From: Dendronalium phyllosphericum CENA369
GTDB taxonomy: Bacteria > Cyanobacteriota > Cyanobacteriia > Cyanobacteriales > Nostocaceae
Reading direction: 5' to 3'
DNA: 64,000 nt
NCBI RefSeq assembly: GCF_016056275.1
Contig: NZ_JAECZA010000003.1
Span: 1 to 64,000, forward strand
The translations under genes were made by a program, and so were the position numbers. Shown one piece after another: positions 1 to 64,000 of this stretch. Every line of letters starts with the position of its first letter. The first letter of the stretch is position 1. The notes beneath the pieces are model-generated. The model worked only from the letters and a program-made list of their open reading frames with translations. It made no database searches and was not told where the DNA came from.

Positions 1-8
1 ATGCTCGT

Positions 9-1026
9 TACAGCACTTGCGTCTGTTATGAGGTACACTAAATTAAAGTATAAATCCCTTTAAATGAAGTCATACTCTGTCGAGCTTCGAGAAAAAATAG
101 TTGCAGCACATCTTCAAAAAAACATCTCAATCAGGAAAGTAGCTAACATATTTTCCGTCTCAAAAAGTTTATTGCAAAAGCTTGTAAAGCAACAAAAACT
201 TGAAGGAAATTTACAACCCAAGCCGCGAGGGAAACCACAATTTAGTCATTTAACAAATGCTGAAGTAGAGTTAAGGGAATTAGTTGAAGCACATCCAGAT
301 GCAACATTGATAGAGTTATGTGAATTCTTTGCAGACAAGACTGGCAATTGGGTGGGTCGAAGTGCAATGTGTCGGGCGTTACAGAAATTAGGATTAAATC
401 GTAAAAAAAAACAAAGCGGAGTACCCAAGCTGGAACTATTGAGTCCTAAATTTAAGATTAGATTATTGGGAAAAGGTCAAACATATAGAGCCAGAAAATT
501 TAGTATTTTTGGACGAAACTGGTATTCTACTTGGGTTAATGAGGACTCATGCCCGTTCACAAATGGGAACAAGAGCTTACTCTCTTACCCGCTTCTATAG
601 AGGCTCAAAAGTTACAGTAATTGGAGCAATTAGCATTAACAAAGTGGTTGCACTAATGACAATGAATGGTTCAATGGATGGCATCGCATTTGAATTATTT
701 ATTGAAAAGTTTTTAGTGCCAAATTTCTGGTCAGGAGCAGTGGTAGTAATGGATAATTTATCCGCACATAAACTAGATTCAATTGTGCCAATGATTGAAG
801 CTGTAGATGCGAAAGTTATTTGTTTATCCTCATACTCTCCCGATTTTAATCCAATTGAATTATGGTGGTCACAACTTAAATCTTTTTTACGCCGTTTTGC
901 TCCAACTACAACAGAAATGGTTGATAAACTAATTTCAGTTGCACTTGACTTAATAAATCCTAAACATTTAAGAAACTGGTTTGCTAGTTGCTGCTACTGT
1001 ACCTCATAACAGCCGTAAATGCTGTA
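9..1026. mobile_element. IS630-family insertion sequence with 29-bp inverted repeats
   Basis: Imperfect terminal inverted repeats are visible at 9-37 and 998-1026. Both ends read TACAGCA inward and share the core CTGTTATGAGGTACA, with four mismatches over 29 bp. Each end begins with TA, as expected for the TA target duplication of IS630/Tc1-mariner elements. The element encloses one DDE transposase gene in broken frames. Immediately to the right lies the C-terminal piece of a substrate-binding protein gene, so the insertion probably disrupted that gene. Only 8 bases of left flank are in the window, so this cannot be confirmed here. Confidence 0.85.
64..1009 (+). pseudogene. IS630-family transposase, frameshifted
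   Basis: This is a transposase in separate reading frames. The first frame (64 to about 411) encodes the N-terminal helix-turn-helix region (MKSYSVELREKIV) typical of IS630 transposases. The third frame (about 449-1009) encodes the DDE catalytic part: VFLDETG, then VVMDNLSAHK, then SYSPDFNPIELWW with the last acidic residue. Between them the conserved protein continues in a middle frame (residues like KRSTQAGTIES), so two shifts are needed. One lies at the run of nine A at 403-411, a plausible programmed slippage site in this family. The other lies near 441-450, where no slippery run is seen, and is probably a real indel. The stop codon lies inside the right inverted repeat. The gene is probably inactive, though translation through the A run alone could be natural. 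Confidence 0.8.
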
Positions 1027-1327
1027 TCTGAAGGCGTGGACTTGTAATGAGATTTCCCAGAAGAAAAATAATTGGTCAAAACCGAATACTTCTCGTTACT
1101 GTAACCCTGAATATGACAAGCTTTGGCAACAGTCCAATACAGAATTAGATCCACAAAAACGCCGACAATTATTTATTCAGATGAACGACTTGTTAATTAA
1201 AGAGCAAGCTGTAATTCCGCTAATTTCTCGCGCTAATGTTAATGGAGTTAGTAACAGACTCGCTGGTATAGATTCAACTCCTTGGGACGATCGCACCTGG
1301 AATATTAAAGATTGGCAGCGAAAGTGA
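1027..1327 (+). pseudogene. C-terminal fragment of peptide/nickel ABC substrate-binding protein
   Basis: The reading frame running out of the IS630 right end encodes about 100 residues matching the C-terminus of SBP_bac_5 (DppA/NikA-type) periplasmic binding proteins. Visible family landmarks are CNPEYDKLWQQS, the LDPQKR...LFIQMNDLL helix, the PLI..R segment and the final TPWDDRTWNIKDW. The only available ATG (1019) lies in the IS inverted repeat, so the fragment has no start of its own. A complete protein would have roughly 400 further residues upstream. It is most simply a gene cut by the IS, with the 5' part outside the window or deleted. Confidence 0.75.
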
Positions 1328-1477
1328 ACGACTGGGGATGAGGCAAAAGTTTTCCAATCCAGACTAAAGCTAGAGAAGTTATCACTTTATGCCAAGTCCC
1401 TTTAAACAAAAGGTGTTAATTCACCAACAGTACTAGTTGACTGATTAGGCTGTAGAGATTTACCTCCCCTTCGGGGC

Positions 1478-1502
1478 GGGAGTAGGGAGTAGGGAGTAGG
1501 GG
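1478..1502. repeat. Heptad tandem repeat (GGGAGTA)n
   Basis: Three consecutive copies of the heptamer GGGAGTA are seen, preceded by the palindromic CCCCTTCGGGG at about 1466-1476. Heptad short tandem repeats (STRR type) are common in filamentous cyanobacteria. Related GGAGCAG heptads occur inside two PKS genes of this window. Confidence 0.6.
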
Positions 1503-1584
1503 AAGAAATTAGCCCCGAAAAAGGTTAAAGCCTCGCCCGCAAGTGGCGCGAAAAATCCTTGTATTGCACAAGATAGGTTGAAAC

Positions 1585-1604
1585 CCCGCCCCGAAGGGGG
1601 CGGG
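1585..1604. repeat. GC-rich hairpin, possible terminator
   Basis: CCCGCCCC and GGGGCGGG arms form an 8-bp G/C stem around a GAAG-type loop, followed on the plus strand by TTAGTTTTT. It could end transcription of the broken substrate-binding protein gene. A related arm (CCCCTTCGGGGCGGG) sits at 1466-1480, so a dispersed repeat is equally likely. Confidence 0.4.
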
Positions 1605-1720
1605 TTAGTTTTTGTAGTAAATTCAAGAGTGCGGTAAACAAATAAAGAAAAATCACTCACGTATTCATGAAGCTCAAGCCAAAAATCACTATTGTCCATC
1701 CACCTTAATACCTTTGTGCG

Positions 1721-1762
1721 CGCCACTTGCTACAAGTCGGCAAAGCCGCCCAACGCAGTGGC
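1721..1762. repeat. 42-bp palindromic repeat, copy 1 (intergenic)
   Basis: The outer arms GCCACT...AGTGGC flank an inner stem (CGGC/GCCG). The reverse complement (GCCACTGCGTTG, then stem, then TTGTAGCAAGTGGCG) has the same layout and length as the element at 39433-39474 inside a PKS gene. The two inner stem-loops differ while the outer arms are kept, which fits a mobile palindromic element family. Confidence 0.6.
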
Positions 1763-1901
1763 TTGTCTATCTGAAGCATTGTTTTGGAACTGGTACGGGT
1801 ATCAGTTTTATCGATATTTCTATGCAGCCTCATATAGAATTGGTATTACCCTGATTAAACACTTAGTCAATTTGACAACGAAGCGTTATAAAAAGAGACT
1901 T

Positions 1902-2654
1902 TCAAGCCTGTTCCTCGTTCCCTATTTCCTGTTCCTTGCTGTATGTATGTTGCTTGCTTTGCAACCAACGAATCACTATAAAACTGAGGGTTCCATAAAA
2001 AATTATAAATATCAAAAGCGTTAATTCTCCCAAGAACCATTTGAAATCTAATCCCTCACCTATCCAAAAAGTACCAAATGCCATGAGTATGATACCTGCA
2101 CTTAACTTAATTAAAATTTCTGGAATTTGAATTAATTGTCCGTGTAGCAAAGTTACTACAGCAGTTGTTAATAAAAATGCGAAAAAGGCTCCTGATAAAG
2201 ATTCATTCCAAGCACCTGATGCTAAACCAAGAGTGATGATGACAATGGCAACTTCTAATGCTTCAATAGCAGCACTTTTAGTCATTAAAATAAAGTTCAA
2301 GAAGTTGAAACCAGGATTTTCTGTTTCTAAAACAATCCCTTCAGAGGTAAGGGGATCGCTAATCCATCCAGCGCGTTTACCTTCAACTTGTCGCCAAACA
2401 GACTTTCTTACCCACCCGAAACCGAACCATAGTAACAACAAGCCAATGACAATTTGCAGTAATTCTAAGGGAATAGCTTGTAATTGAGTTCCCAATACGA
2501 TCGCAGCTACACTAACAACAGACAAACCCGCGATTACTCCGAAACTCGCTTCTCGTGGATACCCAGAACTAGCGATCGCATAAGCAATTGCTGCTGTTTC
2601 AATAAATTCTACACTGGCACTGCTTAAAGCACTAACAAATACACCAATATTCAT
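1902..2654 (-). CDS. Multi-pass membrane protein (COG4280-like), possible transporter
   Basis: The protein has about 250 residues with six or so hydrophobic segments in two similar halves. Each half contains an acidic signature in a membrane helix: SASVEFIETAA in the first and AIEALEVAIV in the second. This repeated glutamate-containing helix arrangement resembles small cation exporters or permeases, and the protein looks like the uncharacterised COG4280 membrane family. A TTG start at 2693 would add 13 residues; the ATG at 2654 (MNIGVF) is preferred because the first helix begins there. It is the last gene of the minus-strand run after the FecE-type ATPase (70 bp gap), which suggests a metal-related role. 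That is inference from context. No substrate can be assigned. Confidence 0.65.
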   Translation of the reverse strand: MNIGVFVSALSSASVEFIETAAIAYAIASSGYPREASFGVIAGLSVVSVAAIVLGTQLQAIPLELLQIVIGLLLLWFGFGWVRKSVWRQVEGKRAGWISDPLTSEGIVLETENPGFNFLNFILMTKSAAIEALEVAIVIITLGLASGAWNESLSGAFFAFLLTTAVVTLLHGQLIQIPEILIKLSAGIILMAFGTFWIGEGLDFKWFLGELTLLIFIIFYGTLSFIVIRWLQSKQHTYSKEQEIGNEEQA

Positions 2655-2724
2655 ACTGCTCCTGGAATTTTGAGTTACATAATTCAAAATCAAACAGCCT
2701 GTAAGCCGAGCAAAATGTAATTTT

Positions 2725-3513
2725 CTATTTTCCCTTACGTCCTATCGGTACGCACATTGGCGTTCCTAAAATTGGGTCAGAAAAAATACGGCACTCTAAC
2801 CCAAAAACCTCATCAATCGTCTTTTCACTCATTACCTGCTTTGGTTCCCCAGCAGCAAAAATTCGACCATCTTTGATAGCAATTAGATAATCGGCATAAC
2901 GACACGCTTGATTCAAGTCATGCAATACCATGACAATTGTCCTTCCCTGACTTTGATTCAACTCATACAACAAATCCAAAATCTCTATTTGGTGTGCCAA
3001 ATCCAAAAAAGTAGTCGGCTCATCTAAAAGTAAAATATCTGTATCCTGTGCTAGTGCCATCGCAATCCAAGCTCTTTGTCGTTGTCCGCCAGACAAAGTA
3101 TCTAGTTCTCTTTCTGCAAACTCCAACAAATTTGTAATTAAGAGCGCTTGTTGTACGATTGTTTCATCTTTGGCCGACCACTGCTGCAACCAAGTTTGAT
3201 AAGGATAACGCCCTTGTGCTACCAAATCTCTGACTGTTAATCCTTCTGGTGCAACCGGGCCTTGGGGCAAAATGCCCAATTGCTGTGCTACTTCCTTAGT
3301 AGAAAGCTTTAAAATAGACTCCCCATCAAGATAAACCTTACCGCTACGTGGTTTCAACAGTCTTGCCATACCTCGTAACAAAGTTGACTTACCACAACCA
3401 TTGGCCCCAACCAAAGCGCTAATTTGTCCCGTGGGGATCGCCAAATTCAAGTCACGAATAATCAGCTTGCCATCGTAAGCTATAGATAAATCTTTAGTTA
3501 ATAATCCATTCAT
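2725..3513 (-). CDS. Iron-siderophore ABC transporter ATP-binding protein (FecE/FhuC type)
   Basis: At 262 residues this is the usual length for the family. The Walker A motif is GANGCGKST (about residues 36-44), the ABC signature [17 protein letters not shown], and Walker [13 protein letters not shown], followed by a D-loop and switch histidine (MVLHDLNQA). The Q-loop LPQGP and the RGRYPYQ-like segment ([10 protein letters not shown]) are characteristic of the FecE/FhuC/FepC group that energises import of ferric-siderophore complexes. It starts 5 bp after the upstream FecD-type permease stops, so the two are surely co-transcribed. It would act on the cytoplasmic face of the FecCD-type dimer encoded upstream. 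Confidence 0.93.
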
Positions 3514-3518
3514 AAGCT

Positions 3519-4559
3519 TTATTTTTTACGATTACTAATTAGTAAAAAAAGAAAATAAGGAGCGCCGATAGCAGCAGTTACCACTCCACAGGGAATTTCT
3601 ATAGGTGCAAACAAAGTTCTTCCTAGCAAGTCTGCGGCTACAACCAACATTCCGCCCAACAGTGCTGAGATAGGAATCAATCCTTCATGGTTAGGGCCGA
3701 CTAACTGTCTTCCTAAATGGGGTGCAATTAAACCAACGAATTTAATATTGCCGGCGGTGCTGACTGATGCACCTACCAAAGCTACACCTATTAGCACGAA
3801 TAAACCACGTTGCCATTCCACCCTACTACCTAAACCTCTAGCAACATCATCTCCCAAATTTAAAGCGTTCAAATGTCTTGCTAGTATCAACGTCATTGGT
3901 ACGACAATAATTAACCAAGGCAATAAGGAAAATACTTGCTCCCAAGTACGTCCGTAGACGCTACCAGCCAACCACACCAAAGCATCACTGACATTAGAGA
4001 TTTCGCCAAAGGTAATCAATAAAGTAGTGAAAGCATCAGCGATCGCAGACAAACCAACGCCCAGCAAAATAAATAGAAGCGGAGAACTACCTTTGTTCCA
4101 AGCTAGCGAGTAAATTAAAGCAGCCATAAATAAAGCACCAGCAAAGGCTGATAAAGGTAGAGCAGAAATTGGCGCTGACGGAAATAAAACGATAATTGCG
4201 ACAGCTGCCAGACTCGCCCCGGAATTAATGCCAATAAAAGCAGGGTCAGCTAATGGGTTACGCGTGAGACCTTGAAAGATAGTACCAGAAATTGCCAGTG
4301 CCACTCCTACCATAAAAGCCACAAGGGTGCGGGGCAGGCGCAAATTATAAATCACAAAGGCATAATCTGGGTTGCCTGTATCTATACTCAATACAGTTTT
4401 GACAATATCAGAGGGCGAGATCGGATATTCACCTCTACCCAGATTCATCACCATCGCCACCACAATTACCACTGCCAAAGATAACAGCATCAGTGGTAAG
4501 CGTCGGTCAAGCCGGAAAGATATCGCCTCAGAACGAATGACTAGCCAATCTAACTTCAT
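3519..4559 (-). CDS. Iron-siderophore ABC permease, FecCD family (second permease)
   Basis: The 346-residue integral membrane protein has about nine to ten hydrophobic segments. Family landmarks are [37 protein letters not shown] and the C-terminal [15 protein letters not shown] with [15 protein letters not shown]. These are the conserved blocks of the BtuC/FhuB/FecCD permeases, including the EAA-like contact loop to the ATPase. The start codon overlaps the end of the upstream permease by 4 bp, so the two form an obligate heterodimer operon. The expected substrate is a ferric siderophore handed over by the lipoprotein encoded at 10348-11475. Confidence 0.93.
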
Positions 4560-5569
4560 TTTTTCACCTTTTTTTTAGCCAGATACACAAAAAAAGGAGC
4601 GCCTACCAATGCTGTCATCACACCTACAGGTAATTCTTGCGGTTTGAGTAATACACGGGCGGCAATATCTGCAACGAGGAGTAAAGTTGCGCCCACAACT
4701 GCGGAATAAGGTAGAATCCAACGATAATCAGCTTTGATGAAAAACCTCACTATGTGCGGAACGACTAAGCCAATAAAGCCGATTGGCCCTGCAAGCGATA
4801 CCGAACTTCCTGCGAGTAAAACAATGCTGATGGCTGTGATGATTTTTACCCAAGCTGTCTGTTGACCCAAGCCTTTAGCTACATCTTCACCAAGACTCAT
4901 GGTAGTAATTTGTCTGCCCAGAGCAAAGGCAACGACTAAGCCAGTAACGATAAAAGGCAATGCTTGCAAGAACATATTGAAATCGCGCCCAGCCAAGGAA
5001 CCAGCTAACCAAAATCTAATTTCTTCTAACGTTCGTTGACTGACGATGAGGGTAGCAGTGGTGAGGGAAGAAATCAGAGCCGCGATCGCCGCCCCTGCTA
5101 TTGTTAAATTCAGTGGGGTAGTGCCTCCTCGTCCGAGAGAACTCAGGAAGTAAACTAGTATTGCCGTGGCTCCTGCACCCAAAAAGGCCGCAATCGTTAA
5201 AACACTCAAGTCAGAAGTGCCAAAAACAAAAATTGTGGCAACTACAGCCAGTGCCGCTCCTGACTCAATACCCAAAATTCCTGGATCTGCTAAGGGGTTG
5301 CGTGTCAATCCTTGCATTAAGGCTCCAGATACTGCTAAGGCTGCTCCGACAACAATCGCAATCAGCGATCGCGGTAATCTTATTGTTTGAATTACTAAGT
5401 GTTCGTAGGAACCATCAAAGGCGATAAAAGAGGTCAAAATCTGATCTAGAGGAATGTCTGCTGCACCCAATGTGACACTGTACACCAAGCAGATTAGCAA
5501 GATACACAGTCCGAGAACGAGACCAAATAATGTTGATGCTTGTGGCTTTTTGAATCCTTGAGGTAACAT
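4556..5569 (-). CDS. Iron-siderophore ABC permease, FecCD family (first permease)
   Basis: The 337-residue membrane permease carries the same family blocks as its partner: [37 protein letters not shown] and FIGLVVPHIVRFF. It is the first gene of the minus-strand import operon (permease, permease, ATPase, membrane protein). Its promoter must lie in the 333-bp gap before the divergent acylase gene, where a TTATCA/TGATAA palindrome is present. The role is inner-membrane import of an iron-siderophore complex. Confidence 0.93.
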   Translation of the reverse strand: MLPQGFKKPQASTLFGLVLGLCILLICLVYSVTLGAADIPLDQILTSFIAFDGSYEHLVIQTIRLPRSLIAIVVGAALAVSGALMQGLTRNPLADPGILGIESGAALAVVATIFVFGTSDLSVLTIAAFLGAGATAILVYFLSSLGRGGTTPLNLTIAGAAIAALISSLTTATLIVSQRTLEEIRFWLAGSLAGRDFNMFLQALPFIVTGLVVAFALGRQITTMSLGEDVAKGLGQQTAWVKIITAISIVLLAGSSVSLAGPIGFIGLVVPHIVRFFIKADYRWILPYSAVVGATLLLVADIAARVLLKPQELPVGVMTALVGAPFFVYLAKKKVKK

Positions 5570-5902
5570 CGTGGTTGCTTCGATCGTTATCTTGCTGTCA
5601 CTTGAAAATTTTACATACTGGTTAGTTATTTTTAATTGGCACTCTCAATATTTAACAGCTTTATCATCATTAAGTTGATAATCTTTCTTGATAAATTTAT
5701 ATATACATTACATTATTATGCAGATTGTATAGCGATTACCAGATTTTTAATCAGAGTTCAAATTCGAGCTTTGATATTATTTCTCAATAAAGTGGTATCG
5801 TTAGATCGACCGGAATCTGCTTTATCAGAATCACTTGCGATCGGCGTTGTCATCAATAGCAGTTTCAGTCACCAGGCGTTACATCTGCACGTGGTGGTGT
5901 GA
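5570..5902. promoter_or_regulatory. Divergent promoter region between import operon and acylase
   Basis: This 333-bp AT-rich gap lies between divergently transcribed siderophore-import and acylase genes. A dyad TTATCA-N9-TGATAA (5661-5681), followed by TTGATAAAT, resembles a Fur-type operator but is imperfect. A short open frame here (5636-5902) has a TTG start and no family resemblance and is not accepted as a gene. Iron control through Fur is an expectation from the function of both neighbours, not something the sequence proves. Confidence 0.4.
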
Positions 5903-8008
5903 ATGAGGATTAATATTTTACTCAGGGTTTACAAAAGAAAATTAATACAGGTTTTACCCTTAATACTCAGTTTGATACTGGTTTTGGTTGTAGGAAGTCA
6001 CACTATAGCCGTACCAACAAAATCCACAGAGATATTATGGGATACCTATGGCGTACCCCATATCTACGGTAAAGATAACCAAAGTGCATTTTATGCCTTC
6101 GGTTGGTCGCAAATGCAAAGTCACGGAGATTTGCTTTTGCGGCTTTATGGTCAAGCACGAGGACGCGCCGCAGAGTACTGGGGAGAAGAGTACACAGAGT
6201 CAGATAGATGGGTACTGACGACAGGAATCCCAGAACGCGCTAACTCCTGGTACAACGCCCAAAATCCTAGTTTTCGCAATTATATTGATGCTTTTGCGGC
6301 TGGGATTAATGCTTATGCTTCTCAAAATCCGAAGTTGATAAACGATGAAGTGGAGGTGGTGTTACCAATCAAGCCAGAAGATATCATGGCTCACCTACAT
6401 CGGGTACTCAATTTCACCTTTGTGGTCAATCCAGAGGAAGTATTGGAGTTGAGCAAACAAAAATTGCAAGCAGGATCTAATGGTTGGGCGATCGCACCAA
6501 GTCATTCTGCTAGTGGGAAGGCAATGTTGTTAGCAAACCCACACTTACCCTGGTCAGATTTATTTTTGTGGTACGAAGCTCAAATTACTGCACCGGGAAT
6601 CGACGCTTACGGAGCCACACTTGTAGGTATTCCTGTATTGGCGATCGCCTTTAACAACAACTTAGGCTGGACTCACACCGTTGACACCTATGATGGTTGG
6701 GACTTGTACGAACTCACACTAGCAGATGAAGGTTATCGCTTTGATGACAAAGTTCGTAACTTCGAGACAAAAACTTTGTCTTTGAAAGTGAAGCGCAAAG
6801 ATGGGTCGTTGCAAGAACAACCGTTAGTAGTGAAAAATTCTATCCACGGGCCTGTGGTAGTTGAGAAAAATGGTAAAGCCTTGGCACTGAGAGTTGCAGG
6901 TCTTGACCGACCAGGTGTACTTCAGCAGTGGTGGGATATGGCACGTTCTCAAAACCTCAATCAGTTTGAAACCGCACTCAAGCGCTTACAACTATCGATG
7001 TTTACGGTAATGTATGCAGATAAAGAAGGGCATATTATGCACCTATTCAACGGTCAAGTACCGGTGCGCTCTTTTGGCGATTTTAAATATTGGCAAGGCA
7101 TAATCCCAGGCAATACATCCAAGACTTTGTGGACAAAAATTCATCCTTACCAAGATTTACCGCGCGTAGTTGACCCCAAGAGTGGCTGGTTGCAAAATAC
7201 AAATGACCCGCCTTGGACAACTACATTTCCAACCGCCATCAATCCAGATAATTACCCGCCTTACATAGCTCCTCGCTTCATGGATTTCCGATCGCAACGC
7301 TCTGTGAGGATGTTGGCTGAGGATGACAAAATCTCTTTTGATGAAATGATTGCAGATAAGCACTCTACTCGTATGGAACTAGCGGATCGAATTTTGGATG
7401 ATTTAATCCCCGCTGCACGCAAATATGGCCAGGAATTAGGGCAAAAAGCAGCCGACGTTCTAGAAGCCTGGGATCGCCAAGCCAATGCAGATAGTCGAGG
7501 GGCGGTACTATTTGCTTCTTGGGTAAAACAGATGGACTGGGATCGCATGTTCAGCAAACCTTGGAGTGAAAAATCTCCACGCACTACACCCGATGGCTTG
7601 GCTAATCCCAAAGTTGCAGTGACAACACTCGAAGCGGTAGCAGCACAGGTACAAAAGACTTATGGGGCACTTGATGTCCCGTGGGGAAAAGTTTTTCGCT
7701 TAAAGTTGGGTAATGTGGATTTGCCTGCCAATGGTGGAGACGGCAACCTAGGAATTTTTCGCGCACTTGATTTTGCTCCCGAAGCAAACGGTCAGTTTCA
7801 AGCGGTTGCAGGCGATTCTTATGTTGCTGCGGTTGAATTTTCTCACCCAGTACGAGCGCAAGTACTAACTAGCTACGGTAATGCAACTCAACCCGGCTCG
7901 CGCCACATTGGCGATCAGTTACAGATGTTTGCCAACAAAAAGTTGCGTCCTTGTTGGCGATCGCGCTCAGATATTCTTGCCCATTTAGAAGAACGCAAAG
8001 TATTCTAA
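5903..8008 (+). CDS. Secreted Ntn-hydrolase acylase (penicillin amidase / PvdQ-type family)
   Basis: The 701-residue precursor begins with an N-terminal signal/anchor segment (LPLILSLILVLVVGS). The small alpha chain follows (YGVPHIYGKD, then GWSQMQ..GDLLLRLYGQARGR). The autocatalytic site is AGSNGWA near residue 195, where Ser becomes the N-terminal nucleophile of the beta chain. The downstream ANPHL block and NNNLGWTHT segment are also family-typical. The family hydrolyses amide bonds of penicillins, N-acyl homoserine lactones or, for PvdQ in pyoverdine maturation, a fatty acyl group on a siderophore precursor. Lying between siderophore import genes and a FAAL-initiated NRPS, a role in removing the fatty acyl tail from the product is attractive. 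AHL acylase activity remains possible. It would act in the periplasm. The ATG at 5903 gives the signal sequence directly. Confidence 0.88.
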   Translation: MRINILLRVYKRKLIQVLPLILSLILVLVVGSHTIAVPTKSTEILWDTYGVPHIYGKDNQSAFYAFGWSQMQSHGDLLLRLYGQARGRAAEYWGEEYTESDRWVLTTGIPERANSWYNAQNPSFRNYIDAFAAGINAYASQNPKLINDEVEVVLPIKPEDIMAHLHRVLNFTFVVNPEEVLELSKQKLQAGSNGWAIAPSHSASGKAMLLANPHLPWSDLFLWYEAQITAPGIDAYGATLVGIPVLAIAFNNNLGWTHTVDTYDGWDLYELTLADEGYRFDDKVRNFETKTLSLKVKRKDGSLQEQPLVVKNSIHGPVVVEKNGKALALRVAGLDRPGVLQQWWDMARSQNLNQFETALKRLQLSMFTVMYADKEGHIMHLFNGQVPVRSFGDFKYWQGIIPGNTSKTLWTKIHPYQDLPRVVDPKSGWLQNTNDPPWTTTFPTAINPDNYPPYIAPRFMDFRSQRSVRMLAEDDKISFDEMIADKHSTRMELADRILDDLIPAARKYGQELGQKAADVLEAWDRQANADSRGAVLFASWVKQMDWDRMFSKPWSEKSPRTTPDGLANPKVAVTTLEAVAAQVQKTYGALDVPWGKVFRLKLGNVDLPANGGDGNLGIFRALDFAPEANGQFQAVAGDSYVAAVEFSHPVRAQVLTSYGNATQPGSRHIGDQLQMFANKKLRPCWRSRSDILAHLEERKVF

Positions 8009-8321
8009 AGATAATGAGAATGAGGAGACAGCAATCAAAGATCGACTTACCAAAAGCCAGACTACCGAGCTAGAACTGTCTCTCAATAACTCTATTCTCT
8101 GCGTACAAGACTTGGGTTGAACAATTAGGGCTGGATTCTTTACTTACATCAAGTTCGCTTAATTACTTATAATTAAAAATTCTCCGCGTCCCCGTGTCCT
8201 CGCGTCAACCCTAATTATAAGCATTCATCCGAACATGATATTATACCCGCTCTCGTTGCGGGCTTCTTGCTCAAAATTGTTAGTTCTTAGTATTGCATCA
8301 ATCACTTCACACCAAACAATC

Positions 8322-10133
8322 ATGGCAATAACATCAAAATTTCGTAAGAATTCAACTCATCCTTTACAACGTTTGCTCAATTATGCAAGACGCTATCGCC
8401 AACAAATTTGGCAAGCAACATCCTTTTCAATCATTAATACAATTTTAGACATAGCACCACCGTGGTTGATTGGTACTGCGGTAGATATTCTCGTCAAGCA
8501 GCAAGATTCCATAATTGGCAAGTTGGGAATTAAAAATATAGTTTCGCAATTTTTACTGCTCTCATTTATAACAGTAATTATTTGGATATTTGAATCGCTT
8601 TCTCAGTATGTCTACGATCGCATCTGGCGTAATTTAGCCCAGAATATTCAACACGCTCTTCGTTTGGATACTTACAATCACGTCCAAGAATTAGATTCAG
8701 CTTACTTTGAAGAAAGCAGCACTGGTAACTTGATGTCAATTCTCAATGATGATATCAACCAGTTAGAAGATTTTTTGAATTTTGGAGCCAATGATATCAT
8801 CCAGATTAGCACCTCAATCATCATTTTAACAATTGGTGCTTTCTGGATTTTACCTCCCTTTATTACCGTAGCTGTATTGTTGCCAATGCCATTTATTGTT
8901 TGGGGGTCTTTTGCTTATCAAAAACGTCTAGAAACTCGTTATGCCGATGTGCGCGAAAAAGCAGGATTTCTGAACGCACGATTAGCAAATAATCTCAGTG
9001 GAATTAATACAATTAAGAGTTTCACTGCTGAAGAATATGAAAATGCGAGATTGGCAGATGAAAGCGAGGCATATAGAAAAAGTAACTCTAAAGCAATTAA
9101 ATTGTCGGCTGCTTTCATCCCCTTAATCAGAATGCTAATTTTAGTAGGGTTCACAGCCTTATTGTTTTGGGGAGGTATGGCAACATATGCTGGGACGATA
9201 TCTATTGGGAGTTATAGTGTTTTACTCGTTTTAGTCCAAAGGTTATTGTGGCCATTAGTAAATTTAGGAGAAATATTTGATAAATATCAAAGGTCAATGG
9301 CTTCTGCCAATCGCGTCATGAATTTATTAGATGCTCCAATTAACATTATTAGGGGAGATATACCTTTACATATTACTGAAGTACGCGGTGAAATTGACTT
9401 CAAGCAAGTTACCTTCGCTTATTACAATCGAGAACCAGTAATTAAAAAACTATCCTTACATATTCCTTCAGGTAAAACTATTGCGATCGTTGGTTCTACA
9501 GGTTCCGGTAAAAGCACTTTAGTGAAACTATTATTGCGGTTTTACGATATTTCTTCGGGAACGATTACTGTTGATGGGATTGATATTCAAAAATTAAATT
9601 TACATGATTTGCGTCGTAGTATCGGCTTAGTCAGTCAAGATGTATTTTTATTTCATGGTACTGTTGCTGAAAATATTGCCTACGGAACTTTTGATGCTAA
9701 TGACGAACAAATAATTAAAGCTGCCAAAATTGCCGAAGCCCATGATTTTATTATGCGACTCCCTGAAAGTTATGAAACGATAGTCGGAGAACGAGGTCAA
9801 AAATTATCGGGGGGACAACGGCAAAGAATTGCGATCGCTAGGGCTGTTTTAAAAAATCCGCCGATATTAGTTTTAGATGAAGCTACATCGGCGGTGGACA
9901 ATGAAACCGAAGCGGCAATTCAGCGTTCCTTAGAAAAAATTACCGCCAACAGGACGACGATAGCTATAGCTCACCGTCTTTCTACAATTCGTAATGCCGA
10001 TCGCATTTATGTGATGGAATATGGAGAGTTAGTTGAGTCAGGAACCCACGAGGAATTGTTAGAGCGAAATGGGATTTATGCTAATTTGTGGCGAGTCCAG
10101 TCAGGGGTGAGATCGAGAAGCCAAAATTTATAA
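8322..10133 (+). CDS. ABC exporter, fused membrane and ATPase domains
   Basis: This is a half-transporter of about 603 residues from the ATG at 8322 (MAITSKF). An upstream ATG at 8235 would add 29 residues with no homologous look. The N-terminal half has six membrane segments. The C-terminal ATPase has Walker A GSTGSGKST, signature [15 protein letters not shown], Walker B ILVLDEATSAVD and an H-loop IAIAHRLST. It belongs to the type I lipid/multidrug/siderophore exporter group (MsbA-like) and should work as a homodimer in the inner membrane. Between the acylase and the receptor genes, the likely cargo is the lipopeptide made by the downstream assembly line. This is inferred from context. Confidence 0.88.
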   Translation: MAITSKFRKNSTHPLQRLLNYARRYRQQIWQATSFSIINTILDIAPPWLIGTAVDILVKQQDSIIGKLGIKNIVSQFLLLSFITVIIWIFESLSQYVYDRIWRNLAQNIQHALRLDTYNHVQELDSAYFEESSTGNLMSILNDDINQLEDFLNFGANDIIQISTSIIILTIGAFWILPPFITVAVLLPMPFIVWGSFAYQKRLETRYADVREKAGFLNARLANNLSGINTIKSFTAEEYENARLADESEAYRKSNSKAIKLSAAFIPLIRMLILVGFTALLFWGGMATYAGTISIGSYSVLLVLVQRLLWPLVNLGEIFDKYQRSMASANRVMNLLDAPINIIRGDIPLHITEVRGEIDFKQVTFAYYNREPVIKKLSLHIPSGKTIAIVGSTGSGKSTLVKLLLRFYDISSGTITVDGIDIQKLNLHDLRRSIGLVSQDVFLFHGTVAENIAYGTFDANDEQIIKAAKIAEAHDFIMRLPESYETIVGERGQKLSGGQRQRIAIARAVLKNPPILVLDEATSAVDNETEAAIQRSLEKITANRTTIAIAHRLSTIRNADRIYVMEYGELVESGTHEELLERNGIYANLWRVQSGVRSRSQNL

Positions 10134-10347
10134 TCCTTAAGGAGTTTGAATATGAGTTTAGGGACTTCTAAGTAGAAGGCAGAGGGCAGGAGGTAAATGC
10201 CAGCTTATGAAAGCGTTTCACCGATTGGCATTTTACATTTAATTATGTCCACCTACTTAGAAATGAAATTATTCAATTTGGAGAGCGAAGACGATTGTGA
10301 AATTCTTCCTCACCGCGTCTCCCCTTCTCCACATCCCTACGTCTTTC

Positions 10348-11475
10348 TTAGGCTGCGTTGACTAAATATTTGAAGAGGTCGTCAATTATTCTATTAGCTC
10401 CAATAGGCCCCCCAACAGTCCAATTTACCCTATAAACTTCTTTGTTGCGAACAGCTTTAAGTATTGACCAAATAGGCTTTTGCAAAAAAGATAAAGGTTG
10501 AGAATTTGCTTGTTTGAAATCTCTCGCCAGTAATTCTGTCATGATAAATAAAGTATCAGCATCGGACTGAGGTAAAACTTCAATGCTTAATGTTAATTGC
10601 GGTTGTTTTTGATTTTGTTGAATTAATTGTAAACCTACATCACTGATAATTTGACCAAAAGCGAGAAAGTCTGGTCTGTATGTATAGAAAATATCTGCTG
10701 CACCTGCAAGATAAATCACAGATATTGTTCTTGTTTTTAGTTGTTGTCCTAATTGCTGCCGCAATTTTTGGATGCGATTTTGGTATTGAGTCAGAAGTTC
10801 CTCTGCGCGATCGCTTTTTCCCAAAACCTGGGCTACATATCGTAGTCTTTCTTTAAAGTCGTACATACTGGGAAAATCGATCAGTACTGTAGGCGCAATT
10901 TGAGAAAGAAGTCCATAAGAATTTTTGAGCGATGTTAACCCCAAAATTAAATCTGGTTTTAAACTCAGAATTTTTTCTAGTGAAGGTTGACTGCCAATAC
11001 TGCCTACAACTGGAACATTAGTAAGTAACTGATTGGGTATACCTCGAAAATTTTCTTCACAGTCTCGACAAAACACAACACCAACTGGTTTTACACCCAG
11101 CGCCACTACAGAATCGAGAATCAGATTTTCTTCTAATACAATAACTCGCTGCGGTTTAAGTGGAATTTCAACTTGACCTAAAGCATGATTAATAACTTTT
11201 GTGGCGATTGGCGATCGCCCGGCAGTTGAACTTGTTTGCTTTTTCTCTAGCTGCAATTTATCGTTTTGGCAAGCTGCGATCGCTAAAATAACAACTATTG
11301 TCAGCACGAATGGTAACAATTTGTATTTGTGAGAAATTCGTCGAGGTTTCCATAAGACAGGCAAGCTGGAAAAAATAGAGCGGACAACCCGAACAAACTT
11401 AGCAAAAGTCAAAAGGCAAACAGCTTTAACAAGAATTAACAATGCTGTAATTGTATTAATAGCTTTCTTTGTCAT
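10348..11475 (-). CDS. Siderophore-binding lipoprotein (FecB/FhuD-type ABC substrate-binding protein)
   Basis: The 375-residue protein has a lipobox ILAIAAC with Cys near residue 69, preceded by a hydrophobic signal stretch. The periplasmic-binding fold follows: KPQRVIVLEENLILDSVVALGVKPVG, the SLEKILSLKPDLILG block and a C-terminal NWTVGGPIGANRIIDDL. These are hallmarks of class III ferric-siderophore binding proteins. About 50 residues, including a second hydrophobic stretch, precede the signal sequence, so translation may really begin at an internal non-ATG codon. It lies 75 bp downstream of the TonB receptor on the same strand, so the two likely form an operon. It would pass the imported chelate to the FecCD-type permeases encoded at 3519-5569. 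Confidence 0.88.
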   Translation of the reverse strand: MTKKAINTITALLILVKAVCLLTFAKFVRVVRSIFSSLPVLWKPRRISHKYKLLPFVLTIVVILAIAACQNDKLQLEKKQTSSTAGRSPIATKVINHALGQVEIPLKPQRVIVLEENLILDSVVALGVKPVGVVFCRDCEENFRGIPNQLLTNVPVVGSIGSQPSLEKILSLKPDLILGLTSLKNSYGLLSQIAPTVLIDFPSMYDFKERLRYVAQVLGKSDRAEELLTQYQNRIQKLRQQLGQQLKTRTISVIYLAGAADIFYTYRPDFLAFGQIISDVGLQLIQQNQKQPQLTLSIEVLPQSDADTLFIMTELLARDFKQANSQPLSFLQKPIWSILKAVRNKEVYRVNWTVGGPIGANRIIDDLFKYLVNAA

Positions 11476-11550
11476 TGCGGAGAACGTTTTTTAACTAACA
11501 TTTGGGAGGTTGTCCAGAAGACTTTAGCCAATTGCCTGCACAAGAGTGAG

Positions 11551-14355
11551 TTAAAATTCCCAACCTATGGAACCAATGATTGTAAAGGGCGCACCTGTTC
11601 TCACAAATGTTCTTAATCCATCGCTAGAACTGTAATATTCCGTATCAAATAAGTTGCGGATATTGATAGCAGCCTTCAAACCATCTCTACGGTAGAAAAT
11701 TGCCGCATCGGTACGGAAGTAATCGGGTAGTTCAAACGAGTTATCTAAATCTCCCGCCCGCGCACCTACATAAAATAACCCCAAACCAAATCCCAAACCC
11801 TTCAAATCGCCATTTTGAATTTCATAGGTTGTCCAGAGGCTAGCTTGATTCTCTGGCACATTTGTCAATCTATTGCCTACAGGAATGGAGTTATCATCGG
11901 TGACTTCTGCATTGGTATAAGCATAAGAAGCGCTCACCTTCCACCCTGGCAAAATCTCGCCTATAACATCTAACTCAACACCTCGACTCCTTTGTTCCCC
12001 TGTTTGAGTGGAATAACCAAGCGCGGCTCGTTCGGGATCGGGATCGAGTGTTGTAACATTCGTCTTAGTGACTTGATAAGCTGCTAACGTTGTCGAAAGT
12101 CTGCCTTCTAAAAAGTCAGCTTTAACACCCACTTCATATTGAGTTCCCTTAGTTGGCTCGAATGCTCTACCATCAGGGTTAAATCCCTCATTAGGGTTAA
12201 AAGATTGACTGTAACTGGTGTAAAGAGAAACAGATTTACTAGGCTGATAGACTAGTCCGATTCGGGGGCTAAACGCACTATCGTTCTGTTCTGATTCCTC
12301 TGTGCCACTATTTTGTGAAATCCAATCAAAGCGCCCGCCAATCAGTAACTTCAGATTATCTTGAAAGCTAATCTGATCTTGAAGGTAAAATCCATACGAT
12401 TGAATAGTTTGCTCAGAACTAAAACCCCCAGCAGTAATTTCTGGCTCTGGAATATTGTAGTTTGGGTTGAAGACATCTAGAGGGGGTACAGCGAGGCGAA
12501 CAGCATTGAAAAGTTGCACAAAGCGGTTAACATCAAAGCCTAACAAAAGTTGATGTGGAATCGAGCCGGTATTAAACTTACCAACCAAATCGATCTGTCC
12601 AAAATAGTTGTCTTGCAAGTAGTTACGCCTTGCAGCATAGAAATCTAATAAACGGTCATCTTCTAAATTGATTCCTGAAGTGTACTCTTCGATCGCATTA
12701 TTAGCAGTTATGGAGAAATTATTACGAACCTGCCAGTTATCGCTAAACTTGTGGCTCAACGTGTAGCCATATTTTTGAGTACTATAATAATTGCCACCAA
12801 GGGGATAACCCAAGTAGCGATCTCTAGGCAGCTTGAACGTGTTATCGCTGAAAACAGTGGCGAAACTCTCAGGAATACCATCGAAATTAGTATACTCGTA
12901 ATATAGATTTAAATCAGTCCTATCCCCCAATTTCCAGGTTATTGAAGGTGCGATCGTAGTTACATTTGAGTTGGCAAATTCTTGAAAACTATCTGAACTT
13001 TGATAGCTGGCATTGAAGCGATAGAGGAGAGTTTTATCATCATTCAATGGCCCGGAAAAGTCAACACTGGGCTGATAAAAGTTACGGTTTCCTGCCTGAA
13101 ATTCGAGATTGTAGTAGGGTTCGCTGAGGGGTTGTTTGGTGATAACGTTGATAATTCCACCAGGTTCTACTGCTCCAAACAAAACTGAGGCAGGCCCTTT
13201 AAGAACTTCCACTCGCTCGATAGTCTCAACTCCTGTTAGAGCAAAGCGACCAACATCTCGATAGCCATTTCGGAAATTTCCTTGCTGTTCAAATCCTCTA
13301 ATAACATAGCTTCCTGCGGGTGCATTAAATTGTGTACCTGCACTAGAAACGCCACTAACTGTTTCCACTGCCTCGGTCACAGTTCTCACCTTGCGGTCTT
13401 CTAACTCTTGTCGCGGCACGACCTGAATCGATTGAGGAATATCGCGCAAAGGTGTATCTGTCCTTGTTGCAGTTGTAGCATCTTCCACGCGGTAACTATC
13501 TTGTTCGCCTGTCACAAGAAGCTCAATCGGTTCGTCTTGCTGTGTTGTTGGTTGCTGTTGTGGCGTAGCAGGCTGCTGTGGTTGCGTCGCTGGTTGTGGC
13601 GTTTGATTAGTCGGTTGTTGTGGCTGTGGTTGCGTCGCTGGTTGTTGCGTCGTTGTTACAGTCGGTGCTAACCCTAAAATTAAACCTTCGTCACTATCAA
13701 ATAACTCAACTGTTGGCAACCCTGCTTCACCTATGACTGTCACTCGGATAGTGTTTGCGTCAAAGTTAGTAACCGTTATCTCGCTAATTCCCTGAATTGG
13801 TTTTTCAGAACGGAACGTGAAAGCATCACCACTAGCCAATTGCAGTTGTGCGTTAGGTATATCTGCAATAAAGTTATTACCAGCACTGCGATTTGTGATT
13901 TGCAGTTGTTCTCCTTGAGGAGTTTCTAAAATCACCTCCACACCTTTGTCTGTGGGATTAGCTTTCACTCCTGTAACTCGCACAACCGCAGAGGACGGTG
14001 CTGTTGGTGGCGACTGTACGAGCACTTCTGCACTTTGAGAAACACGCTCAATCTCGCTGAGTTGAGGAATTTTTTCGATCGCTCGATCTGACTTTGCCAA
14101 AATTCCAAAAGTTGGAACTTGAGGCTGTATAATTCGAGGCTTTTTAACCTTGGAAGCCAATATTGGAGTTTTATTAGTTGCAATTTCCCGATCTGTAACT
14201 GCAAGCTTCTTATCTAATGTAGATTTCCTTACTGCCTGGCTGGAAGATTCGTCTTGACCACCTGTTTGTACTTCCTCACTTCTAGCAGGAACAGTTATAA
14301 AGACAATAACTGCACTTGTTAACAGCAAGCTTTGAAAACATTTATCTAACTTCAT
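11551..14355 (-). CDS. TonB-dependent siderophore receptor with N-terminal AMIN domain
   Basis: This is a 934-residue outer-membrane protein. A signal peptide (MKLDKCFQSLLLTSAVIVF) is followed by an AMIN domain (about residues 123-230), a Gln/Pro/Thr-rich linker (about 235-272) and a TonB-box-like IELLVTG. The plug domain contains DIPQSIQVVPRQEL, YVIRGFEQQG and VLKGPASVLFG..EPGGIINVITK. A 22-strand barrel follows, ending in GSIGWEF with the terminal Phe needed for outer-membrane assembly. This is the standard layout of cyanobacterial ferric-siderophore receptors, where AMIN is thought to anchor to peptidoglycan. It is transcribed away from the biosynthetic genes across an 863-bp control region, which suggests that it takes up the cluster's own product. 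Confidence 0.94.
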   Translation of the reverse strand: MKLDKCFQSLLLTSAVIVFITVPARSEEVQTGGQDESSSQAVRKSTLDKKLAVTDREIATNKTPILASKVKKPRIIQPQVPTFGILAKSDRAIEKIPQLSEIERVSQSAEVLVQSPPTAPSSAVVRVTGVKANPTDKGVEVILETPQGEQLQITNRSAGNNFIADIPNAQLQLASGDAFTFRSEKPIQGISEITVTNFDANTIRVTVIGEAGLPTVELFDSDEGLILGLAPTVTTTQQPATQPQPQQPTNQTPQPATQPQQPATPQQQPTTQQDEPIELLVTGEQDSYRVEDATTATRTDTPLRDIPQSIQVVPRQELEDRKVRTVTEAVETVSGVSSAGTQFNAPAGSYVIRGFEQQGNFRNGYRDVGRFALTGVETIERVEVLKGPASVLFGAVEPGGIINVITKQPLSEPYYNLEFQAGNRNFYQPSVDFSGPLNDDKTLLYRFNASYQSSDSFQEFANSNVTTIAPSITWKLGDRTDLNLYYEYTNFDGIPESFATVFSDNTFKLPRDRYLGYPLGGNYYSTQKYGYTLSHKFSDNWQVRNNFSITANNAIEEYTSGINLEDDRLLDFYAARRNYLQDNYFGQIDLVGKFNTGSIPHQLLLGFDVNRFVQLFNAVRLAVPPLDVFNPNYNIPEPEITAGGFSSEQTIQSYGFYLQDQISFQDNLKLLIGGRFDWISQNSGTEESEQNDSAFSPRIGLVYQPSKSVSLYTSYSQSFNPNEGFNPDGRAFEPTKGTQYEVGVKADFLEGRLSTTLAAYQVTKTNVTTLDPDPERAALGYSTQTGEQRSRGVELDVIGEILPGWKVSASYAYTNAEVTDDNSIPVGNRLTNVPENQASLWTTYEIQNGDLKGLGFGLGLFYVGARAGDLDNSFELPDYFRTDAAIFYRRDGLKAAINIRNLFDTEYYSSSDGLRTFVRTGAPFTIIGSIGWEF

Positions 14356-15218
14356 TTATCTGGTTATACTCAATCACGCTACTTGGTCGTATCCAAAGAT
14401 TACGATGAAGATTTCTGAAAAGAATTCTCATTTAACTCCAGGTTATTTGAATAGTATTATGAAGTAACGCCGGACACAAGATAGTTAATAATCTTTTTTA
14501 ATAAACAACGACACTAAATAGATACTAAGCAGCTAGTATTATTACAGTTAAATATTTTATTGACATAAAATCATTATTGTGGTAAAAACTAAAAAATTGC
14601 CTATAAATAGTTCGCAAAAGTTAAAATAGCCTGGCAAACTATTGATTTAATCAATTTATACGCAATTAAAAATGTATTAATGCTTCTTGTAGAGGCAAAA
14701 CTTTAAAAGTAAAGTACTCCGTCGTCTTCTGAAAGAGAAAAGTCATCTAGTATCAGCAAAACTAATAGTCTGTTCAGTATTGATAATAATTATTGAGAGA
14801 TTGGGTTGTTGCTAATGCAACTGATTTTCGTTATAGTAATCCGTGTTAAGTAAAAATTACTTGCAATAAGCTATTAAAGTTTAGCTAAATAAATCGCTAG
14901 TATTAGCGTTTATCAGTTATGCAGTGGTTGGCTAAACTCATAATCCAAGTCGAGGCCTAAGTCTAGAAATTAAATATACTTTTCTGACTCGACTCGTCAA
15001 GCTAGGTTTGGCTGACTGTAAGGATTGAGATTTTGAAACTGATAAATCTCGCAAACACATAGACATCTGGTGAAAATGGAGTATTGATACTTAATTTTAG
15101 AAGATGTCTAATTTATACTGAGATTTTGTGTGAAATAAAGAATTTGCTCTTTAGTTTTCTTTTAAGGTTCAGAAAAAGAGCAGTACATCAGGGTGACATC
15201 TAAACTTTTGCAGAAAAA
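14356..15218. promoter_or_regulatory. 863-bp divergent control region between TonB receptor and FAAL-NRPS
   Basis: No gene is recognisable in this strongly AT-rich stretch. It must contain the promoters for both the uptake operon (minus) and the biosynthetic genes (plus). Candidate elements read by eye are a TTGACA at 14560-14565 with TAAAAA about 18 bp downstream (plus strand); AAATCATTATTG at 14568-14579, which matches half of the classical Fur box; and the stronger pair of NATWAT hexamers at 14782-14793. The length is unusual for a simple promoter gap. A small RNA or peptide here cannot be excluded. Confidence 0.5.
14782..14793. promoter_or_regulatory. Candidate Fur-binding site
   Basis: Two adjacent hexamers GATAAT and AATTAT both fit the NATWAT unit of the Fur operator. 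They include the 10-bp perfect palindrome AATAATTATT (14785-14794). The location between divergent siderophore uptake and synthesis genes is the expected one. Only part of a three-hexamer box is present, so binding is inferred. Confidence 0.4.
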
Positions 15219-18200
15219 ATGAGTAAATTTTCTCATAGCATCTTTAAACCTGATAACAACAGTTCTACACTTGTAGAACTGTTGCATTTAAGAAGCTCTA
15301 CACAGCCGCTTAGAGATGCTTTTACCTTCTTGTTCGATGGGGAAACAGAACAAGCAACCTTAAGCTATCAAGAATTGGATAGGCGATCGCGTCGCATAGC
15401 TGCTCAATTACAAAAATTAAATTTATCTGGAGAACGAGCTTTACTACTTTATCCGGCGGGACTAGATTTTTTAGTTGCTTTTTTCGGTTGTTTGTATGCG
15501 GGAGTTATTGCTGTAACTGCCTATCCCCCGCGAAATCAGCGTAACACACCGAGAATCAAAGCTATTGCAATAGACGCACAAGCAGCGATCGCTCTGACAA
15601 CAACAGACATCTTGCCTACAGTACAGTCTTTGATGATAGAAAAGACTGGTCTAGAATCTTTGCAGTGGCTAACTACTGATAATCTTACAGAGGGTATAGA
15701 AGAGACTTGGCAAGAACCTGCTATTGATGGAGATACATTAGCCTTTTTGCAATACACCTCTGGTTCTACAGGAACGCCCAAAGGTGTGATGATTAGTCAT
15801 GGAAACCTACTGCATAATGCTGCCACGACTTACCAATTCATGGAGCATTCTCCAGAAAGTAAATTTGTGACGTGGTTGCCAATGTACCACGATATGGGTT
15901 TGATTGGAGGGATTTTGCAACCTTTGTATGGAGGTTTTCCTTGCATTATCATGCCTCCAACTTCCTTTCTCCAACGTCCTTATCGTTGGTTGCAAGCTAT
16001 CTCTCAGTACAAAGGTACAACTAGTGGCGGCCCGAACTTCGCCTATGAATTATGCGCTCAAAAAATTACTCCCGAACAAAAACAAACTCTTGATTTGAGT
16101 AGTTGGAGTGTTGCATTTAACGGCGCGGAACCGATTCGTCATGATACTTTAGAGCGGTTTGCAGCAGCTTTTGCAGAGTGTGGTTTCCGTAAAGAAGCAT
16201 TCTACCCATGTTATGGAATGGCTGAAACAACTCTCATGGTTTCTGGTGTTGATAAGGCAACATCACCGATTATTAAAACAGTCGAGAAGTCTGCATTAGA
16301 ATTTAATCGCTTAGTTGAATCAGCCGCTCAAAATGAGGATGTATATCATTTTGTCAGTTGCGGTCGGATCGTACCAGAACAGAAGGTAGTAATTGCCAAT
16401 CTCGAAACCTTGACTCATTGCAAACCCGATGAAATCGGAGAAATTTGGGTATCCGGGCCGAGTGTTGGTCAAGGTTATTGGAATCGTTCTCAAGAAACAG
16501 CAGAAACCTTTCGTGCTTATTTATCAGACACAGGTGCAGGCCCTTTCCTGCGGACGGGGGATTTAGGCTTTTTACACAATGACGAGCTTTTCATTACAGG
16601 TAGAGCCAAAGATTTAATTATCATTCGAGGCCGCAATCTTTACCCCCAAGATATAGAATTAACCGCCCAGTGCAGTCATCCATCCTTACGTTCTGGTGCT
16701 GGTGCAGCTTTTACAGTAGAGGTTAACAAGGAAGACAGGCTAGTAATAGTCCAAGAATTGGAGTTTCGCGCCAAGCCAAATTTAGCAGAAGTAGCGATCG
16801 CAATTCGACAAGCGATTACTGAAGAACATGAAGTACAAGTTTATGGCGTAGTTTTAATTAAACCAGGTAGTATCCCGAAAACTTCCAGCGGTAAGATTCA
16901 ACGACGAGCAACTCGCACTCAATATCAGAATGGCGAACTGAATGTAATTGTTAGTGACATTCTCAAAATTAGCGATATTGTTAGAAAGGAAACTCGTTTA
17001 CAACGTTCTGAACTTTTAGCGCTTTCACCAAAAGAGTCTCAACCGATTCTAGAATCATATCTGATTGAACTCTTGGCGAGAGTACTGGCGATCGCACCAG
17101 ATGATATCAATCCTCAAGCACCATTAAGCACTCTCGGACTTGATTCTTTAAAAGTATTTGAGTTGAAAAATCAGATTGAGGCTGATTTAGGAGTAGAAGT
17201 ATCTGTAGCAGACTTCTTTGAAGGGATGAGTACGCGCTCGCTCGTTATCAATATCCTCGCTCAAATAACAAAAGATGCACTACCGTCAATATCTCTGACT
17301 CAACAAGAACAAAATACATCTATTTATCCTCTATCTTTTGGCCAGCAGGGATTGTGGTTTATTAACCAGTTAAATCCTGATACTCCTACATATAACGTTT
17401 CTATAGTTATTAACTTCAGAGGCTGCATTAACTTAACAGCTTTACAAAATAGTCTTAACGAAATTATTAGACGACACGAAGTATTACGCACAAGCTTTAC
17501 AGCAGTTGATGGAAAACCCATTCAAGTTATCAATCAAGCTGTACCGTTAAATTTAACCGTAGAAGATTTGCGACCGCTTCCGATCAGCGATCGCTCTCAA
17601 GAAGCACAACGTTTAGCTACAGAGTTCGCACAACAGCCGTTTGACTTATCTTCTCAATCGCTTTTGCGTACTAAAATTTTACAATTAAATGACAAAAGTT
17701 ATCAATTGCTTGTCACCTCGCATCATATAATTGCAGATGGTTGGTCTATCAGTATTTTGATTAAAGAACTAGCTGTACTATATGAAGCATTCTCCCAAGG
17801 CAAGCGATCGCCATTACCGCAATTACCAATTCAGCATGGAGATTTTGTCAATTGGCAGCGAAAATGGCTTAGTTTTGACCGCATTCATCCATTATTGACT
17901 TATTGGAAACAAAAATTGCAAGGCGAGCTACCTGTACTCAATTTGCCAACAGACCGTTCGCCATCGCCAGTTCAAATATTCAAAGGTGCTCAAGCGAAAT
18001 TAGTTCTTTCTCCAACTTTGACAAAAGAACTCAAGAATTTGAGCCGTCAGCAGGGGGTAACTCTGTTTATGACCTTGCTGACAGCCTTCAAAATTTTGCT
18101 GTATCGTTACACAGGTCAGACTGATATATTAATAGGTTCGCCAATCGCCAATCGTAACAGAGCAGAAATTGAGTCATTAATAGGATTTTTTGTCAATGTT

Positions 18201-20519
18201 TTAGTCCTGCGTACAGACCTATCTGGCGACTTGAGTTTTCAGGAGTTACTAGCGCGGGTGAAGTCAACAGCTTTAGAAGCTTACGTTCATCAAGACTTGC
18301 CTTTTGAGAAGTTAGTAGAAGAACTACAGCCAAATCGAGACTTAAGTTACAATCCCCTATTTCAAGTAATGTTCGTTCTTCAGAATGTACCCAAACCCAA
18401 TCTAAATCTTACGGATGTATCAGTTACTTACGAAGAAGGTTACAACGGCACATCTAAGTTTGATTTGACATTGTTTATGGAGGATTCCGAGCAAGGGTTG
18501 GTTGCAACTTGTGAGTACAATACGAATTTATTTAATGCAGATACAATAACTCGGATGTTGGGACACTTGCAGACCTTATTGACAAGTATAGTTAGCGATC
18601 CCCAACAGCGCATAGCAGAATTGCAACTACTAACTTCATCTGAAATACAAAAGTTATTAGTTGAGTGGAATGATACTAAGACAGACTACCCACAAGATAA
18701 GTGCATTCAGCAATTGTTTGAAGCACAGGTAGAAAAAACGCCAAATGCTGTTGCAGTCGTTTTTGACAATCAAGAATTAACCTACCAAGAGTTGAACGAC
18801 CGAGCGAATCAGCTAGCACACTACTTACAAGAACTAGGGGTAAAGCCAGAAGTCATTGTCGGTGTGTGTATGCAGCGCAGCTTAGAAATGGCGATCGCAT
18901 TGCTAGCTATTTTAAAAGCTGGTGGGGCTTACGTACCACTAGACCCGGCTTATCCCCAGGAACGCTTGACTTTCATGCTAGAAGACAGTCAAGCCAAGGT
19001 ACTGCTGACTCAAAGTTATTTGGTTGAATTGTTTGCTAAATCCAATGCGTCTATTGTCTGTATTGATAATTTACAATTACCTAGCCAACATCGAGAAAAT
19101 CCCTCTAGTGAAGTCAAACCAAATAATCTAGCTTATGTCATCTATACTTCTGGTTCGACAGGTGTACCAAAAGGTGTGGCGATCGCACATGCAAGCTGTG
19201 TTGCTTTATTAACATGGTCGAGAGAAGTATTTACAGATGACGAACTGGCTGGAGTTTTAGCATCAACCTCCATTTGCTTTGATTTGTCAGTATTTGAACT
19301 GTTTGTTCCCCTCAGTTGGGGTGGGAAAGCGATCGTTGTAGAGAATGCTTTGCACTTACCCTCGTTGGCTGCTGAGGTCAGCTTAGTTAATACAGTCCCC
19401 AGCGTCATTGCAGAATTACTGCAAGTAAATGGTTTACCAGCTTCAATCAAGACAGTTAATCTTGCTGGCGAACCACTGCAAAATCAACTCGTGCAGCAAA
19501 TTTATCAAAATCATCATATTCAAAAAGTTTTTAATCTTTACGGCCCCTCTGAAGATACGACCTATTCTACATTTACTCAAGTAGATAAAGGAGATAACAA
19601 AGTAACTATCGGTCGTCCCATTGCCAATACACAAATTTATTTACTAGATACTAATTTGCAACCAGTATCAATTGGTGTTCCAGGAGAAATTTATATTGGT
19701 GGTGCTGGTTTAGCTAGAGGCTATTTAAACAGACCAGAGTTAACAAAGGAACGGTTTATATCTAACCCATTTAGTAATAAAATTGAGTCACGACTATATC
19801 AAACTGGAGATTTAGCTCGTTACTTACCAGATGGAAATATAGAATATTTAGGGCGAATCGACCATCAGGTTAAGATTAGAGGATTTCGGATTGAGCTAGG
19901 TGAAATTGAGAATGCCTTGCTCAAACATCCAGCAGTGCGGGAAGTTCTAGTTTTGGCGCGAGAAGATCAACAATTGGTGGCTTATATGGTTTGTTTATCA
20001 GACCAAATACCTACAGTTAATCAACTGCGAACCTATCTTAAAGAACTATTACCTGAATATATGGTTCCTAGTGTTTTTATCTTCTTAGAAACCTTCCCAC
20101 TGTTACCAAATGGAAAAATAGATCGTCGTGCTTTGCCCGTACCAGAAGCCTTGCGTCCCACATTAACGACTGCTTATGAAATGCCGCAGTCAGAAATGGA
20201 ACAGCAGATAGCGAAGCTTTGGCAAGAAGTGCTACATCTCGATAAAGTAGGGATTCATGATAACTTTTTTGATTTAGGTGGGCATTCACTACTGATGCTT
20301 CAGGTTAATCATCAACTGCGGACAATTTTACAGCAAGATATATCAGTAGTGACAATGTTTCAGAACCCGACTATTTACTCTTTAGCGCAATATTTAAGTC
20401 AAACAACAGAGAATGAATTAGCTTTTGAGACGGTACGCGATCGCATCCAAAAACAAAAAGCAGCAAATAATAGAACAAAACAATTATTGATGAAGAAATC
20501 AAGAAATAATTCTCACTAA
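15219..20519 (+). CDS. FAAL-initiated NRPS: FAAL-ACP-C-A(Ala)-PCP
   Basis: The protein has 1766 residues. Residues about 1-590 form a fatty-acyl-AMP ligase (LQYTSGSTGTPKGVMISH, WLPMYHDMGLIGG, FYPCYGMAETT, and the FAAL-type insertion near KEDRLVIVQEL). An ACP with GLDSL follows near 640. A condensation domain begins with YPLSFGQQGLWF near 704 and has an intact HHIIADG near 839. The adenylation domain (about 1160-1660) is followed by a PCP with LGGHSLL near 1687. Reading the Stachelhaus positions by hand gives D-L-F-N-N-A-L-T-Y, which matches the known alanine code DLFNNALTYK. The enzyme should load a fatty acid onto its ACP and acylate Ala, starting a lipopeptide. The basic C-terminal tail (QKQKAANNRTKQLLMKK) resembles tails on other enzymes of this cluster. 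Confidence 0.93.
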   Translation: MSKFSHSIFKPDNNSSTLVELLHLRSSTQPLRDAFTFLFDGETEQATLSYQELDRRSRRIAAQLQKLNLSGERALLLYPAGLDFLVAFFGCLYAGVIAVTAYPPRNQRNTPRIKAIAIDAQAAIALTTTDILPTVQSLMIEKTGLESLQWLTTDNLTEGIEETWQEPAIDGDTLAFLQYTSGSTGTPKGVMISHGNLLHNAATTYQFMEHSPESKFVTWLPMYHDMGLIGGILQPLYGGFPCIIMPPTSFLQRPYRWLQAISQYKGTTSGGPNFAYELCAQKITPEQKQTLDLSSWSVAFNGAEPIRHDTLERFAAAFAECGFRKEAFYPCYGMAETTLMVSGVDKATSPIIKTVEKSALEFNRLVESAAQNEDVYHFVSCGRIVPEQKVVIANLETLTHCKPDEIGEIWVSGPSVGQGYWNRSQETAETFRAYLSDTGAGPFLRTGDLGFLHNDELFITGRAKDLIIIRGRNLYPQDIELTAQCSHPSLRSGAGAAFTVEVNKEDRLVIVQELEFRAKPNLAEVAIAIRQAITEEHEVQVYGVVLIKPGSIPKTSSGKIQRRATRTQYQNGELNVIVSDILKISDIVRKETRLQRSELLALSPKESQPILESYLIELLARVLAIAPDDINPQAPLSTLGLDSLKVFELKNQIEADLGVEVSVADFFEGMSTRSLVINILAQITKDALPSISLTQQEQNTSIYPLSFGQQGLWFINQLNPDTPTYNVSIVINFRGCINLTALQNSLNEIIRRHEVLRTSFTAVDGKPIQVINQAVPLNLTVEDLRPLPISDRSQEAQRLATEFAQQPFDLSSQSLLRTKILQLNDKSYQLLVTSHHIIADGWSISILIKELAVLYEAFSQGKRSPLPQLPIQHGDFVNWQRKWLSFDRIHPLLTYWKQKLQGELPVLNLPTDRSPSPVQIFKGAQAKLVLSPTLTKELKNLSRQQGVTLFMTLLTAFKILLYRYTGQTDILIGSPIANRNRAEIESLIGFFVNVLVLRTDLSGDLSFQELLARVKSTALEAYVHQDLPFEKLVEELQPNRDLSYNPLFQVMFVLQNVPKPNLNLTDVSVTYEEGYNGTSKFDLTLFMEDSEQGLVATCEYNTNLFNADTITRMLGHLQTLLTSIVSDPQQRIAELQLLTSSEIQKLLVEWNDTKTDYPQDKCIQQLFEAQVEKTPNAVAVVFDNQELTYQELNDRANQLAHYLQELGVKPEVIVGVCMQRSLEMAIALLAILKAGGAYVPLDPAYPQERLTFMLEDSQAKVLLTQSYLVELFAKSNASIVCIDNLQLPSQHRENPSSEVKPNNLAYVIYTSGSTGVPKGVAIAHASCVALLTWSREVFTDDELAGVLASTSICFDLSVFELFVPLSWGGKAIVVENALHLPSLAAEVSLVNTVPSVIAELLQVNGLPASIKTVNLAGEPLQNQLVQQIYQNHHIQKVFNLYGPSEDTTYSTFTQVDKGDNKVTIGRPIANTQIYLLDTNLQPVSIGVPGEIYIGGAGLARGYLNRPELTKERFISNPFSNKIESRLYQTGDLARYLPDGNIEYLGRIDHQVKIRGFRIELGEIENALLKHPAVREVLVLAREDQQLVAYMVCLSDQIPTVNQLRTYLKELLPEYMVPSVFIFLETFPLLPNGKIDRRALPVPEALRPTLTTAYEMPQSEMEQQIAKLWQEVLHLDKVGIHDNFFDLGGHSLLMLQVNHQLRTILQQDISVVTMFQNPTIYSLAQYLSQTTENELAFETVRDRIQKQKAANNRTKQLLMKKSRNNSH

Positions 20520-20550
20520 GAGAAAGTAACAATTTGGGAATTTTTCAAAA

Positions 20551-21948
20551 ATGCTTACTAGTCCTTCTCGTCCTTGGCAATTATTAACACTTTCTGCTCA
20601 GAGTGACTCAGAATTAAAAACTGCGACTGTAAACCTTGCAGATTATTTAAGACAGCATCGTGACTTTAACCTTGCGGATGTTGCTCAAACATTGCAACGC
20701 GAACAACAAACTTTTAAGCATCGACGGATGATTGTTTGTCGGGATATAGAAGATGCTCTAGTTGCACTTGCAGATCCCAGGCGAGTGCTTACCAACACCC
20801 AAGAAACGCCACAACGTCCTGTTAGTTTTATGTTTCCTGGACTTGGTACTCATTACGTCAACATGGCTCTTGAACTTTACCAAGTTGAACCTGTATTTCG
20901 CGGCTCTGTTGACTATTGTTGTGAATTTCTCCAACCTCTTCTCGGTCAAGATTTGCGAGATGTAATCTATCCAAACAGAACTTCTCAACAAGACCCACAG
21001 TCGCCTCAAGAAAATTCTCCAGGTCTTGACTTGCGAAAAATGTTAGGTCGCAGCCAGACACCAGCCGACGCAAAGATAGTAGCTGCAACATCTTTACTCA
21101 ATCAAACTCATCTCGCTCAACCAGCCATTTTTGTGATTGAATATGCCATAGCAAAGCTATTGATGTCCTGGGGAATTCGTCCAGCGGCAATGATTGGTTA
21201 TAGCATTGGTGAATATGTCGCAGCGACTTTGGCAGAGGTTTTATCTTTAGATGAGGGCTTAAAACTAATTGCTGCTAGAGCGCTGACGATTCAAAAGTTG
21301 CCAGGTGGAGCAATGCTAGCAGTTCCACTTTCGCAAACAGAAATATCCCCCCTACTCAATCGCAAACTCTCACTTTCTGCGGTCAATGGCTCATCTATGG
21401 GTGTAATCGCAGGTGAAACCGATGCGATAGAAGTTTTAGAACAACAGTTAACTCAAAAAGGTTTAGCTTGCCGTCGTTTAGAAACTTCTCATGCTTTTCA
21501 CTCTCAGATGATGGAGGGTGCTGCCTCTGACTTACGTAAGTTGGTAACAACATTTAACCTCCAAGCACCAAAAATTCCTTATATATCTAACGTTACAGGA
21601 ACTTGGATAACAGCAGCATCAGCCACAAATCCTGATTATTGGGTTAAGCATATGTGTCAACCCGTGTTATTTGCTCCGGGGATACAAGAGTTGTGGAAAC
21701 AACAATATCCAATTTTGTTGGAAGTAGGCCCTGGACAGACTCTAGGTAGCTTTGCACAGCAATGTATAGAAAATAATTCAGCAGTTAGTCAAATTATCTT
21801 GCCTTCTGTGAGATATTCCTACGATCGCAAACCAGATTTAGCATTCTTACTGAAAACATTAGGTAGGCTTTGGCTAGCGGGAGTGCCGATAGATTGGGCA
21901 GGATTTTATGCTTGGGAATCTCGTTCTTCTATTCCTTTATCTGTTTAA
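20551..21948 (+). CDS. Stand-alone PKS acyltransferase (trans-acting AT)
   Basis: The 465-residue protein is a single AT domain flanked by pieces of PKS linker. It starts with the KS-AT linker (SPSRPWQLLTLSA) and stops inside the post-AT linker (SSIPLSV, where full PKSs continue PTYPFERQRYW). Catalytic motifs are present: GYSIGE with the nucleophilic Ser, and SHAFHSQM with the catalytic His. The usual GQGTQ is replaced by GLGTHY, and an insertion contains GLDLRKMLGR. Both peculiarities recur in the AT of the PKS at 46225-52308. Placed directly before a hydroxymalonyl-ACP cassette, it likely transfers hydroxymalonyl from the free ACP to a PKS carrier, comparable to the discrete AT of the zwittermicin pathway. 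Its obvious client is the PKS at 27867-33701, whose own AT is destroyed. Confidence 0.85.
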   Translation: MLTSPSRPWQLLTLSAQSDSELKTATVNLADYLRQHRDFNLADVAQTLQREQQTFKHRRMIVCRDIEDALVALADPRRVLTNTQETPQRPVSFMFPGLGTHYVNMALELYQVEPVFRGSVDYCCEFLQPLLGQDLRDVIYPNRTSQQDPQSPQENSPGLDLRKMLGRSQTPADAKIVAATSLLNQTHLAQPAIFVIEYAIAKLLMSWGIRPAAMIGYSIGEYVAATLAEVLSLDEGLKLIAARALTIQKLPGGAMLAVPLSQTEISPLLNRKLSLSAVNGSSMGVIAGETDAIEVLEQQLTQKGLACRRLETSHAFHSQMMEGAASDLRKLVTTFNLQAPKIPYISNVTGTWITAASATNPDYWVKHMCQPVLFAPGIQELWKQQYPILLEVGPGQTLGSFAQQCIENNSAVSQIILPSVRYSYDRKPDLAFLLKTLGRLWLAGVPIDWAGFYAWESRSSIPLSV

Positions 21949-22056
21949 ACCCAGAGGTTTTACCAAAGCATCTTATTTTTTCAAAAATTGGATACCCCAC
22001 GCAAAATCTCTTTAAATTCTCTTCTCTTCGTGTCCTTTGCGTCTACCCTGCGGGTT

Positions 22057-22068
22057 CCGCTTTAGCGG
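22057..22068. repeat. Small palindrome in a repeat-type intergenic stretch
   Basis: CCGCTTTAGCGG is a perfect stem-loop inside a longer block (about 22036-22080: CCCTGCGGG, then this palindrome, then TACGCGG). It occupies the 164-bp gap between the stand-alone AT and the dehydrogenase. The block looks like a dispersed cyanobacterial repeat rather than a terminator, since no T run follows the stem directly. Confidence 0.4.
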
Positions 22069-22112
22069 TACGCGGTTCGTTTTTAAAATCCTGAAATGCA
22101 GATGTTAAAACT

Positions 22113-22967
22113 ATGAACATTCAAACAGTAGGTGTTGTCGGTGCAGGCGTAATGGGAATTGGGGTCGCACAAAACCTAGCTCAAACAGGTCATCAAGTTA
22201 TTTTGGTAGATATATCTGAAGATATCCTAGATAAAGCTAAACACGAAATTAGGAATAATATCCGCTTTCAGAGCTTTTTTAAGAAAGGCGATCGCCAAGA
22301 ATCGCCAAATACTATCATTGAAGCAATAGAATTTTCCACAAACTATAAAATTTTAGAAAATGCAGATTTTGTAGTAGAAAACGTCACTGAAAAATGGGAT
22401 ATTAAGAGAGAAGTATATCCTCTAATAGATTCTATCTGTCGAGCAGATTGTGTATTTGCCGCTAATACATCAGCAATTCCTATTACCCGTATAGCTTCTG
22501 TCACCAAACGCGCCGATAAAGTTGTTGGGATTCACTTTATGAATCCTGTACCAATGAAGCCCATGGTAGAGATGATTCGTGGATATCATACCTCTGACAC
22601 GACAATTGAGACAGCAAAACAAATGCTATCTCAGATGGGTAAAGAATGCATCATTGTGAATGATGCACCGGGTTTTGTTTCCAACCGCGTGTTGATGTTA
22701 ACTATTAACGAAGCTGTTTTTCTGTTGCAAGACCAAGTGGCTACAGCAGAAGATGTAGACAAAATTTTTAAAGGCTGTTTTGGTCACAAAATGGGGCCTT
22801 TAGAAACAGCAGATTTGATTGGGCTAGACACCATTTTATTTTCTATCGAAGTCTTGTACGAAAACTTCAACGATAGTAAGTACAGGCCATGTACTTTACT
22901 CAAAAAAATGGTGGATGCAGGTTTGCATGGGAGAAAAACTGGTAAAGGTTTTTACGTATATCAATAA
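22113..22967 (+). CDS. 3-hydroxyacyl-CoA dehydrogenase-like enzyme of hydroxymalonyl-ACP synthesis (FkbK/ZmaG-like)
   Basis: At 284 residues this is the full length of the short HAD family. The N-terminal Rossmann motif GVVGAGVMGIGVAQ binds NAD. FAANTSAIPITRIAS, HFMNPVPMKPMVE and NDAPGFVSNRVLM are the conserved catalytic blocks, with the catalytic His in GIHFMNP and the C-terminal GRKTGKGFYVY. In FkbG-K and ZmaD/E/G/N pathways this enzyme oxidises C3 of glyceryl-ACP to the aldehyde. The order here (dehydrogenase, ACP, acyl-CoA dehydrogenase, FkbH) supports that role over beta-oxidation. No O-methyltransferase is present, so the end product should be hydroxymalonyl- rather than methoxymalonyl-ACP. 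Confidence 0.88.
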   Translation: MNIQTVGVVGAGVMGIGVAQNLAQTGHQVILVDISEDILDKAKHEIRNNIRFQSFFKKGDRQESPNTIIEAIEFSTNYKILENADFVVENVTEKWDIKREVYPLIDSICRADCVFAANTSAIPITRIASVTKRADKVVGIHFMNPVPMKPMVEMIRGYHTSDTTIETAKQMLSQMGKECIIVNDAPGFVSNRVLMLTINEAVFLLQDQVATAEDVDKIFKGCFGHKMGPLETADLIGLDTILFSIEVLYENFNDSKYRPCTLLKKMVDAGLHGRKTGKGFYVYQ

Positions 22968-22986
22968 ATAAGAAATACCAAAACTC

Positions 22987-23238
22987 ATGAATGAAGTGCA
23001 AGTAAAAATCAAAACTTTCCTCTCCAAATTTTTCGGCAATCAGGATCTGCAATCAGATGAAGATATTTTTGCCCTTGGTTTTGTTAATTCTATGTTTGCC
23101 ATGCAACTTGTTTTGTTTGTAGAGCAAGAGTTTCAGATTGCCATTGAAAACGAAGATTTGGAGTTTGAAAATTTTCGCACAATTAACTCTATTGCCAATT
23201 TAGTTGAGCGTAAAACTATTCTCGTAGTTCATAAATAG
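22987..23238 (+). CDS. Discrete acyl carrier protein for hydroxymalonyl (FkbJ/ZmaD-like)
   Basis: This is an 83-residue acidic protein. The attachment serine lies in LGFVNSMFAMQLV (Ser near residue 37), which is the form found in FkbJ-type carriers rather than the GxDSL of PKS ACPs. The rest fits a four-helix carrier (FVEQEFQIAIENEDL, then NFRTINSIANLV). It starts 19 bp after the dehydrogenase and precedes the oxygenase gene by 29 bp. It should carry the glyceryl unit delivered by the FkbH protein while it is oxidised, then dock with an acyltransferase. Confidence 0.88.
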   Translation: MNEVQVKIKTFLSKFFGNQDLQSDEDIFALGFVNSMFAMQLVLFVEQEFQIAIENEDLEFENFRTINSIANLVERKTILVVHK

Positions 23239-23267
23239 TTGTAAAAAATCAGACTCTGGGAGTTTTT

Positions 23268-24206
23268 ATGCAAGTTCAAGCTAGTGAATCAATTTTAAAA
23301 ATCAAAAATCCTAGCGCTACACAATTTTTAGAAATGTGGAAGCAATATCAGCCTTTTATAATTGAAGATGTTGCTAAACATTGGAATGCTTGTAAAAATT
23401 GGTCTAATGATTATTTGATAAAACATTGTGGGGATAACGTAGTTCCCGTGCGTTTTTATACAAAGGCTTTCTTTGATGATTATAAGAACTTTGCTTATGA
23501 AGGTGGTGATTATGATGCTCTTGATAGAGAAATGACATACAAAGAATATGTGGAAGAATATGTAAAAGGTAGAGGTCGTGAAAATAAAAATGATGATAAT
23601 ATTTTAGGATGCTATTTACCTCAAGCATATTTAACAGAACGTTTTCCGGAAATTGTTGAAGATGTAACTTATCCAGATTACTTAAATAGAAAGCCTGTTG
23701 TTTTCTTTTGGCAAGGCTTCTCTAACAAAAACTTTTCTTCAACTACTAACCTTCACTTTGACGGATTTCATAATATTTTCGTTCAAATTCGAGGTAGAAA
23801 AAGAATACTTTTATTTCCTCCGTCAAATTATTTGTCATTTTACCCGCCTCTTGAGGATAGTGTTGGTATACCAGAGTATAGTAAAGTAAACCCCGATCTC
23901 CTCGATTTAGAATTATTTCCGAAGTTTCCTTGGCAAGAAAGAATAGAAGTCATAATGCAACCTGGAGAAATGCTCTACATACCACCCTTTTGGTGGCATT
24001 ATGTTACAGCAATAGATGAAAATATCTCACTATCATTTTTCTACGACATTAAAATTAGAGATGTTTTTCAGCAAAAAAACATCTTATCAACTATCTTAAA
24101 CTTTGCGCCTCATTATATTTATCATGCAATTTCTTCTCCAAGAAGTTTAGTGAATTTCATCTCTTTCATTAAAGGTAGTTTCCTTAATGACAGAATGCCA
24201 GGTTAA
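23268..24206 (+). CDS. JmjC/cupin-8 family Fe(II)/2-oxoglutarate oxygenase, copy 1
   Basis: The 312-residue protein has the cupin-8 (JmjC-like, FIH/tyw5-type) core. The iron ligands HxD are seen in LHFDGFHNIF and the distal His in PPFWWHYVTA. Between them lie the IRGRKRILLFPPSNY strand and QPGEMLYIPP. No signal peptide is visible. It sits inside the hydroxymalonyl cassette, where such an enzyme is not part of known FkbG-K or Zma sets, so it probably hydroxylates a carrier-bound amino acid or acyl group of the product. The substrate is unknown. A GGGAG ribosome-binding site lies 8 bp before the ATG. It is a close paralogue of the next gene. Confidence 0.8.
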   Translation: MQVQASESILKIKNPSATQFLEMWKQYQPFIIEDVAKHWNACKNWSNDYLIKHCGDNVVPVRFYTKAFFDDYKNFAYEGGDYDALDREMTYKEYVEEYVKGRGRENKNDDNILGCYLPQAYLTERFPEIVEDVTYPDYLNRKPVVFFWQGFSNKNFSSTTNLHFDGFHNIFVQIRGRKRILLFPPSNYLSFYPPLEDSVGIPEYSKVNPDLLDLELFPKFPWQERIEVIMQPGEMLYIPPFWWHYVTAIDENISLSFFYDIKIRDVFQQKNILSTILNFAPHYIYHAISSPRSLVNFISFIKGSFLNDRMPG

Positions 24207-24426
24207 ATGAAGTTAATTGTAAAAGTCCTGGTTAGACCGATTTTTGAATGCCTGAATTATTACAAACAGTAATTACCCATACTTAAAAAGCATCTCTGTT
24301 TTTGTAACCTTTAAAATACGCAAGCAAAATGAATCTTAAAAATCATAAATCAAGAAAAAAATAAGATTCATTTTATACACCAACAGCCAGAAAACAGCAT
24401 ATAGCTAAAACAAGTAAGTTGTAATT

Positions 24427-25320
24427 ATGATGAAAATTCAAGCTAGTGAATCAATTGTAAAAATCGAAAATCCTAGTCAAGAACAATTTTTAGGAAAATG
24501 GAAACAGTATCAGCCTTTTATAATTGAAAATGTTGCTAAAAATTGGGATGCTTGTAAGCATTGGTCTAATGATTATCTGATAAAACATTGTGGAAATAAT
24601 CTAGTTCCTATACGATTTTTTAAAAAGGATTTCTTAGATGATTATAAACAATTTGCTTATCATGAAGGATATAACCTTCAAAAAGAAATGAAATACAAAG
24701 ATTATGTGAAAAATTATGTAGAAAATAAAGGTATTAATGGCTTAGGGTGTTATTTAATTGAGGCAGATGTTGAAAAGTATTTTCCGGAAATTATTGGAGA
24801 TATAACTTATCCAAAATACTTAAGTAGTAAGCCATTTGTTAGCTTATGGCATGGTTTCTCAAGTCAAGATTTTACTTCAGCTAGTCCTCTTCATTTTGAC
24901 AGAATACATAATATTTTTGTTCAAATCCGCGGCAGGAAAAGAATACTTTTGTTTCCTCCTTCAAATTATTTATCATTTTATCCACCTCTTGAGGATAGTT
25001 CTGGTATGGGACATAATAGTAAAGTGAATCCAGATATTTTTAATTTGGAACTATTTCCCAAGTTTCCTTGGCAAGAAAGAATCGAAGTTGTACTTCAACC
25101 CGGAGAAATGCTGTATATACCACCTTTTTGGTGGCATCATGTAACAGCAGTAGATGAGAATATCTCATTATCATTTTGGTATGATGTTAAAATTCAAGAA
25201 TTTTTAAAGCAAAAAAAGATGTTATCAGTTTTTTTTAATATTGCACCTCATTATCTTTATCATGCATTCTCTTCTGGCTCTTTAATACATACTTTGGATT
25301 TCTTCAAAGGAATTTTTTAA
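24427..25320 (+). CDS. JmjC/cupin-8 family Fe(II)/2-oxoglutarate oxygenase, copy 2
   Basis: The 297-residue protein is highly similar to the preceding one along its whole length. Both begin with nearly the same QASESI.KI.NPS segment and share IRGRKRILLFPPSNYLSFYPPLED. The iron triad is intact (LHFDRIHN and PPFWWHHVTA). Differences cluster in the middle region (about residues 75-120), which in this fold helps shape the active-site entrance, so the two may act on different substrates or positions. A 220-bp non-coding gap without an obvious promoter separates the copies. Tandem duplication is the simplest origin. Confidence 0.8.
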   Translation: MMKIQASESIVKIENPSQEQFLGKWKQYQPFIIENVAKNWDACKHWSNDYLIKHCGNNLVPIRFFKKDFLDDYKQFAYHEGYNLQKEMKYKDYVKNYVENKGINGLGCYLIEADVEKYFPEIIGDITYPKYLSSKPFVSLWHGFSSQDFTSASPLHFDRIHNIFVQIRGRKRILLFPPSNYLSFYPPLEDSSGMGHNSKVNPDIFNLELFPKFPWQERIEVVLQPGEMLYIPPFWWHHVTAVDENISLSFWYDVKIQEFLKQKKMLSVFFNIAPHYLYHAFSSGSLIHTLDFFKGIF

Positions 25321-25541
25321 TAGTATCGTTTGCTCTAAAAGTAGAAACCTGGAAATAGTTTGTCTACCACATTCAGGAAGTAGCTTCATTTAGCACATTA
25401 TGTTTAGTTTTAAATAAACAACAGAACTAATTTTGAAAGCTTTTCTGTAACTGGTACTGAAACACATTAATTCTTACAAATCTTCACTTAAAAGAGTGGA
25501 ATACTCCTCTTTATAGAGCATTTACAATCATCAGATTGATT

Positions 25542-26726
25542 ATGAAACTAGAACTCTCTGCACAACAAAAAAAGACTCAAACTGAATTTAGAGCTTTTGT
25601 TCATCGAGAAGTATTTGCTTATGCTGGTGAATGGGATAAAAAAGAATTTACCCCACCAGAATTAATTAAAAAAATAGCTCAACGCGGTTTTCTTGGTGCT
25701 ATCTTACCCCAAGAATACGGCGGTAAAGGGATGGACATGATTACCTATGGCATTCTTAACGAAGAAATTGGACGAGGATGTTCTTCTGTTAGGAGTTTGC
25801 TAACAGTTCACAACATGGTTGCTCATGCTTTGTGTAAATGGGGCAATAAATCTCAAAAAGAATATTGGCTTCCCAAATTAGCATCTGGAGAGATCATTGC
25901 TGCTTTTGCTTTAAGCGAACCGAATGTTGGTAGCGATGCTAAAAGTGTGGAAACAACAGCAACGCTGGCTGGCGATGCTTATATTTTAAATGGGCAAAAA
26001 AAATGGATTACCTATGGACAAATAGCAGATATCTTTTTAGTATTTGCTAAATGTGAGGGGAAGCCTACTGCTTTTTTAGTTGAGAAGAATAGTCCAGGAT
26101 TCTCAGTCAAACCAATGTTTGGCATTTTAGGTGTAAGGGCTTCCATGTCAGCAGAATTACAGTTTCATAACTGTCAAATTCCTCAAGAAAACTTAGTCGG
26201 TAAATTAGGTTTTGGATTTTCCTACATTGCTGCTTCTGCCCTTGATTATGGTAGATATAGTGTGGCATCAGGTTGTGTCGGTATTGCTCAAGCTTGCTTA
26301 GAAGCTTGTATTAAGTATACAAACGAGCGAAAACAGTTTGGCGTTTATCTCAAAGAACACCAATTAATTCGCCAAAAGATTACTCAGATGATAACTAACA
26401 CAAAAGCAGCGAGACTGTTATGTTATCAAGCTGGTTATCTCAAAGATATTAACGACCCCAACTCAATTATCGAGACTTCTATTGCTAAGTACTTTGCCTC
26501 TACAGTAGCTACCAAAATAGCAAATGATGCCGTGCAACTTCATGGTGGTAATGGTTGTAGTAGTGAGTACCCTGTTGAGAGGTATTTACGCGACTCGAAA
26601 ATTATGGAAATTATTGAAGGTAGTACTCAAATTCAAGAAGTTACTATTGCTGAGTCAGGTTATCAAGATTATCTTTTTGCAACTGTGACTACTGGCTTTG
26701 AAAAGAAATTAGTAGAGAGAACTTAA
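25542..26726 (+). CDS. Acyl-CoA dehydrogenase-family enzyme of hydroxymalonyl-ACP synthesis (FkbI/ZmaE-like)
   Basis: The protein has about 394 residues from the ATG at 25542. A TTG six bases upstream is also in frame, but ATG is preferred. Family signatures are FALSEPNVGSDAKS, GQKKWITYGQIADIF, YGRYSVASGCVGIAQACLEA, YTNERKQFG and the C-terminal LHGGNGCSSEYPVERYLRD with EGSTQIQ. It binds FAD. In the FkbI/ZmaE role the enzyme oxidises the ACP-bound C3 intermediate toward the extender unit instead of desaturating a fatty acid. The gene lies 3 bp before the FkbH gene, supporting that assignment. Confidence 0.87.
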   Translation: MKLELSAQQKKTQTEFRAFVHREVFAYAGEWDKKEFTPPELIKKIAQRGFLGAILPQEYGGKGMDMITYGILNEEIGRGCSSVRSLLTVHNMVAHALCKWGNKSQKEYWLPKLASGEIIAAFALSEPNVGSDAKSVETTATLAGDAYILNGQKKWITYGQIADIFLVFAKCEGKPTAFLVEKNSPGFSVKPMFGILGVRASMSAELQFHNCQIPQENLVGKLGFGFSYIAASALDYGRYSVASGCVGIAQACLEACIKYTNERKQFGVYLKEHQLIRQKITQMITNTKAARLLCYQAGYLKDINDPNSIIETSIAKYFASTVATKIANDAVQLHGGNGCSSEYPVERYLRDSKIMEIIEGSTQIQEVTIAESGYQDYLFATVTTGFEKKLVERT

Positions 26727-26729
26727 TAT

Positions 26730-27800
26730 ATGATTAGTATTCAAGAGCAAAATATAAATAGCAAACAAAAAGATAAAAAATTTATTAAATGTGTTGTATG
26801 GGATTTAGATAATACTTTATGGCACGGAATTTTACTAGAAGATGATAAAGTTTCTTTGCAAGAAAATATAGTACATCTGATTCACAATTTAGATAGTCGT
26901 GGTATACTACAATCTATAGCTAGTAAGAATGATTGGGCTACAGCAATAGCTAAATTAGAAGAATTTGGGTTAAAAGAGTATTTTTTATATCCCCAAATTA
27001 ATTGGAATTCTAAAGCCGCTTCTTTGAAAGAAATTGCTAAGTTACTGAATATTGGTATAGATGCGATCGCCTTCATCGACGACCAATTATTTGAGCTAGA
27101 AGAAGTAAAGTTTTCTTTGCCGGAAATTATCTGTATCAATGCAGATGAAATAGGGAATATTGTAGATATGCCTGTCATGAATCCCCGGTTTATTACGGAA
27201 GATTCACGAATTAGAAGGTTGATGTATCTTAGCGATATTGAGCGGCAAAATGCAGAGAATGAGTTTGTTGGCACATCAGACGAATTTTTAGCTACTCTGA
27301 AGATGAATTTCACAATATCTTCTGCTCAAGAAGAAGATTTGCAACGTGCGGAAGAGTTAACGCTACGAACTAATCAATTGAATACAACTGGTTATACCTA
27401 CTCTTACGACGAACTGAATCATTTTCGCTGTTCAGAAAGCCATAAACTGTTGATTGCGAGTTTGGAAGATAAGTATGGTAGCTACGGGAAAATAGGTTTA
27501 CTTTTAATTGAATGTCAGCCTCAGTCATGGACAATTAAGTTGTTGCTGATGTCTTGTCGGGTGATGTCGCGGGGTGTGGGGACAATTATGTTGAATCATA
27601 TTATGAGTTTGGCTAAAAGTAACAACGTGCGTCTTCTGGCGGAATTTGTATCAAACGATCGCAACAGAATGATGTATATATCTTATAAGTTTGCTGGGTT
27701 TAAGGAAGTTGATAAGAATGGCGATTTGGTGATTTTTGAAAATGATTTAAGTCGCATTCAAGATGTACCTGGGTATGTGAATTTTCAAGTGATTGATTAA
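26730..27800 (+). CDS. FkbH-like glyceryl transferase/phosphatase (HAD superfamily)
   Basis: At 356 residues this is the usual size of discrete FkbH proteins. The N-terminal HAD motif is VVWDLDNTLWHGIL with the catalytic aspartates. DDQLFELEEVK and the C-terminal half (LRTNQLNTTGYTYS, LLLMSCRVMSRGVG) match the FkbH family. These enzymes take 1,3-bisphosphoglycerate, remove the phosphate and attach the D-glyceryl group to the partner ACP. This is the committed step to hydroxymalonyl-ACP, which with the dehydrogenases and ACP just upstream forms a complete set. The next gene downstream is the first PKS. Confidence 0.92.
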   Translation: MISIQEQNINSKQKDKKFIKCVVWDLDNTLWHGILLEDDKVSLQENIVHLIHNLDSRGILQSIASKNDWATAIAKLEEFGLKEYFLYPQINWNSKAASLKEIAKLLNIGIDAIAFIDDQLFELEEVKFSLPEIICINADEIGNIVDMPVMNPRFITEDSRIRRLMYLSDIERQNAENEFVGTSDEFLATLKMNFTISSAQEEDLQRAEELTLRTNQLNTTGYTYSYDELNHFRCSESHKLLIASLEDKYGSYGKIGLLLIECQPQSWTIKLLLMSCRVMSRGVGTIMLNHIMSLAKSNNVRLLAEFVSNDRNRMMYISYKFAGFKEVDKNGDLVIFENDLSRIQDVPGYVNFQVID

Positions 27801-27866
27801 ACGAACTGCAAAGAACACAAAGAGAGCGAAGGAAGAGAACGGTAGTCATTTAAAAGGTTTAACGAG

Positions 27867-30800
27867 ATGAATAATGATAAAAATTATGAGTTAATAGAGG
27901 GGGTTGCTATTATCGGGATGGCGGGGCGTTTTCCTGGAGCCATCAGCATAGAATCTTTTTGGCAGAATTTACAAGATGGAGTGGAATCATTATCCTTATT
28001 TACAGATGAAGAGTTAATTGCTGCTGGCGTACCTGGGGCGTTGGTAAATGATAGTAATTATGTGAAAGTTGGTGGCGTTTTAGAAGATATTGATTTATTT
28101 GATGCGGCATTTTTCGATTTGAATCCGAAGGAAGCTGAAGTTACAGATCCTCAACATCGTCTGTTTTTGGAATGCGCTTGGTCGGCTTTAGAAAATGCTG
28201 GTTATGATTCAACTAAGTGTGAAAGTAGAATTGGTGTTTATGCAGGTGCTAGTTTAAATAATTATTTAGCTTTTGATTTAAAAAAAGACCAATTAGGGTC
28301 TGGAGAATCATACCAAAAGTTAATTGGTAATGATAAAGGATTTCTCTCAACTCGTGTTTCTTATAAATTAAATCTTACCGGGCCGAGTATTACAGTTCAA
28401 ACAGCTTGTTCTACATCATTAGTTGCTACTACACTTGCCTACCAAAGTTTGCAAAATTATCAATGCGATATGGCTTTGGCGGGAGGAGTTTCTATTCGCT
28501 TGCCGCAAAAAACTGGTTATTTCTATGAACCAGGAGGGCCGCTATCTCCTGATGGTCATTGTCATGCTTTTGATGCTAAGGCGCAGGGAACAACTGTTGG
28601 TAATGGTGTGGGAGTAGTTGTTCTCAAACGAGTCAAAGATGCGATCGCCGATGGGGATTGCATATATGCTGTGATTAAAGGCGCTGCAATTAATAACGAC
28701 GGTTCGATGAAAGTCGGGTATACAGCGCCTAGCGTCGATGGCCAAGCAGAAGCGATCGCGGAAGCGATAATGTTAGCAGAGGTAGAACCGGAAACAATCA
28801 GCTATATTGAAGCCCACGGTAGCGGTACAGCTTTGGGCGACCCGATTGAAATTGCCGCGCTGACTAAAGTTTTTCGTGCCAATACTGAGAAAAAGAATTT
28901 CTGCGCCATTGGTTCAGTCAAAACGAATATCGGTCATTTAGATGCAGCCGCAGGAGTTGCAGGGTTAATCAAAACTGCTTTGGCTTTAAAACATCAATTG
29001 ATTCCACCAAGCCTCAACTTTGAGCAGCCTAATCCTGAAATTGATTTTGCCAACAGTCCTTTTTATGTCAACACCAACCTAAAGGAATGGAAAGGCTCGA
29101 CTCCCCGCCGCGCAGGTATAAGTTCTCTAGGAATGGGGGGAACCAATACTCACGTAGTTTTAGAAGAAGCCCCAACACTTCCAGCTTCTAGTCCTTCTCG
29201 TCCTTGGCAATTATTGGTACTCTCGGCGAAAACTGAGTCTGCTTTAGCAACTGCTACGCAAAATCTCAGCCAACATCTGACGCTACATTCTGATATTAAT
29301 CTTGCAGATGTCGCTTATACTTTGCAAGTCGGACGTAGAGACTTTAGTCATCGGCGAATATTGGTTTGCTCTAATGTTCAAGATGCAATTCAGGCATTGA
29401 ATCAACCAGCCTCACAACAAGCTGTAACTCAATTTCAAGAGTCAGGAACTCGCTCTGTTGCTTTCATCTTTCCTGGGGTAGATGCGCTGTATGCAGACAT
29501 GGGTAGAGAACTCTATGAAACGGAGTCAGTATTTCGCGCTCAGGTAGAACGGTGCTGTCTGATATTAAAACCACATCTAGATTTAGATTTGCGATCGGTA
29601 ATTTATAAGAGCGAATCTGAAGAGGAAACCGCAGTAGAGATACAACATACTGGCTTTGCTGAAAGCGCCTTGTTTGTTATTGAGTATGCTTTGGCGCAAT
29701 TGTGGATGTCTTGGGGTATTTCTCCGCAAGCAATGATTGGACAAGGTGTTGGAGAATATGTCGCTGCAACTTTAGCCGGAGTGTTTTCTCTTGAAGATGC
29801 TCTTGTACTAGTGGCGAAATCTTCTACTAAATTGTTAGAAAAAGTTCAATTGAATCCTCCAAAAATTCCATTTATATCCAATGTTAGCGGCACTTGGATT
29901 ACTCAAGCTGAGGCAACAAACCCTAACTATTGGACACAAATACAGCAACCAAAACTTTTTAATAAAGGAATTGCCGAGTTACTTAAAGACAAACAGCGAA
30001 TTCTGCTAGAAGTTGGTTTTAGAGAGACTTTGAGTCATGCCGAATTAACTATACCCTATCCTCACGAGCAGCATTCAGAAGTAGCATTTTTACTCAATAC
30101 CTTGGGTCGGTTGTGGATGTTGGGAATTAAGATTGATTGGTCAAGTTTTTATGCTAACGAACGCCGTTATCGTCTACCCTTACCAACCTATCCCTTCGAG
30201 CGTCAGCGCTATTGGATTGAATCTACAACTTCCCAAAAATCATTAGTTCAAATACCTGCTGTTGAAAATCAGCGTTATTCGATTGAGCTAGATTCATCTA
30301 CCTCAGAAACAGCATCACAACAATCATTAGATAAAAAGCCAAATATCGCTGACTGGTTTTATATTCCAGTGTGGAAACAATCCATGCCGCTTGAGTTTTT
30401 TCAAGAAGAACTGAGCCAACAAAAATTGTATTGCTTAGTCTTTGTAGATAACTATGGAGTGGGAACTGAATTTGTTGAACGGCTGAAACAGCAAAATCAA
30501 GATATCATTATCGTGCGGCTGGGCGAACAGTTTAGTAAACTTGATGACCAGATATATTGCATCAATCCCCAACAACCAGATGACTATGATGCATTACTGA
30601 AAGAACTACAAAAACAAAATTTTAAACTAAATACAATTGCCCACTTTTGGAGCGTTACACCAAGTGATATTTCGCTCAAAAATCAGGATTGGGATTTGAG
30701 CTTCTATAGCCTGTTATTTTTAGCACAAGCAATCGGAAAACAAGATATTTGGGATTCCCTAAAATTGATGGTCGTCACCAGTAATTTACATGATGTAACT

Positions 30801-33701
30801 GGCGATGAAAATCTATACCCACAGAAGGCTACGATATTAGGGCCGTGCAAAGTAATTCCCAAGGAATATCGCAGTATTAATTGCAGTCTTGTTGATTTAG
30901 TAATGGATTCTGCTCAATCTTCTATATCTTCCAAAAGCATAGATAAATTAGTAGCAGAATTAACACTTAAACAAACTGATGAAATAGTTGCCTATCGTGG
31001 ATATCACCGTTGGGTGCAGACTTTTGATGCAGTTTCTTTAGAAAACAGCATTGCCAACAAAACTAAGTTAAGAAAAGGTGGAGTTTACTTAATTACTGGC
31101 GGACTTGGAGGTATTGGTCTAGTATTAGCGGAACATCTGGCAAAGACATTCCAAGCTAAATTAATACTCATCAGCAGAAAGGGATTACCGGAACGCTCTG
31201 AATGGGAACAATGGCTAGTAGTTCATAATAGCCAAGATGCTATCAGTCGTCAAATCCAAAAAGTGCGATCGCTCTTACAATTAGGAGCACAAATTGAAGT
31301 CATAAGTGCTGATGTAACTAATTCTGCACAAATGCAAGCAGTAATTACTCAAGCATTACAAAAGTTCGGTGAAATTAATGGTGTCATTCATGCGGCTGGG
31401 ATTCCTGGCGGTGGCGTTACCCAACTCAAAACGCGGGATATGGCCAGCAATGTCTTAGCAGCAAAAGTCCAAGGTACGTTAGTTTTAGAAGAAGTTTTCA
31501 AGGATATAAATTTAGATTTTTTCGTACTTTGTTCGTCTAAAACTTCTATTTTGGGTGAATTTGGGCAGATAGATTATTGTGCAGCTAATGCCTTTTTAGA
31601 TGCTTATGCTCGTTGTAATTATAGGCGCGATCGCTTAACAGTATCAATTAGTTGGGATACTTGGCAAGAAGTTGGGTTTGCAGTCGAAACGGTATTACCA
31701 GATAAAATTCAACAAGAACGTACAGAAATTATCAAAAAAGGCATATTATCTCAAGAAGGGATCGATGTTTTTAACCGCGTTCTGGGAAGTAAGCTACCTC
31801 ATGTTGTTGTTTCAACCCAAGATTTACCCGCCTTAATTCAGCAAAATAATTCTCCTCAATATTTGCAAGAGCAATTATCTTCAGTTAATCTTTCTAAAGC
31901 AAAACATTCTCGTCCTAATTTAGGTAATGATTACATTGCTCCCGAAACCGAAATTGAGGAAATCCTAGCTGACATTTGGCAAGAAATTCTGGGAATAGAC
32001 AAAATAGGTATCTACGACAACTTCTTTGAATTAGGCGGAAATTCCATCAACACAATTCAAATTGCCGCCAAAGCTAACCAAGCTGGTTTGAAATTAACAT
32101 CTCAACAATTTTTCCATTACCAGACAATTGCCGAATTAGCAACAGATTTATCTATTACTCTAACTATCCAACCTGAATTAAATATCACACCGATTCAGGA
32201 TAGCTTCCTCGAACAAAATCAGTCCGATTTACACCCGATAAATCAGTCTTTACTGCTGGAAATACAACGAGTGTGTGACGACCAAAAGTTACTAGAAAAT
32301 ATCGAAGACATTTACGAACTCACACCTGTACAAAAGGGGATGCTTTTTCACTGTTTATTTGATAGCGAACTGTCTCTATATTTTTTCCAGCATATCTTTA
32401 CTTTGCATGGCGATCTGAATATAGAAGCATTTAAAAAAGCTTGGCAATTGGTAATGGATCGACATCCCATTTTACGTACTAGATTTTATTGGGAGGAAGT
32501 TAAAAACCCATTACAAATAGTTTACAAACAGGTAGAAGTACCTCTGAATTATTATGATTGGTCTAATATAAATTCAGTCGAACAAAAAGCACAACTCGAC
32601 TCTTTTATAGTAAGCGATCGCCAAAAAAGTTTTGACTTCTCCCAACCATGTTTGATGCGTCATACTTTAATTCGCTTTACCGATGACAAGTATCTATATA
32701 TTTGGAGTTTTAACCACATCATTATTGATGGTTGGGGTGGTTCATTAGTATTCCAAGAATTTGTAGAAACTTATGGAACACTTTGTCAAGATAAACAAAC
32801 TAGCTTTGCACCTACGCGTCCTTTTAGAGAATACATTGATTGGTTGCAGCAGCAGGACATATCAAAAGCCGAGAATTTCTGGCGACAAGCATTGCAAGGT
32901 GTTAAAACACCAACTTCTCTAACTTACATAGAAAAACTAGAAAAAATTGAGCGATCGTCTACCCAAGAAGTCAGGTATAGTGAAGAGATAATTCAACTAT
33001 CACCAACAACTACAGAGGCGCTACAAACCTTTGCAACACAACATCGTCTTACCCTTGCTACGATAATCAACGGTATTTGGGCCGTTCTCCTGAGTCGTTA
33101 TACTTGTTGCCACAACATATTGTATGGTTGCACCGTTACTGGACGACCAGCAGACTTGCAGGGAGTAGAATCAATGGTAGGTATGTTTGTTAATACCTTG
33201 CCCATCCATGTCAATATAGATACCGAACAGCTTTTCTTATCATGGCTACAGCGTTTTCAACTGCAATTAGTTGAAGTCCGCGATTATGAATACACTCCAC
33301 TAACAGAAATTCATAAGTGGAGCGAAATCCCCCAAAAATTAACCTTGTTTGAAAGCATCGTTGTAGTTGAAAACTTTCCAGTCAGCGAATTTATCCGAGA
33401 CTGGCAAGGAAATATAGAATTTCAACATACAGAAATATATTACCGAAATAACTATCCTCTCAACTTGGTTGTCTACCCCAATAAAGAGTTATTAATAGCT
33501 ATTTCCTATGATTCTAGAAGATTTGAGACAACTACCATTGCTGGTATCCTCAAAGATATTGAAATGCTATTGCAAGGGTTAATAAATAATCACAATTTTC
33601 AAATTAAAAACTTACCCTTGCTGACACCAGAACAGCAACAAAATGCTGCATTTTTAAACAAAGAATTATCCTTTAATTGGTCTTTTACTTCATGGAGTTA
33701 A
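27867..33701 (+). CDS. PKS-NRPS hybrid: KS-AT(inactive)-KR-ACP-C
   Basis: The protein has 1944 residues. The KS (about 10-430) is intact: TACSTS with active Cys, EAHGSGT and KTNIGHLD. The AT (about 525-770) is broken. GQGxQ reads FPGVDALY, the GHSxG serine motif reads GQGVG (about 625-629), and roughly 80 residues that carry the SHAFHS catalytic His are missing after VAKSSTK (about 650). The KR (GGLGGIG near 1075; Ser, Tyr and Asn of DYCAAN kept) and ACP (LGGNSI near 1390) look functional. The final condensation domain (about 1470-1940; TPVQKGMLFH, then NHIIIDG with the second His kept) is of the type that follows epimerases. The module should need acyl units from the free AT at 20551-21948, giving an alpha-hydroxy, beta-hydroxy unit after Ala if hydroxymalonyl is used. 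Confidence 0.9.
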   Translation: MNNDKNYELIEGVAIIGMAGRFPGAISIESFWQNLQDGVESLSLFTDEELIAAGVPGALVNDSNYVKVGGVLEDIDLFDAAFFDLNPKEAEVTDPQHRLFLECAWSALENAGYDSTKCESRIGVYAGASLNNYLAFDLKKDQLGSGESYQKLIGNDKGFLSTRVSYKLNLTGPSITVQTACSTSLVATTLAYQSLQNYQCDMALAGGVSIRLPQKTGYFYEPGGPLSPDGHCHAFDAKAQGTTVGNGVGVVVLKRVKDAIADGDCIYAVIKGAAINNDGSMKVGYTAPSVDGQAEAIAEAIMLAEVEPETISYIEAHGSGTALGDPIEIAALTKVFRANTEKKNFCAIGSVKTNIGHLDAAAGVAGLIKTALALKHQLIPPSLNFEQPNPEIDFANSPFYVNTNLKEWKGSTPRRAGISSLGMGGTNTHVVLEEAPTLPASSPSRPWQLLVLSAKTESALATATQNLSQHLTLHSDINLADVAYTLQVGRRDFSHRRILVCSNVQDAIQALNQPASQQAVTQFQESGTRSVAFIFPGVDALYADMGRELYETESVFRAQVERCCLILKPHLDLDLRSVIYKSESEEETAVEIQHTGFAESALFVIEYALAQLWMSWGISPQAMIGQGVGEYVAATLAGVFSLEDALVLVAKSSTKLLEKVQLNPPKIPFISNVSGTWITQAEATNPNYWTQIQQPKLFNKGIAELLKDKQRILLEVGFRETLSHAELTIPYPHEQHSEVAFLLNTLGRLWMLGIKIDWSSFYANERRYRLPLPTYPFERQRYWIESTTSQKSLVQIPAVENQRYSIELDSSTSETASQQSLDKKPNIADWFYIPVWKQSMPLEFFQEELSQQKLYCLVFVDNYGVGTEFVERLKQQNQDIIIVRLGEQFSKLDDQIYCINPQQPDDYDALLKELQKQNFKLNTIAHFWSVTPSDISLKNQDWDLSFYSLLFLAQAIGKQDIWDSLKLMVVTSNLHDVTGDENLYPQKATILGPCKVIPKEYRSINCSLVDLVMDSAQSSISSKSIDKLVAELTLKQTDEIVAYRGYHRWVQTFDAVSLENSIANKTKLRKGGVYLITGGLGGIGLVLAEHLAKTFQAKLILISRKGLPERSEWEQWLVVHNSQDAISRQIQKVRSLLQLGAQIEVISADVTNSAQMQAVITQALQKFGEINGVIHAAGIPGGGVTQLKTRDMASNVLAAKVQGTLVLEEVFKDINLDFFVLCSSKTSILGEFGQIDYCAANAFLDAYARCNYRRDRLTVSISWDTWQEVGFAVETVLPDKIQQERTEIIKKGILSQEGIDVFNRVLGSKLPHVVVSTQDLPALIQQNNSPQYLQEQLSSVNLSKAKHSRPNLGNDYIAPETEIEEILADIWQEILGIDKIGIYDNFFELGGNSINTIQIAAKANQAGLKLTSQQFFHYQTIAELATDLSITLTIQPELNITPIQDSFLEQNQSDLHPINQSLLLEIQRVCDDQKLLENIEDIYELTPVQKGMLFHCLFDSELSLYFFQHIFTLHGDLNIEAFKKAWQLVMDRHPILRTRFYWEEVKNPLQIVYKQVEVPLNYYDWSNINSVEQKAQLDSFIVSDRQKSFDFSQPCLMRHTLIRFTDDKYLYIWSFNHIIIDGWGGSLVFQEFVETYGTLCQDKQTSFAPTRPFREYIDWLQQQDISKAENFWRQALQGVKTPTSLTYIEKLEKIERSSTQEVRYSEEIIQLSPTTTEALQTFATQHRLTLATIINGIWAVLLSRYTCCHNILYGCTVTGRPADLQGVESMVGMFVNTLPIHVNIDTEQLFLSWLQRFQLQLVEVRDYEYTPLTEIHKWSEIPQKLTLFESIVVVENFPVSEFIRDWQGNIEFQHTEIYYRNNYPLNLVVYPNKELLIAISYDSRRFETTTIAGILKDIEMLLQGLINNHNFQIKNLPLLTPEQQQNAAFLNKELSFNWSFTSWS

Positions 33702-33950
33702 ATTAAAAAATGTCCAAATTTTTCAAAAATTAAAATTCTTCCTATTGACACAAAAAATCCTTATAACTCTCTTAACTTTGCGTACTTCGCGTCCTTTGTG
33801 GTTCGTTTCTTAATTCTCTTACTCCTTCTTACCGACAGCATAACAACAGATTTCAAAACTTGTAATACTTTCAATCATTAATACACATTTCAACTAAATA
33901 TATGTAACTGAATTGACTCATGCATTTTGTAATCCCAACATAAAAATCCT

Positions 33951-35207
33951 ATGAATACATTTGAAAAATGTGAATCCAACGTCAGAAGCTATTGCCGTAC
34001 TTTCCCTGCCATATTCCATCGCGCTAAAGACTCCATAGTTTATGCTGAATCAGGCGAAGAATACATAGATTTTTTCGCTGGTGCCGGTGCTTTAAATTAT
34101 GGGCATAATCATGACTATATCAAACAAAAAGTCATATCATATTTAGATGCAGATGGCATAGCCCATGCTTTAGATATGTATACTTCTGCCAAAGAGAAAT
34201 TCTTAGCCAAGTTTGATGAGGTAGTATTAAGTTCAAAAAAACTAGATTATCGCATTCAATTTTGCGGCCCCACAGGAACAAATGCAGTTGAAGCAGCTTT
34301 AAAATTAGCCAGAAAAGTCAAGCAAAGGTCGGGTATATTTTCCTTCATGGGGGCATATCATGGCATGACTTTGGGTAGTTTATCTATTAGTGGTAATATT
34401 GGAATTCGAGCCGGGGCTATTGGTACATCAAGTAATGTAACTTTTATGCCCTATCCCTATGGATTCATGGAAACTTTTGACACAATAGAATATATAGAAA
34501 CAGTCTTAAATGATGTTAATTCCGGAATTGAAAAACCAGCAGCTATCATCTTTGAAACAGTACAAGCTGAAGGTGGAGTTGTTGTAGCTCCTGTTGAATG
34601 GATACAACGACTCAGAAACTTATGCAACGAACATGATATTTTATTAATTTGCGACGATATTCAAGTTGGCTGTGGTCGAACGGGGTCTTTCTTTTCTTTT
34701 GAAAGAGCAGATATTGTTCCCGATATGGTAGTACTCTCTAAGTCTATTAGTGGATATGGATTTCCCATGTCGCTATTATTAATTAAGCCAGAGTTAGATA
34801 TCTGGGAACCGGGCGAACATAATGGTACTTTTAGAGGTAATCAATTAGCATTTATCGGAGCAACAGCTGCTCTAGAGTATAGAGAAAGTAGTCACCTTGA
34901 AAAAGATGTCAAAACTAAAGAACTTTTTTTAAAAAGTTTTTTGACTCAAGAAATAGCATCAATTAGTGAAAAAATTGCAATCCGAGGGATTGGGATGATT
35001 TGGGGAATTGATGTTAAAAATTTTGGCGGTAGCGATTTTGCTAAAAGTATCACCTCGCGCTGTTTTGAACTAGGATTAATCGTTGAACTCGCAGGCAGAA
35101 ATGATACTGTAATTAAACTTTTGCCACCTTTGGTAATTGATATGTCTACATTACAAAAAGGTTGTTCAATCATCAAAGCAGCTTTGAATGAGTCTTTAGC
35201 AGCATAA
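33951..35207 (+). CDS. Diaminobutyrate--2-oxoglutarate aminotransferase (EctB-like, class III)
   Basis: The 418-residue PLP enzyme has FCGPTGTNAVEAALKLARK, the aspartate block ICDDIQVGCGRTGSFFSFE, the PLP-binding lysine in VVLSKSISGYGFPMS, and EPGEHNGTFRGNQLAF. These are diagnostic of the EctB/Dat group that makes L-2,4-diaminobutyrate from aspartate semialdehyde and glutamate. No ectA or ectC gene is nearby, so ectoine is not the goal. The next gene's adenylation domain has a Dab code. The gene lies between the C domain of the upstream protein and the A domain that uses its product. Confidence 0.9.
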   Translation: MNTFEKCESNVRSYCRTFPAIFHRAKDSIVYAESGEEYIDFFAGAGALNYGHNHDYIKQKVISYLDADGIAHALDMYTSAKEKFLAKFDEVVLSSKKLDYRIQFCGPTGTNAVEAALKLARKVKQRSGIFSFMGAYHGMTLGSLSISGNIGIRAGAIGTSSNVTFMPYPYGFMETFDTIEYIETVLNDVNSGIEKPAAIIFETVQAEGGVVVAPVEWIQRLRNLCNEHDILLICDDIQVGCGRTGSFFSFERADIVPDMVVLSKSISGYGFPMSLLLIKPELDIWEPGEHNGTFRGNQLAFIGATAALEYRESSHLEKDVKTKELFLKSFLTQEIASISEKIAIRGIGMIWGIDVKNFGGSDFAKSITSRCFELGLIVELAGRNDTVIKLLPPLVIDMSTLQKGCSIIKAALNESLAA

Positions 35208-35257
35208 TATTTTGATGACTACTAGCTTTTTCTATAATTGTAGTGAGGAAGTAAATA

Positions 35258-38068
35258 ATGATTGCAAATAAAATTAGAAATCAATTGACTGCTGAAGATT
35301 TATTTTCTCATAAGAGTTACTGGTTAAATCAAATCTCTGACGAACTGCCTGAGACGACTTTGATTGCAGATTATGTCAGACCAGCAATATATGAGGGTAA
35401 AAAGAACTCAGTCAGCTTTGAGATCCCAAGTGATTTGTCTGAAAAAATTATTAAGTTTACAAATAACTCTGATTTTTCTATTTACTTATTGCTTGTAGCA
35501 GTATTAAGTATTTTTCTCCAAAAATATAATGGAACGAATGATATTATAGTTGGCTCTCCAGTTTATCAAAAATTCAACAGTCAGGAATCCCTTTCAAAAG
35601 TAATTCCTTTACACTTTCATATCGATAAACAATTTGCATTTAAAGATTTACTGATTCAAGTTCAAGAAACAGCTATTAATGGTTATATTCATCAAAATTA
35701 TTCTTTTGACGAATTAATTGAACTATTAAATTTACCAGTTAATTACAATCGTTGCTCAATTTTTGACATCATTATTTTATTAGAAAACATCCATTCTTTA
35801 GAGGATGTAATAAATATTAAAAATGATTTAACTTTTGCTTTTAGAATTAATGCTAGTTTAATTCAAGGGCAAATTTACTATAATAATTTATTATTTGCTG
35901 AAAAAAGTATTGAAATCATCGCCAATCATTACATCAATATATTAAATACTGTTGTAGACAATTTCCTAATTCAGATATCAGATATTCCTGTTATACAAGA
36001 GAATGAAACAAATAACTTACTAAAAGATTTTAATAAGAATACAAAACTATATCCGATCGCTCAAACACTTGATAAGTTATTTGAAAGGCAAGTAGAACAA
36101 ACACCTAACAAGTTAGCTACTGTTTTTGCCAATACTCAATTAACATATCAAAAGCTCAATCAAAAAGCCAATCAACTAGCTAGACTTTTGTCTGAGTTAG
36201 GAGTTCAAAAAGGAGATTTTGTTGGAATTCTCAAAGAACGAGATATAAACTTTCTCATCGGTATACTTGCCATACACAAAGTTGGTGGAGTCTATGTGCC
36301 AATTGATAGTACATATCCGCCAGATAGAATTAAATACATGATATCTAACAGCCAAGTGAGAGTTTTATTAACCGATTCTTCTTATTTAGAAGTTTTGGCT
36401 AGTTCGCAAGAAGATAGCCCGTATTTGGAATGTTTAATATGTTTAGATATCAAATCAAATAAACAAGCGATCGCCTTGACAAATACGATCGAAATATATG
36501 ACGAACTAAATTTTAGTAACTTACCTCAAGAAAATTTAGAGGTAAATCATCAAGGAATCGATCCGGCTTATATGATTTATACGTCCGGTTCAACAGGATT
36601 GCCCAAAGGAGTAATTATTAGACATGGTAGCGCAATCAACCATATTTATGCTGAATTTGATGCTCTAGAGTTATCTGATAACTTTGCTTTTCTGCAAACT
36701 GCTCCAGCTTCATCTGATATTTCAGTTTGGCAATTTTTAGCTCCCATATTAATTGGTGGTAAGACTATCATTGTCGATACCGAAACTATTTGTAATCCAG
36801 AAAAATTATTCCAAGTTATTAAAGAAGAAAAAATTACTATTGTTGAGTTAGTTCCAGTCGTTCTCTCAGGCTTATTAGATTACATCTCCCGCTTAACAAC
36901 AGCTGAAAGATTGTTACCTAACCTCAAGTGGATGATGGTGACAGGAGAATCTGTGTCAGTAGAACTGGTAAACAAGTGGCTGAAGATGTATCCCTCAATT
37001 CCGATAGTGAATGCTTACGGCCCAAGTGAAGCCGCAGATGATATTACTCAGTTTATTGTTGCCCAACCTTTACCAGAAAACCAACGTACAGTTCCTATTG
37101 GTAAACCGTTGGCAAACTTAAATCTCTATATTCTTGATGCTCAAATGCAACTATTACCAATTGGATTTCCTGGGGAAATTTGTGTATCGGGATATGGGGT
37201 AGCTGAAGGATATTGGCAAAATGAAGAAATGACAAAATCAAATTTTGTTCCTAATCTTTTTTCTACCAATGCTAAACCACTACCAGGAATCCAAAAAGAT
37301 TTAATTTATAAAACTGGAGATTTAGGCAGGTGGCTTCCTGATGGAAATATTGAATTTATAGGACGTATTGACCATCAGGTAAAAATTCGTGGTTTCCGCA
37401 TTGAATTAGGAGAAATTGAAACGTTACTGAGTCAGCATCCTGTCGTGGGCGAGAATGTAGTTATTGTCAGAGAAGATATTCCGGGCGACAAACGCTTAGT
37501 AGCTTATATTGTTCCAACTGGTGAATATGCAGATTTACAAGATAGTTCAGAATTCAAAACTTATGATTTAGAACTACGAAATTTTTTGAAAGAAAGATTG
37601 CCAGACTATATGTTGCCTTCTACTTTCATGTTGTTAGAGTCACTACCTCTAACTCCTAGTGGCAAGTTAGATCGTCGGGCATTACCTCAGCCTGATTATC
37701 TGCGTCCAGAATTGGAAACTACTTATGTGATGCCGCGCAACGATGTAGAACGTATAATAGCTGAGGTTTGGCAAAATACACTAAATATTCCAAAAGTAGG
37801 TATCCAAGATAACTTTTTTGATATTGGCGGACATTCATTAAATGTACTTCAAGTATATAGTAAACTGCGCGAACTATTAAAGGCAAATTTAGCAATAACT
37901 GACCTTTTTAAGTATCCAACTATCAGTTCTTTGTCACAATATTTTAGTAAAAAAGAAAATAATGATGAAGTGTTTGCTGCTGAAAATAATGAACTAAACG
38001 AAAAGTTAGACGCTGGTAAAACCAGATTCAAACAACGTTTAATGCAGAAGCAAAAACAAAATATTTAA
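35258..38068 (+). CDS. NRPS: partial C-A(Dab)-PCP
   Basis: The protein has 936 residues. The first 250 or so match only the C-terminal lobe of a condensation domain (KYNGTNDIIVGSPV, then IHQNYSFDELIELL). No N-terminal lobe or HHxxxDG is present. The adenylation domain (about 275-790) has YTSGSTGLPKG, YGPSEAADD and GRIDHQVKIRGFRIELGEIE, followed by a PCP (IGGHSLN near 858) and a basic tail. Hand-read specificity positions give D-I-W-E-M-T-A-D-D, one change from the known Dab code DIWELTADDK. The needed condensation activity is presumably the complete C domain at the end of the protein at 27867-33701. A GAGGAAG ribosome-binding site precedes the ATG. Confidence 0.9.
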   Translation: MIANKIRNQLTAEDLFSHKSYWLNQISDELPETTLIADYVRPAIYEGKKNSVSFEIPSDLSEKIIKFTNNSDFSIYLLLVAVLSIFLQKYNGTNDIIVGSPVYQKFNSQESLSKVIPLHFHIDKQFAFKDLLIQVQETAINGYIHQNYSFDELIELLNLPVNYNRCSIFDIIILLENIHSLEDVINIKNDLTFAFRINASLIQGQIYYNNLLFAEKSIEIIANHYINILNTVVDNFLIQISDIPVIQENETNNLLKDFNKNTKLYPIAQTLDKLFERQVEQTPNKLATVFANTQLTYQKLNQKANQLARLLSELGVQKGDFVGILKERDINFLIGILAIHKVGGVYVPIDSTYPPDRIKYMISNSQVRVLLTDSSYLEVLASSQEDSPYLECLICLDIKSNKQAIALTNTIEIYDELNFSNLPQENLEVNHQGIDPAYMIYTSGSTGLPKGVIIRHGSAINHIYAEFDALELSDNFAFLQTAPASSDISVWQFLAPILIGGKTIIVDTETICNPEKLFQVIKEEKITIVELVPVVLSGLLDYISRLTTAERLLPNLKWMMVTGESVSVELVNKWLKMYPSIPIVNAYGPSEAADDITQFIVAQPLPENQRTVPIGKPLANLNLYILDAQMQLLPIGFPGEICVSGYGVAEGYWQNEEMTKSNFVPNLFSTNAKPLPGIQKDLIYKTGDLGRWLPDGNIEFIGRIDHQVKIRGFRIELGEIETLLSQHPVVGENVVIVREDIPGDKRLVAYIVPTGEYADLQDSSEFKTYDLELRNFLKERLPDYMLPSTFMLLESLPLTPSGKLDRRALPQPDYLRPELETTYVMPRNDVERIIAEVWQNTLNIPKVGIQDNFFDIGGHSLNVLQVYSKLRELLKANLAITDLFKYPTISSLSQYFSKKENNDEVFAAENNELNEKLDAGKTRFKQRLMQKQKQNI

Positions 38069-38080
38069 TTTAAAAGTCTA

Positions 38081-41000
38081 ATGGAAATCCCAGTAAATTA
38101 TTTAAACGAGAAAACAGGATTAGAAATAGCTATTATCGGTCTGAGTGGCTGTTTCCCTAAAGCTCAAAATATCGAGCAATTTTGGCAAAATCTCCGAGAC
38201 GGAATCGAGTCAATTCATTCTTTCACTGATGAAGAGTTAAAAAATTTAGGTGTAGATGCTGCCCTGATTGCAGACCCTAATTATGTTAAAGCACAGGGTG
38301 TAGTTGAAGGCGTAGATTTATTTGATGCTGCATTTTTTGGCATCAGCCCTAGAGAAGCTGAAATCATGGACCCTGCAATGCGTTTCTTTTTAGAATACGC
38401 CTGGACGGCACTTGAAAATGCTGGCTACAGTTGCGAAGCTTACAATCAGCCAATTGGAGTTTATGCTGGTACTAATTTTGGCGGTTATTTATTAAATATT
38501 TATTCAAATTCCGATATTGTAGCCTCTGTTGGCGATAAACAAATAGAAAAAGGTATCTCCCCAGCTTACATTACTACACTTACTTCTTATAAATTAAACT
38601 TGCAGGGGCCGAGTTATGGAGTTCAAACCACCTGTTCGAGTTCATTAGTTGCTTTGCATTTAGCCTGTCAAAGTTTGCTTAGTGGCGAATGTGATATTGC
38701 TTTGGCTGGAGGAGTTTCAATATCCCAAGCAGTTGGTTATGTATATCAGCAAGAAGGAATTGAATCTCCTGATGGGCATTGTCGTGCTTTTGATGCCAAG
38801 GCCAAGGGAACTGTTAGAGGAAGGGGTTTAGGTATTGTAGTCTTAAAACGTTTAGAGGAAGCGATCGCAGATGGTGATTGCATCCATGCAGTTATCAAAG
38901 GTTCTGCGATTAACAATGATGGCGCGAATAAAGTTAGCTATACTGCACCCAGCATTCACGGCCAAGCAAAGGCGATTAGAGCAGCTCAAATGATGGCTGA
39001 GGTGGAACCCGAAACAATCACCTATATAGAAGCTCACGGAACTGGAACAACTCTTGGAGATCCGGTTGAAGTTGCCGCACTGACACAAGCTTTTCGCAGC
39101 AAAACTCCCAAAAAAGGCTTTTGTGCAATTGGTTCTGTAAAAACCAATATTGGACATTTGGACGAAGCTGCTGGAATTGCAGGTCTAATTAAAACTGTCT
39201 TAGCTCTGAAACACAAACAAATACCGCCTAGCTTGAATTTTGAAGAACCAAATCCTCAGATAGATTTTACTAACAGTCCTTTTTATGTCAACAATGCACT
39301 ATCTGAGTGGAAAACTAATGGCACTCCTCGCCGTGCGGGTGTGAGTTCCTTTGGTTTTGGCGGGACAAATGCCCATGTAATTTTAGAAGAAGCACCAATT
39401 GTAGAGGGGCAGGGGAGCAGGGGAGCAGGGGAGCCAGTGCGTTGCGGAGGTTCCCTCCGTTGTAGCAACTGGCGTGAGCAGGGGAGAAAGTATCAATTAT
39501 TAGTTCTTTCTGCCAAAACGGAATCGGCGCTAGAAACTGCTACAGAGAATTTAGCTAATCACTTGCGAGAGTATCCAGATTTAAATCTCGCTGATGTTGC
39601 TCATACTTTGCAAGTGGGTCGCTGGATTTTCAATCATCGCCGTATGGTAATTTGCCAAGACCGAGAAGATGCAATCAAGGCACTGCAAGACCCTCAAAGA
39701 GCTTTCACCCATTACCAAGAACCTTGCAATTGCTCTGTAGTGTTTATGTTTTCCGGGCAGGGTACGCAATATGTGAATATGGGTCGGGAATTATACGAGA
39801 GTGAAAGCGTATTTAGAGAGCAAGTTGATTACTGCTGCGAACTGCTCAAACCTCTGTTGGATTTAGACCTGCGTCAAGTTCTCTACCCCAGCGAAGCAGA
39901 AGCTTTAACCGCAACACAAAAGTTGCAGCAAACAGCAATTACTCAACCAGCACTGTTTGTCATTGAATACGCTTTAGCCAAGTTATGGATGGCGTGGGGC
40001 GTGCAACCTGAAGCGATGATTGGTCACAGTATCGGAGAGTATGTAGCTGCAACCATAGCTGGAGTTTTCTCCCTAGAAGATGCTTTAGCGATCGCTGCCA
40101 CCCGCGGCAAACTCATGCAGCAAATGCCAACTGGTGCTATGCTCTCTATTCAGCTTCCAGAACAAGAAGTACAACAACTGTTAGAAAAGGAAGTTTCTCT
40201 GGCTGCAAGCAATGCACCTTCTTCCTGCGTAGTATCCGGTTCCGAAGCAGCAATTGACCGATTGCAACAAAAGCTCCAACAACTAGGTGTCAGCTGTCGG
40301 CGTTTGCATACTTCCCATGCCTTTCATTCACAAATGATGTCACCCATCATTGAGACTTTCACCCAGTCGTTACAAAAAATCAAACTCAATCCCCCGCAAA
40401 TTCCGTTTGTGTCCAATGTTAGCGGCACTTGGATTACCGCAGCCGAAGCAACAAATCCTAACTATTGGGCAAAGCATTTGAGGCAACCAGTACGCTTCAG
40501 TCACGGAATAAGTGAATTGCTTCGCCAGCCACGAATATTGTTAGAAGTCGGGCCGGGAAGGACGCTCAGTAGTTTGGCAAAACATCAAACAGATGAAGCG
40601 ATTGTACTAACTTCTATACGGCATCCTCAAGAGCAACAATCAGATATCGCGTTTTTACTTGACACTTTGGGTCAGCTGTGGTCAGCAGGAGTTAAAATTG
40701 ACTGGTCAGGTTTTTATGCAAACCAAAAGCGTCATCGCATACCCTTACCTACTTATCCTTTTGAGCGCCAACGTTACTGGATTGAGGTAAATCGAAATGC
40801 AACTCTGGCGATGATGTCGCCCAAAAATTTAGATAAAAAGCGAGAAATTGCTGACTGGTTTTACATTCCTCGCTGGCGAGAATCGACACCGCTTGAGCTA
40901 AACCAAAAGGAAAAACTAGTAGAACAAAAGTTCTCTTGGTTAGTGTTTGTCGATACCTATGGAATAGGAGCAGAAATTGCTGAAAAACTCAAGCAACAAG

Positions 41001-42850
41001 GTCAAGATGTAATTGTCGTTCAAGTTGCAGATAAATTTGCCAAACTTAGCGACTGTACCTATGCAATCAATCCCCAACAAAGCGATGACTGCGATCGCTT
41101 GCTCCAAACACTACACCAACAAAATTGGATTCCCCAAAGAATTGCTCATTTTTGGAGCGTTACTCCCAAGGATATTTTATCCGCTCAAGAGCTAGACAAA
41201 CATGAAGATTATCAATATCTCGGTTTCTGGAGCCTGCTTTTTTTAGCACAGGCGTTAGGAAGACAAAATGTCAGCAATGATTTGAAAATAATGGTTGTCA
41301 CCAGTAATTTATATGATATTACTGGCGAAGAAAAATTATGCCCCTCTAAGGCAACCATATTAGGCCCGTGTAAAGTAATTCCTAAAGAATATTCAAATAT
41401 TAATTGCTGTACTATTGATATAATAATTTCGTCTTCCAAAACTCTACAACCACAAATTTTAGACAATCTGCTCGCAGAATTTACAGCAGAGCAAATTAAT
41501 GACATAGTTGCCTACCGTGGAAATCATCGCTGGATTCAATCCTTCGAGCCTGTGCGTTTAGAACAGAATATAGCCAATAAAACTAAATTAAAACAGGGAG
41601 GAGTTTATTTAATTACTGGTGGGTTAGGTGGCATTGGTTTAGTATTAGCAGAACATCTAGCAAAAACAGTGCAAGCTAGATTAGTTTTAGTGGGAAGAAA
41701 GAGTATCCCTGAAAAAAATAATTGGCAAGAATGGTTGGTAACTCATGATGAAGAAGATAGAGTTAGCCAGATAATTCGTAAACTGCAATTATTGGAAACC
41801 TTTGGTGCAGAAGTATTGGTAATTAGCGCCGATGTGACTAGTTCCGAACAAATGCAAGCTGTAATTACTCAGTCAGTAGAAAAATTCGGTTGCATTAACG
41901 GTGTAATTCATGCAGCTGGTATTGCTGGTGGCGGTATCATCCAACTCAAAACTCCAAATATAGCAAATAACGTACTAGCACCAAAAGTTAAAGGAACAAT
42001 AGTATTAAAGCAAGTTCTGCAAAATATCAATTTAGATTTCTTGGTACTTTGTTCGTCCCAAACCTCTATTTTAGGTGAATTTGGACAGGTAGATTATTGT
42101 GCAGCTAATGCATTTTTGGATGCATTAGCATATAATAACACTGATAAATATGGGCTATTAACAATATCAATTAACTGGGATAATTGGCAAGAAGTAGGTA
42201 TGGCGGTAGAGACTGTTGTACCAGATAAAATCAAACAGATCAGGGAAGAAGAGCGAAAAAAAGGAATATTACCTCAAGAAGGGGCTGATGCTTTTAATCG
42301 CATTTTGGGGAGTAATTTACCTCATGTTATTATATCTACACAAGATTTCTCAGTTTTAATTGAGCATAATCAATCTTCCAAGTATTTGGAAATAGAATTA
42401 ACAGTTTTAGAAGATAAATTAGCGTCAACAGGTCTTTCTCAACACCATCCCCGTCCTCATCTACGCAATGATTATGTTGCTCCTCGCAATGAAATTGAAG
42501 CAACTCTTGCTCAAGTCTGGCAACAAATCTTAGGAATTCAACAAATCGGCATTTATGATAACTTTTTGGAATTAGGAGGAGATTCATTATTAGCTACTCA
42601 AATCATTTCTCGACTACATAAATTCGACATAGAACTGCCACTACATAGCCTCTTTGAAATACCCACTATTATCGAGCAAGCATTGATAGTTGAACAAAGA
42701 CGAAATTTCGCAGAAGATAATATCAATACGATTACCAGAGTAGAGCGGAGTAACGCTCAACAGATGTTGGCAAATATCGATGAGATTTCAAATCAAGAAG
42801 TTGAGTTATTGCTGAATCAGATTTTATTAGAAAAGGAGGCTAGCTCATGA
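38081..42850 (+). CDS. PKS module: KS-AT(malonyl)-KR-ACP
   Basis: The protein has 1589 residues. The KS has TTCSSSLVAL with active Cys, EAHGTGT and KTNIGHLD. The AT has FSGQGTQY, GHSIGE near 647 and SHAFHSQM, so it is catalytically complete with the HAFH form typical of malonyl-CoA. The KR (GGLGGIG near 1178) retains Ser, Tyr and Asn. The ACP has LGGDSLLA near 1496. The C-terminal segment SNQEVELLLNQILLEK resembles the short docking peptides of cyanobacterial PKSs that precede NRPSs. The partner would be the LSPEKKREVLAKLLQEK start of the next protein, whose ATG overlaps this stop by 4 bp. The KS-AT linker is interrupted in frame by a G-rich heptad tract and a palindromic repeat. The product is a beta-hydroxy extension of the Dab residue. 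Confidence 0.92.
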   Translation: MEIPVNYLNEKTGLEIAIIGLSGCFPKAQNIEQFWQNLRDGIESIHSFTDEELKNLGVDAALIADPNYVKAQGVVEGVDLFDAAFFGISPREAEIMDPAMRFFLEYAWTALENAGYSCEAYNQPIGVYAGTNFGGYLLNIYSNSDIVASVGDKQIEKGISPAYITTLTSYKLNLQGPSYGVQTTCSSSLVALHLACQSLLSGECDIALAGGVSISQAVGYVYQQEGIESPDGHCRAFDAKAKGTVRGRGLGIVVLKRLEEAIADGDCIHAVIKGSAINNDGANKVSYTAPSIHGQAKAIRAAQMMAEVEPETITYIEAHGTGTTLGDPVEVAALTQAFRSKTPKKGFCAIGSVKTNIGHLDEAAGIAGLIKTVLALKHKQIPPSLNFEEPNPQIDFTNSPFYVNNALSEWKTNGTPRRAGVSSFGFGGTNAHVILEEAPIVEGQGSRGAGEPVRCGGSLRCSNWREQGRKYQLLVLSAKTESALETATENLANHLREYPDLNLADVAHTLQVGRWIFNHRRMVICQDREDAIKALQDPQRAFTHYQEPCNCSVVFMFSGQGTQYVNMGRELYESESVFREQVDYCCELLKPLLDLDLRQVLYPSEAEALTATQKLQQTAITQPALFVIEYALAKLWMAWGVQPEAMIGHSIGEYVAATIAGVFSLEDALAIAATRGKLMQQMPTGAMLSIQLPEQEVQQLLEKEVSLAASNAPSSCVVSGSEAAIDRLQQKLQQLGVSCRRLHTSHAFHSQMMSPIIETFTQSLQKIKLNPPQIPFVSNVSGTWITAAEATNPNYWAKHLRQPVRFSHGISELLRQPRILLEVGPGRTLSSLAKHQTDEAIVLTSIRHPQEQQSDIAFLLDTLGQLWSAGVKIDWSGFYANQKRHRIPLPTYPFERQRYWIEVNRNATLAMMSPKNLDKKREIADWFYIPRWRESTPLELNQKEKLVEQKFSWLVFVDTYGIGAEIAEKLKQQGQDVIVVQVADKFAKLSDCTYAINPQQSDDCDRLLQTLHQQNWIPQRIAHFWSVTPKDILSAQELDKHEDYQYLGFWSLLFLAQALGRQNVSNDLKIMVVTSNLYDITGEEKLCPSKATILGPCKVIPKEYSNINCCTIDIIISSSKTLQPQILDNLLAEFTAEQINDIVAYRGNHRWIQSFEPVRLEQNIANKTKLKQGGVYLITGGLGGIGLVLAEHLAKTVQARLVLVGRKSIPEKNNWQEWLVTHDEEDRVSQIIRKLQLLETFGAEVLVISADVTSSEQMQAVITQSVEKFGCINGVIHAAGIAGGGIIQLKTPNIANNVLAPKVKGTIVLKQVLQNINLDFLVLCSSQTSILGEFGQVDYCAANAFLDALAYNNTDKYGLLTISINWDNWQEVGMAVETVVPDKIKQIREEERKKGILPQEGADAFNRILGSNLPHVIISTQDFSVLIEHNQSSKYLEIELTVLEDKLASTGLSQHHPRPHLRNDYVAPRNEIEATLAQVWQQILGIQQIGIYDNFLELGGDSLLATQIISRLHKFDIELPLHSLFEIPTIIEQALIVEQRRNFAEDNINTITRVERSNAQQMLANIDEISNQEVELLLNQILLEKEASS
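39404..39486. repeat. GGAGCAG heptad tract split by a palindromic repeat, inside PKS linker
   Basis: AGGGGCAGGGGAGCAGGGGAGCAGGGGA (39404-39432) and TGAGCAGGGGAGA (from 39475) are heptad-type tandem repeats flanking the 42-bp palindrome. They are translated as part of the KS-AT linker (VEGQGSRGAGEP, then REQGRKYQ) without breaking the frame. The linker is longer than in the sister PKSs by about this amount. Confidence 0.65.
39433..39474. repeat. 42-bp palindromic repeat, copy 2 (inside PKS gene)
   Basis: The outer arms GCCAGT...ACTGGC enclose GTTGC...GCAAC and the inner hairpin GGAGGTTCCCTCC. Exactly 42 bp (14 codons) long, it is read in frame as EPVRCGGSLRCSNWR. It has the same outer structure as the intergenic copy at 1721-1762. 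Confidence 0.7.
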
Positions 42851-45800
42851 CCAATATTCACGAAAATCTAGCTGGACTTTCACCAGAAAAAAAACGTGAA
42901 GTTTTGGCAAAACTCCTTCAAGAAAAGGTGAGCCAGCCTCAAATTTTCCCCATGTCTTTTGCTCAACAGAGACTTTGGTTTATAGATCGATTACAACCTG
43001 GAAACTTTGCTAATCACATCTGGGCAGCTTTGCGTCTTACCGGTATCATTAATCGAGCTGCATTATTGCAAACTTTTAATGAAATCGTTCGCCGCCATGA
43101 AGTTTTGCGTTCTACTTTCGGACTTATAGCAGAAAAACCCGTTCAGATAATTCTTCCTACTTTAAGCTTAGATTTACCTATTATCAATATTGAAACATCT
43201 GATGTTGAGGAAGAAGCTGAAATTAAAAACTTAGTTATACAAGAAATACAGCAACCCTTCAATTTGAGCCAAGCTCCATTATTAAGAGCTACTTTACTGC
43301 GGTTGAAAGAAACAGAACACATTTTGGTGTTCGCAATGCACCATATTATCTCTGATGGTTGGTCAGTGGGAGTATTGATTAAAGAAGTCGCAGCACTTTA
43401 CGAAGCATTCTCAAAAGGGCAACCGTCTCCATTTTCAGAACTGTCAATACAGTATGTAGACTTTACAAATTGGCAGCAAAAATGGCTACAAGGAGAGGTT
43501 TTACAATCACAGATATCTTATTGGAAAAAACAGTTAGAAGGCGCACCAAAATTATTAGATTTACCCACTGACTACCCACGGCCCGCTGTTGGAAGTTTTC
43601 GAGGTGCTACTTATTCATTTGAGTTATCAAATGAGTTATATATAGCCTTAAATAAATTGAGCCAGCAGCATGAAATTACTTTATTTATGACTGTGTTAGC
43701 AGTCTTTCAAACACTGCTATGGCGTTATACGGGTAGTGAAGACATTGTGGTTGGTTCGCCGATCGCCAACCGCAATCGTACAGAGTTAGAAGGATTAATT
43801 GGTTTTTTTGCGAATACAATTACCCTGCGAACTAATTTAGTCGGGAATCCAACTTTTGTAGAGTTATTAACTCGCGTGCGAAAGGTAGCATTAGAAGCTT
43901 ACGCTCATCAAGATTTACCTTTTGAACAGCTAGTAGAAGAACTGCAACCACAACGAAACTTGAGCTATACACCAATATTTCAAGTGATGTTTGTGTTTCA
44001 GAATACACCAATATCAGTTTTAGAGTTGCCTGGTTTAACTATCAGTCCCTTGGCAATTGATAATGGTAGTACCAAATTTGATTTAACTTTAGAAATAACA
44101 GAAACAGCAGGAAAACTTTTTGCCAATCTGGAGTTTAATACAGATTTATTCCAAGAAAATACTATCAAGCGGATGGCTGGACATTTCCAGACCTTGCTCA
44201 AAAGTATTGTTGCTAATCCAGAGTTACGACTTTCAGAATTATCACTACTAACAGAATCTGAAAAACATCAATTGCTGTTGGAGTGGAATAATACAGAAGT
44301 TGCGTATCCTCAAAAGCAATGTATTCATGAATTATTAGAAGCGCAAGTTGAGAAAACACCCGACGCAGTAGCAGTAGTATTTGAAGATGAACAGTTAACC
44401 TATCGCCAACTCAACGCCAAAGCCAACCAATTAGCGCACTACCTACGGACTTTGGGAGTAAAACCAGAAGTACTGGTAGGAATTTATGTAGAGCGTTCGT
44501 CGAAGACGTTGCCGAAGGCATCGCTCTATACAATTATTGGAATCTTAGCTATCCTCAAAGCAGGTGGTGCATACGTACCACTAGATCCCGCATATCCACC
44601 AGAACGTTTAGCTTTTATCTTGCAGGATGCTCAAGTTTCAGTACTCTTAACACAGCAGCACCTAATAGAAAACTTACCGCCACATCAGACCAATGTTGTT
44701 TTAGATACTGACTGGGAAAGTATAACTCAGCAAAGCCAACAAAACCCAATCAATGAATGTACAACTGATAACTTAGCTTATATCATCTATACATCCGGCT
44801 CAACAGGACAACCCAAGGGCGTATTAGTCAATCACAGCAATGTGGCTCGTTTGTTGGCAGCAACAGAACATTGGTATAAATTCAATCGAGATGATGTCTG
44901 GACACTGTTCCATTCCATAGCCTTTGATTTTTCCGTTTGGGAACTCTGGGGTGCTTTGCTGTATGGCGGGAAACTAGTCATAGTACCTTACTGGCTAAGT
45001 CGTTCGCCCGAAGACTTTTATCAATTATTGGTAACACAGCAAGTAACAGTACTCAACCAAACGCCTTCCGCTTTTTCTCAACTCATACAAGTAGAAGAAT
45101 TAGCAACTAGCAAACAGCTAAATCTACGATTAGTCATCTTTGGTGGAGAAGCACTGCAACTAGAAAGCTTAAGACCTTGGTTTGAGCGTCATGGCGATGC
45201 CTTGCCGCAGTTAGTTAATATGTACGGTATTACAGAAACAACCGTACACGTTACCTATCGTCCGCTGACAAAGGCAGACTTAGAAGTAGGATTGGGAAGT
45301 ATTATCGGTCGTCCCATTCCTGACTTGCAAGTTTATTTATTAGACCAATATCAGCAACTAGTACCGATTGGAGTCAAGGGTGAGATGTACGTTGGTGGTG
45401 CTGGTGTGGCACGAGGTTATTTAAATCGACCAGAATTAACAACCCAAAGATTTATTCCTCATCCCTTTAGCGATAAACCAAATGCACGCCTGTATAAAAC
45501 TGGTGATTTGGCGCGTTATCTGCCCAATGGAGACATTGAGTACTTAGGACGTATTGACGATCAGGTGAAGATTCGCGGCTTTCGTATTGAATTGGGAGAA
45601 ATTGAAGCGATCGCTAGCCAACATCCAGCAGTGCGCGAAACTGTTGTTGTGGTAGCATCTCAACGAATAGTAGCGTATGTAGTCCCGCAAACCGAGCAAA
45701 CACTGGTAATTTCTGAATTGCGTCACTTCCTAGAGTCAAAGTTACCAAGCTACATGATGCCAGCAGCTTTTGTATTGCTAGAGGCATTACCCCTGACAGC

Positions 45801-46209
45801 GAATGGTAAATGCGATCGCAAGGCTTTGCCTGCACCTGATACAGCGCGTCCAGAATTGGAGGCAGCTTATCAGCCGCCGCAAACTGAAATTGAAAAAACT
45901 ATTGCTGAGATTTGGCAAGAAGTACTGCAAGTTGAAGAGATAGGAATTCATGATAACTTCTTTGAACTCGGCGGTCATTCATTGCTTTTGGTTCGAGTTC
46001 ATAGCAAATTACGCGAAGTATTTCAGCAAGATTTATCTGTCCTCGACTTATTTAGATATCCGACTATCAAATCTTTAACAAATTATTTAAATCAAGTTAC
46101 AAATCAACAAACATTTTCTGATATGAATATTATTACCGAAAAAATTGCGGATGGGAAAGCTCAACAAAGAAAGCGGCTACAAAAACTTAAATCTATTGAA
46201 AATATTTAA
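42847..46209 (+). CDS. NRPS: C-A(Thr)-PCP
   Basis: The protein has 1120 residues. An N-terminal helix ([17 protein letters not shown]) probably docks to the preceding PKS. The condensation domain ([12 protein letters not shown], then HHIISDGWS near 165) is of the LCL-like type. The adenylation domain (about 480-1000) has [25 protein letters not shown] and [20 protein letters not shown], followed by a PCP (LGGHSLLL near 1042). Hand-read code D-F-W-N-I-G-M-V-H matches the textbook threonine code DFWNIGMVHK. Between core motifs A1 and A2 the domain has about 8 extra residues (SKTLPKAS) encoded by a palindromic repeat at 44491-44526. The chain-length and motif context look otherwise intact. Confidence 0.93.
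   Translation: [1120 protein letters not shown]
44491..44526. repeat. 36-bp palindromic repeat inserted in an adenylation domain
   Basis: The arms GAGCG and CGCTC bound a stem-rich 36-bp unit read in frame as [12 protein letters not shown]. The sister A domains read QRSLEMAIALLAILKAG or QRSIETIVGLLAILKAG here, so a net 24-bp insertion is evident by comparison. Confidence 0.65.
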
Positions 46210-46224
46210 AAATTCTTCCAGATT

Positions 46225-49200
46225 ATGAGTATTACCACACCAGCAAATTCTTTCAATGGTTCAGAAATAGCAATTATCGGCTTATCAGGGCGTTTTCCTG
46301 AAGCTAAAAATATTGATGAATTTTGGGATAATCTCCAAAATGGAAGGGAATCAATTTCTTTTTTTACTGACGAAGAATTATTATCAATAGGTATAAGTTC
46401 ATCTCTATTAAACGACCCTAACTATGTCAAAGCACAAGCTATATTAGAAGACGCAGAGTTATTTGACGCAGAGTTTTTTGGCTTCAATCCCAGAGAAGCA
46501 GAAATTACAGACCCACAACACCGAATTTTTCTAGAGTGTGCTTGGTCAGCTTTGGAAAATGCTGGATATGATTCCCAAAATTATCAAGGCGCTATTGGTG
46601 TTTATGCTGGCTCTGGTCTGAATACCTATTTACTTAATATTTATTTAAATCCAAATATTATCAACTCTATCGATCCTCAGCAACTCGTTCTTGCAGGTAA
46701 TAAAGATTTTTTAACCACTCGTGTTTCTTACAAACTCAACTTAGAGGGGCCAAGTTACGCAGTACAAACTGCTTGCTCGACTTCATTAGTTGCCGTCCAC
46801 TTGGCTTGTCAAAGCTTACTCAATGGCGAATGCGATATCGCCTTAGCTGGTGGTGTTGCGATCAATGCATCCAGAAAAGACGGATACATGTACGCAGAAG
46901 GGGGGATATTATCTGCTGACGGACACTGCCGTGCTTTTGATGCTAAGGCACAGGGATCTGTGGGCGGTGAGGGTGTGGGCATTGTAGTGTTGAAGCGATT
47001 AGAAGATGCTTTGAGCGATCGCGACACAATTCATGCCATCATCAAAGGTTCGGCTATTAATAATGATGGTTCATTAAAAGTCAGCTATACAGCACCCCGC
47101 ATCGATACCCAAGCAAAAGTAATTAGAACAGCCCAAATAGTAGCCGAAGTTGAACCGGAAACTATCACTTACATTGAAACTCATGGTACAGGAACAGCTT
47201 TAGGAGATCCCATTGAAATTGCTGCCCTGACACAAGCTTTTCGCGCTAGCACGCAAAATAAAGGATTCTGTGCCATTGGTTCCGTCAAAACCAACATTGG
47301 ACATTTGGATACTGCGGCTGGTGTGACGGGATTAATCAAAACCGTTCTAGCCCTCAAGCATAAACAAATACCCCCAAGCTTACACTTTGAGCAGCCCAAT
47401 CCCGAAATTGATTTTGCCAATAGTCCTTTCTACGTCAATACCACACTTTCAGAATGGCAGACAAATGGCATCCCCCGGCGTGCGGGAGTTAGTTCCTTTG
47501 GACTAGGGGGAACCAATGTACATGTGATTCTCGAAGAAGCGCCGATTGTGGAGCAGAGGAGCAGGGGAGCAGAGGAGCAGGGGGGCACAGGAGCGGGGGG
47601 GCAAGCGAGAGAATATCAATTGTTGGTTCTTTCTGCTAAAACAGAATCGGCGTTGGAAATGGCTACAACAAATCTTGCTAATTATTTGCGAGAATGTCCC
47701 GATTTAAACCTCGCTGATGTGGCTTATACGTTGCAGGTTGGGCGGAGAACTTTCGACTATCGGCGTGCAGTTGTCTGCCGAGATATTCAAGATGCCATCA
47801 ACGCACTTCAAGAACCAAAGCGAGTTTTTACCAATACTCAGAAAACTCAAGAACGCCCTGTGGCCTTTATGTTTTCGGGGCTGGGAACTCACTACGTTGA
47901 TATGGCTGTTGAACTGTACCAAACTGAGCCAACATTTCGCGCTTGTGTTGACCAATGCTGTGAATTTCTCAAACCGCATCTTGGTTTAGATTTGCGAGAT
48001 GTGTTGTATCCCAATCGCAACAGCGAGAATATCAAGCAAAATACTTTCTCTGCTGGGCTAGATTTACGAAAAATGTTAGGTCGAGGAACCGAACAAGTAG
48101 ATGTAGCCGCTCAAAAACTCAATCAAACTTTTCTCACCCAACCTGCTATCTTCGTCATTGAATACGCTTTAGCTCAGTTATTTATATCGTGGGGAATTCG
48201 TCCAACGGCAATGATTGGCTACAGTATCGGTGAATATGTAGCGGCTACTTTAGCGGAGGTTTTATCTGTTGAAGATGCTTTGACTTTGGTAGCTAAAAGA
48301 GCGCAAATGATTCAAGAGTTACCAAGCGGGGCAATGCTGGCAGTTGGGCTTTCCGAGTCAGAAATTCAACCTCTATTGAGCGATCGCATTTCCATATCTG
48401 CAATCAACGGATCTTCGTTATGTGTGGTTGCAGGTTTCCCGGATGCTGTTGCAGAATTGGAACGACAATTGAGCGCACGAGGTTTAGTTGGTAAGCGCTT
48501 GCAGACTTCTCATGCTTTTCATTCTGTAATGATGGAAGCGATCGCACCGACTTTTCACAATTTAGTTAACACATTCAGCCTCAAACCCCCGAAAATTCCC
48601 TATTTATCTAACGTCACGGGAACTTGGATTACAGCAGACCAAGCAACAGACCCCAGTTATTGGGTGCAGCACCTTTGCCAAGCAGTACGCTTTGCAGATG
48701 GTATACAACATTTATGGCAAAAAGACAATCCCATTTTACTGGAAGTTGGCCCCGGTCAAGCATTGAGTAGTTTCGCGCTGCAATGTCTGAAAAATGACGA
48801 TACCAAGCCAGTGATGTTGCCCTCCCTGCGGCATTCCTACGAGCAACAGTCAGATGTCGCCTTTTTAATGAATACATTGGGTCGCTTGTGGTTAGCAGGG
48901 GTAAAAGTAGATTGGTCTGATTTTTATGCCCGCGAACAACGCCAGCGTATCCCCTTACCGACGTATCCTTTTGAACGCCAGCGTTACTGGATTGATGCCA
49001 ATCCTGAAGCTAATTTGGCCGCACTATCTCAAAAAACATTAGACAAAAAAGCAAATATTGCCGACTGGTTTTACGTTCCCTCTTGGAAACGCTCTCCACA
49101 CATCGCATCAAAATCAGCACAAAAATTATGTTGGTTAGTATTTATTGATACTGTCTCTATAGGTTCGCAAGTCACCAAAAAACTGGAATTAGAAGGGCAC

Positions 49201-52200
49201 GATGTCATTACCGTGAGGGTTGGAGAGCAGTTTAGCAAGTTAGGCGATCGCTCTTATGTAATTAATCCCCAAGCTAAATGTGACTATGATACCTTGCTCA
49301 AAGAACTACGGGATTTTCAACTAAATGCGATCGCTCATTTTTGGAGTCTCAACCCTAATCCCCAGGCAGAATCACCCCATCAGTTCTTTGAAGAATGCCA
49401 AAATCACGGTTTTTATAGTCTACTTTTCTTGGCGCAGGCATTAGGAAAACAAGAAGTTAGCGATGTCCAAATTTTGGTAGTAACTAACAACATCCAAGAA
49501 GTCAACGGCGATGAAAATTTATGCCCTCAAAAGGCAACTGTCATGGGAATCTGTAAGGTGATTCCCCAAGAGTACCCCAATATCACTTGTCGTCACGTTG
49601 ATGTAGTCATTCCTTCAGGGATACCCCAAAAAAATCAACTCGTAGACCAACTAGTAACAGAACTCACTCAAACAGCATCTGAGAATATAGTTGCTTACCG
49701 TGGTAAACATCGTTGGGTGCAAACTTTTGAACCAATGCAACTTGAGGAACCAAATCGAGAAACAATTCCGATCAAAGAAGGTGGAGTATATTTAATTACT
49801 GGTGGCTTGGGAGATGTTGGTTTAGTGTTGGCTGAATATCTCGCCCAAACAGCGCGTGTCAAGCTAATTCTTACAGGGCGTTCCGTGCCTGCAAAACAAG
49901 AATGGTCGCAATGGCTAGCGACTCACGATCAAAACGACAACATCAGTCGCAAAATCAAAAAAGTGCAAGCGTTAGAAAGATTGGGTGCTGAAGTTTTGAT
50001 TTGCCGCGCCGATGTTGGCAATCTCGAACAAATGCAAGCAGTAATAACTCAAGCATCAAATTGCTTTGGCGAGATTCATGGTGTCATTCATGCTGCAACT
50101 GTGAGAGTGTACAACTCTGTTCAACAGATAAGTAAAACGGAGTGTGAAACTCAATTACACTCCACAGGCTATGGATTATTGGTATTAGAAAAAATACTAC
50201 AGGGAAAACAGCTTGATTTTTGCATAATTATATCGTCATTAGCATCTGTTTTAGGCGTACTGGGTATGGCTGCCTATCCAGCAGCACACGTATTCGCGGA
50301 TGCTTTTGTACGCAAACACAATCAAACAAGTCTTATTCCTTGGTTGAGCATTAATTATGGGGATTGGATTACTCAAGAATCCTCGGAATCAGCGATATTA
50401 AAAGGCGCAGATTCTGTGATGACGCGCCAAGAAGGTGTGGAAGTTTTTAAACGTGCCTTATGTGCAAGTCAGTTAACTCAGATAGTCACATCAACTGTAG
50501 ACTTGCAAACTAGCATCAACAGATGGATTCAACTGGAATTTCGGCAAAATTCTCAACTTATAGCAAAAACCAGTGCTGCTTCAGCTTATTTAAGACCTAA
50601 TTTAGATAATACTTATGTTGCTCCGAGAAGTGAAGTAGAGCAAGCGATCGCCAATATCTGGCAAGAACTCCTTGGCATTAAGGAAGTAGGCATCCACGAT
50701 AGCTTTTTTGAGTTGGGTGGTGACTCTGTACTTGGCATTCAAGTCAGTGCTAGAGCTGCTAAGGCAGGTTTTCGGTTAACTCCTCAGCAATTATTTGAAC
50801 ATCAGACAATTGCCAAACTAGCAGAAGTGGTAAGCACAACCCAAGTAGTTCAAGCCGAACAAGGTTTAGTAACTGGTTCATTGCCCTTGACACCAATTCA
50901 GCACAGGTTTTTTGAACGGAATATATCAGAACCGCACCACTGGAACCAATCGATTTTTTTAGAAGCCGCAGCAGCTATCGATCCAGCTGTGTTGAAACAA
51001 GCATGGCAGCAATTATTATTACATCATGATGCTTTGCGCTTGCGGTTCAAACCTTCTGAATCTGGCTGGCAAGCAGTGAATGCTGGGTATGAAGAGATAC
51101 CATTTACACATATAGATTTATCAGCATTGTCAGCAGATGCTCAAGAACTGGCAATCAAGAAAACTACTACTCAACTACAAGCTAGCCTCAATCTGTCAGC
51201 AGGGCCGATTATCCGGGTGGCGCTTTTTAACTTGGGTGCAAGTAAATCTAGCCGCTTGCTAATTATCGTCCATCACTTAGGAATAGATCCCGGTTCTTGG
51301 CGAGTCTTGGTAGAGGATCTGCAAACAGCTTATCAGCAAATTCGCCAGGGTCAAGCAATTGAACTGCCGCCAAAAACAACTTCTTACAAACAATGGGCTT
51401 TGCGGCTAGAGGAATATGCTAAGGAGACAAATTTAGAGAAAGCCCAAAATTATTGGTTGAGCGATCGCTACAAGCAAGTTTCTCTACCAAGAGATTATTC
51501 TGGTAACATCAATAATGTCGCATCAGAGCAAATTGTTTCAGTAACGCTGAGTACTCAAGATACTCAAGCTCTGCTTCAAGAAGTTCCAGCAACTTATCGA
51601 ACTAATACACAAGAAGTTCTACTGACTGCTTTTGTACAAGCTTTTGCTGAATGGACAGGTGAAAATTCACTTCTAGTTGACCTCGAAGAAAATGGGCGGG
51701 AAGTCAGTACTAGTGGTATAGATAATGTTGATATATCGAGAACTGTAGGTTGGATTACTACTACCTATCCCGTACTTTTAGATTTGCAGAAATCTGACAA
51801 TCCCGGCGATGCATTGAAAGTTGTTAAGGAGCAACTGCGTAGCATTTCTGGTCAGGGTATTGATTATGGAGTGCTACGTTATCTAAACAAAGATGCAGCA
51901 GTTCGAGAAAAAATGCGAGTGCTTCCTTCAGCAGAAGTAATGTTCCTTTATGTTGGTCAACTTGCTAAAAGTTTACCTCAAAATTCTTTATTCCAATTGA
52001 GCGAATCATCACCAGAAGCAGCCAGCAGTCTGCAAGCAACTCGTCCTCATAAGTTACATCTAATTGCGTCAGTTGTCGAAGGTCAATTGCAACTGGATTG
52101 GTGCTACAGCAGGAATATCCATCGACTAGAGACAATAGAAAAATTATCAGCTAATTTTGTCAAATCCCTCAAAGCGATCGTCACCTATTCTCAATCTTTG

Positions 52201-52308
52201 GAAACTGTAGAGTACACCCCTTCAGACTTCACAGCAGCAAATATAAATCAAGATAATTTGAGTAAGTTGCTGGCTCAAGTTGGTCAATTAGGTAGGAGTA
52301 ATTCTTAA
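46225..52308 (+). CDS. PKS module with epimerase-type domain: KS-AT-KR-ACP-E
   Basis: The protein has 2027 residues. The KS is intact (TACSTS, ETHGTGT, KTNIGHLD). The AT carries FSGLGTHY, a GLDLRKMLGR insertion, GYSIGE near 665 and SHAFHS. These features are shared only with the stand-alone AT, so a hydroxymalonyl-ACP preference is inferred. The KR has GGLGDVG, but the YxxxN motif reads YPAAH, so the catalytic Asn is His and activity is doubtful. The ACP has LGGDSV near 1497. The C-terminal domain (about 1550-2000) has epimerase motifs: VHHLGIDPGSW, EENGRE in place of EGHGRE with the Glu kept, and SRTVGWITTTYPV. The stop overlaps the next start by one base, and that next C domain is of the post-epimerase class. 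An E domain after a PKS carrier is unusual. Confidence 0.9.
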   Translation: MSITTPANSFNGSEIAIIGLSGRFPEAKNIDEFWDNLQNGRESISFFTDEELLSIGISSSLLNDPNYVKAQAILEDAELFDAEFFGFNPREAEITDPQHRIFLECAWSALENAGYDSQNYQGAIGVYAGSGLNTYLLNIYLNPNIINSIDPQQLVLAGNKDFLTTRVSYKLNLEGPSYAVQTACSTSLVAVHLACQSLLNGECDIALAGGVAINASRKDGYMYAEGGILSADGHCRAFDAKAQGSVGGEGVGIVVLKRLEDALSDRDTIHAIIKGSAINNDGSLKVSYTAPRIDTQAKVIRTAQIVAEVEPETITYIETHGTGTALGDPIEIAALTQAFRASTQNKGFCAIGSVKTNIGHLDTAAGVTGLIKTVLALKHKQIPPSLHFEQPNPEIDFANSPFYVNTTLSEWQTNGIPRRAGVSSFGLGGTNVHVILEEAPIVEQRSRGAEEQGGTGAGGQAREYQLLVLSAKTESALEMATTNLANYLRECPDLNLADVAYTLQVGRRTFDYRRAVVCRDIQDAINALQEPKRVFTNTQKTQERPVAFMFSGLGTHYVDMAVELYQTEPTFRACVDQCCEFLKPHLGLDLRDVLYPNRNSENIKQNTFSAGLDLRKMLGRGTEQVDVAAQKLNQTFLTQPAIFVIEYALAQLFISWGIRPTAMIGYSIGEYVAATLAEVLSVEDALTLVAKRAQMIQELPSGAMLAVGLSESEIQPLLSDRISISAINGSSLCVVAGFPDAVAELERQLSARGLVGKRLQTSHAFHSVMMEAIAPTFHNLVNTFSLKPPKIPYLSNVTGTWITADQATDPSYWVQHLCQAVRFADGIQHLWQKDNPILLEVGPGQALSSFALQCLKNDDTKPVMLPSLRHSYEQQSDVAFLMNTLGRLWLAGVKVDWSDFYAREQRQRIPLPTYPFERQRYWIDANPEANLAALSQKTLDKKANIADWFYVPSWKRSPHIASKSAQKLCWLVFIDTVSIGSQVTKKLELEGHDVITVRVGEQFSKLGDRSYVINPQAKCDYDTLLKELRDFQLNAIAHFWSLNPNPQAESPHQFFEECQNHGFYSLLFLAQALGKQEVSDVQILVVTNNIQEVNGDENLCPQKATVMGICKVIPQEYPNITCRHVDVVIPSGIPQKNQLVDQLVTELTQTASENIVAYRGKHRWVQTFEPMQLEEPNRETIPIKEGGVYLITGGLGDVGLVLAEYLAQTARVKLILTGRSVPAKQEWSQWLATHDQNDNISRKIKKVQALERLGAEVLICRADVGNLEQMQAVITQASNCFGEIHGVIHAATVRVYNSVQQISKTECETQLHSTGYGLLVLEKILQGKQLDFCIIISSLASVLGVLGMAAYPAAHVFADAFVRKHNQTSLIPWLSINYGDWITQESSESAILKGADSVMTRQEGVEVFKRALCASQLTQIVTSTVDLQTSINRWIQLEFRQNSQLIAKTSAASAYLRPNLDNTYVAPRSEVEQAIANIWQELLGIKEVGIHDSFFELGGDSVLGIQVSARAAKAGFRLTPQQLFEHQTIAKLAEVVSTTQVVQAEQGLVTGSLPLTPIQHRFFERNISEPHHWNQSIFLEAAAAIDPAVLKQAWQQLLLHHDALRLRFKPSESGWQAVNAGYEEIPFTHIDLSALSADAQELAIKKTTTQLQASLNLSAGPIIRVALFNLGASKSSRLLIIVHHLGIDPGSWRVLVEDLQTAYQQIRQGQAIELPPKTTSYKQWALRLEEYAKETNLEKAQNYWLSDRYKQVSLPRDYSGNINNVASEQIVSVTLSTQDTQALLQEVPATYRTNTQEVLLTAFVQAFAEWTGENSLLVDLEENGREVSTSGIDNVDISRTVGWITTTYPVLLDLQKSDNPGDALKVVKEQLRSISGQGIDYGVLRYLNKDAAVREKMRVLPSAEVMFLYVGQLAKSLPQNSLFQLSESSPEAASSLQATRPHKLHLIASVVEGQLQLDWCYSRNIHRLETIEKLSANFVKSLKAIVTYSQSLETVEYTPSDFTAANINQDNLSKLLAQVGQLGRSNS
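47551..47603. repeat. G-rich heptad tract inside PKS KS-AT linker
   Basis: GAGCAGAGGAGCAGGGGAGC and following units are imperfect GGAGCAG heptads. They are translated as EQRSRGAEEQGGTGAGGQ between the KS and AT of the PKS at 46225-52308. The position matches the tract in the PKS at 38081-42850. Confidence 0.65.
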
Positions 52309-55300
52309 TGAAACAAAATAATATTGAAGATATATATGAACTTTCTCCCATGCAGCAGGGTATGCTTTTTCACAAGCTGGCTGCACCTAATTCGGTGGTA
52401 TATTTCGAGCAGGTTTGCTTCACTTTGCAAACTCAGTTAAATGTTATCGCCTTCCAGAAAGCTTGGCAGCGAGTTGTAGACCGCCATCCAATTTTGCGTA
52501 CATCCTTTTATTGGGACAATCTTGATAAACCTTATCAAGTCGTTCATCAGCAAGTAGACTTACCTTGGGAATTTCAAGACTGGCGACAATTATCTTTCTC
52601 TGAGCAACAAAAGCAACTCCAAGTATTCTTAAAAACAGATGGCGATCGCGGCTTTGAACTTTCTCAAGCTCCTTTAATTCGCCTAACATTAATTCAAGTA
52701 ACTGATGACACTTATGAATTTGTTTTCAGCTTTCATCACATATTAATGGAAGGATGGTCTGTAAACTGGTTATGGAAGGAATTTTATGAATTTTATTATG
52801 CTTTTTGCCAAGGACAAGATTTACATTTAGAGCGTCCACGCCCCTATAGAGAATATATTGCTTGGTTACAGCAGCAAGACTTGGATAAAGCAGAAACTTT
52901 TTGGCAGCAGAAACTTAAAGGTTTTAGATTACCAACACCAATAATTACAGGTAATACTTCTGCTAACTTTGATGAGCTAAAAGCAGATTATCAACGGCAA
53001 GAAGTCTTGCTGTCGGCAAATTTAACAACAGCCTTAAAATCCTTGGCTCGAAAATATCAACTAACCTTAAATATCGTAATCAAAGGAGCTTGGGCTTTAC
53101 TTTTAAGTCGTTATAGCCAAGAGTCAGATATAGTTTTTGGATCTACATCCTCAGGGCGACCGACGGCGCTAGCAGATGCAGAGTCGATGGTTGGACTCTT
53201 TATCAACACACTGCCTTTAAGAGTACAAGTCGATAGTAACGCTTTGCTTACACCTTGGCTAAAAAATCTGCAAGCCCAAGAAGTTGAGATGCGTGAGTAT
53301 GAATATAGCCCGTTGCTAAAAATTCAGCAATGGAGTGAGATACCTCGTGGTTTACAACTATTTGATAGTATTTTAGTTTTTGATAATGAATTAGTAGATT
53401 ACAATCAAGAAACGCTGGCTGAAAATATCGGAATTGTTCAGTCTCAGTTATTAGGCGAATCTCAATCATTTTTTGACTGGACAAACTATCCTCTTACCGT
53501 GGGGGTAGTGCCTAAATCTGATTTATTGAATCTATCTATTTCATACGATATTCGTCGCTTTGATAGTGATAGTATTAACCGGATGCTAAGGCATTTAGAA
53601 ACCTTACTAGAAGGTTTTGTTGCCAACCCCGAACGCAAACTTCGGGAATTGCCGATGCTGACTGCCAAAGAAAGTTATCAAATACTGCAAGAATGGAATA
53701 ATACAAAAGTTGAGTATTCTGACGATAAATGTATCCATGAATTATTCTTAGAGCAGGTAGAAAAAACACCTAATGCTATAGCAATTATTTTTGAAGATAA
53801 ACAACTAACTTATCAGGAACTGAATATAAAAGCTAACCAATTGGCACATCAGTTGCAATTCCTAGGAGTGAAACCAGAAGTTTTAGTAGGACTTTGCACG
53901 CAGCGCTCAATTGAGACGATCGTCGGGTTATTAGCTATTCTTAAAGCTGGGGGAGCCTACGTACCCATCGATCCAACTTATCCGCAGCAGCGATTGTCAA
54001 TGGTGCTAAATGATGCTCAAATAACTGTATTACTCACGCAACAGCATCTCCTGGCAAAGTTACCAGCACATACAGCGAAAGTTATCTGCCTAGACGAGGA
54101 TATTCATTGGCAATCAGCAATCCCACAAAACCCTGTAAATCAAACTAGCCCAGGAAATCTAGCTTATGTAATTTATACATCAGGTTCTACTGGTACGCCT
54201 AAAGGTGTCACAATCCAACATCAATCTTTGGTAAACTTTGTTCAAGCAGCGATCGCAGAGTACAAAATACAATCGCAAGACCGGATTTTGCAATTTGCTT
54301 CTATTAGCTTTGATGCTGCTTGTGAAGAAATTTTTCCTTGTTTGCTGTGCGGTGCGACATTGGTATTGCGAACCGATAATATGCTGACTTCCATACCAGC
54401 TTTTGTGGAAAAATGCCAACAGCATTGCATATCGGTTTTGGATCTACCTACTGCTTTTTGGCATCAACTAACTTCAGAACTGGCAACATCAGCATTAAAG
54501 TTACCACAATCGCTGCGTCTAGCAATTATTGGTGGCGAAAAAGCCTTGCCAGACAAAGTTAATACTTGGCGACAGCAAGCACCACACATACGTTTGATTA
54601 ATACCTACGGGCCAACAGAAACTACAGTCGTGGCGACAGTTTGCGACTTGGCAACGGTAGAAAAAGAAGTACCGATTGGACGAGCGATCGCCAACATGCA
54701 AACCTATGTATTAGATCCTGATTTACAACCAGTTCCCATTGGCGTTTGGGGCGAATTGTACATTGGCGGAATTGGCGTAGCTAGAGGCTATCTGCACCAG
54801 CCAGAACTAACACAGCAAAAGTTTATAGCAAATCCTTTCAGCAACACAGATACTCGTCTTTACAAAACAGGCGATCGGGTACGCTACCGCAGCGATGGTC
54901 TACTTGAATTCAATGGTCGTATTGATAACCAAGTAAAAATTAGGGGCTTCCGTGTTGAGATCGGGGAAATAGAAGCAGTCATCAACGAACATCCAGCTGT
55001 TCTGGAAGCTACAGTGATTTCGAGGAAAGATGTGTCAGATAATGAGCAGTTAGTGGCTTATGTAGTTGCTAATACTGATATTGTAAAAAGACAGCCTTCA
55101 GCAGTTGATTTAAACACTCAACAAGCCTCGCAGTGGCAAGCAGTCTTTGATACCCTCTACAACGAGTTAGACTCAGAGCAACAGTCGGGTTTTTATATTA
55201 AAGGTTGGGAAAGTAGCTATACGGGTTTACATCTTCCCGATCGAGAAGTACGTGAGTGGATGGCTCAAACAGTTGAGCGGATTTCAACTTTACAACCAAC

Positions 55301-56870
55301 CAAAGTACTGGAAATTGGTTGTGGCGGTAGCGGTCTAATGCTCTTACGCTTTGCTCCTCATTGTATACAATACTGTGCAACTGACATTTCGCAAAACGCT
55401 CTCAACATTCTCCAGCAACAATTGAGTAACTTAGAGCAAGATTTGTCAGGAGTGAATTTCATTCAGAAAGCAGCAGATGACTTCACTGGGATGAGTCCAG
55501 ATACTTTCGATGCTGTATTCATAGTCTCAGTAGCCCAATATTTTCCCAGTGTTGACTATTTATTAAAAGTTTTGGAAGGTGCTGTAAATGTAGTAGAGCC
55601 TGGAGGCTTTATATTTTTAGGAGATGTTCGCAATTTTAATTTGTTAGAAGCTTTTCATACATCTGTTCAACTACATAAAGCACCAGACTCTCTTTCTCTA
55701 GCAAATTTACAGCAACAAGTGCAAAAGCAAATATTTGCAGAGAAACAGTTAGTTCTCGATCCAGCCTTTTTCATCGCTTTAAAACAGCATTTGCCCAAGA
55801 TTAGTCATGTGGAAATTCATCTGGAACGCGGACATTTTCATAATGAATTGACTAAATTTCGCTACGATGTGATTATCCATGTCGGAGATGAAGTTTATCC
55901 TACAGTAGATATCTCATGGTTAGATTGGCAACAAGCTAAGTTGACACTGCCATCTATTCGCCAATTACTTATAGAGACTGAGCCAGATATTTTAGGAATT
56001 ACTAATGTACCTAATGCTCGTGTCTTAGGAGATGTTAAAGCTGTGGAATTGCTCAAAAACTCTGAAGGTTTAGCAAATGTTGGAGAGCTACGCCAAGCTC
56101 TCCAGGAGATAGTTACAATCGGGGTAGATCCTGAAGAACTATGGGCTTTGAGTGAAGAATTACCTTATATCGTGGATATTAGTTGGTTCGATGATAGTAT
56201 CGATGGTCAATACCAAGTAGTATTTAAAAAGCGCACTGTAGCATCACAAATGAAGCCAATAGTGGTGGCTCCTCCTAGCACTGGAAAAACAATTAGCTCT
56301 CAAACTTGGAGTGATTTTGTTAATACTCCATTACAGCAGATGTCTAATACTCAGGTTGTGTCCCTATTACGGCAGCATTTAGAGACAAAGCTACCGCACT
56401 ACATGATGCCATCAGCGTTTGTGATGCTAGATGCACTTCCTCTCACACCTAATGGTAAAGTCGATCGCCAAGCATTACCAGCACCTGATACAACAAGACC
56501 TCAATTAGAAACCGCTTATCAACCACCCCAAACCGGGGTAGAAAAAACTATTGCTAGTATCTGGCAAGAAATACTAAATATTGGGGATGTGGGAATTCAT
56601 GACAATTTCTTTGAACTTGGCGGTCATTCATTGCTCTTAATTCAAGTTCATAGCAAGTTACAAAAAGTATTTCAGCGAGATTTTAGCTTAATTGATATGT
56701 TTGAATATCCGACTATAAGTCACTTAGCTAAATATTTTAGTCAGGAATCAAGCGAAGAAACATCTTTTTTACCACATTCTTACCCCCAGGAGAGTAGAAC
56801 AGCTTCGGTACAGCGACGCAAACAAGTTAGGAAAGAGCATCGAGCAGCAACAAAGCAAAAAGATGTTTAG
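52308..56870 (+). CDS. NRPS: C-A-MT-PCP (N-methylating module)
   Basis: The protein has 1520 residues. The condensation domain starts IEDIYELSPMQQGMLFHKL, the class that accepts chains from an upstream epimerase. Its core motif is HHILMEG, with Glu for the usual Asp. The adenylation domain (about 470-910) has YTSGSTGTPKG, NTYGPTETTVV and GRIDNQVKIRGFRVEIGEIE. A SAM-dependent methyltransferase is inserted before motif A10 (VLEIGCGGSG near 1000, then FDAVFIVSVAQYFPS). A10 (PNGKVDRQALP) and a PCP (LGGHSLLL near 1438) follow. The insertion site is that of N-methyltransferases. The hand-read specificity code D-A-E-L-I-G-T-V-V matches no code I know with confidence, so the amino acid is left open. 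The C-terminal tail is strongly basic (RRKQVRKEHRAATKQK). Confidence 0.9.
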   Translation: MKQNNIEDIYELSPMQQGMLFHKLAAPNSVVYFEQVCFTLQTQLNVIAFQKAWQRVVDRHPILRTSFYWDNLDKPYQVVHQQVDLPWEFQDWRQLSFSEQQKQLQVFLKTDGDRGFELSQAPLIRLTLIQVTDDTYEFVFSFHHILMEGWSVNWLWKEFYEFYYAFCQGQDLHLERPRPYREYIAWLQQQDLDKAETFWQQKLKGFRLPTPIITGNTSANFDELKADYQRQEVLLSANLTTALKSLARKYQLTLNIVIKGAWALLLSRYSQESDIVFGSTSSGRPTALADAESMVGLFINTLPLRVQVDSNALLTPWLKNLQAQEVEMREYEYSPLLKIQQWSEIPRGLQLFDSILVFDNELVDYNQETLAENIGIVQSQLLGESQSFFDWTNYPLTVGVVPKSDLLNLSISYDIRRFDSDSINRMLRHLETLLEGFVANPERKLRELPMLTAKESYQILQEWNNTKVEYSDDKCIHELFLEQVEKTPNAIAIIFEDKQLTYQELNIKANQLAHQLQFLGVKPEVLVGLCTQRSIETIVGLLAILKAGGAYVPIDPTYPQQRLSMVLNDAQITVLLTQQHLLAKLPAHTAKVICLDEDIHWQSAIPQNPVNQTSPGNLAYVIYTSGSTGTPKGVTIQHQSLVNFVQAAIAEYKIQSQDRILQFASISFDAACEEIFPCLLCGATLVLRTDNMLTSIPAFVEKCQQHCISVLDLPTAFWHQLTSELATSALKLPQSLRLAIIGGEKALPDKVNTWRQQAPHIRLINTYGPTETTVVATVCDLATVEKEVPIGRAIANMQTYVLDPDLQPVPIGVWGELYIGGIGVARGYLHQPELTQQKFIANPFSNTDTRLYKTGDRVRYRSDGLLEFNGRIDNQVKIRGFRVEIGEIEAVINEHPAVLEATVISRKDVSDNEQLVAYVVANTDIVKRQPSAVDLNTQQASQWQAVFDTLYNELDSEQQSGFYIKGWESSYTGLHLPDREVREWMAQTVERISTLQPTKVLEIGCGGSGLMLLRFAPHCIQYCATDISQNALNILQQQLSNLEQDLSGVNFIQKAADDFTGMSPDTFDAVFIVSVAQYFPSVDYLLKVLEGAVNVVEPGGFIFLGDVRNFNLLEAFHTSVQLHKAPDSLSLANLQQQVQKQIFAEKQLVLDPAFFIALKQHLPKISHVEIHLERGHFHNELTKFRYDVIIHVGDEVYPTVDISWLDWQQAKLTLPSIRQLLIETEPDILGITNVPNARVLGDVKAVELLKNSEGLANVGELRQALQEIVTIGVDPEELWALSEELPYIVDISWFDDSIDGQYQVVFKKRTVASQMKPIVVAPPSTGKTISSQTWSDFVNTPLQQMSNTQVVSLLRQHLETKLPHYMMPSAFVMLDALPLTPNGKVDRQALPAPDTTRPQLETAYQPPQTGVEKTIASIWQEILNIGDVGIHDNFFELGGHSLLLIQVHSKLQKVFQRDFSLIDMFEYPTISHLAKYFSQESSEETSFLPHSYPQESRTASVQRRKQVRKEHRAATKQKDV

Positions 56871-56977
56871 TTTTAATCAGGCGATCGCAGACAGGAAGAA
56901 GAACTATTTTTCACAAAAACAGTAGAACCTTCTTCCTTCAAGAATGAAGTAAAAAAACTTATTTTAACAAACACAAT

Positions 56978-58618
56978 ATGACATCAAGCAGTCAAGAAAT
57001 GCTCAACAAAAATTACCTTTTTGAATCAGAACAAGCATTACATGATGATGTAGAAGGGCAAGTAATGCAAATGTTTGCTTCAGGCGATCGGGTAAACTCT
57101 CTTGAAAAAAAAATAGACGAAATAACAGAGCGGATTTCTCAAGATTTTTTAAGCAGTATAGATTCTAATACCAACATTGATTTAGACTTTATACTAGAAA
57201 ATTTTTCTGATAGTAAAATTCCCGTTCAGCCTACTAACTTTGAAAGCTATCTCAAGTACATAGATAACAATGTAGTTGCTCATTCAATACATACATCTTC
57301 GCCGCGATTTATCGGTCACATGACCTCGGCACTTCCTAGTTTTGTTCGCCCTTTAGCCAAACTCATGACGGCAATGAATCAAAATGCCGTCAAAATAGAG
57401 ACAGCTAAAGCCCTCAGCTTTTGCGAACGTGAAGCTTTGGCTATGTTGCATCGACAGATTTATAATTTTTCTGACAGTTTCTACACTCAACATATTCAAA
57501 ATAACCTCAGTACGCTAGGAATCTTAGTTTCTGGCGGGACAGTGGCAAATATTACAGCACTTTGGTGTGCGCGAAATGCTGCATTAGGGCCAAAAGATGG
57601 ATTTCTTGGTGTAGAAAAAGAAGGTTTAGCAGCTGCTTTAGATTTCTATGGCTATAAAGGAGCAGTAATTATTGGCTCTGATTTGATGCATTACTCTTTT
57701 GATAAAGCTGCCGATTTGATGGGTATTGGTATCCATAGTTTAATCAGAATTCCTACCGATGGAAATAATCGGGTTAACTTGCAATTGCTGCGCCAAACTG
57801 TTATGGACTGTTGTCAGCAAAACTTACTAATTATTGCAATTATCGGGGTTGCTGGCACGACAGATTCCGGCGGAGTTGATTCTCTTAAAGAGATTGCAGA
57901 GATTGCACAACAAGCCAATACTCATTTTCACGTAGATGCTGCTTGGGGCGGACCATTAATTTTTTCAGAACAATATCGCTATAAGCTTGCTGGTATAGAA
58001 AAAGCTGATTCAGTTACTATTGATGGCCATAAACAACTATATCTACCTATGGGCATTGGTATGGTCTTTTTCCGCGACCCATATCTAGCTTCTTCAATCG
58101 AAAAACAGGCTAGTTATACCATGCGTAAGGGTTCGTTTGATTTAGGAAAACGTGCTTTAGAAGGTTCTCGACCAGCCATGGCTTTATTGTTACATGCTGG
58201 GTTAAAGCTAATTGGGCTTAAAGGATATGAGTTTTTAATTAATGAAGGAATCCGAAAAACTCAATACATGGCTGCTTGTATTTCAGAAATGCCTGAATTT
58301 GAATTGCTAGCAGAACCAGATACAAATCTCTTAATTTATCGCTATATTCCAGAGCAATTTAGAAGTCATGCTGCTAAAAGACAATTAACAAAAATAGATA
58401 ATCAAGTTATTAATAAATTTAATGAATATTTACAGAAAACACAGCGGCAAATTGGCAATACTTTTATCTCCAGAACTGTCAAAAAAAATGTTAATTACGG
58501 TAATGAAATTCCTGTGGTGGCCATGCGTGCTGTGATTGCTAATCCTTTAACTACCGAAGAAGACATTAACGCTGTTTTAAAAGATCAAATACAGATTGCT
58601 GCCAAAATATCAATTTGA
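56978..58618 (+). CDS. PLP-dependent group II decarboxylase, PanP-like (aspartate 1-decarboxylase type)
   Basis: The 546-residue protein has the PLP lysine in SVTIDGHKQLYLPMG and the cofactor-binding aspartate in HVDAAWGGP. The N-terminal region (SPRFIGHMTSALPSFV, NQNAVKIETAKA and LVSGGTVANITALW) is closer to the PanP-type aspartate 1-decarboxylases than to diaminobutyrate or aromatic decarboxylases, as far as can be judged by eye. The product would be beta-alanine if Asp is used, or 1,3-diaminopropane if Dab is used. Both could be building blocks. It lies between NRPS and PKS genes on the same strand (107-bp and 28-bp gaps), so it belongs to the cluster. No beta-Ala-specific A domain is seen in the window. 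Confidence 0.82.
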   Translation: MTSSSQEMLNKNYLFESEQALHDDVEGQVMQMFASGDRVNSLEKKIDEITERISQDFLSSIDSNTNIDLDFILENFSDSKIPVQPTNFESYLKYIDNNVVAHSIHTSSPRFIGHMTSALPSFVRPLAKLMTAMNQNAVKIETAKALSFCEREALAMLHRQIYNFSDSFYTQHIQNNLSTLGILVSGGTVANITALWCARNAALGPKDGFLGVEKEGLAAALDFYGYKGAVIIGSDLMHYSFDKAADLMGIGIHSLIRIPTDGNNRVNLQLLRQTVMDCCQQNLLIIAIIGVAGTTDSGGVDSLKEIAEIAQQANTHFHVDAAWGGPLIFSEQYRYKLAGIEKADSVTIDGHKQLYLPMGIGMVFFRDPYLASSIEKQASYTMRKGSFDLGKRALEGSRPAMALLLHAGLKLIGLKGYEFLINEGIRKTQYMAACISEMPEFELLAEPDTNLLIYRYIPEQFRSHAAKRQLTKIDNQVINKFNEYLQKTQRQIGNTFISRTVKKNVNYGNEIPVVAMRAVIANPLTTEEDINAVLKDQIQIAAKISI

Positions 58619-58646
58619 AACTTTTTAAATAATTCAAATCAGAGAA

Positions 58647-61600
58647 ATGGATAACTTCAATACTTCTCTAAATTTCAATGAAGATGAAATAGCTATTATT
58701 GGGATGTCAGGACGTTTTCCTGGAGCAAAAAACGTCGATCTTTTTTGGCAAAATCTGCGAGACGGGATAGAATCAATATCTTTTTTCACTGATGAGGAAG
58801 TAGTATCTGCTGGTGTAAAACCAGCAATGATTAATGACCATAATTATGTGAAGGCCAGCGGTATATTAGATGATATAGATTTATTTGATGCTACATTTTT
58901 TGGCTTTTCTCCTAGAGAAGCCGAAATTACAGATCCACAACACCGTCTTTTTATGGAATGTGTTTGGCAAGCTTTGGAAAATGCTGGTTATAACTCTGAA
59001 ACTTATAGTGGCTCAATTAGTCTTTTTGCGGGTGTTGCTTTAAGTACATATTTGCTTGCCAATTTATATCCTCATCGTGATTTGATGGAATCAGAGGACA
59101 GTATTACTATTGGAAATGAGAAAGATTTTTTACCAACACAAATTTCTTACAAATTAAACTTAAAAGGGCCGAGTATCAATGTCCAGACTGCCTGCTCTAC
59201 ATCATTAGTTGCCGTTCATCTTGCTTGCCAAAGTTTAATGAATGGTGAAAGTGATATCGCTTTAGCAGGAGGTGTTTCTGTTGTAGTACCGCAAAAACTT
59301 GGTTATCGCTATCAACAAGGAGGAATTCATTCTCCTGATGGTCATTGTCGAGCTTTTGATGCTCAAGCCAAAGGAACTAACGGTGGCAATGGTTTGGGTG
59401 TAGTAGTTTTAAAAAGATTGGAAGATGCCCTTGCTGATGGTGATTTAATTCATGCTGTAATCAAAAGTTCAGCTGTTAATAATGATGGTTTTTTAAAAGT
59501 TGGATATACCGCTCCTAGTGTTGAAGGTCAAAGAGAAGTAATTTTAGAAGCTTTAGCTTTAGCTGGAGTTGAACCTGAGACTATTACTTATGTAGAAGCA
59601 CACGGTACAGGAACTATTTTAGGAGATCCAATTGAAATCAAGGCTCTCACACAAGCTTTTAGTGCTAGCACGAATAAAAAAGGATATTGTGCGCTGGGTT
59701 CGGTAAAAACTAACATCGGGCATTTGAACACAGCAGCAGGCGTAACAGGCTTAATCAAAACAGTTTTAGCATTAAAACATCAACTTATACCTCCAAGCCT
59801 GCACTTTCAACAACCCAACCCAGAAATCGACTTCGCCAACAGCCCATTTTACGTCAACAGCAAACTCACACCTTGGCAAACCAACGGCACACCACGCCGC
59901 GCAGGCGTGAGTTCATTTGGCATTGGCGGGACTAACGCCCACGTCATCTTAGAACAAGCACCAGCAATTGAGCCTTCGAGTCCCTCGCGGACTTGGCAAT
60001 TATTACTCCTGTCAGCCAAAACCAGCACCGCACTAGAAACTGCCACCATCAATTTAGCAACACACCTCAAGCAAAATCCAGACATTAACCTCGCAGATGT
60101 CGCTCATACTCTCCAAGTCGGTAGGAGAGCATTTGACCATCGTCGCCTAGTAGTTTGCCACGAGCTTGAAGATGCAGTCAAAGCCCTAACAGAGATTGAA
60201 TCACAACGAATTTTGACTAATCATCGTCAACCAAGTCACTGTCCAGTCATCTTCATGTTTTCCGGACAAGGAGCGCAATATGCGAACATGGCTAGGGAAC
60301 TGTACGAACATGAACCCACTTTCACCAAACATGTAGATAATTGCGCTGTTGCTTTGCAACCGCACCTCGGTGTTGATATTCGTTCGCTACTTTATCCCAG
60401 TGCCGAAGATACTCTTGCTGCATCAGTGCAACTACAACAAACAGCTTTTACCCAAAGCGCGTTATTTGTCATCGAGTATGCCCTAGCTCAGTTATTCATG
60501 TCCTGGGGCATACAGCCACAAGCAATGATTGGTCATAGCATCGGGGAATATGTTGCAGCAACTATTGCAGGTGTCTTTTCTTTAGAAGATGCCTTGATGA
60601 TTGTGGCAAAACGAGGACAACTGATGCAACAGTTACCTTCAGGAAGTATGCTAGCAATTCCCCTGCCAGCAAATGAAGTAGAGTTGCTGTTAAAGGAAAA
60701 CTTAGAAATCGCGGTGATTAATAGTCCTTCTTCATGTGTTGTTTCTGGCACAAAACAAGCTGTTGCAGCCTTAGAAAATCAATTAATTTCTCAAGGTATT
60801 GAATGTCGGCTGTTGCATACATCTCATGCGTTTCATTCACAGATGATGCAGCCAATCTTAGAGGAGTTTGTCGAGATAGTTAAACAAGTTAAGCTGCATC
60901 CACCAAGTATTGGTTTTATTTCTAATGTTACTGGTAGGTGGATTGAAGCTGCACAAGCGACAAATCCTGATTATTGGGGTCAACATTTGCGTCAAACTGT
61001 GAGATTTTCTGAAGGGATATCTCAATTGATACGGCAGTTTGAGGGTGTGTTTCTGGAGGTAGGGCCGGGAAGGACTTTAAGTACTTTAACAAAACAGCAT
61101 TTGTCTTCAAACGCTAAACAACAGGTGCTGAGTTCGTTACGCCATGTTAAAGATGAACAATCTGATGTGCAGTTTTTATTGCAGACGTTAGGTCGGTTGT
61201 GGCTTTGTGGTGTGGAAATTGATTGGTCGGGGTTTTATGCTTACGAGCAACGTCATCGTTTGCCTTTGCCTACTTATCCTTTTGAGCGCCAACGATTCTG
61301 GATTGAGTCTAAGAATCCTGGACAAGATAGCGATGTCTACGACGGGCTACGCCTACGCACTTCAATTTCACTAGATAAAAAGCCTGATATAGCTGACTGG
61401 TTTTATATTCCTTTTTGGAAGCCTTCTTTACTTCCAATACAACCCGACCATCCAGAATTGGTATCTCCAAAAACCTGCACTTTGGTGTTTATCAATGAGT
61501 ATGGTTTGGGTATCAAATTGCTAAAACAATTAGAAAAACAAAATCAAGATATAGTTACAGTAAAAATTGGCGATCGCTTTATTAGAGAAAATGAGTTTAA

Positions 61601-63326
61601 ATATACAATTAATCCTCAAAATCATCATGATTATGATGTATTATTCCAGGAGTTGGCCGCAAAAACTAAGTTACCCAAAACAATTATTCATTTATGGAAT
61701 GTCGCACCTATTATTGAACAAGAATTAGAAATTGCAGAAATAGAAAAAGCTCAAACAACAGGATTTTATAGCCTGCTATTTATTGCCCAAATTTTGGGAA
61801 AACAAGAGACTCTAGATGAAGTAAAAATCACAGTTATTTCTAACAACTTACAGTCGGTTACAGGAACTGAAGTGCTTTGTCCAGAAAAAGCAACTTTGCT
61901 CGGAACAATTAAAGTTATATCTCAAGAATATTCAAATATTAATTGTCGTAATATCGATGTTATCCTTCCTCCTAGCGGAAGTTGGCAAGAACAACAACTT
62001 ATAGAAAAATTACTAGCAGAATTGACCGTTGCTGATTCCCAAAAGCTGATTGCTTATCGAGGCTTAAATCGTTGGGTGCAAACTTTTGAGCCAGTGCGAT
62101 TCGATAAAACTAACCTAGAAAAGCCTCGACTCAGAGAGAAAGGAGTCTATTTAATTACAGGTGGACTCGGAGGTGTTGGATTTGTTTTAGCAGCATACTT
62201 GGCTAGAACTGTGCAAGCAAAACTACTGTTGCTAGGACGTTCTCCTTTACCTCAACGAGACGAGTGGGAAAAATGGCTATCTACTCATGATGAGACTGAC
62301 AGTATTAACCGCAAAATTCGTCAAGTTCAAGAACTCGAAGACTTAGGTGCAGAAGTTTTGGTGGTGAGTGCTGATGTCAGCAACATAGAACAAATGCAAA
62401 GTGCGATCGCGCAAGCCGAACAACAGTTTGGTCAAATTAACGGTGTTATCCACGCCGCTGGAATTACTCAAGGGAAATCTTTTGAAGCAATTGAAAAAAT
62501 AAGTCGCAGCAATTGCGAGCAGCAATTTCAACCAAAAGTATACGGACTTTTAGTATTGAACAAAGTCTTGCAAAACAAGAAGCTCGATTTTTGCTTTTTA
62601 CTCTCTTCTTTGTCTTCTATTTTAGGAGGATTAGGTCATGTTGCTTACTCAGCAGCCAATAATTTTATGGATGCTTTTGTACACCAACATAATCAAAGTC
62701 ATCCTATCTCATGGAGCAGCATAATTTGGGATGGTTGGCAACTTAATCAAGCTAACGAACAAAGTATATCTCTGGATGCACCGCGTGAGTTGGCGATTGA
62801 TACAGAAGAAGGAATAAAAGCTTTTCAAATAATCTTAAATTTTAGTAACATTAATAACATTGTTATTTCTACGGCAGATATTCAAGCTAGAATCAAACAA
62901 TGGATTCAGTTAGAATCATTACAAGAAACAGAGACTCAACAAGCAAATTTATTACTACATTCTAGACCTGAGTTACAGAATCCGTATGTTGCTCCTAGAA
63001 ATGAAATTGAGCAAAATCTGGCGAATATCTGGCAAGAGTTGCTGGGAATAAAAAATATAGGACTATATGACAACTTCTTTGAATTAGGAGGAGATTCACT
63101 CTTAATAATTCAGGTTCGTAGTAAAATTCTCAAAATATTAAACAAAAATTTATCAGTTGCCGAACTATTTGAATATTCAACCATAAGTACCTTGGCTGAA
63201 TATATCAGCGATCAAAAAATTGCAGAACCAATATTTCAACAAGCTGATGAACGCGCCAGCAAAAAAGAAGCGGCTATGCAGGAAAAACGACAATTAATGA
63301 AGCAAAGGAGAAAAATAGATGTCTGA
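58647..63326 (+). CDS. PKS module: KS-AT(malonyl)-KR-ACP
   Basis: The protein has 1559 residues. The KS has TACSTS, EAHGTGT and KTNIGHLN. The AT is complete with FSGQGAQY, GHSIGE near 629 and SHAFHSQM, predicting malonyl-CoA. The KR has GGLGGVG near 1170 with Ser-Tyr-Asn (YSAAN). The ACP has LGGDSLLI near 1478. No DH or ER is present. The basic tail (KKEAAMQEKRQLMKQRRKI) resembles those of the other module-ending carriers here. A dispersed palindromic repeat (61330-61358) is read in frame between AT and KR. It overlaps the next PKS start by 7 bp. This is the second malonyl-type ketide module and follows the N-methylating NRPS. Confidence 0.92.
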   Translation: MDNFNTSLNFNEDEIAIIGMSGRFPGAKNVDLFWQNLRDGIESISFFTDEEVVSAGVKPAMINDHNYVKASGILDDIDLFDATFFGFSPREAEITDPQHRLFMECVWQALENAGYNSETYSGSISLFAGVALSTYLLANLYPHRDLMESEDSITIGNEKDFLPTQISYKLNLKGPSINVQTACSTSLVAVHLACQSLMNGESDIALAGGVSVVVPQKLGYRYQQGGIHSPDGHCRAFDAQAKGTNGGNGLGVVVLKRLEDALADGDLIHAVIKSSAVNNDGFLKVGYTAPSVEGQREVILEALALAGVEPETITYVEAHGTGTILGDPIEIKALTQAFSASTNKKGYCALGSVKTNIGHLNTAAGVTGLIKTVLALKHQLIPPSLHFQQPNPEIDFANSPFYVNSKLTPWQTNGTPRRAGVSSFGIGGTNAHVILEQAPAIEPSSPSRTWQLLLLSAKTSTALETATINLATHLKQNPDINLADVAHTLQVGRRAFDHRRLVVCHELEDAVKALTEIESQRILTNHRQPSHCPVIFMFSGQGAQYANMARELYEHEPTFTKHVDNCAVALQPHLGVDIRSLLYPSAEDTLAASVQLQQTAFTQSALFVIEYALAQLFMSWGIQPQAMIGHSIGEYVAATIAGVFSLEDALMIVAKRGQLMQQLPSGSMLAIPLPANEVELLLKENLEIAVINSPSSCVVSGTKQAVAALENQLISQGIECRLLHTSHAFHSQMMQPILEEFVEIVKQVKLHPPSIGFISNVTGRWIEAAQATNPDYWGQHLRQTVRFSEGISQLIRQFEGVFLEVGPGRTLSTLTKQHLSSNAKQQVLSSLRHVKDEQSDVQFLLQTLGRLWLCGVEIDWSGFYAYEQRHRLPLPTYPFERQRFWIESKNPGQDSDVYDGLRLRTSISLDKKPDIADWFYIPFWKPSLLPIQPDHPELVSPKTCTLVFINEYGLGIKLLKQLEKQNQDIVTVKIGDRFIRENEFKYTINPQNHHDYDVLFQELAAKTKLPKTIIHLWNVAPIIEQELEIAEIEKAQTTGFYSLLFIAQILGKQETLDEVKITVISNNLQSVTGTEVLCPEKATLLGTIKVISQEYSNINCRNIDVILPPSGSWQEQQLIEKLLAELTVADSQKLIAYRGLNRWVQTFEPVRFDKTNLEKPRLREKGVYLITGGLGGVGFVLAAYLARTVQAKLLLLGRSPLPQRDEWEKWLSTHDETDSINRKIRQVQELEDLGAEVLVVSADVSNIEQMQSAIAQAEQQFGQINGVIHAAGITQGKSFEAIEKISRSNCEQQFQPKVYGLLVLNKVLQNKKLDFCFLLSSLSSILGGLGHVAYSAANNFMDAFVHQHNQSHPISWSSIIWDGWQLNQANEQSISLDAPRELAIDTEEGIKAFQIILNFSNINNIVISTADIQARIKQWIQLESLQETETQQANLLLHSRPELQNPYVAPRNEIEQNLANIWQELLGIKNIGLYDNFFELGGDSLLIIQVRSKILKILNKNLSVAELFEYSTISTLAEYISDQKIAEPIFQQADERASKKEAAMQEKRQLMKQRRKIDV
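61330..61358. repeat. Dispersed palindromic repeat inside PKS post-AT linker
   Basis: GCGATGTCTACGACGGGCTA and the following CGCCTACGC form a hairpin-like unit of a type I associate with many Nostocales intergenic regions. Here it encodes part of DSDVYDGLRLRTS between AT and KR. The homologous linkers of the other PKSs lack it. Confidence 0.6.
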
Positions 63327-64000
63327 TCTACAAATGGACAATTCTATTAAAGGCATAGCCGTAATCAGTATAGTTGGTCGTTTTCCAAAAGCCAAAAATG
63401 TTGATGAATTTTGGGAAAACTTGTGCAAAGGACAAGAGTCAATTTCTTTTTTCAGCGATGAAGAATTAAAAGCTTCGGGTGTAGATCCGGCATGGCTGAG
63501 TAACCCGCAGTATGTCAAAGCTGGTGCGAATATATCAGATATTGAGATGTTTGACGCAGCTTTCTTCGATTTTTCGCCAAGAGAAGCTGAAGTCATTGAC
63601 CCCCAGCACCGTATTCTTCTGGAGTGTGCTTGGTCAGCATTGGAAAAAGCTGGTTACGAACCTGGATCGAGCAAAAGTTTGACTGGTGTTTATTTGGGAA
63701 CCAATATGAGTAATTACTTTATGAGTAATTTGAGTTCCCACCCTGACCTGAGCGAATTGACTGATTTAATTGCATATGGCAACAGTCAAGACTTTGCTGC
63801 CACAAGAGTTTCATATAAATTGAACTTGAAGGGGCCAAGCATCAATATTCAAACTTCCTGTTCTACATCGTTAGTTGCTGTTCACTCAGCTTGCCAAGGA
63901 TTGCTAAACTACGAGTGCGATTTGGCTTTGGCAGGTGGTGTTTCTATAGAATCTCTGCAAAAACAAGGTTATTTCTATCAAGAAGGGGATATAACTTCTC
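63320..64000 (+). CDS. PKS, N-terminal KS part (runs off the window)
   Basis: The frame opens with ATG at 63320, 7 bp inside the end of the previous gene, and is still open at the window edge (227 codons). Translation gives MSDLQMDNSIKGIAVISIVGR, the VDEFWENL and SFFSDEEL segments common to all PKSs of this cluster, FDAAFFDFSPREAEVIDPQHR, and a KS active site QTSCSTSLVAVH (TSCSTS rather than TACSTS). The remainder of the module is unseen. It shows that the assembly line continues with at least one further ketide unit. Confidence 0.92.

Follow-up and report, generated by a model that had tools for sequence, protein, structure and literature searches.

The window, as we call the whole 64-kb stretch of DNA analysed here, covers bases 1-64000 of contig C133 in a genome of 8.38 Mb and contains a hybrid NRPS/PKS cluster (Table 1). 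A search with PKS1 returned Nostoc-like cyanobacteria as the nearest named relatives. Because genes for a TonB receptor, a periplasmic binding protein and an ABC transporter lie close by, the surroundings of the cluster suggest that its product is a siderophore. The starter protein is followed by the stand-alone acyltransferase (AT), the 3-hydroxyacyl-CoA dehydrogenase, the small acyl carrier protein (ACP), two Cupin_8 proteins, the acyl-CoA dehydrogenase, FkbH and PKS1, in this order. We read the starter protein as FAAL-ACP-C-A-PCP and, by gene order, as the upstream partner of PKS1. The two Cupin_8 proteins (23268-25320), between the small ACP and the acyl-CoA dehydrogenase, may hydroxylate the product; the same slot holds one such protein in genome G295 and none in G370 and G324, and G384 has one further on.

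Table 1 Features of the NRPS/PKS cluster, in positions of the window
Feature	Position	Strand	Basis
Starter protein; two AMP-binding, two carrier and one C domain	15219..20519	+	Pfam
Stand-alone AT; KS-AT linker and intact AT (GYSIG, HAFHS), without post-AT linker	20551..21948	+	
3-hydroxyacyl-CoA dehydrogenase family	22113..22967	+	Pfam; slot conserved
Small free-standing acyl carrier protein, 83 aa	22987..23238	+	ORF; ACP matches below cut-offs (NCBIfam)
Acyl-CoA dehydrogenase family	25536..26726	+	Pfam; slot conserved
FkbH, glyceryl-ACP forming enzyme family	26730..27800	+	TIGR01686, 284.5 bits (cut-off 146.65)
PKS1; KS - KS-AT linker - AT remnant - KR - ACP - C	27867..33701	+	Pfam; motifs; orthologs
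AT remnant of PKS1; large-subdomain core and post-AT linker, small subdomain deleted	29457..30215	+	
GQGVG replacing GHSIG; nucleophile Ser to Gly	29739..29753	+	
Deletion junction (VAKSS/TKLL)	29811..29837	+	
PKS2; cis GHSIG AT, intact comparison	38081..42850	+	
PKS3; other module with GYSIG-type AT, in cis	46225..52308	+	
PKS4; cis GHSIG AT, intact comparison	58647..63326	+	

The AT domain of PKS1

According to the original prediction, the AT of PKS1 has lost its catalytic motifs by substitution and by a deletion of about 80 residues, in a frame that stays open. An alignment of the ATs of PKS1, PKS2, PKS3 and PKS4 with the discrete, stand-alone AT of the window bears this out. PKS1 has FIFPGVDALY where PKS2, PKS3 and PKS4 share FMFSG.G..Y and the stand-alone AT has FMFPGLGTHY; at residue 625 it reads GQGVG, compared with GHSIG or GYSIG in the other four; and a gap of 84 columns removes SHAFHS. 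The remnant aligns to residues 4-218 and 313-443 of ZmaA-AT (PDB 4qbu), and the counterpart of ZmaA-AT residues 219-312 (94 residues, including the catalytic His) is absent. In the available text of the ZmaA-AT study, the small-subdomain stretch R284-T291, the pocket lid and H297 all fall in this deleted part (PMC4207774). The position given for the domain was right as well, and with its end linker it extends over approximately 29457-30215. Judged by these residues the AT of PKS1 is catalytically dead, and with Ser and His both lost the module is left with no functional AT of its own. In Pfam the truncated domain scores 73.2 bits (cut-off 32.7), and domain finders will score such ATs as working.

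The reading frame of PKS1 is open and the motifs of its other domains are largely in place. The KS is intact (Cys in TACSTS; His in EAHG and NIGHLD), the KR has GGLGGIG and the Ser/Tyr motif ending in YCAAN, and the carrier Ser is present in GGNS. The C-domain motif, also thought to be intact, is so only in part: in NHIIIDG the second His of HHxxxDG is kept, but the first is Asn. Elsewhere in the cluster, the NRPS protein at 35258-38068 starts with half a condensation domain (profile positions 181-456) that has no HHxxxDG; proteins of similar length (918-942 aa) occur in relatives, and the half domain may be a second eroded domain that is conserved in the cluster.

The orthologs of PKS1 in G370, G295, G324, Cyanomargarita calcarea and Nostoc sp. 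FACHB-280 also have a truncated AT with a lost Ser; we group these five genomes with the window as class A. The comparison of orthologous clusters had been proposed as a check, and a lesion common to six genomes rules out an assembly or sequencing error. In all six, the stand-alone AT, both dehydrogenases, the small ACP and FkbH are located just upstream of PKS1; in G295, a stop codon shortens the stand-alone AT by about nine codons and leaves its motifs intact. The Cyanomargarita remnant reads GHGIG, which points to a GHS ancestor. On account of its motif and of the missing GYS-type insert, we favour a malonyl-type AT as the ancestor of the PKS1 remnant; a tree that places the remnant among the GYS ATs stays admissible (p-AU 0.17). 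The PKS1 KS is nearest to the KSs of first-position modules in relatives (76-84 percent, against at most 68 percent for other modules outside class A), and groups with cis-AT KSs in a comparison limited to the modules of this analysis.

An AlphaFold2 model of the linker and remnant, built from 27 truncated homologs, reached a pLDDT of 82.4 and a pTM of 0.84. It superimposes on ZmaA-AT with a Z score of 39.2 and 1.9 Å over 331 residues. Structure prediction had also been put forward as a check, and since the model aligns to ZmaA-AT, the remnant still models as an AT core, its fold kept except for one subdomain. Together with both linkers, the large subdomain would probably stay as a structural part of the KS-AT body; the retained core could also be a docking domain for a discrete AT.

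Selection on PKS1 was estimated with our own Nei-Gojobori script in four orthologs (the window, G370, G295 and G324), with the domains of PKS1 itself as comparators. Mean dN/dS was lowest in the ACP (0.059) and the KS (0.074), which are under the strongest constraint in these four genomes, followed by the catalytic part of the KR (0.171), the AT remnant (0.263) and the KS-AT linker (0.297). The value for the non-orthologous C domain of G295 is to be ignored. The module around the dead AT is maintained, in agreement with the claim that it is under selection, and the remnant is relaxed yet constrained, with dN/dS well under 1. The stand-alone AT has a mean dN/dS of 0.227 (five genomes).

The stand-alone AT and the putative extender-unit genes

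The discrete AT of the cluster keeps both Ser and His and ends just before the post-AT linker. Only two of the 11 fabD-model matches in this genome are in frames of less than 1000 aa, namely FabD and the stand-alone AT. We searched 388 genomes with the stand-alone AT, scoring at most four candidates per genome. Its 20 nearest matches, its own included, all have GYS rather than GHS at the nucleophile, and 19 of them have an FkbH gene within 25 kb (in one case split), G244 being the exception. Among the full-length matches the figure is 34 of 52, with none for the ten most distant. A GYS-type AT lies near 30 of the 34 FkbH genes of stand-alone size, compared with none of the 48 in larger frames. 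These counts leave out three FkbH matches, two of them partial (G223 and G243) and one the second half of a gene that is split in G343, and also AT matches that cover part of the query only; two of the four FkbH genes counted as having no GYS-type AT (G165; G043 contig C21) have a partial match within 7 kb.

The best solved relative of the stand-alone AT is ZmaA-AT (333 bits, against 250 for the next), which has the nucleophile motif GYSFG and is specific for hydroxymalonyl-ACP, as far as the available text describes it (PMC4207774). This similarity and the company of FkbH suggest that the stand-alone AT is of the ZmaA (hydroxymalonyl-ACP) type. Against this speaks the absence of the hydrophobic MXW-type motif that has been proposed for ACP-linked ATs, five residues ahead of the catalytic-His motif: HAFH is preceded by A-C-R in the stand-alone AT, which resembles the S-C-R and E-C-R of its malonyl-type sisters, and ZmaA-AT has M-C-M.

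In AT-core trees the 16 GYS-type ATs form one clade, in which the stand-alone ATs are sister, with full support, to a cis AT of G303. Twelve related FkbH clusters (G240, G378, G303, G265, G139, G166, G056, G229, G134, G292, G374 and G295 contig C70) have a GYS-type PKS protein before the 3-hydroxyacyl-CoA dehydrogenase, in the place occupied by the stand-alone AT in the window. These proteins are 1539-1976 aa long (1645 aa in G229) and directly precede the dehydrogenase in 11 clusters; in G378 only, a 691-aa frame intervenes. Of the 27 ATs read across the first ten clusters (G240 to G292), not one is dead. Most simply, a cis hydroxymalonyl module would have been cut down to its AT, and PKS1 would have lost its own.

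Other genes of this region make up an FkbH set. FkbH scores well above the cut-off of its family model, and both dehydrogenases are adjacent; both also occur in the five remaining class A genomes and in all of the 13 further FkbH clusters read. We take the 3-hydroxyacyl-CoA dehydrogenase to have an FkbK/ZmaG-like role and the acyl-CoA dehydrogenase an FkbI/ZmaE-like one. The 83-aa ORF between them matches five ACP families with E values from 1.8e-6 to 7.7e-9, all scoring below the cut-offs, and we read it as a dedicated free-standing ACP; this slot holds a small ACP in every other class A genome and in 12 of the 13 further clusters, with no match in G139. We propose that it carries the extender unit. 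Pfam detected no O-methyltransferase gene among the genes at 20551-27800; an MT domain does occur in the NRPS at 52308-56870. Because the O-methyltransferase gene is missing from this region, and by analogy with the zwittermicin pathway, the ACP-bound three-carbon unit that the set would make is most likely hydroxymalonyl-ACP.

Proposed loading of the PKS1 module

The stand-alone AT had been mentioned as a possible helper of PKS1, and the comparative evidence makes it a likely loader. We propose, with a probability of roughly 0.6, that it acts in trans and supplies hydroxymalonyl to PKS1 as the single AT-dead module. The AT of PKS1 is inactivated by the change of Ser to Gly and by clean excision of the small subdomain with the catalytic His, the large subdomain being retained. 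FkbH, the two dehydrogenases and the free ACP would provide an ACP-bound three-carbon unit, and the stand-alone ZmaA-type GYSIG AT, descended from a cis AT, would move this unit onto the ACP of PKS1. PKS2, PKS4 and PKS5 would self-load malonyl-CoA, and PKS3 would self-load through its own GYSIG AT. One module of a cis-AT line would in this way have become a trans-AT module, with a probable change of extender unit in the process.

Among the 388 genomes searched, a dead AT is present in all five clusters found to have a stand-alone AT (PKS1 in four, PKS2 in G384) and in one of 12 FkbH clusters that have none (G374; 20 to 92 kb read of each), an association with a Fisher p of 0.001 if relatedness is ignored. 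Four of the five cases are one inherited event and the dead module of G384 is PKS2, so that there are two independent cases, in which a different module is served. The PKS2 of G384 (L105 18331 onward into L106) reads GHGIG and keeps HAFHS; it is point-mutated, not truncated.

Counting against loading of PKS1, PKS3 could be the sole user of the hydroxymalonyl unit. Alternatively, the housekeeping FabD or the AT of a neighbouring module might load malonyl on PKS1, with the stand-alone AT irrelevant to it. The genome does encode a FabD (contig C296, 319.8 bits), and a review, in its available text, reports that a malonyl transacylase restored a module whose AT had been inactivated (PMC6164871). 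In addition, two AT-dead modules of class B, described below, have neither a stand-alone AT nor FkbH nearby (G295 contig C171, 78 kb read; G363, 39 kb read), so for these another loader must exist. We nevertheless consider loading by FabD or a neighbour unlikely for PKS1, as it leaves unexplained why each of the six class A genomes keeps a stand-alone AT, catalytic motifs included, next to the dead module.

PKS1 might also be non-extending, its ACP never loaded and the chain passed on, perhaps reduced, or the module might be decaying, which would fit the faster evolution of the AT remnant than of the KS (0.263 against 0.074) and the Asn in the C-domain motif. The complete KS, KR and ACP motifs and the strong constraint on ACP and KS make this distinctly improbable. 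That the stand-alone AT serves PKS1 with malonyl instead of hydroxymalonyl seems more doubtful still: the MXW signature is missing and GYS in place of GHS is no proof of specificity, but its AT type is linked to FkbH sets and it is close to ZmaA-AT.

Trans-loading of hydroxymalonyl on PKS1, if true, would provide a natural blueprint for changing one building block of an assembly line with no swap of its built-in AT, in which an AT is killed, its core kept and a discrete AT added. Six natural replicas, and the cis-AT state in relatives, are at hand for comparison, and a candidate discrete AT for hydroxymalonyl-ACP is available for testing. A 2018 review, in its available text, gives KirCII, OzmC and ZmaF as the discrete ATs whose non-malonyl specificity has been confirmed by experiment (PMC6164871). 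In the zwittermicin A line, as far as the available texts go, ZmaA-AT (hydroxymalonyl-ACP) acts in cis and ZmaF (aminomalonyl-ACP) is discrete (PMC4207774, PMC6164871). The present cluster resembles that system in its predicted route to ACP-bound units, the GYS motif of its putative hydroxymalonyl AT and its discrete AT in a mixed PKS/NRPS line; it differs in that the hydroxymalonyl type would here be the discrete one and in that the module served retains a truncated AT. KirCII (ethylmalonyl-CoA) and OzmC (methoxymalonyl-ACP) are discrete ATs that likewise supply an unusual unit, KirCII to one particular carrier, according to the parts available of PMC6164871 and PMC5818483. The latter describes built-in ATs in only one PKS protein of the kirromycin line, unlike the single AT-dead module in an otherwise cis-AT line seen here.

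Truncated ATs in other genomes

Isolated AT-dead modules in cis-AT lines had been considered uncommon, which did not hold. With the remnant as query, we found at least 27 truncated ATs, the window's included, in at least 23 of 388 genomes of the order; these genomes, and this genome again, were searched with at most six candidates per genome scored. Among the matches listed, all 27 truncated ATs have no HAFHS, and the nucleophile position is Gly in 18, Asp in three, Asn in three, Glu in one and Ser in two. Untruncated ATs in the same loci kept Ser in 38 of 39 cases and HAFHS in 36 of 39. Either the Ser or the subdomain can be lost first, because two loci keep Ser without the subdomain and the PKS2 of G384 is the reverse.

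Apart from one in G318, the truncated ATs listed fall into three classes. In class B (G374, G295 contig C171 and G363) the dead module comes after a PLP decarboxylase, where the window has the intact PKS4, whose KS is sister to the class B KSs. Class C comprises 19 modules among the matches listed, and 11 of these lie in frames of 948-1107 aa. Of the 11, L053 was scanned; it is a KS-AT remnant-ACP protein with glycosyltransferase genes downstream. Classes A and B as a single clade were rejected in an AU test (p-AU 0.0005, with groups taken from the similarity search, though earlier trees had already been seen), and represent separate losses. A quick KS tree of 57 modules requires 10 changes of state, nine of them forced by starred branches, and a quick AT-core tree of 83 rows requires eight, three of them forced. 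A single origin of all truncated ATs is supported neither by these trees nor by the AU test.

For the 23 truncated ATs outside class A among the matches listed, the DNA read contains no stand-alone AT. AT-dead modules can thus evidently be served by other means, and a role of the stand-alone AT as universal loader is rejected; FabD may load the modules outside class A. We give even odds to a general reading, in which cyanobacterial cis-AT lines repeatedly make single trans-AT modules by loss of the nucleophile and excision of the small subdomain, the large one being kept as a scaffold, and in which the lineage of the window made a natural extender-unit swap with a discrete hydroxymalonyl-ACP AT cut from a neighbouring cis module.

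In kind this is AT displacement, known from trans-AT lines and from algae in the available texts of PMC6164871 and PMC4661987. In algal type I PKSs, built-in ATs were lost and replaced in trans, as we propose here; the algal case, in the text available, is eukaryotic and concerns whole multimodular proteins, in contrast to single bacterial modules with the AT core kept (PMC4661987). Pepstatin PepC of Streptomyces catenulae also has a truncated AT beside an NRPS gene; in the available text it is counted as cis-AT, and its likeness to PKS1 covers the presence of a truncation, not the extent (PMC12081711). As far as their available texts show, PMC12184294 deals with module mixing in cyanobacterial NRPS/PKS clusters, not with AT loss, and PMC5764310 with a malonyl trans-AT line; FkbH was not found in the main text of PMC11877528 or PMC12628792. 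In the parts available of the open-licence literature, neither the cluster nor the class is described under truncated, inactive or remnant ATs and AT-less modules with FabD, under zwittermicin-type or discrete hydroxymalonyl ATs, or under FkbH or hydroxymalonyl in cyanobacterial siderophores and lipopeptides; print beyond it may differ. The setting is new, and the form of AT loss is recurrent and precise. The oxazolomycin PKS is reportedly AT-less, going by a title in a reference list; here, one module in an otherwise cis-AT line is concerned.

Several further observations were made in these genomes. This genome encodes a second truncated AT (GYGVG; L010:1942-9803, contig C258), in a 1019-aa PKS frame beside a PKS with a normal AT. 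A like pair of frames is present in L053, L055, L057 and L064, in L053 together with glycosyltransferases and a TubC_N-bearing protein, and in G206 (L062) the frame ends at the truncated AT. L159, from an Anaerolineae bacterium record, has two shortened ATs (276 and 281 aa) that keep Ser and in which no HAFH-type motif was found; AT shortening may extend beyond cyanobacteria. PKS4 and PKS5 (63319 onward) of the window have 87 percent DNA identity over 2.6 kb, and a comparison of 242 columns shows identical AT cores, which points to a recent duplication or to gene conversion. The PKS4 ortholog of G324 (L072:12567-17217) is in two overlapping frames with the break within the AT, away from the stretch joins, and is a possible frameshift.
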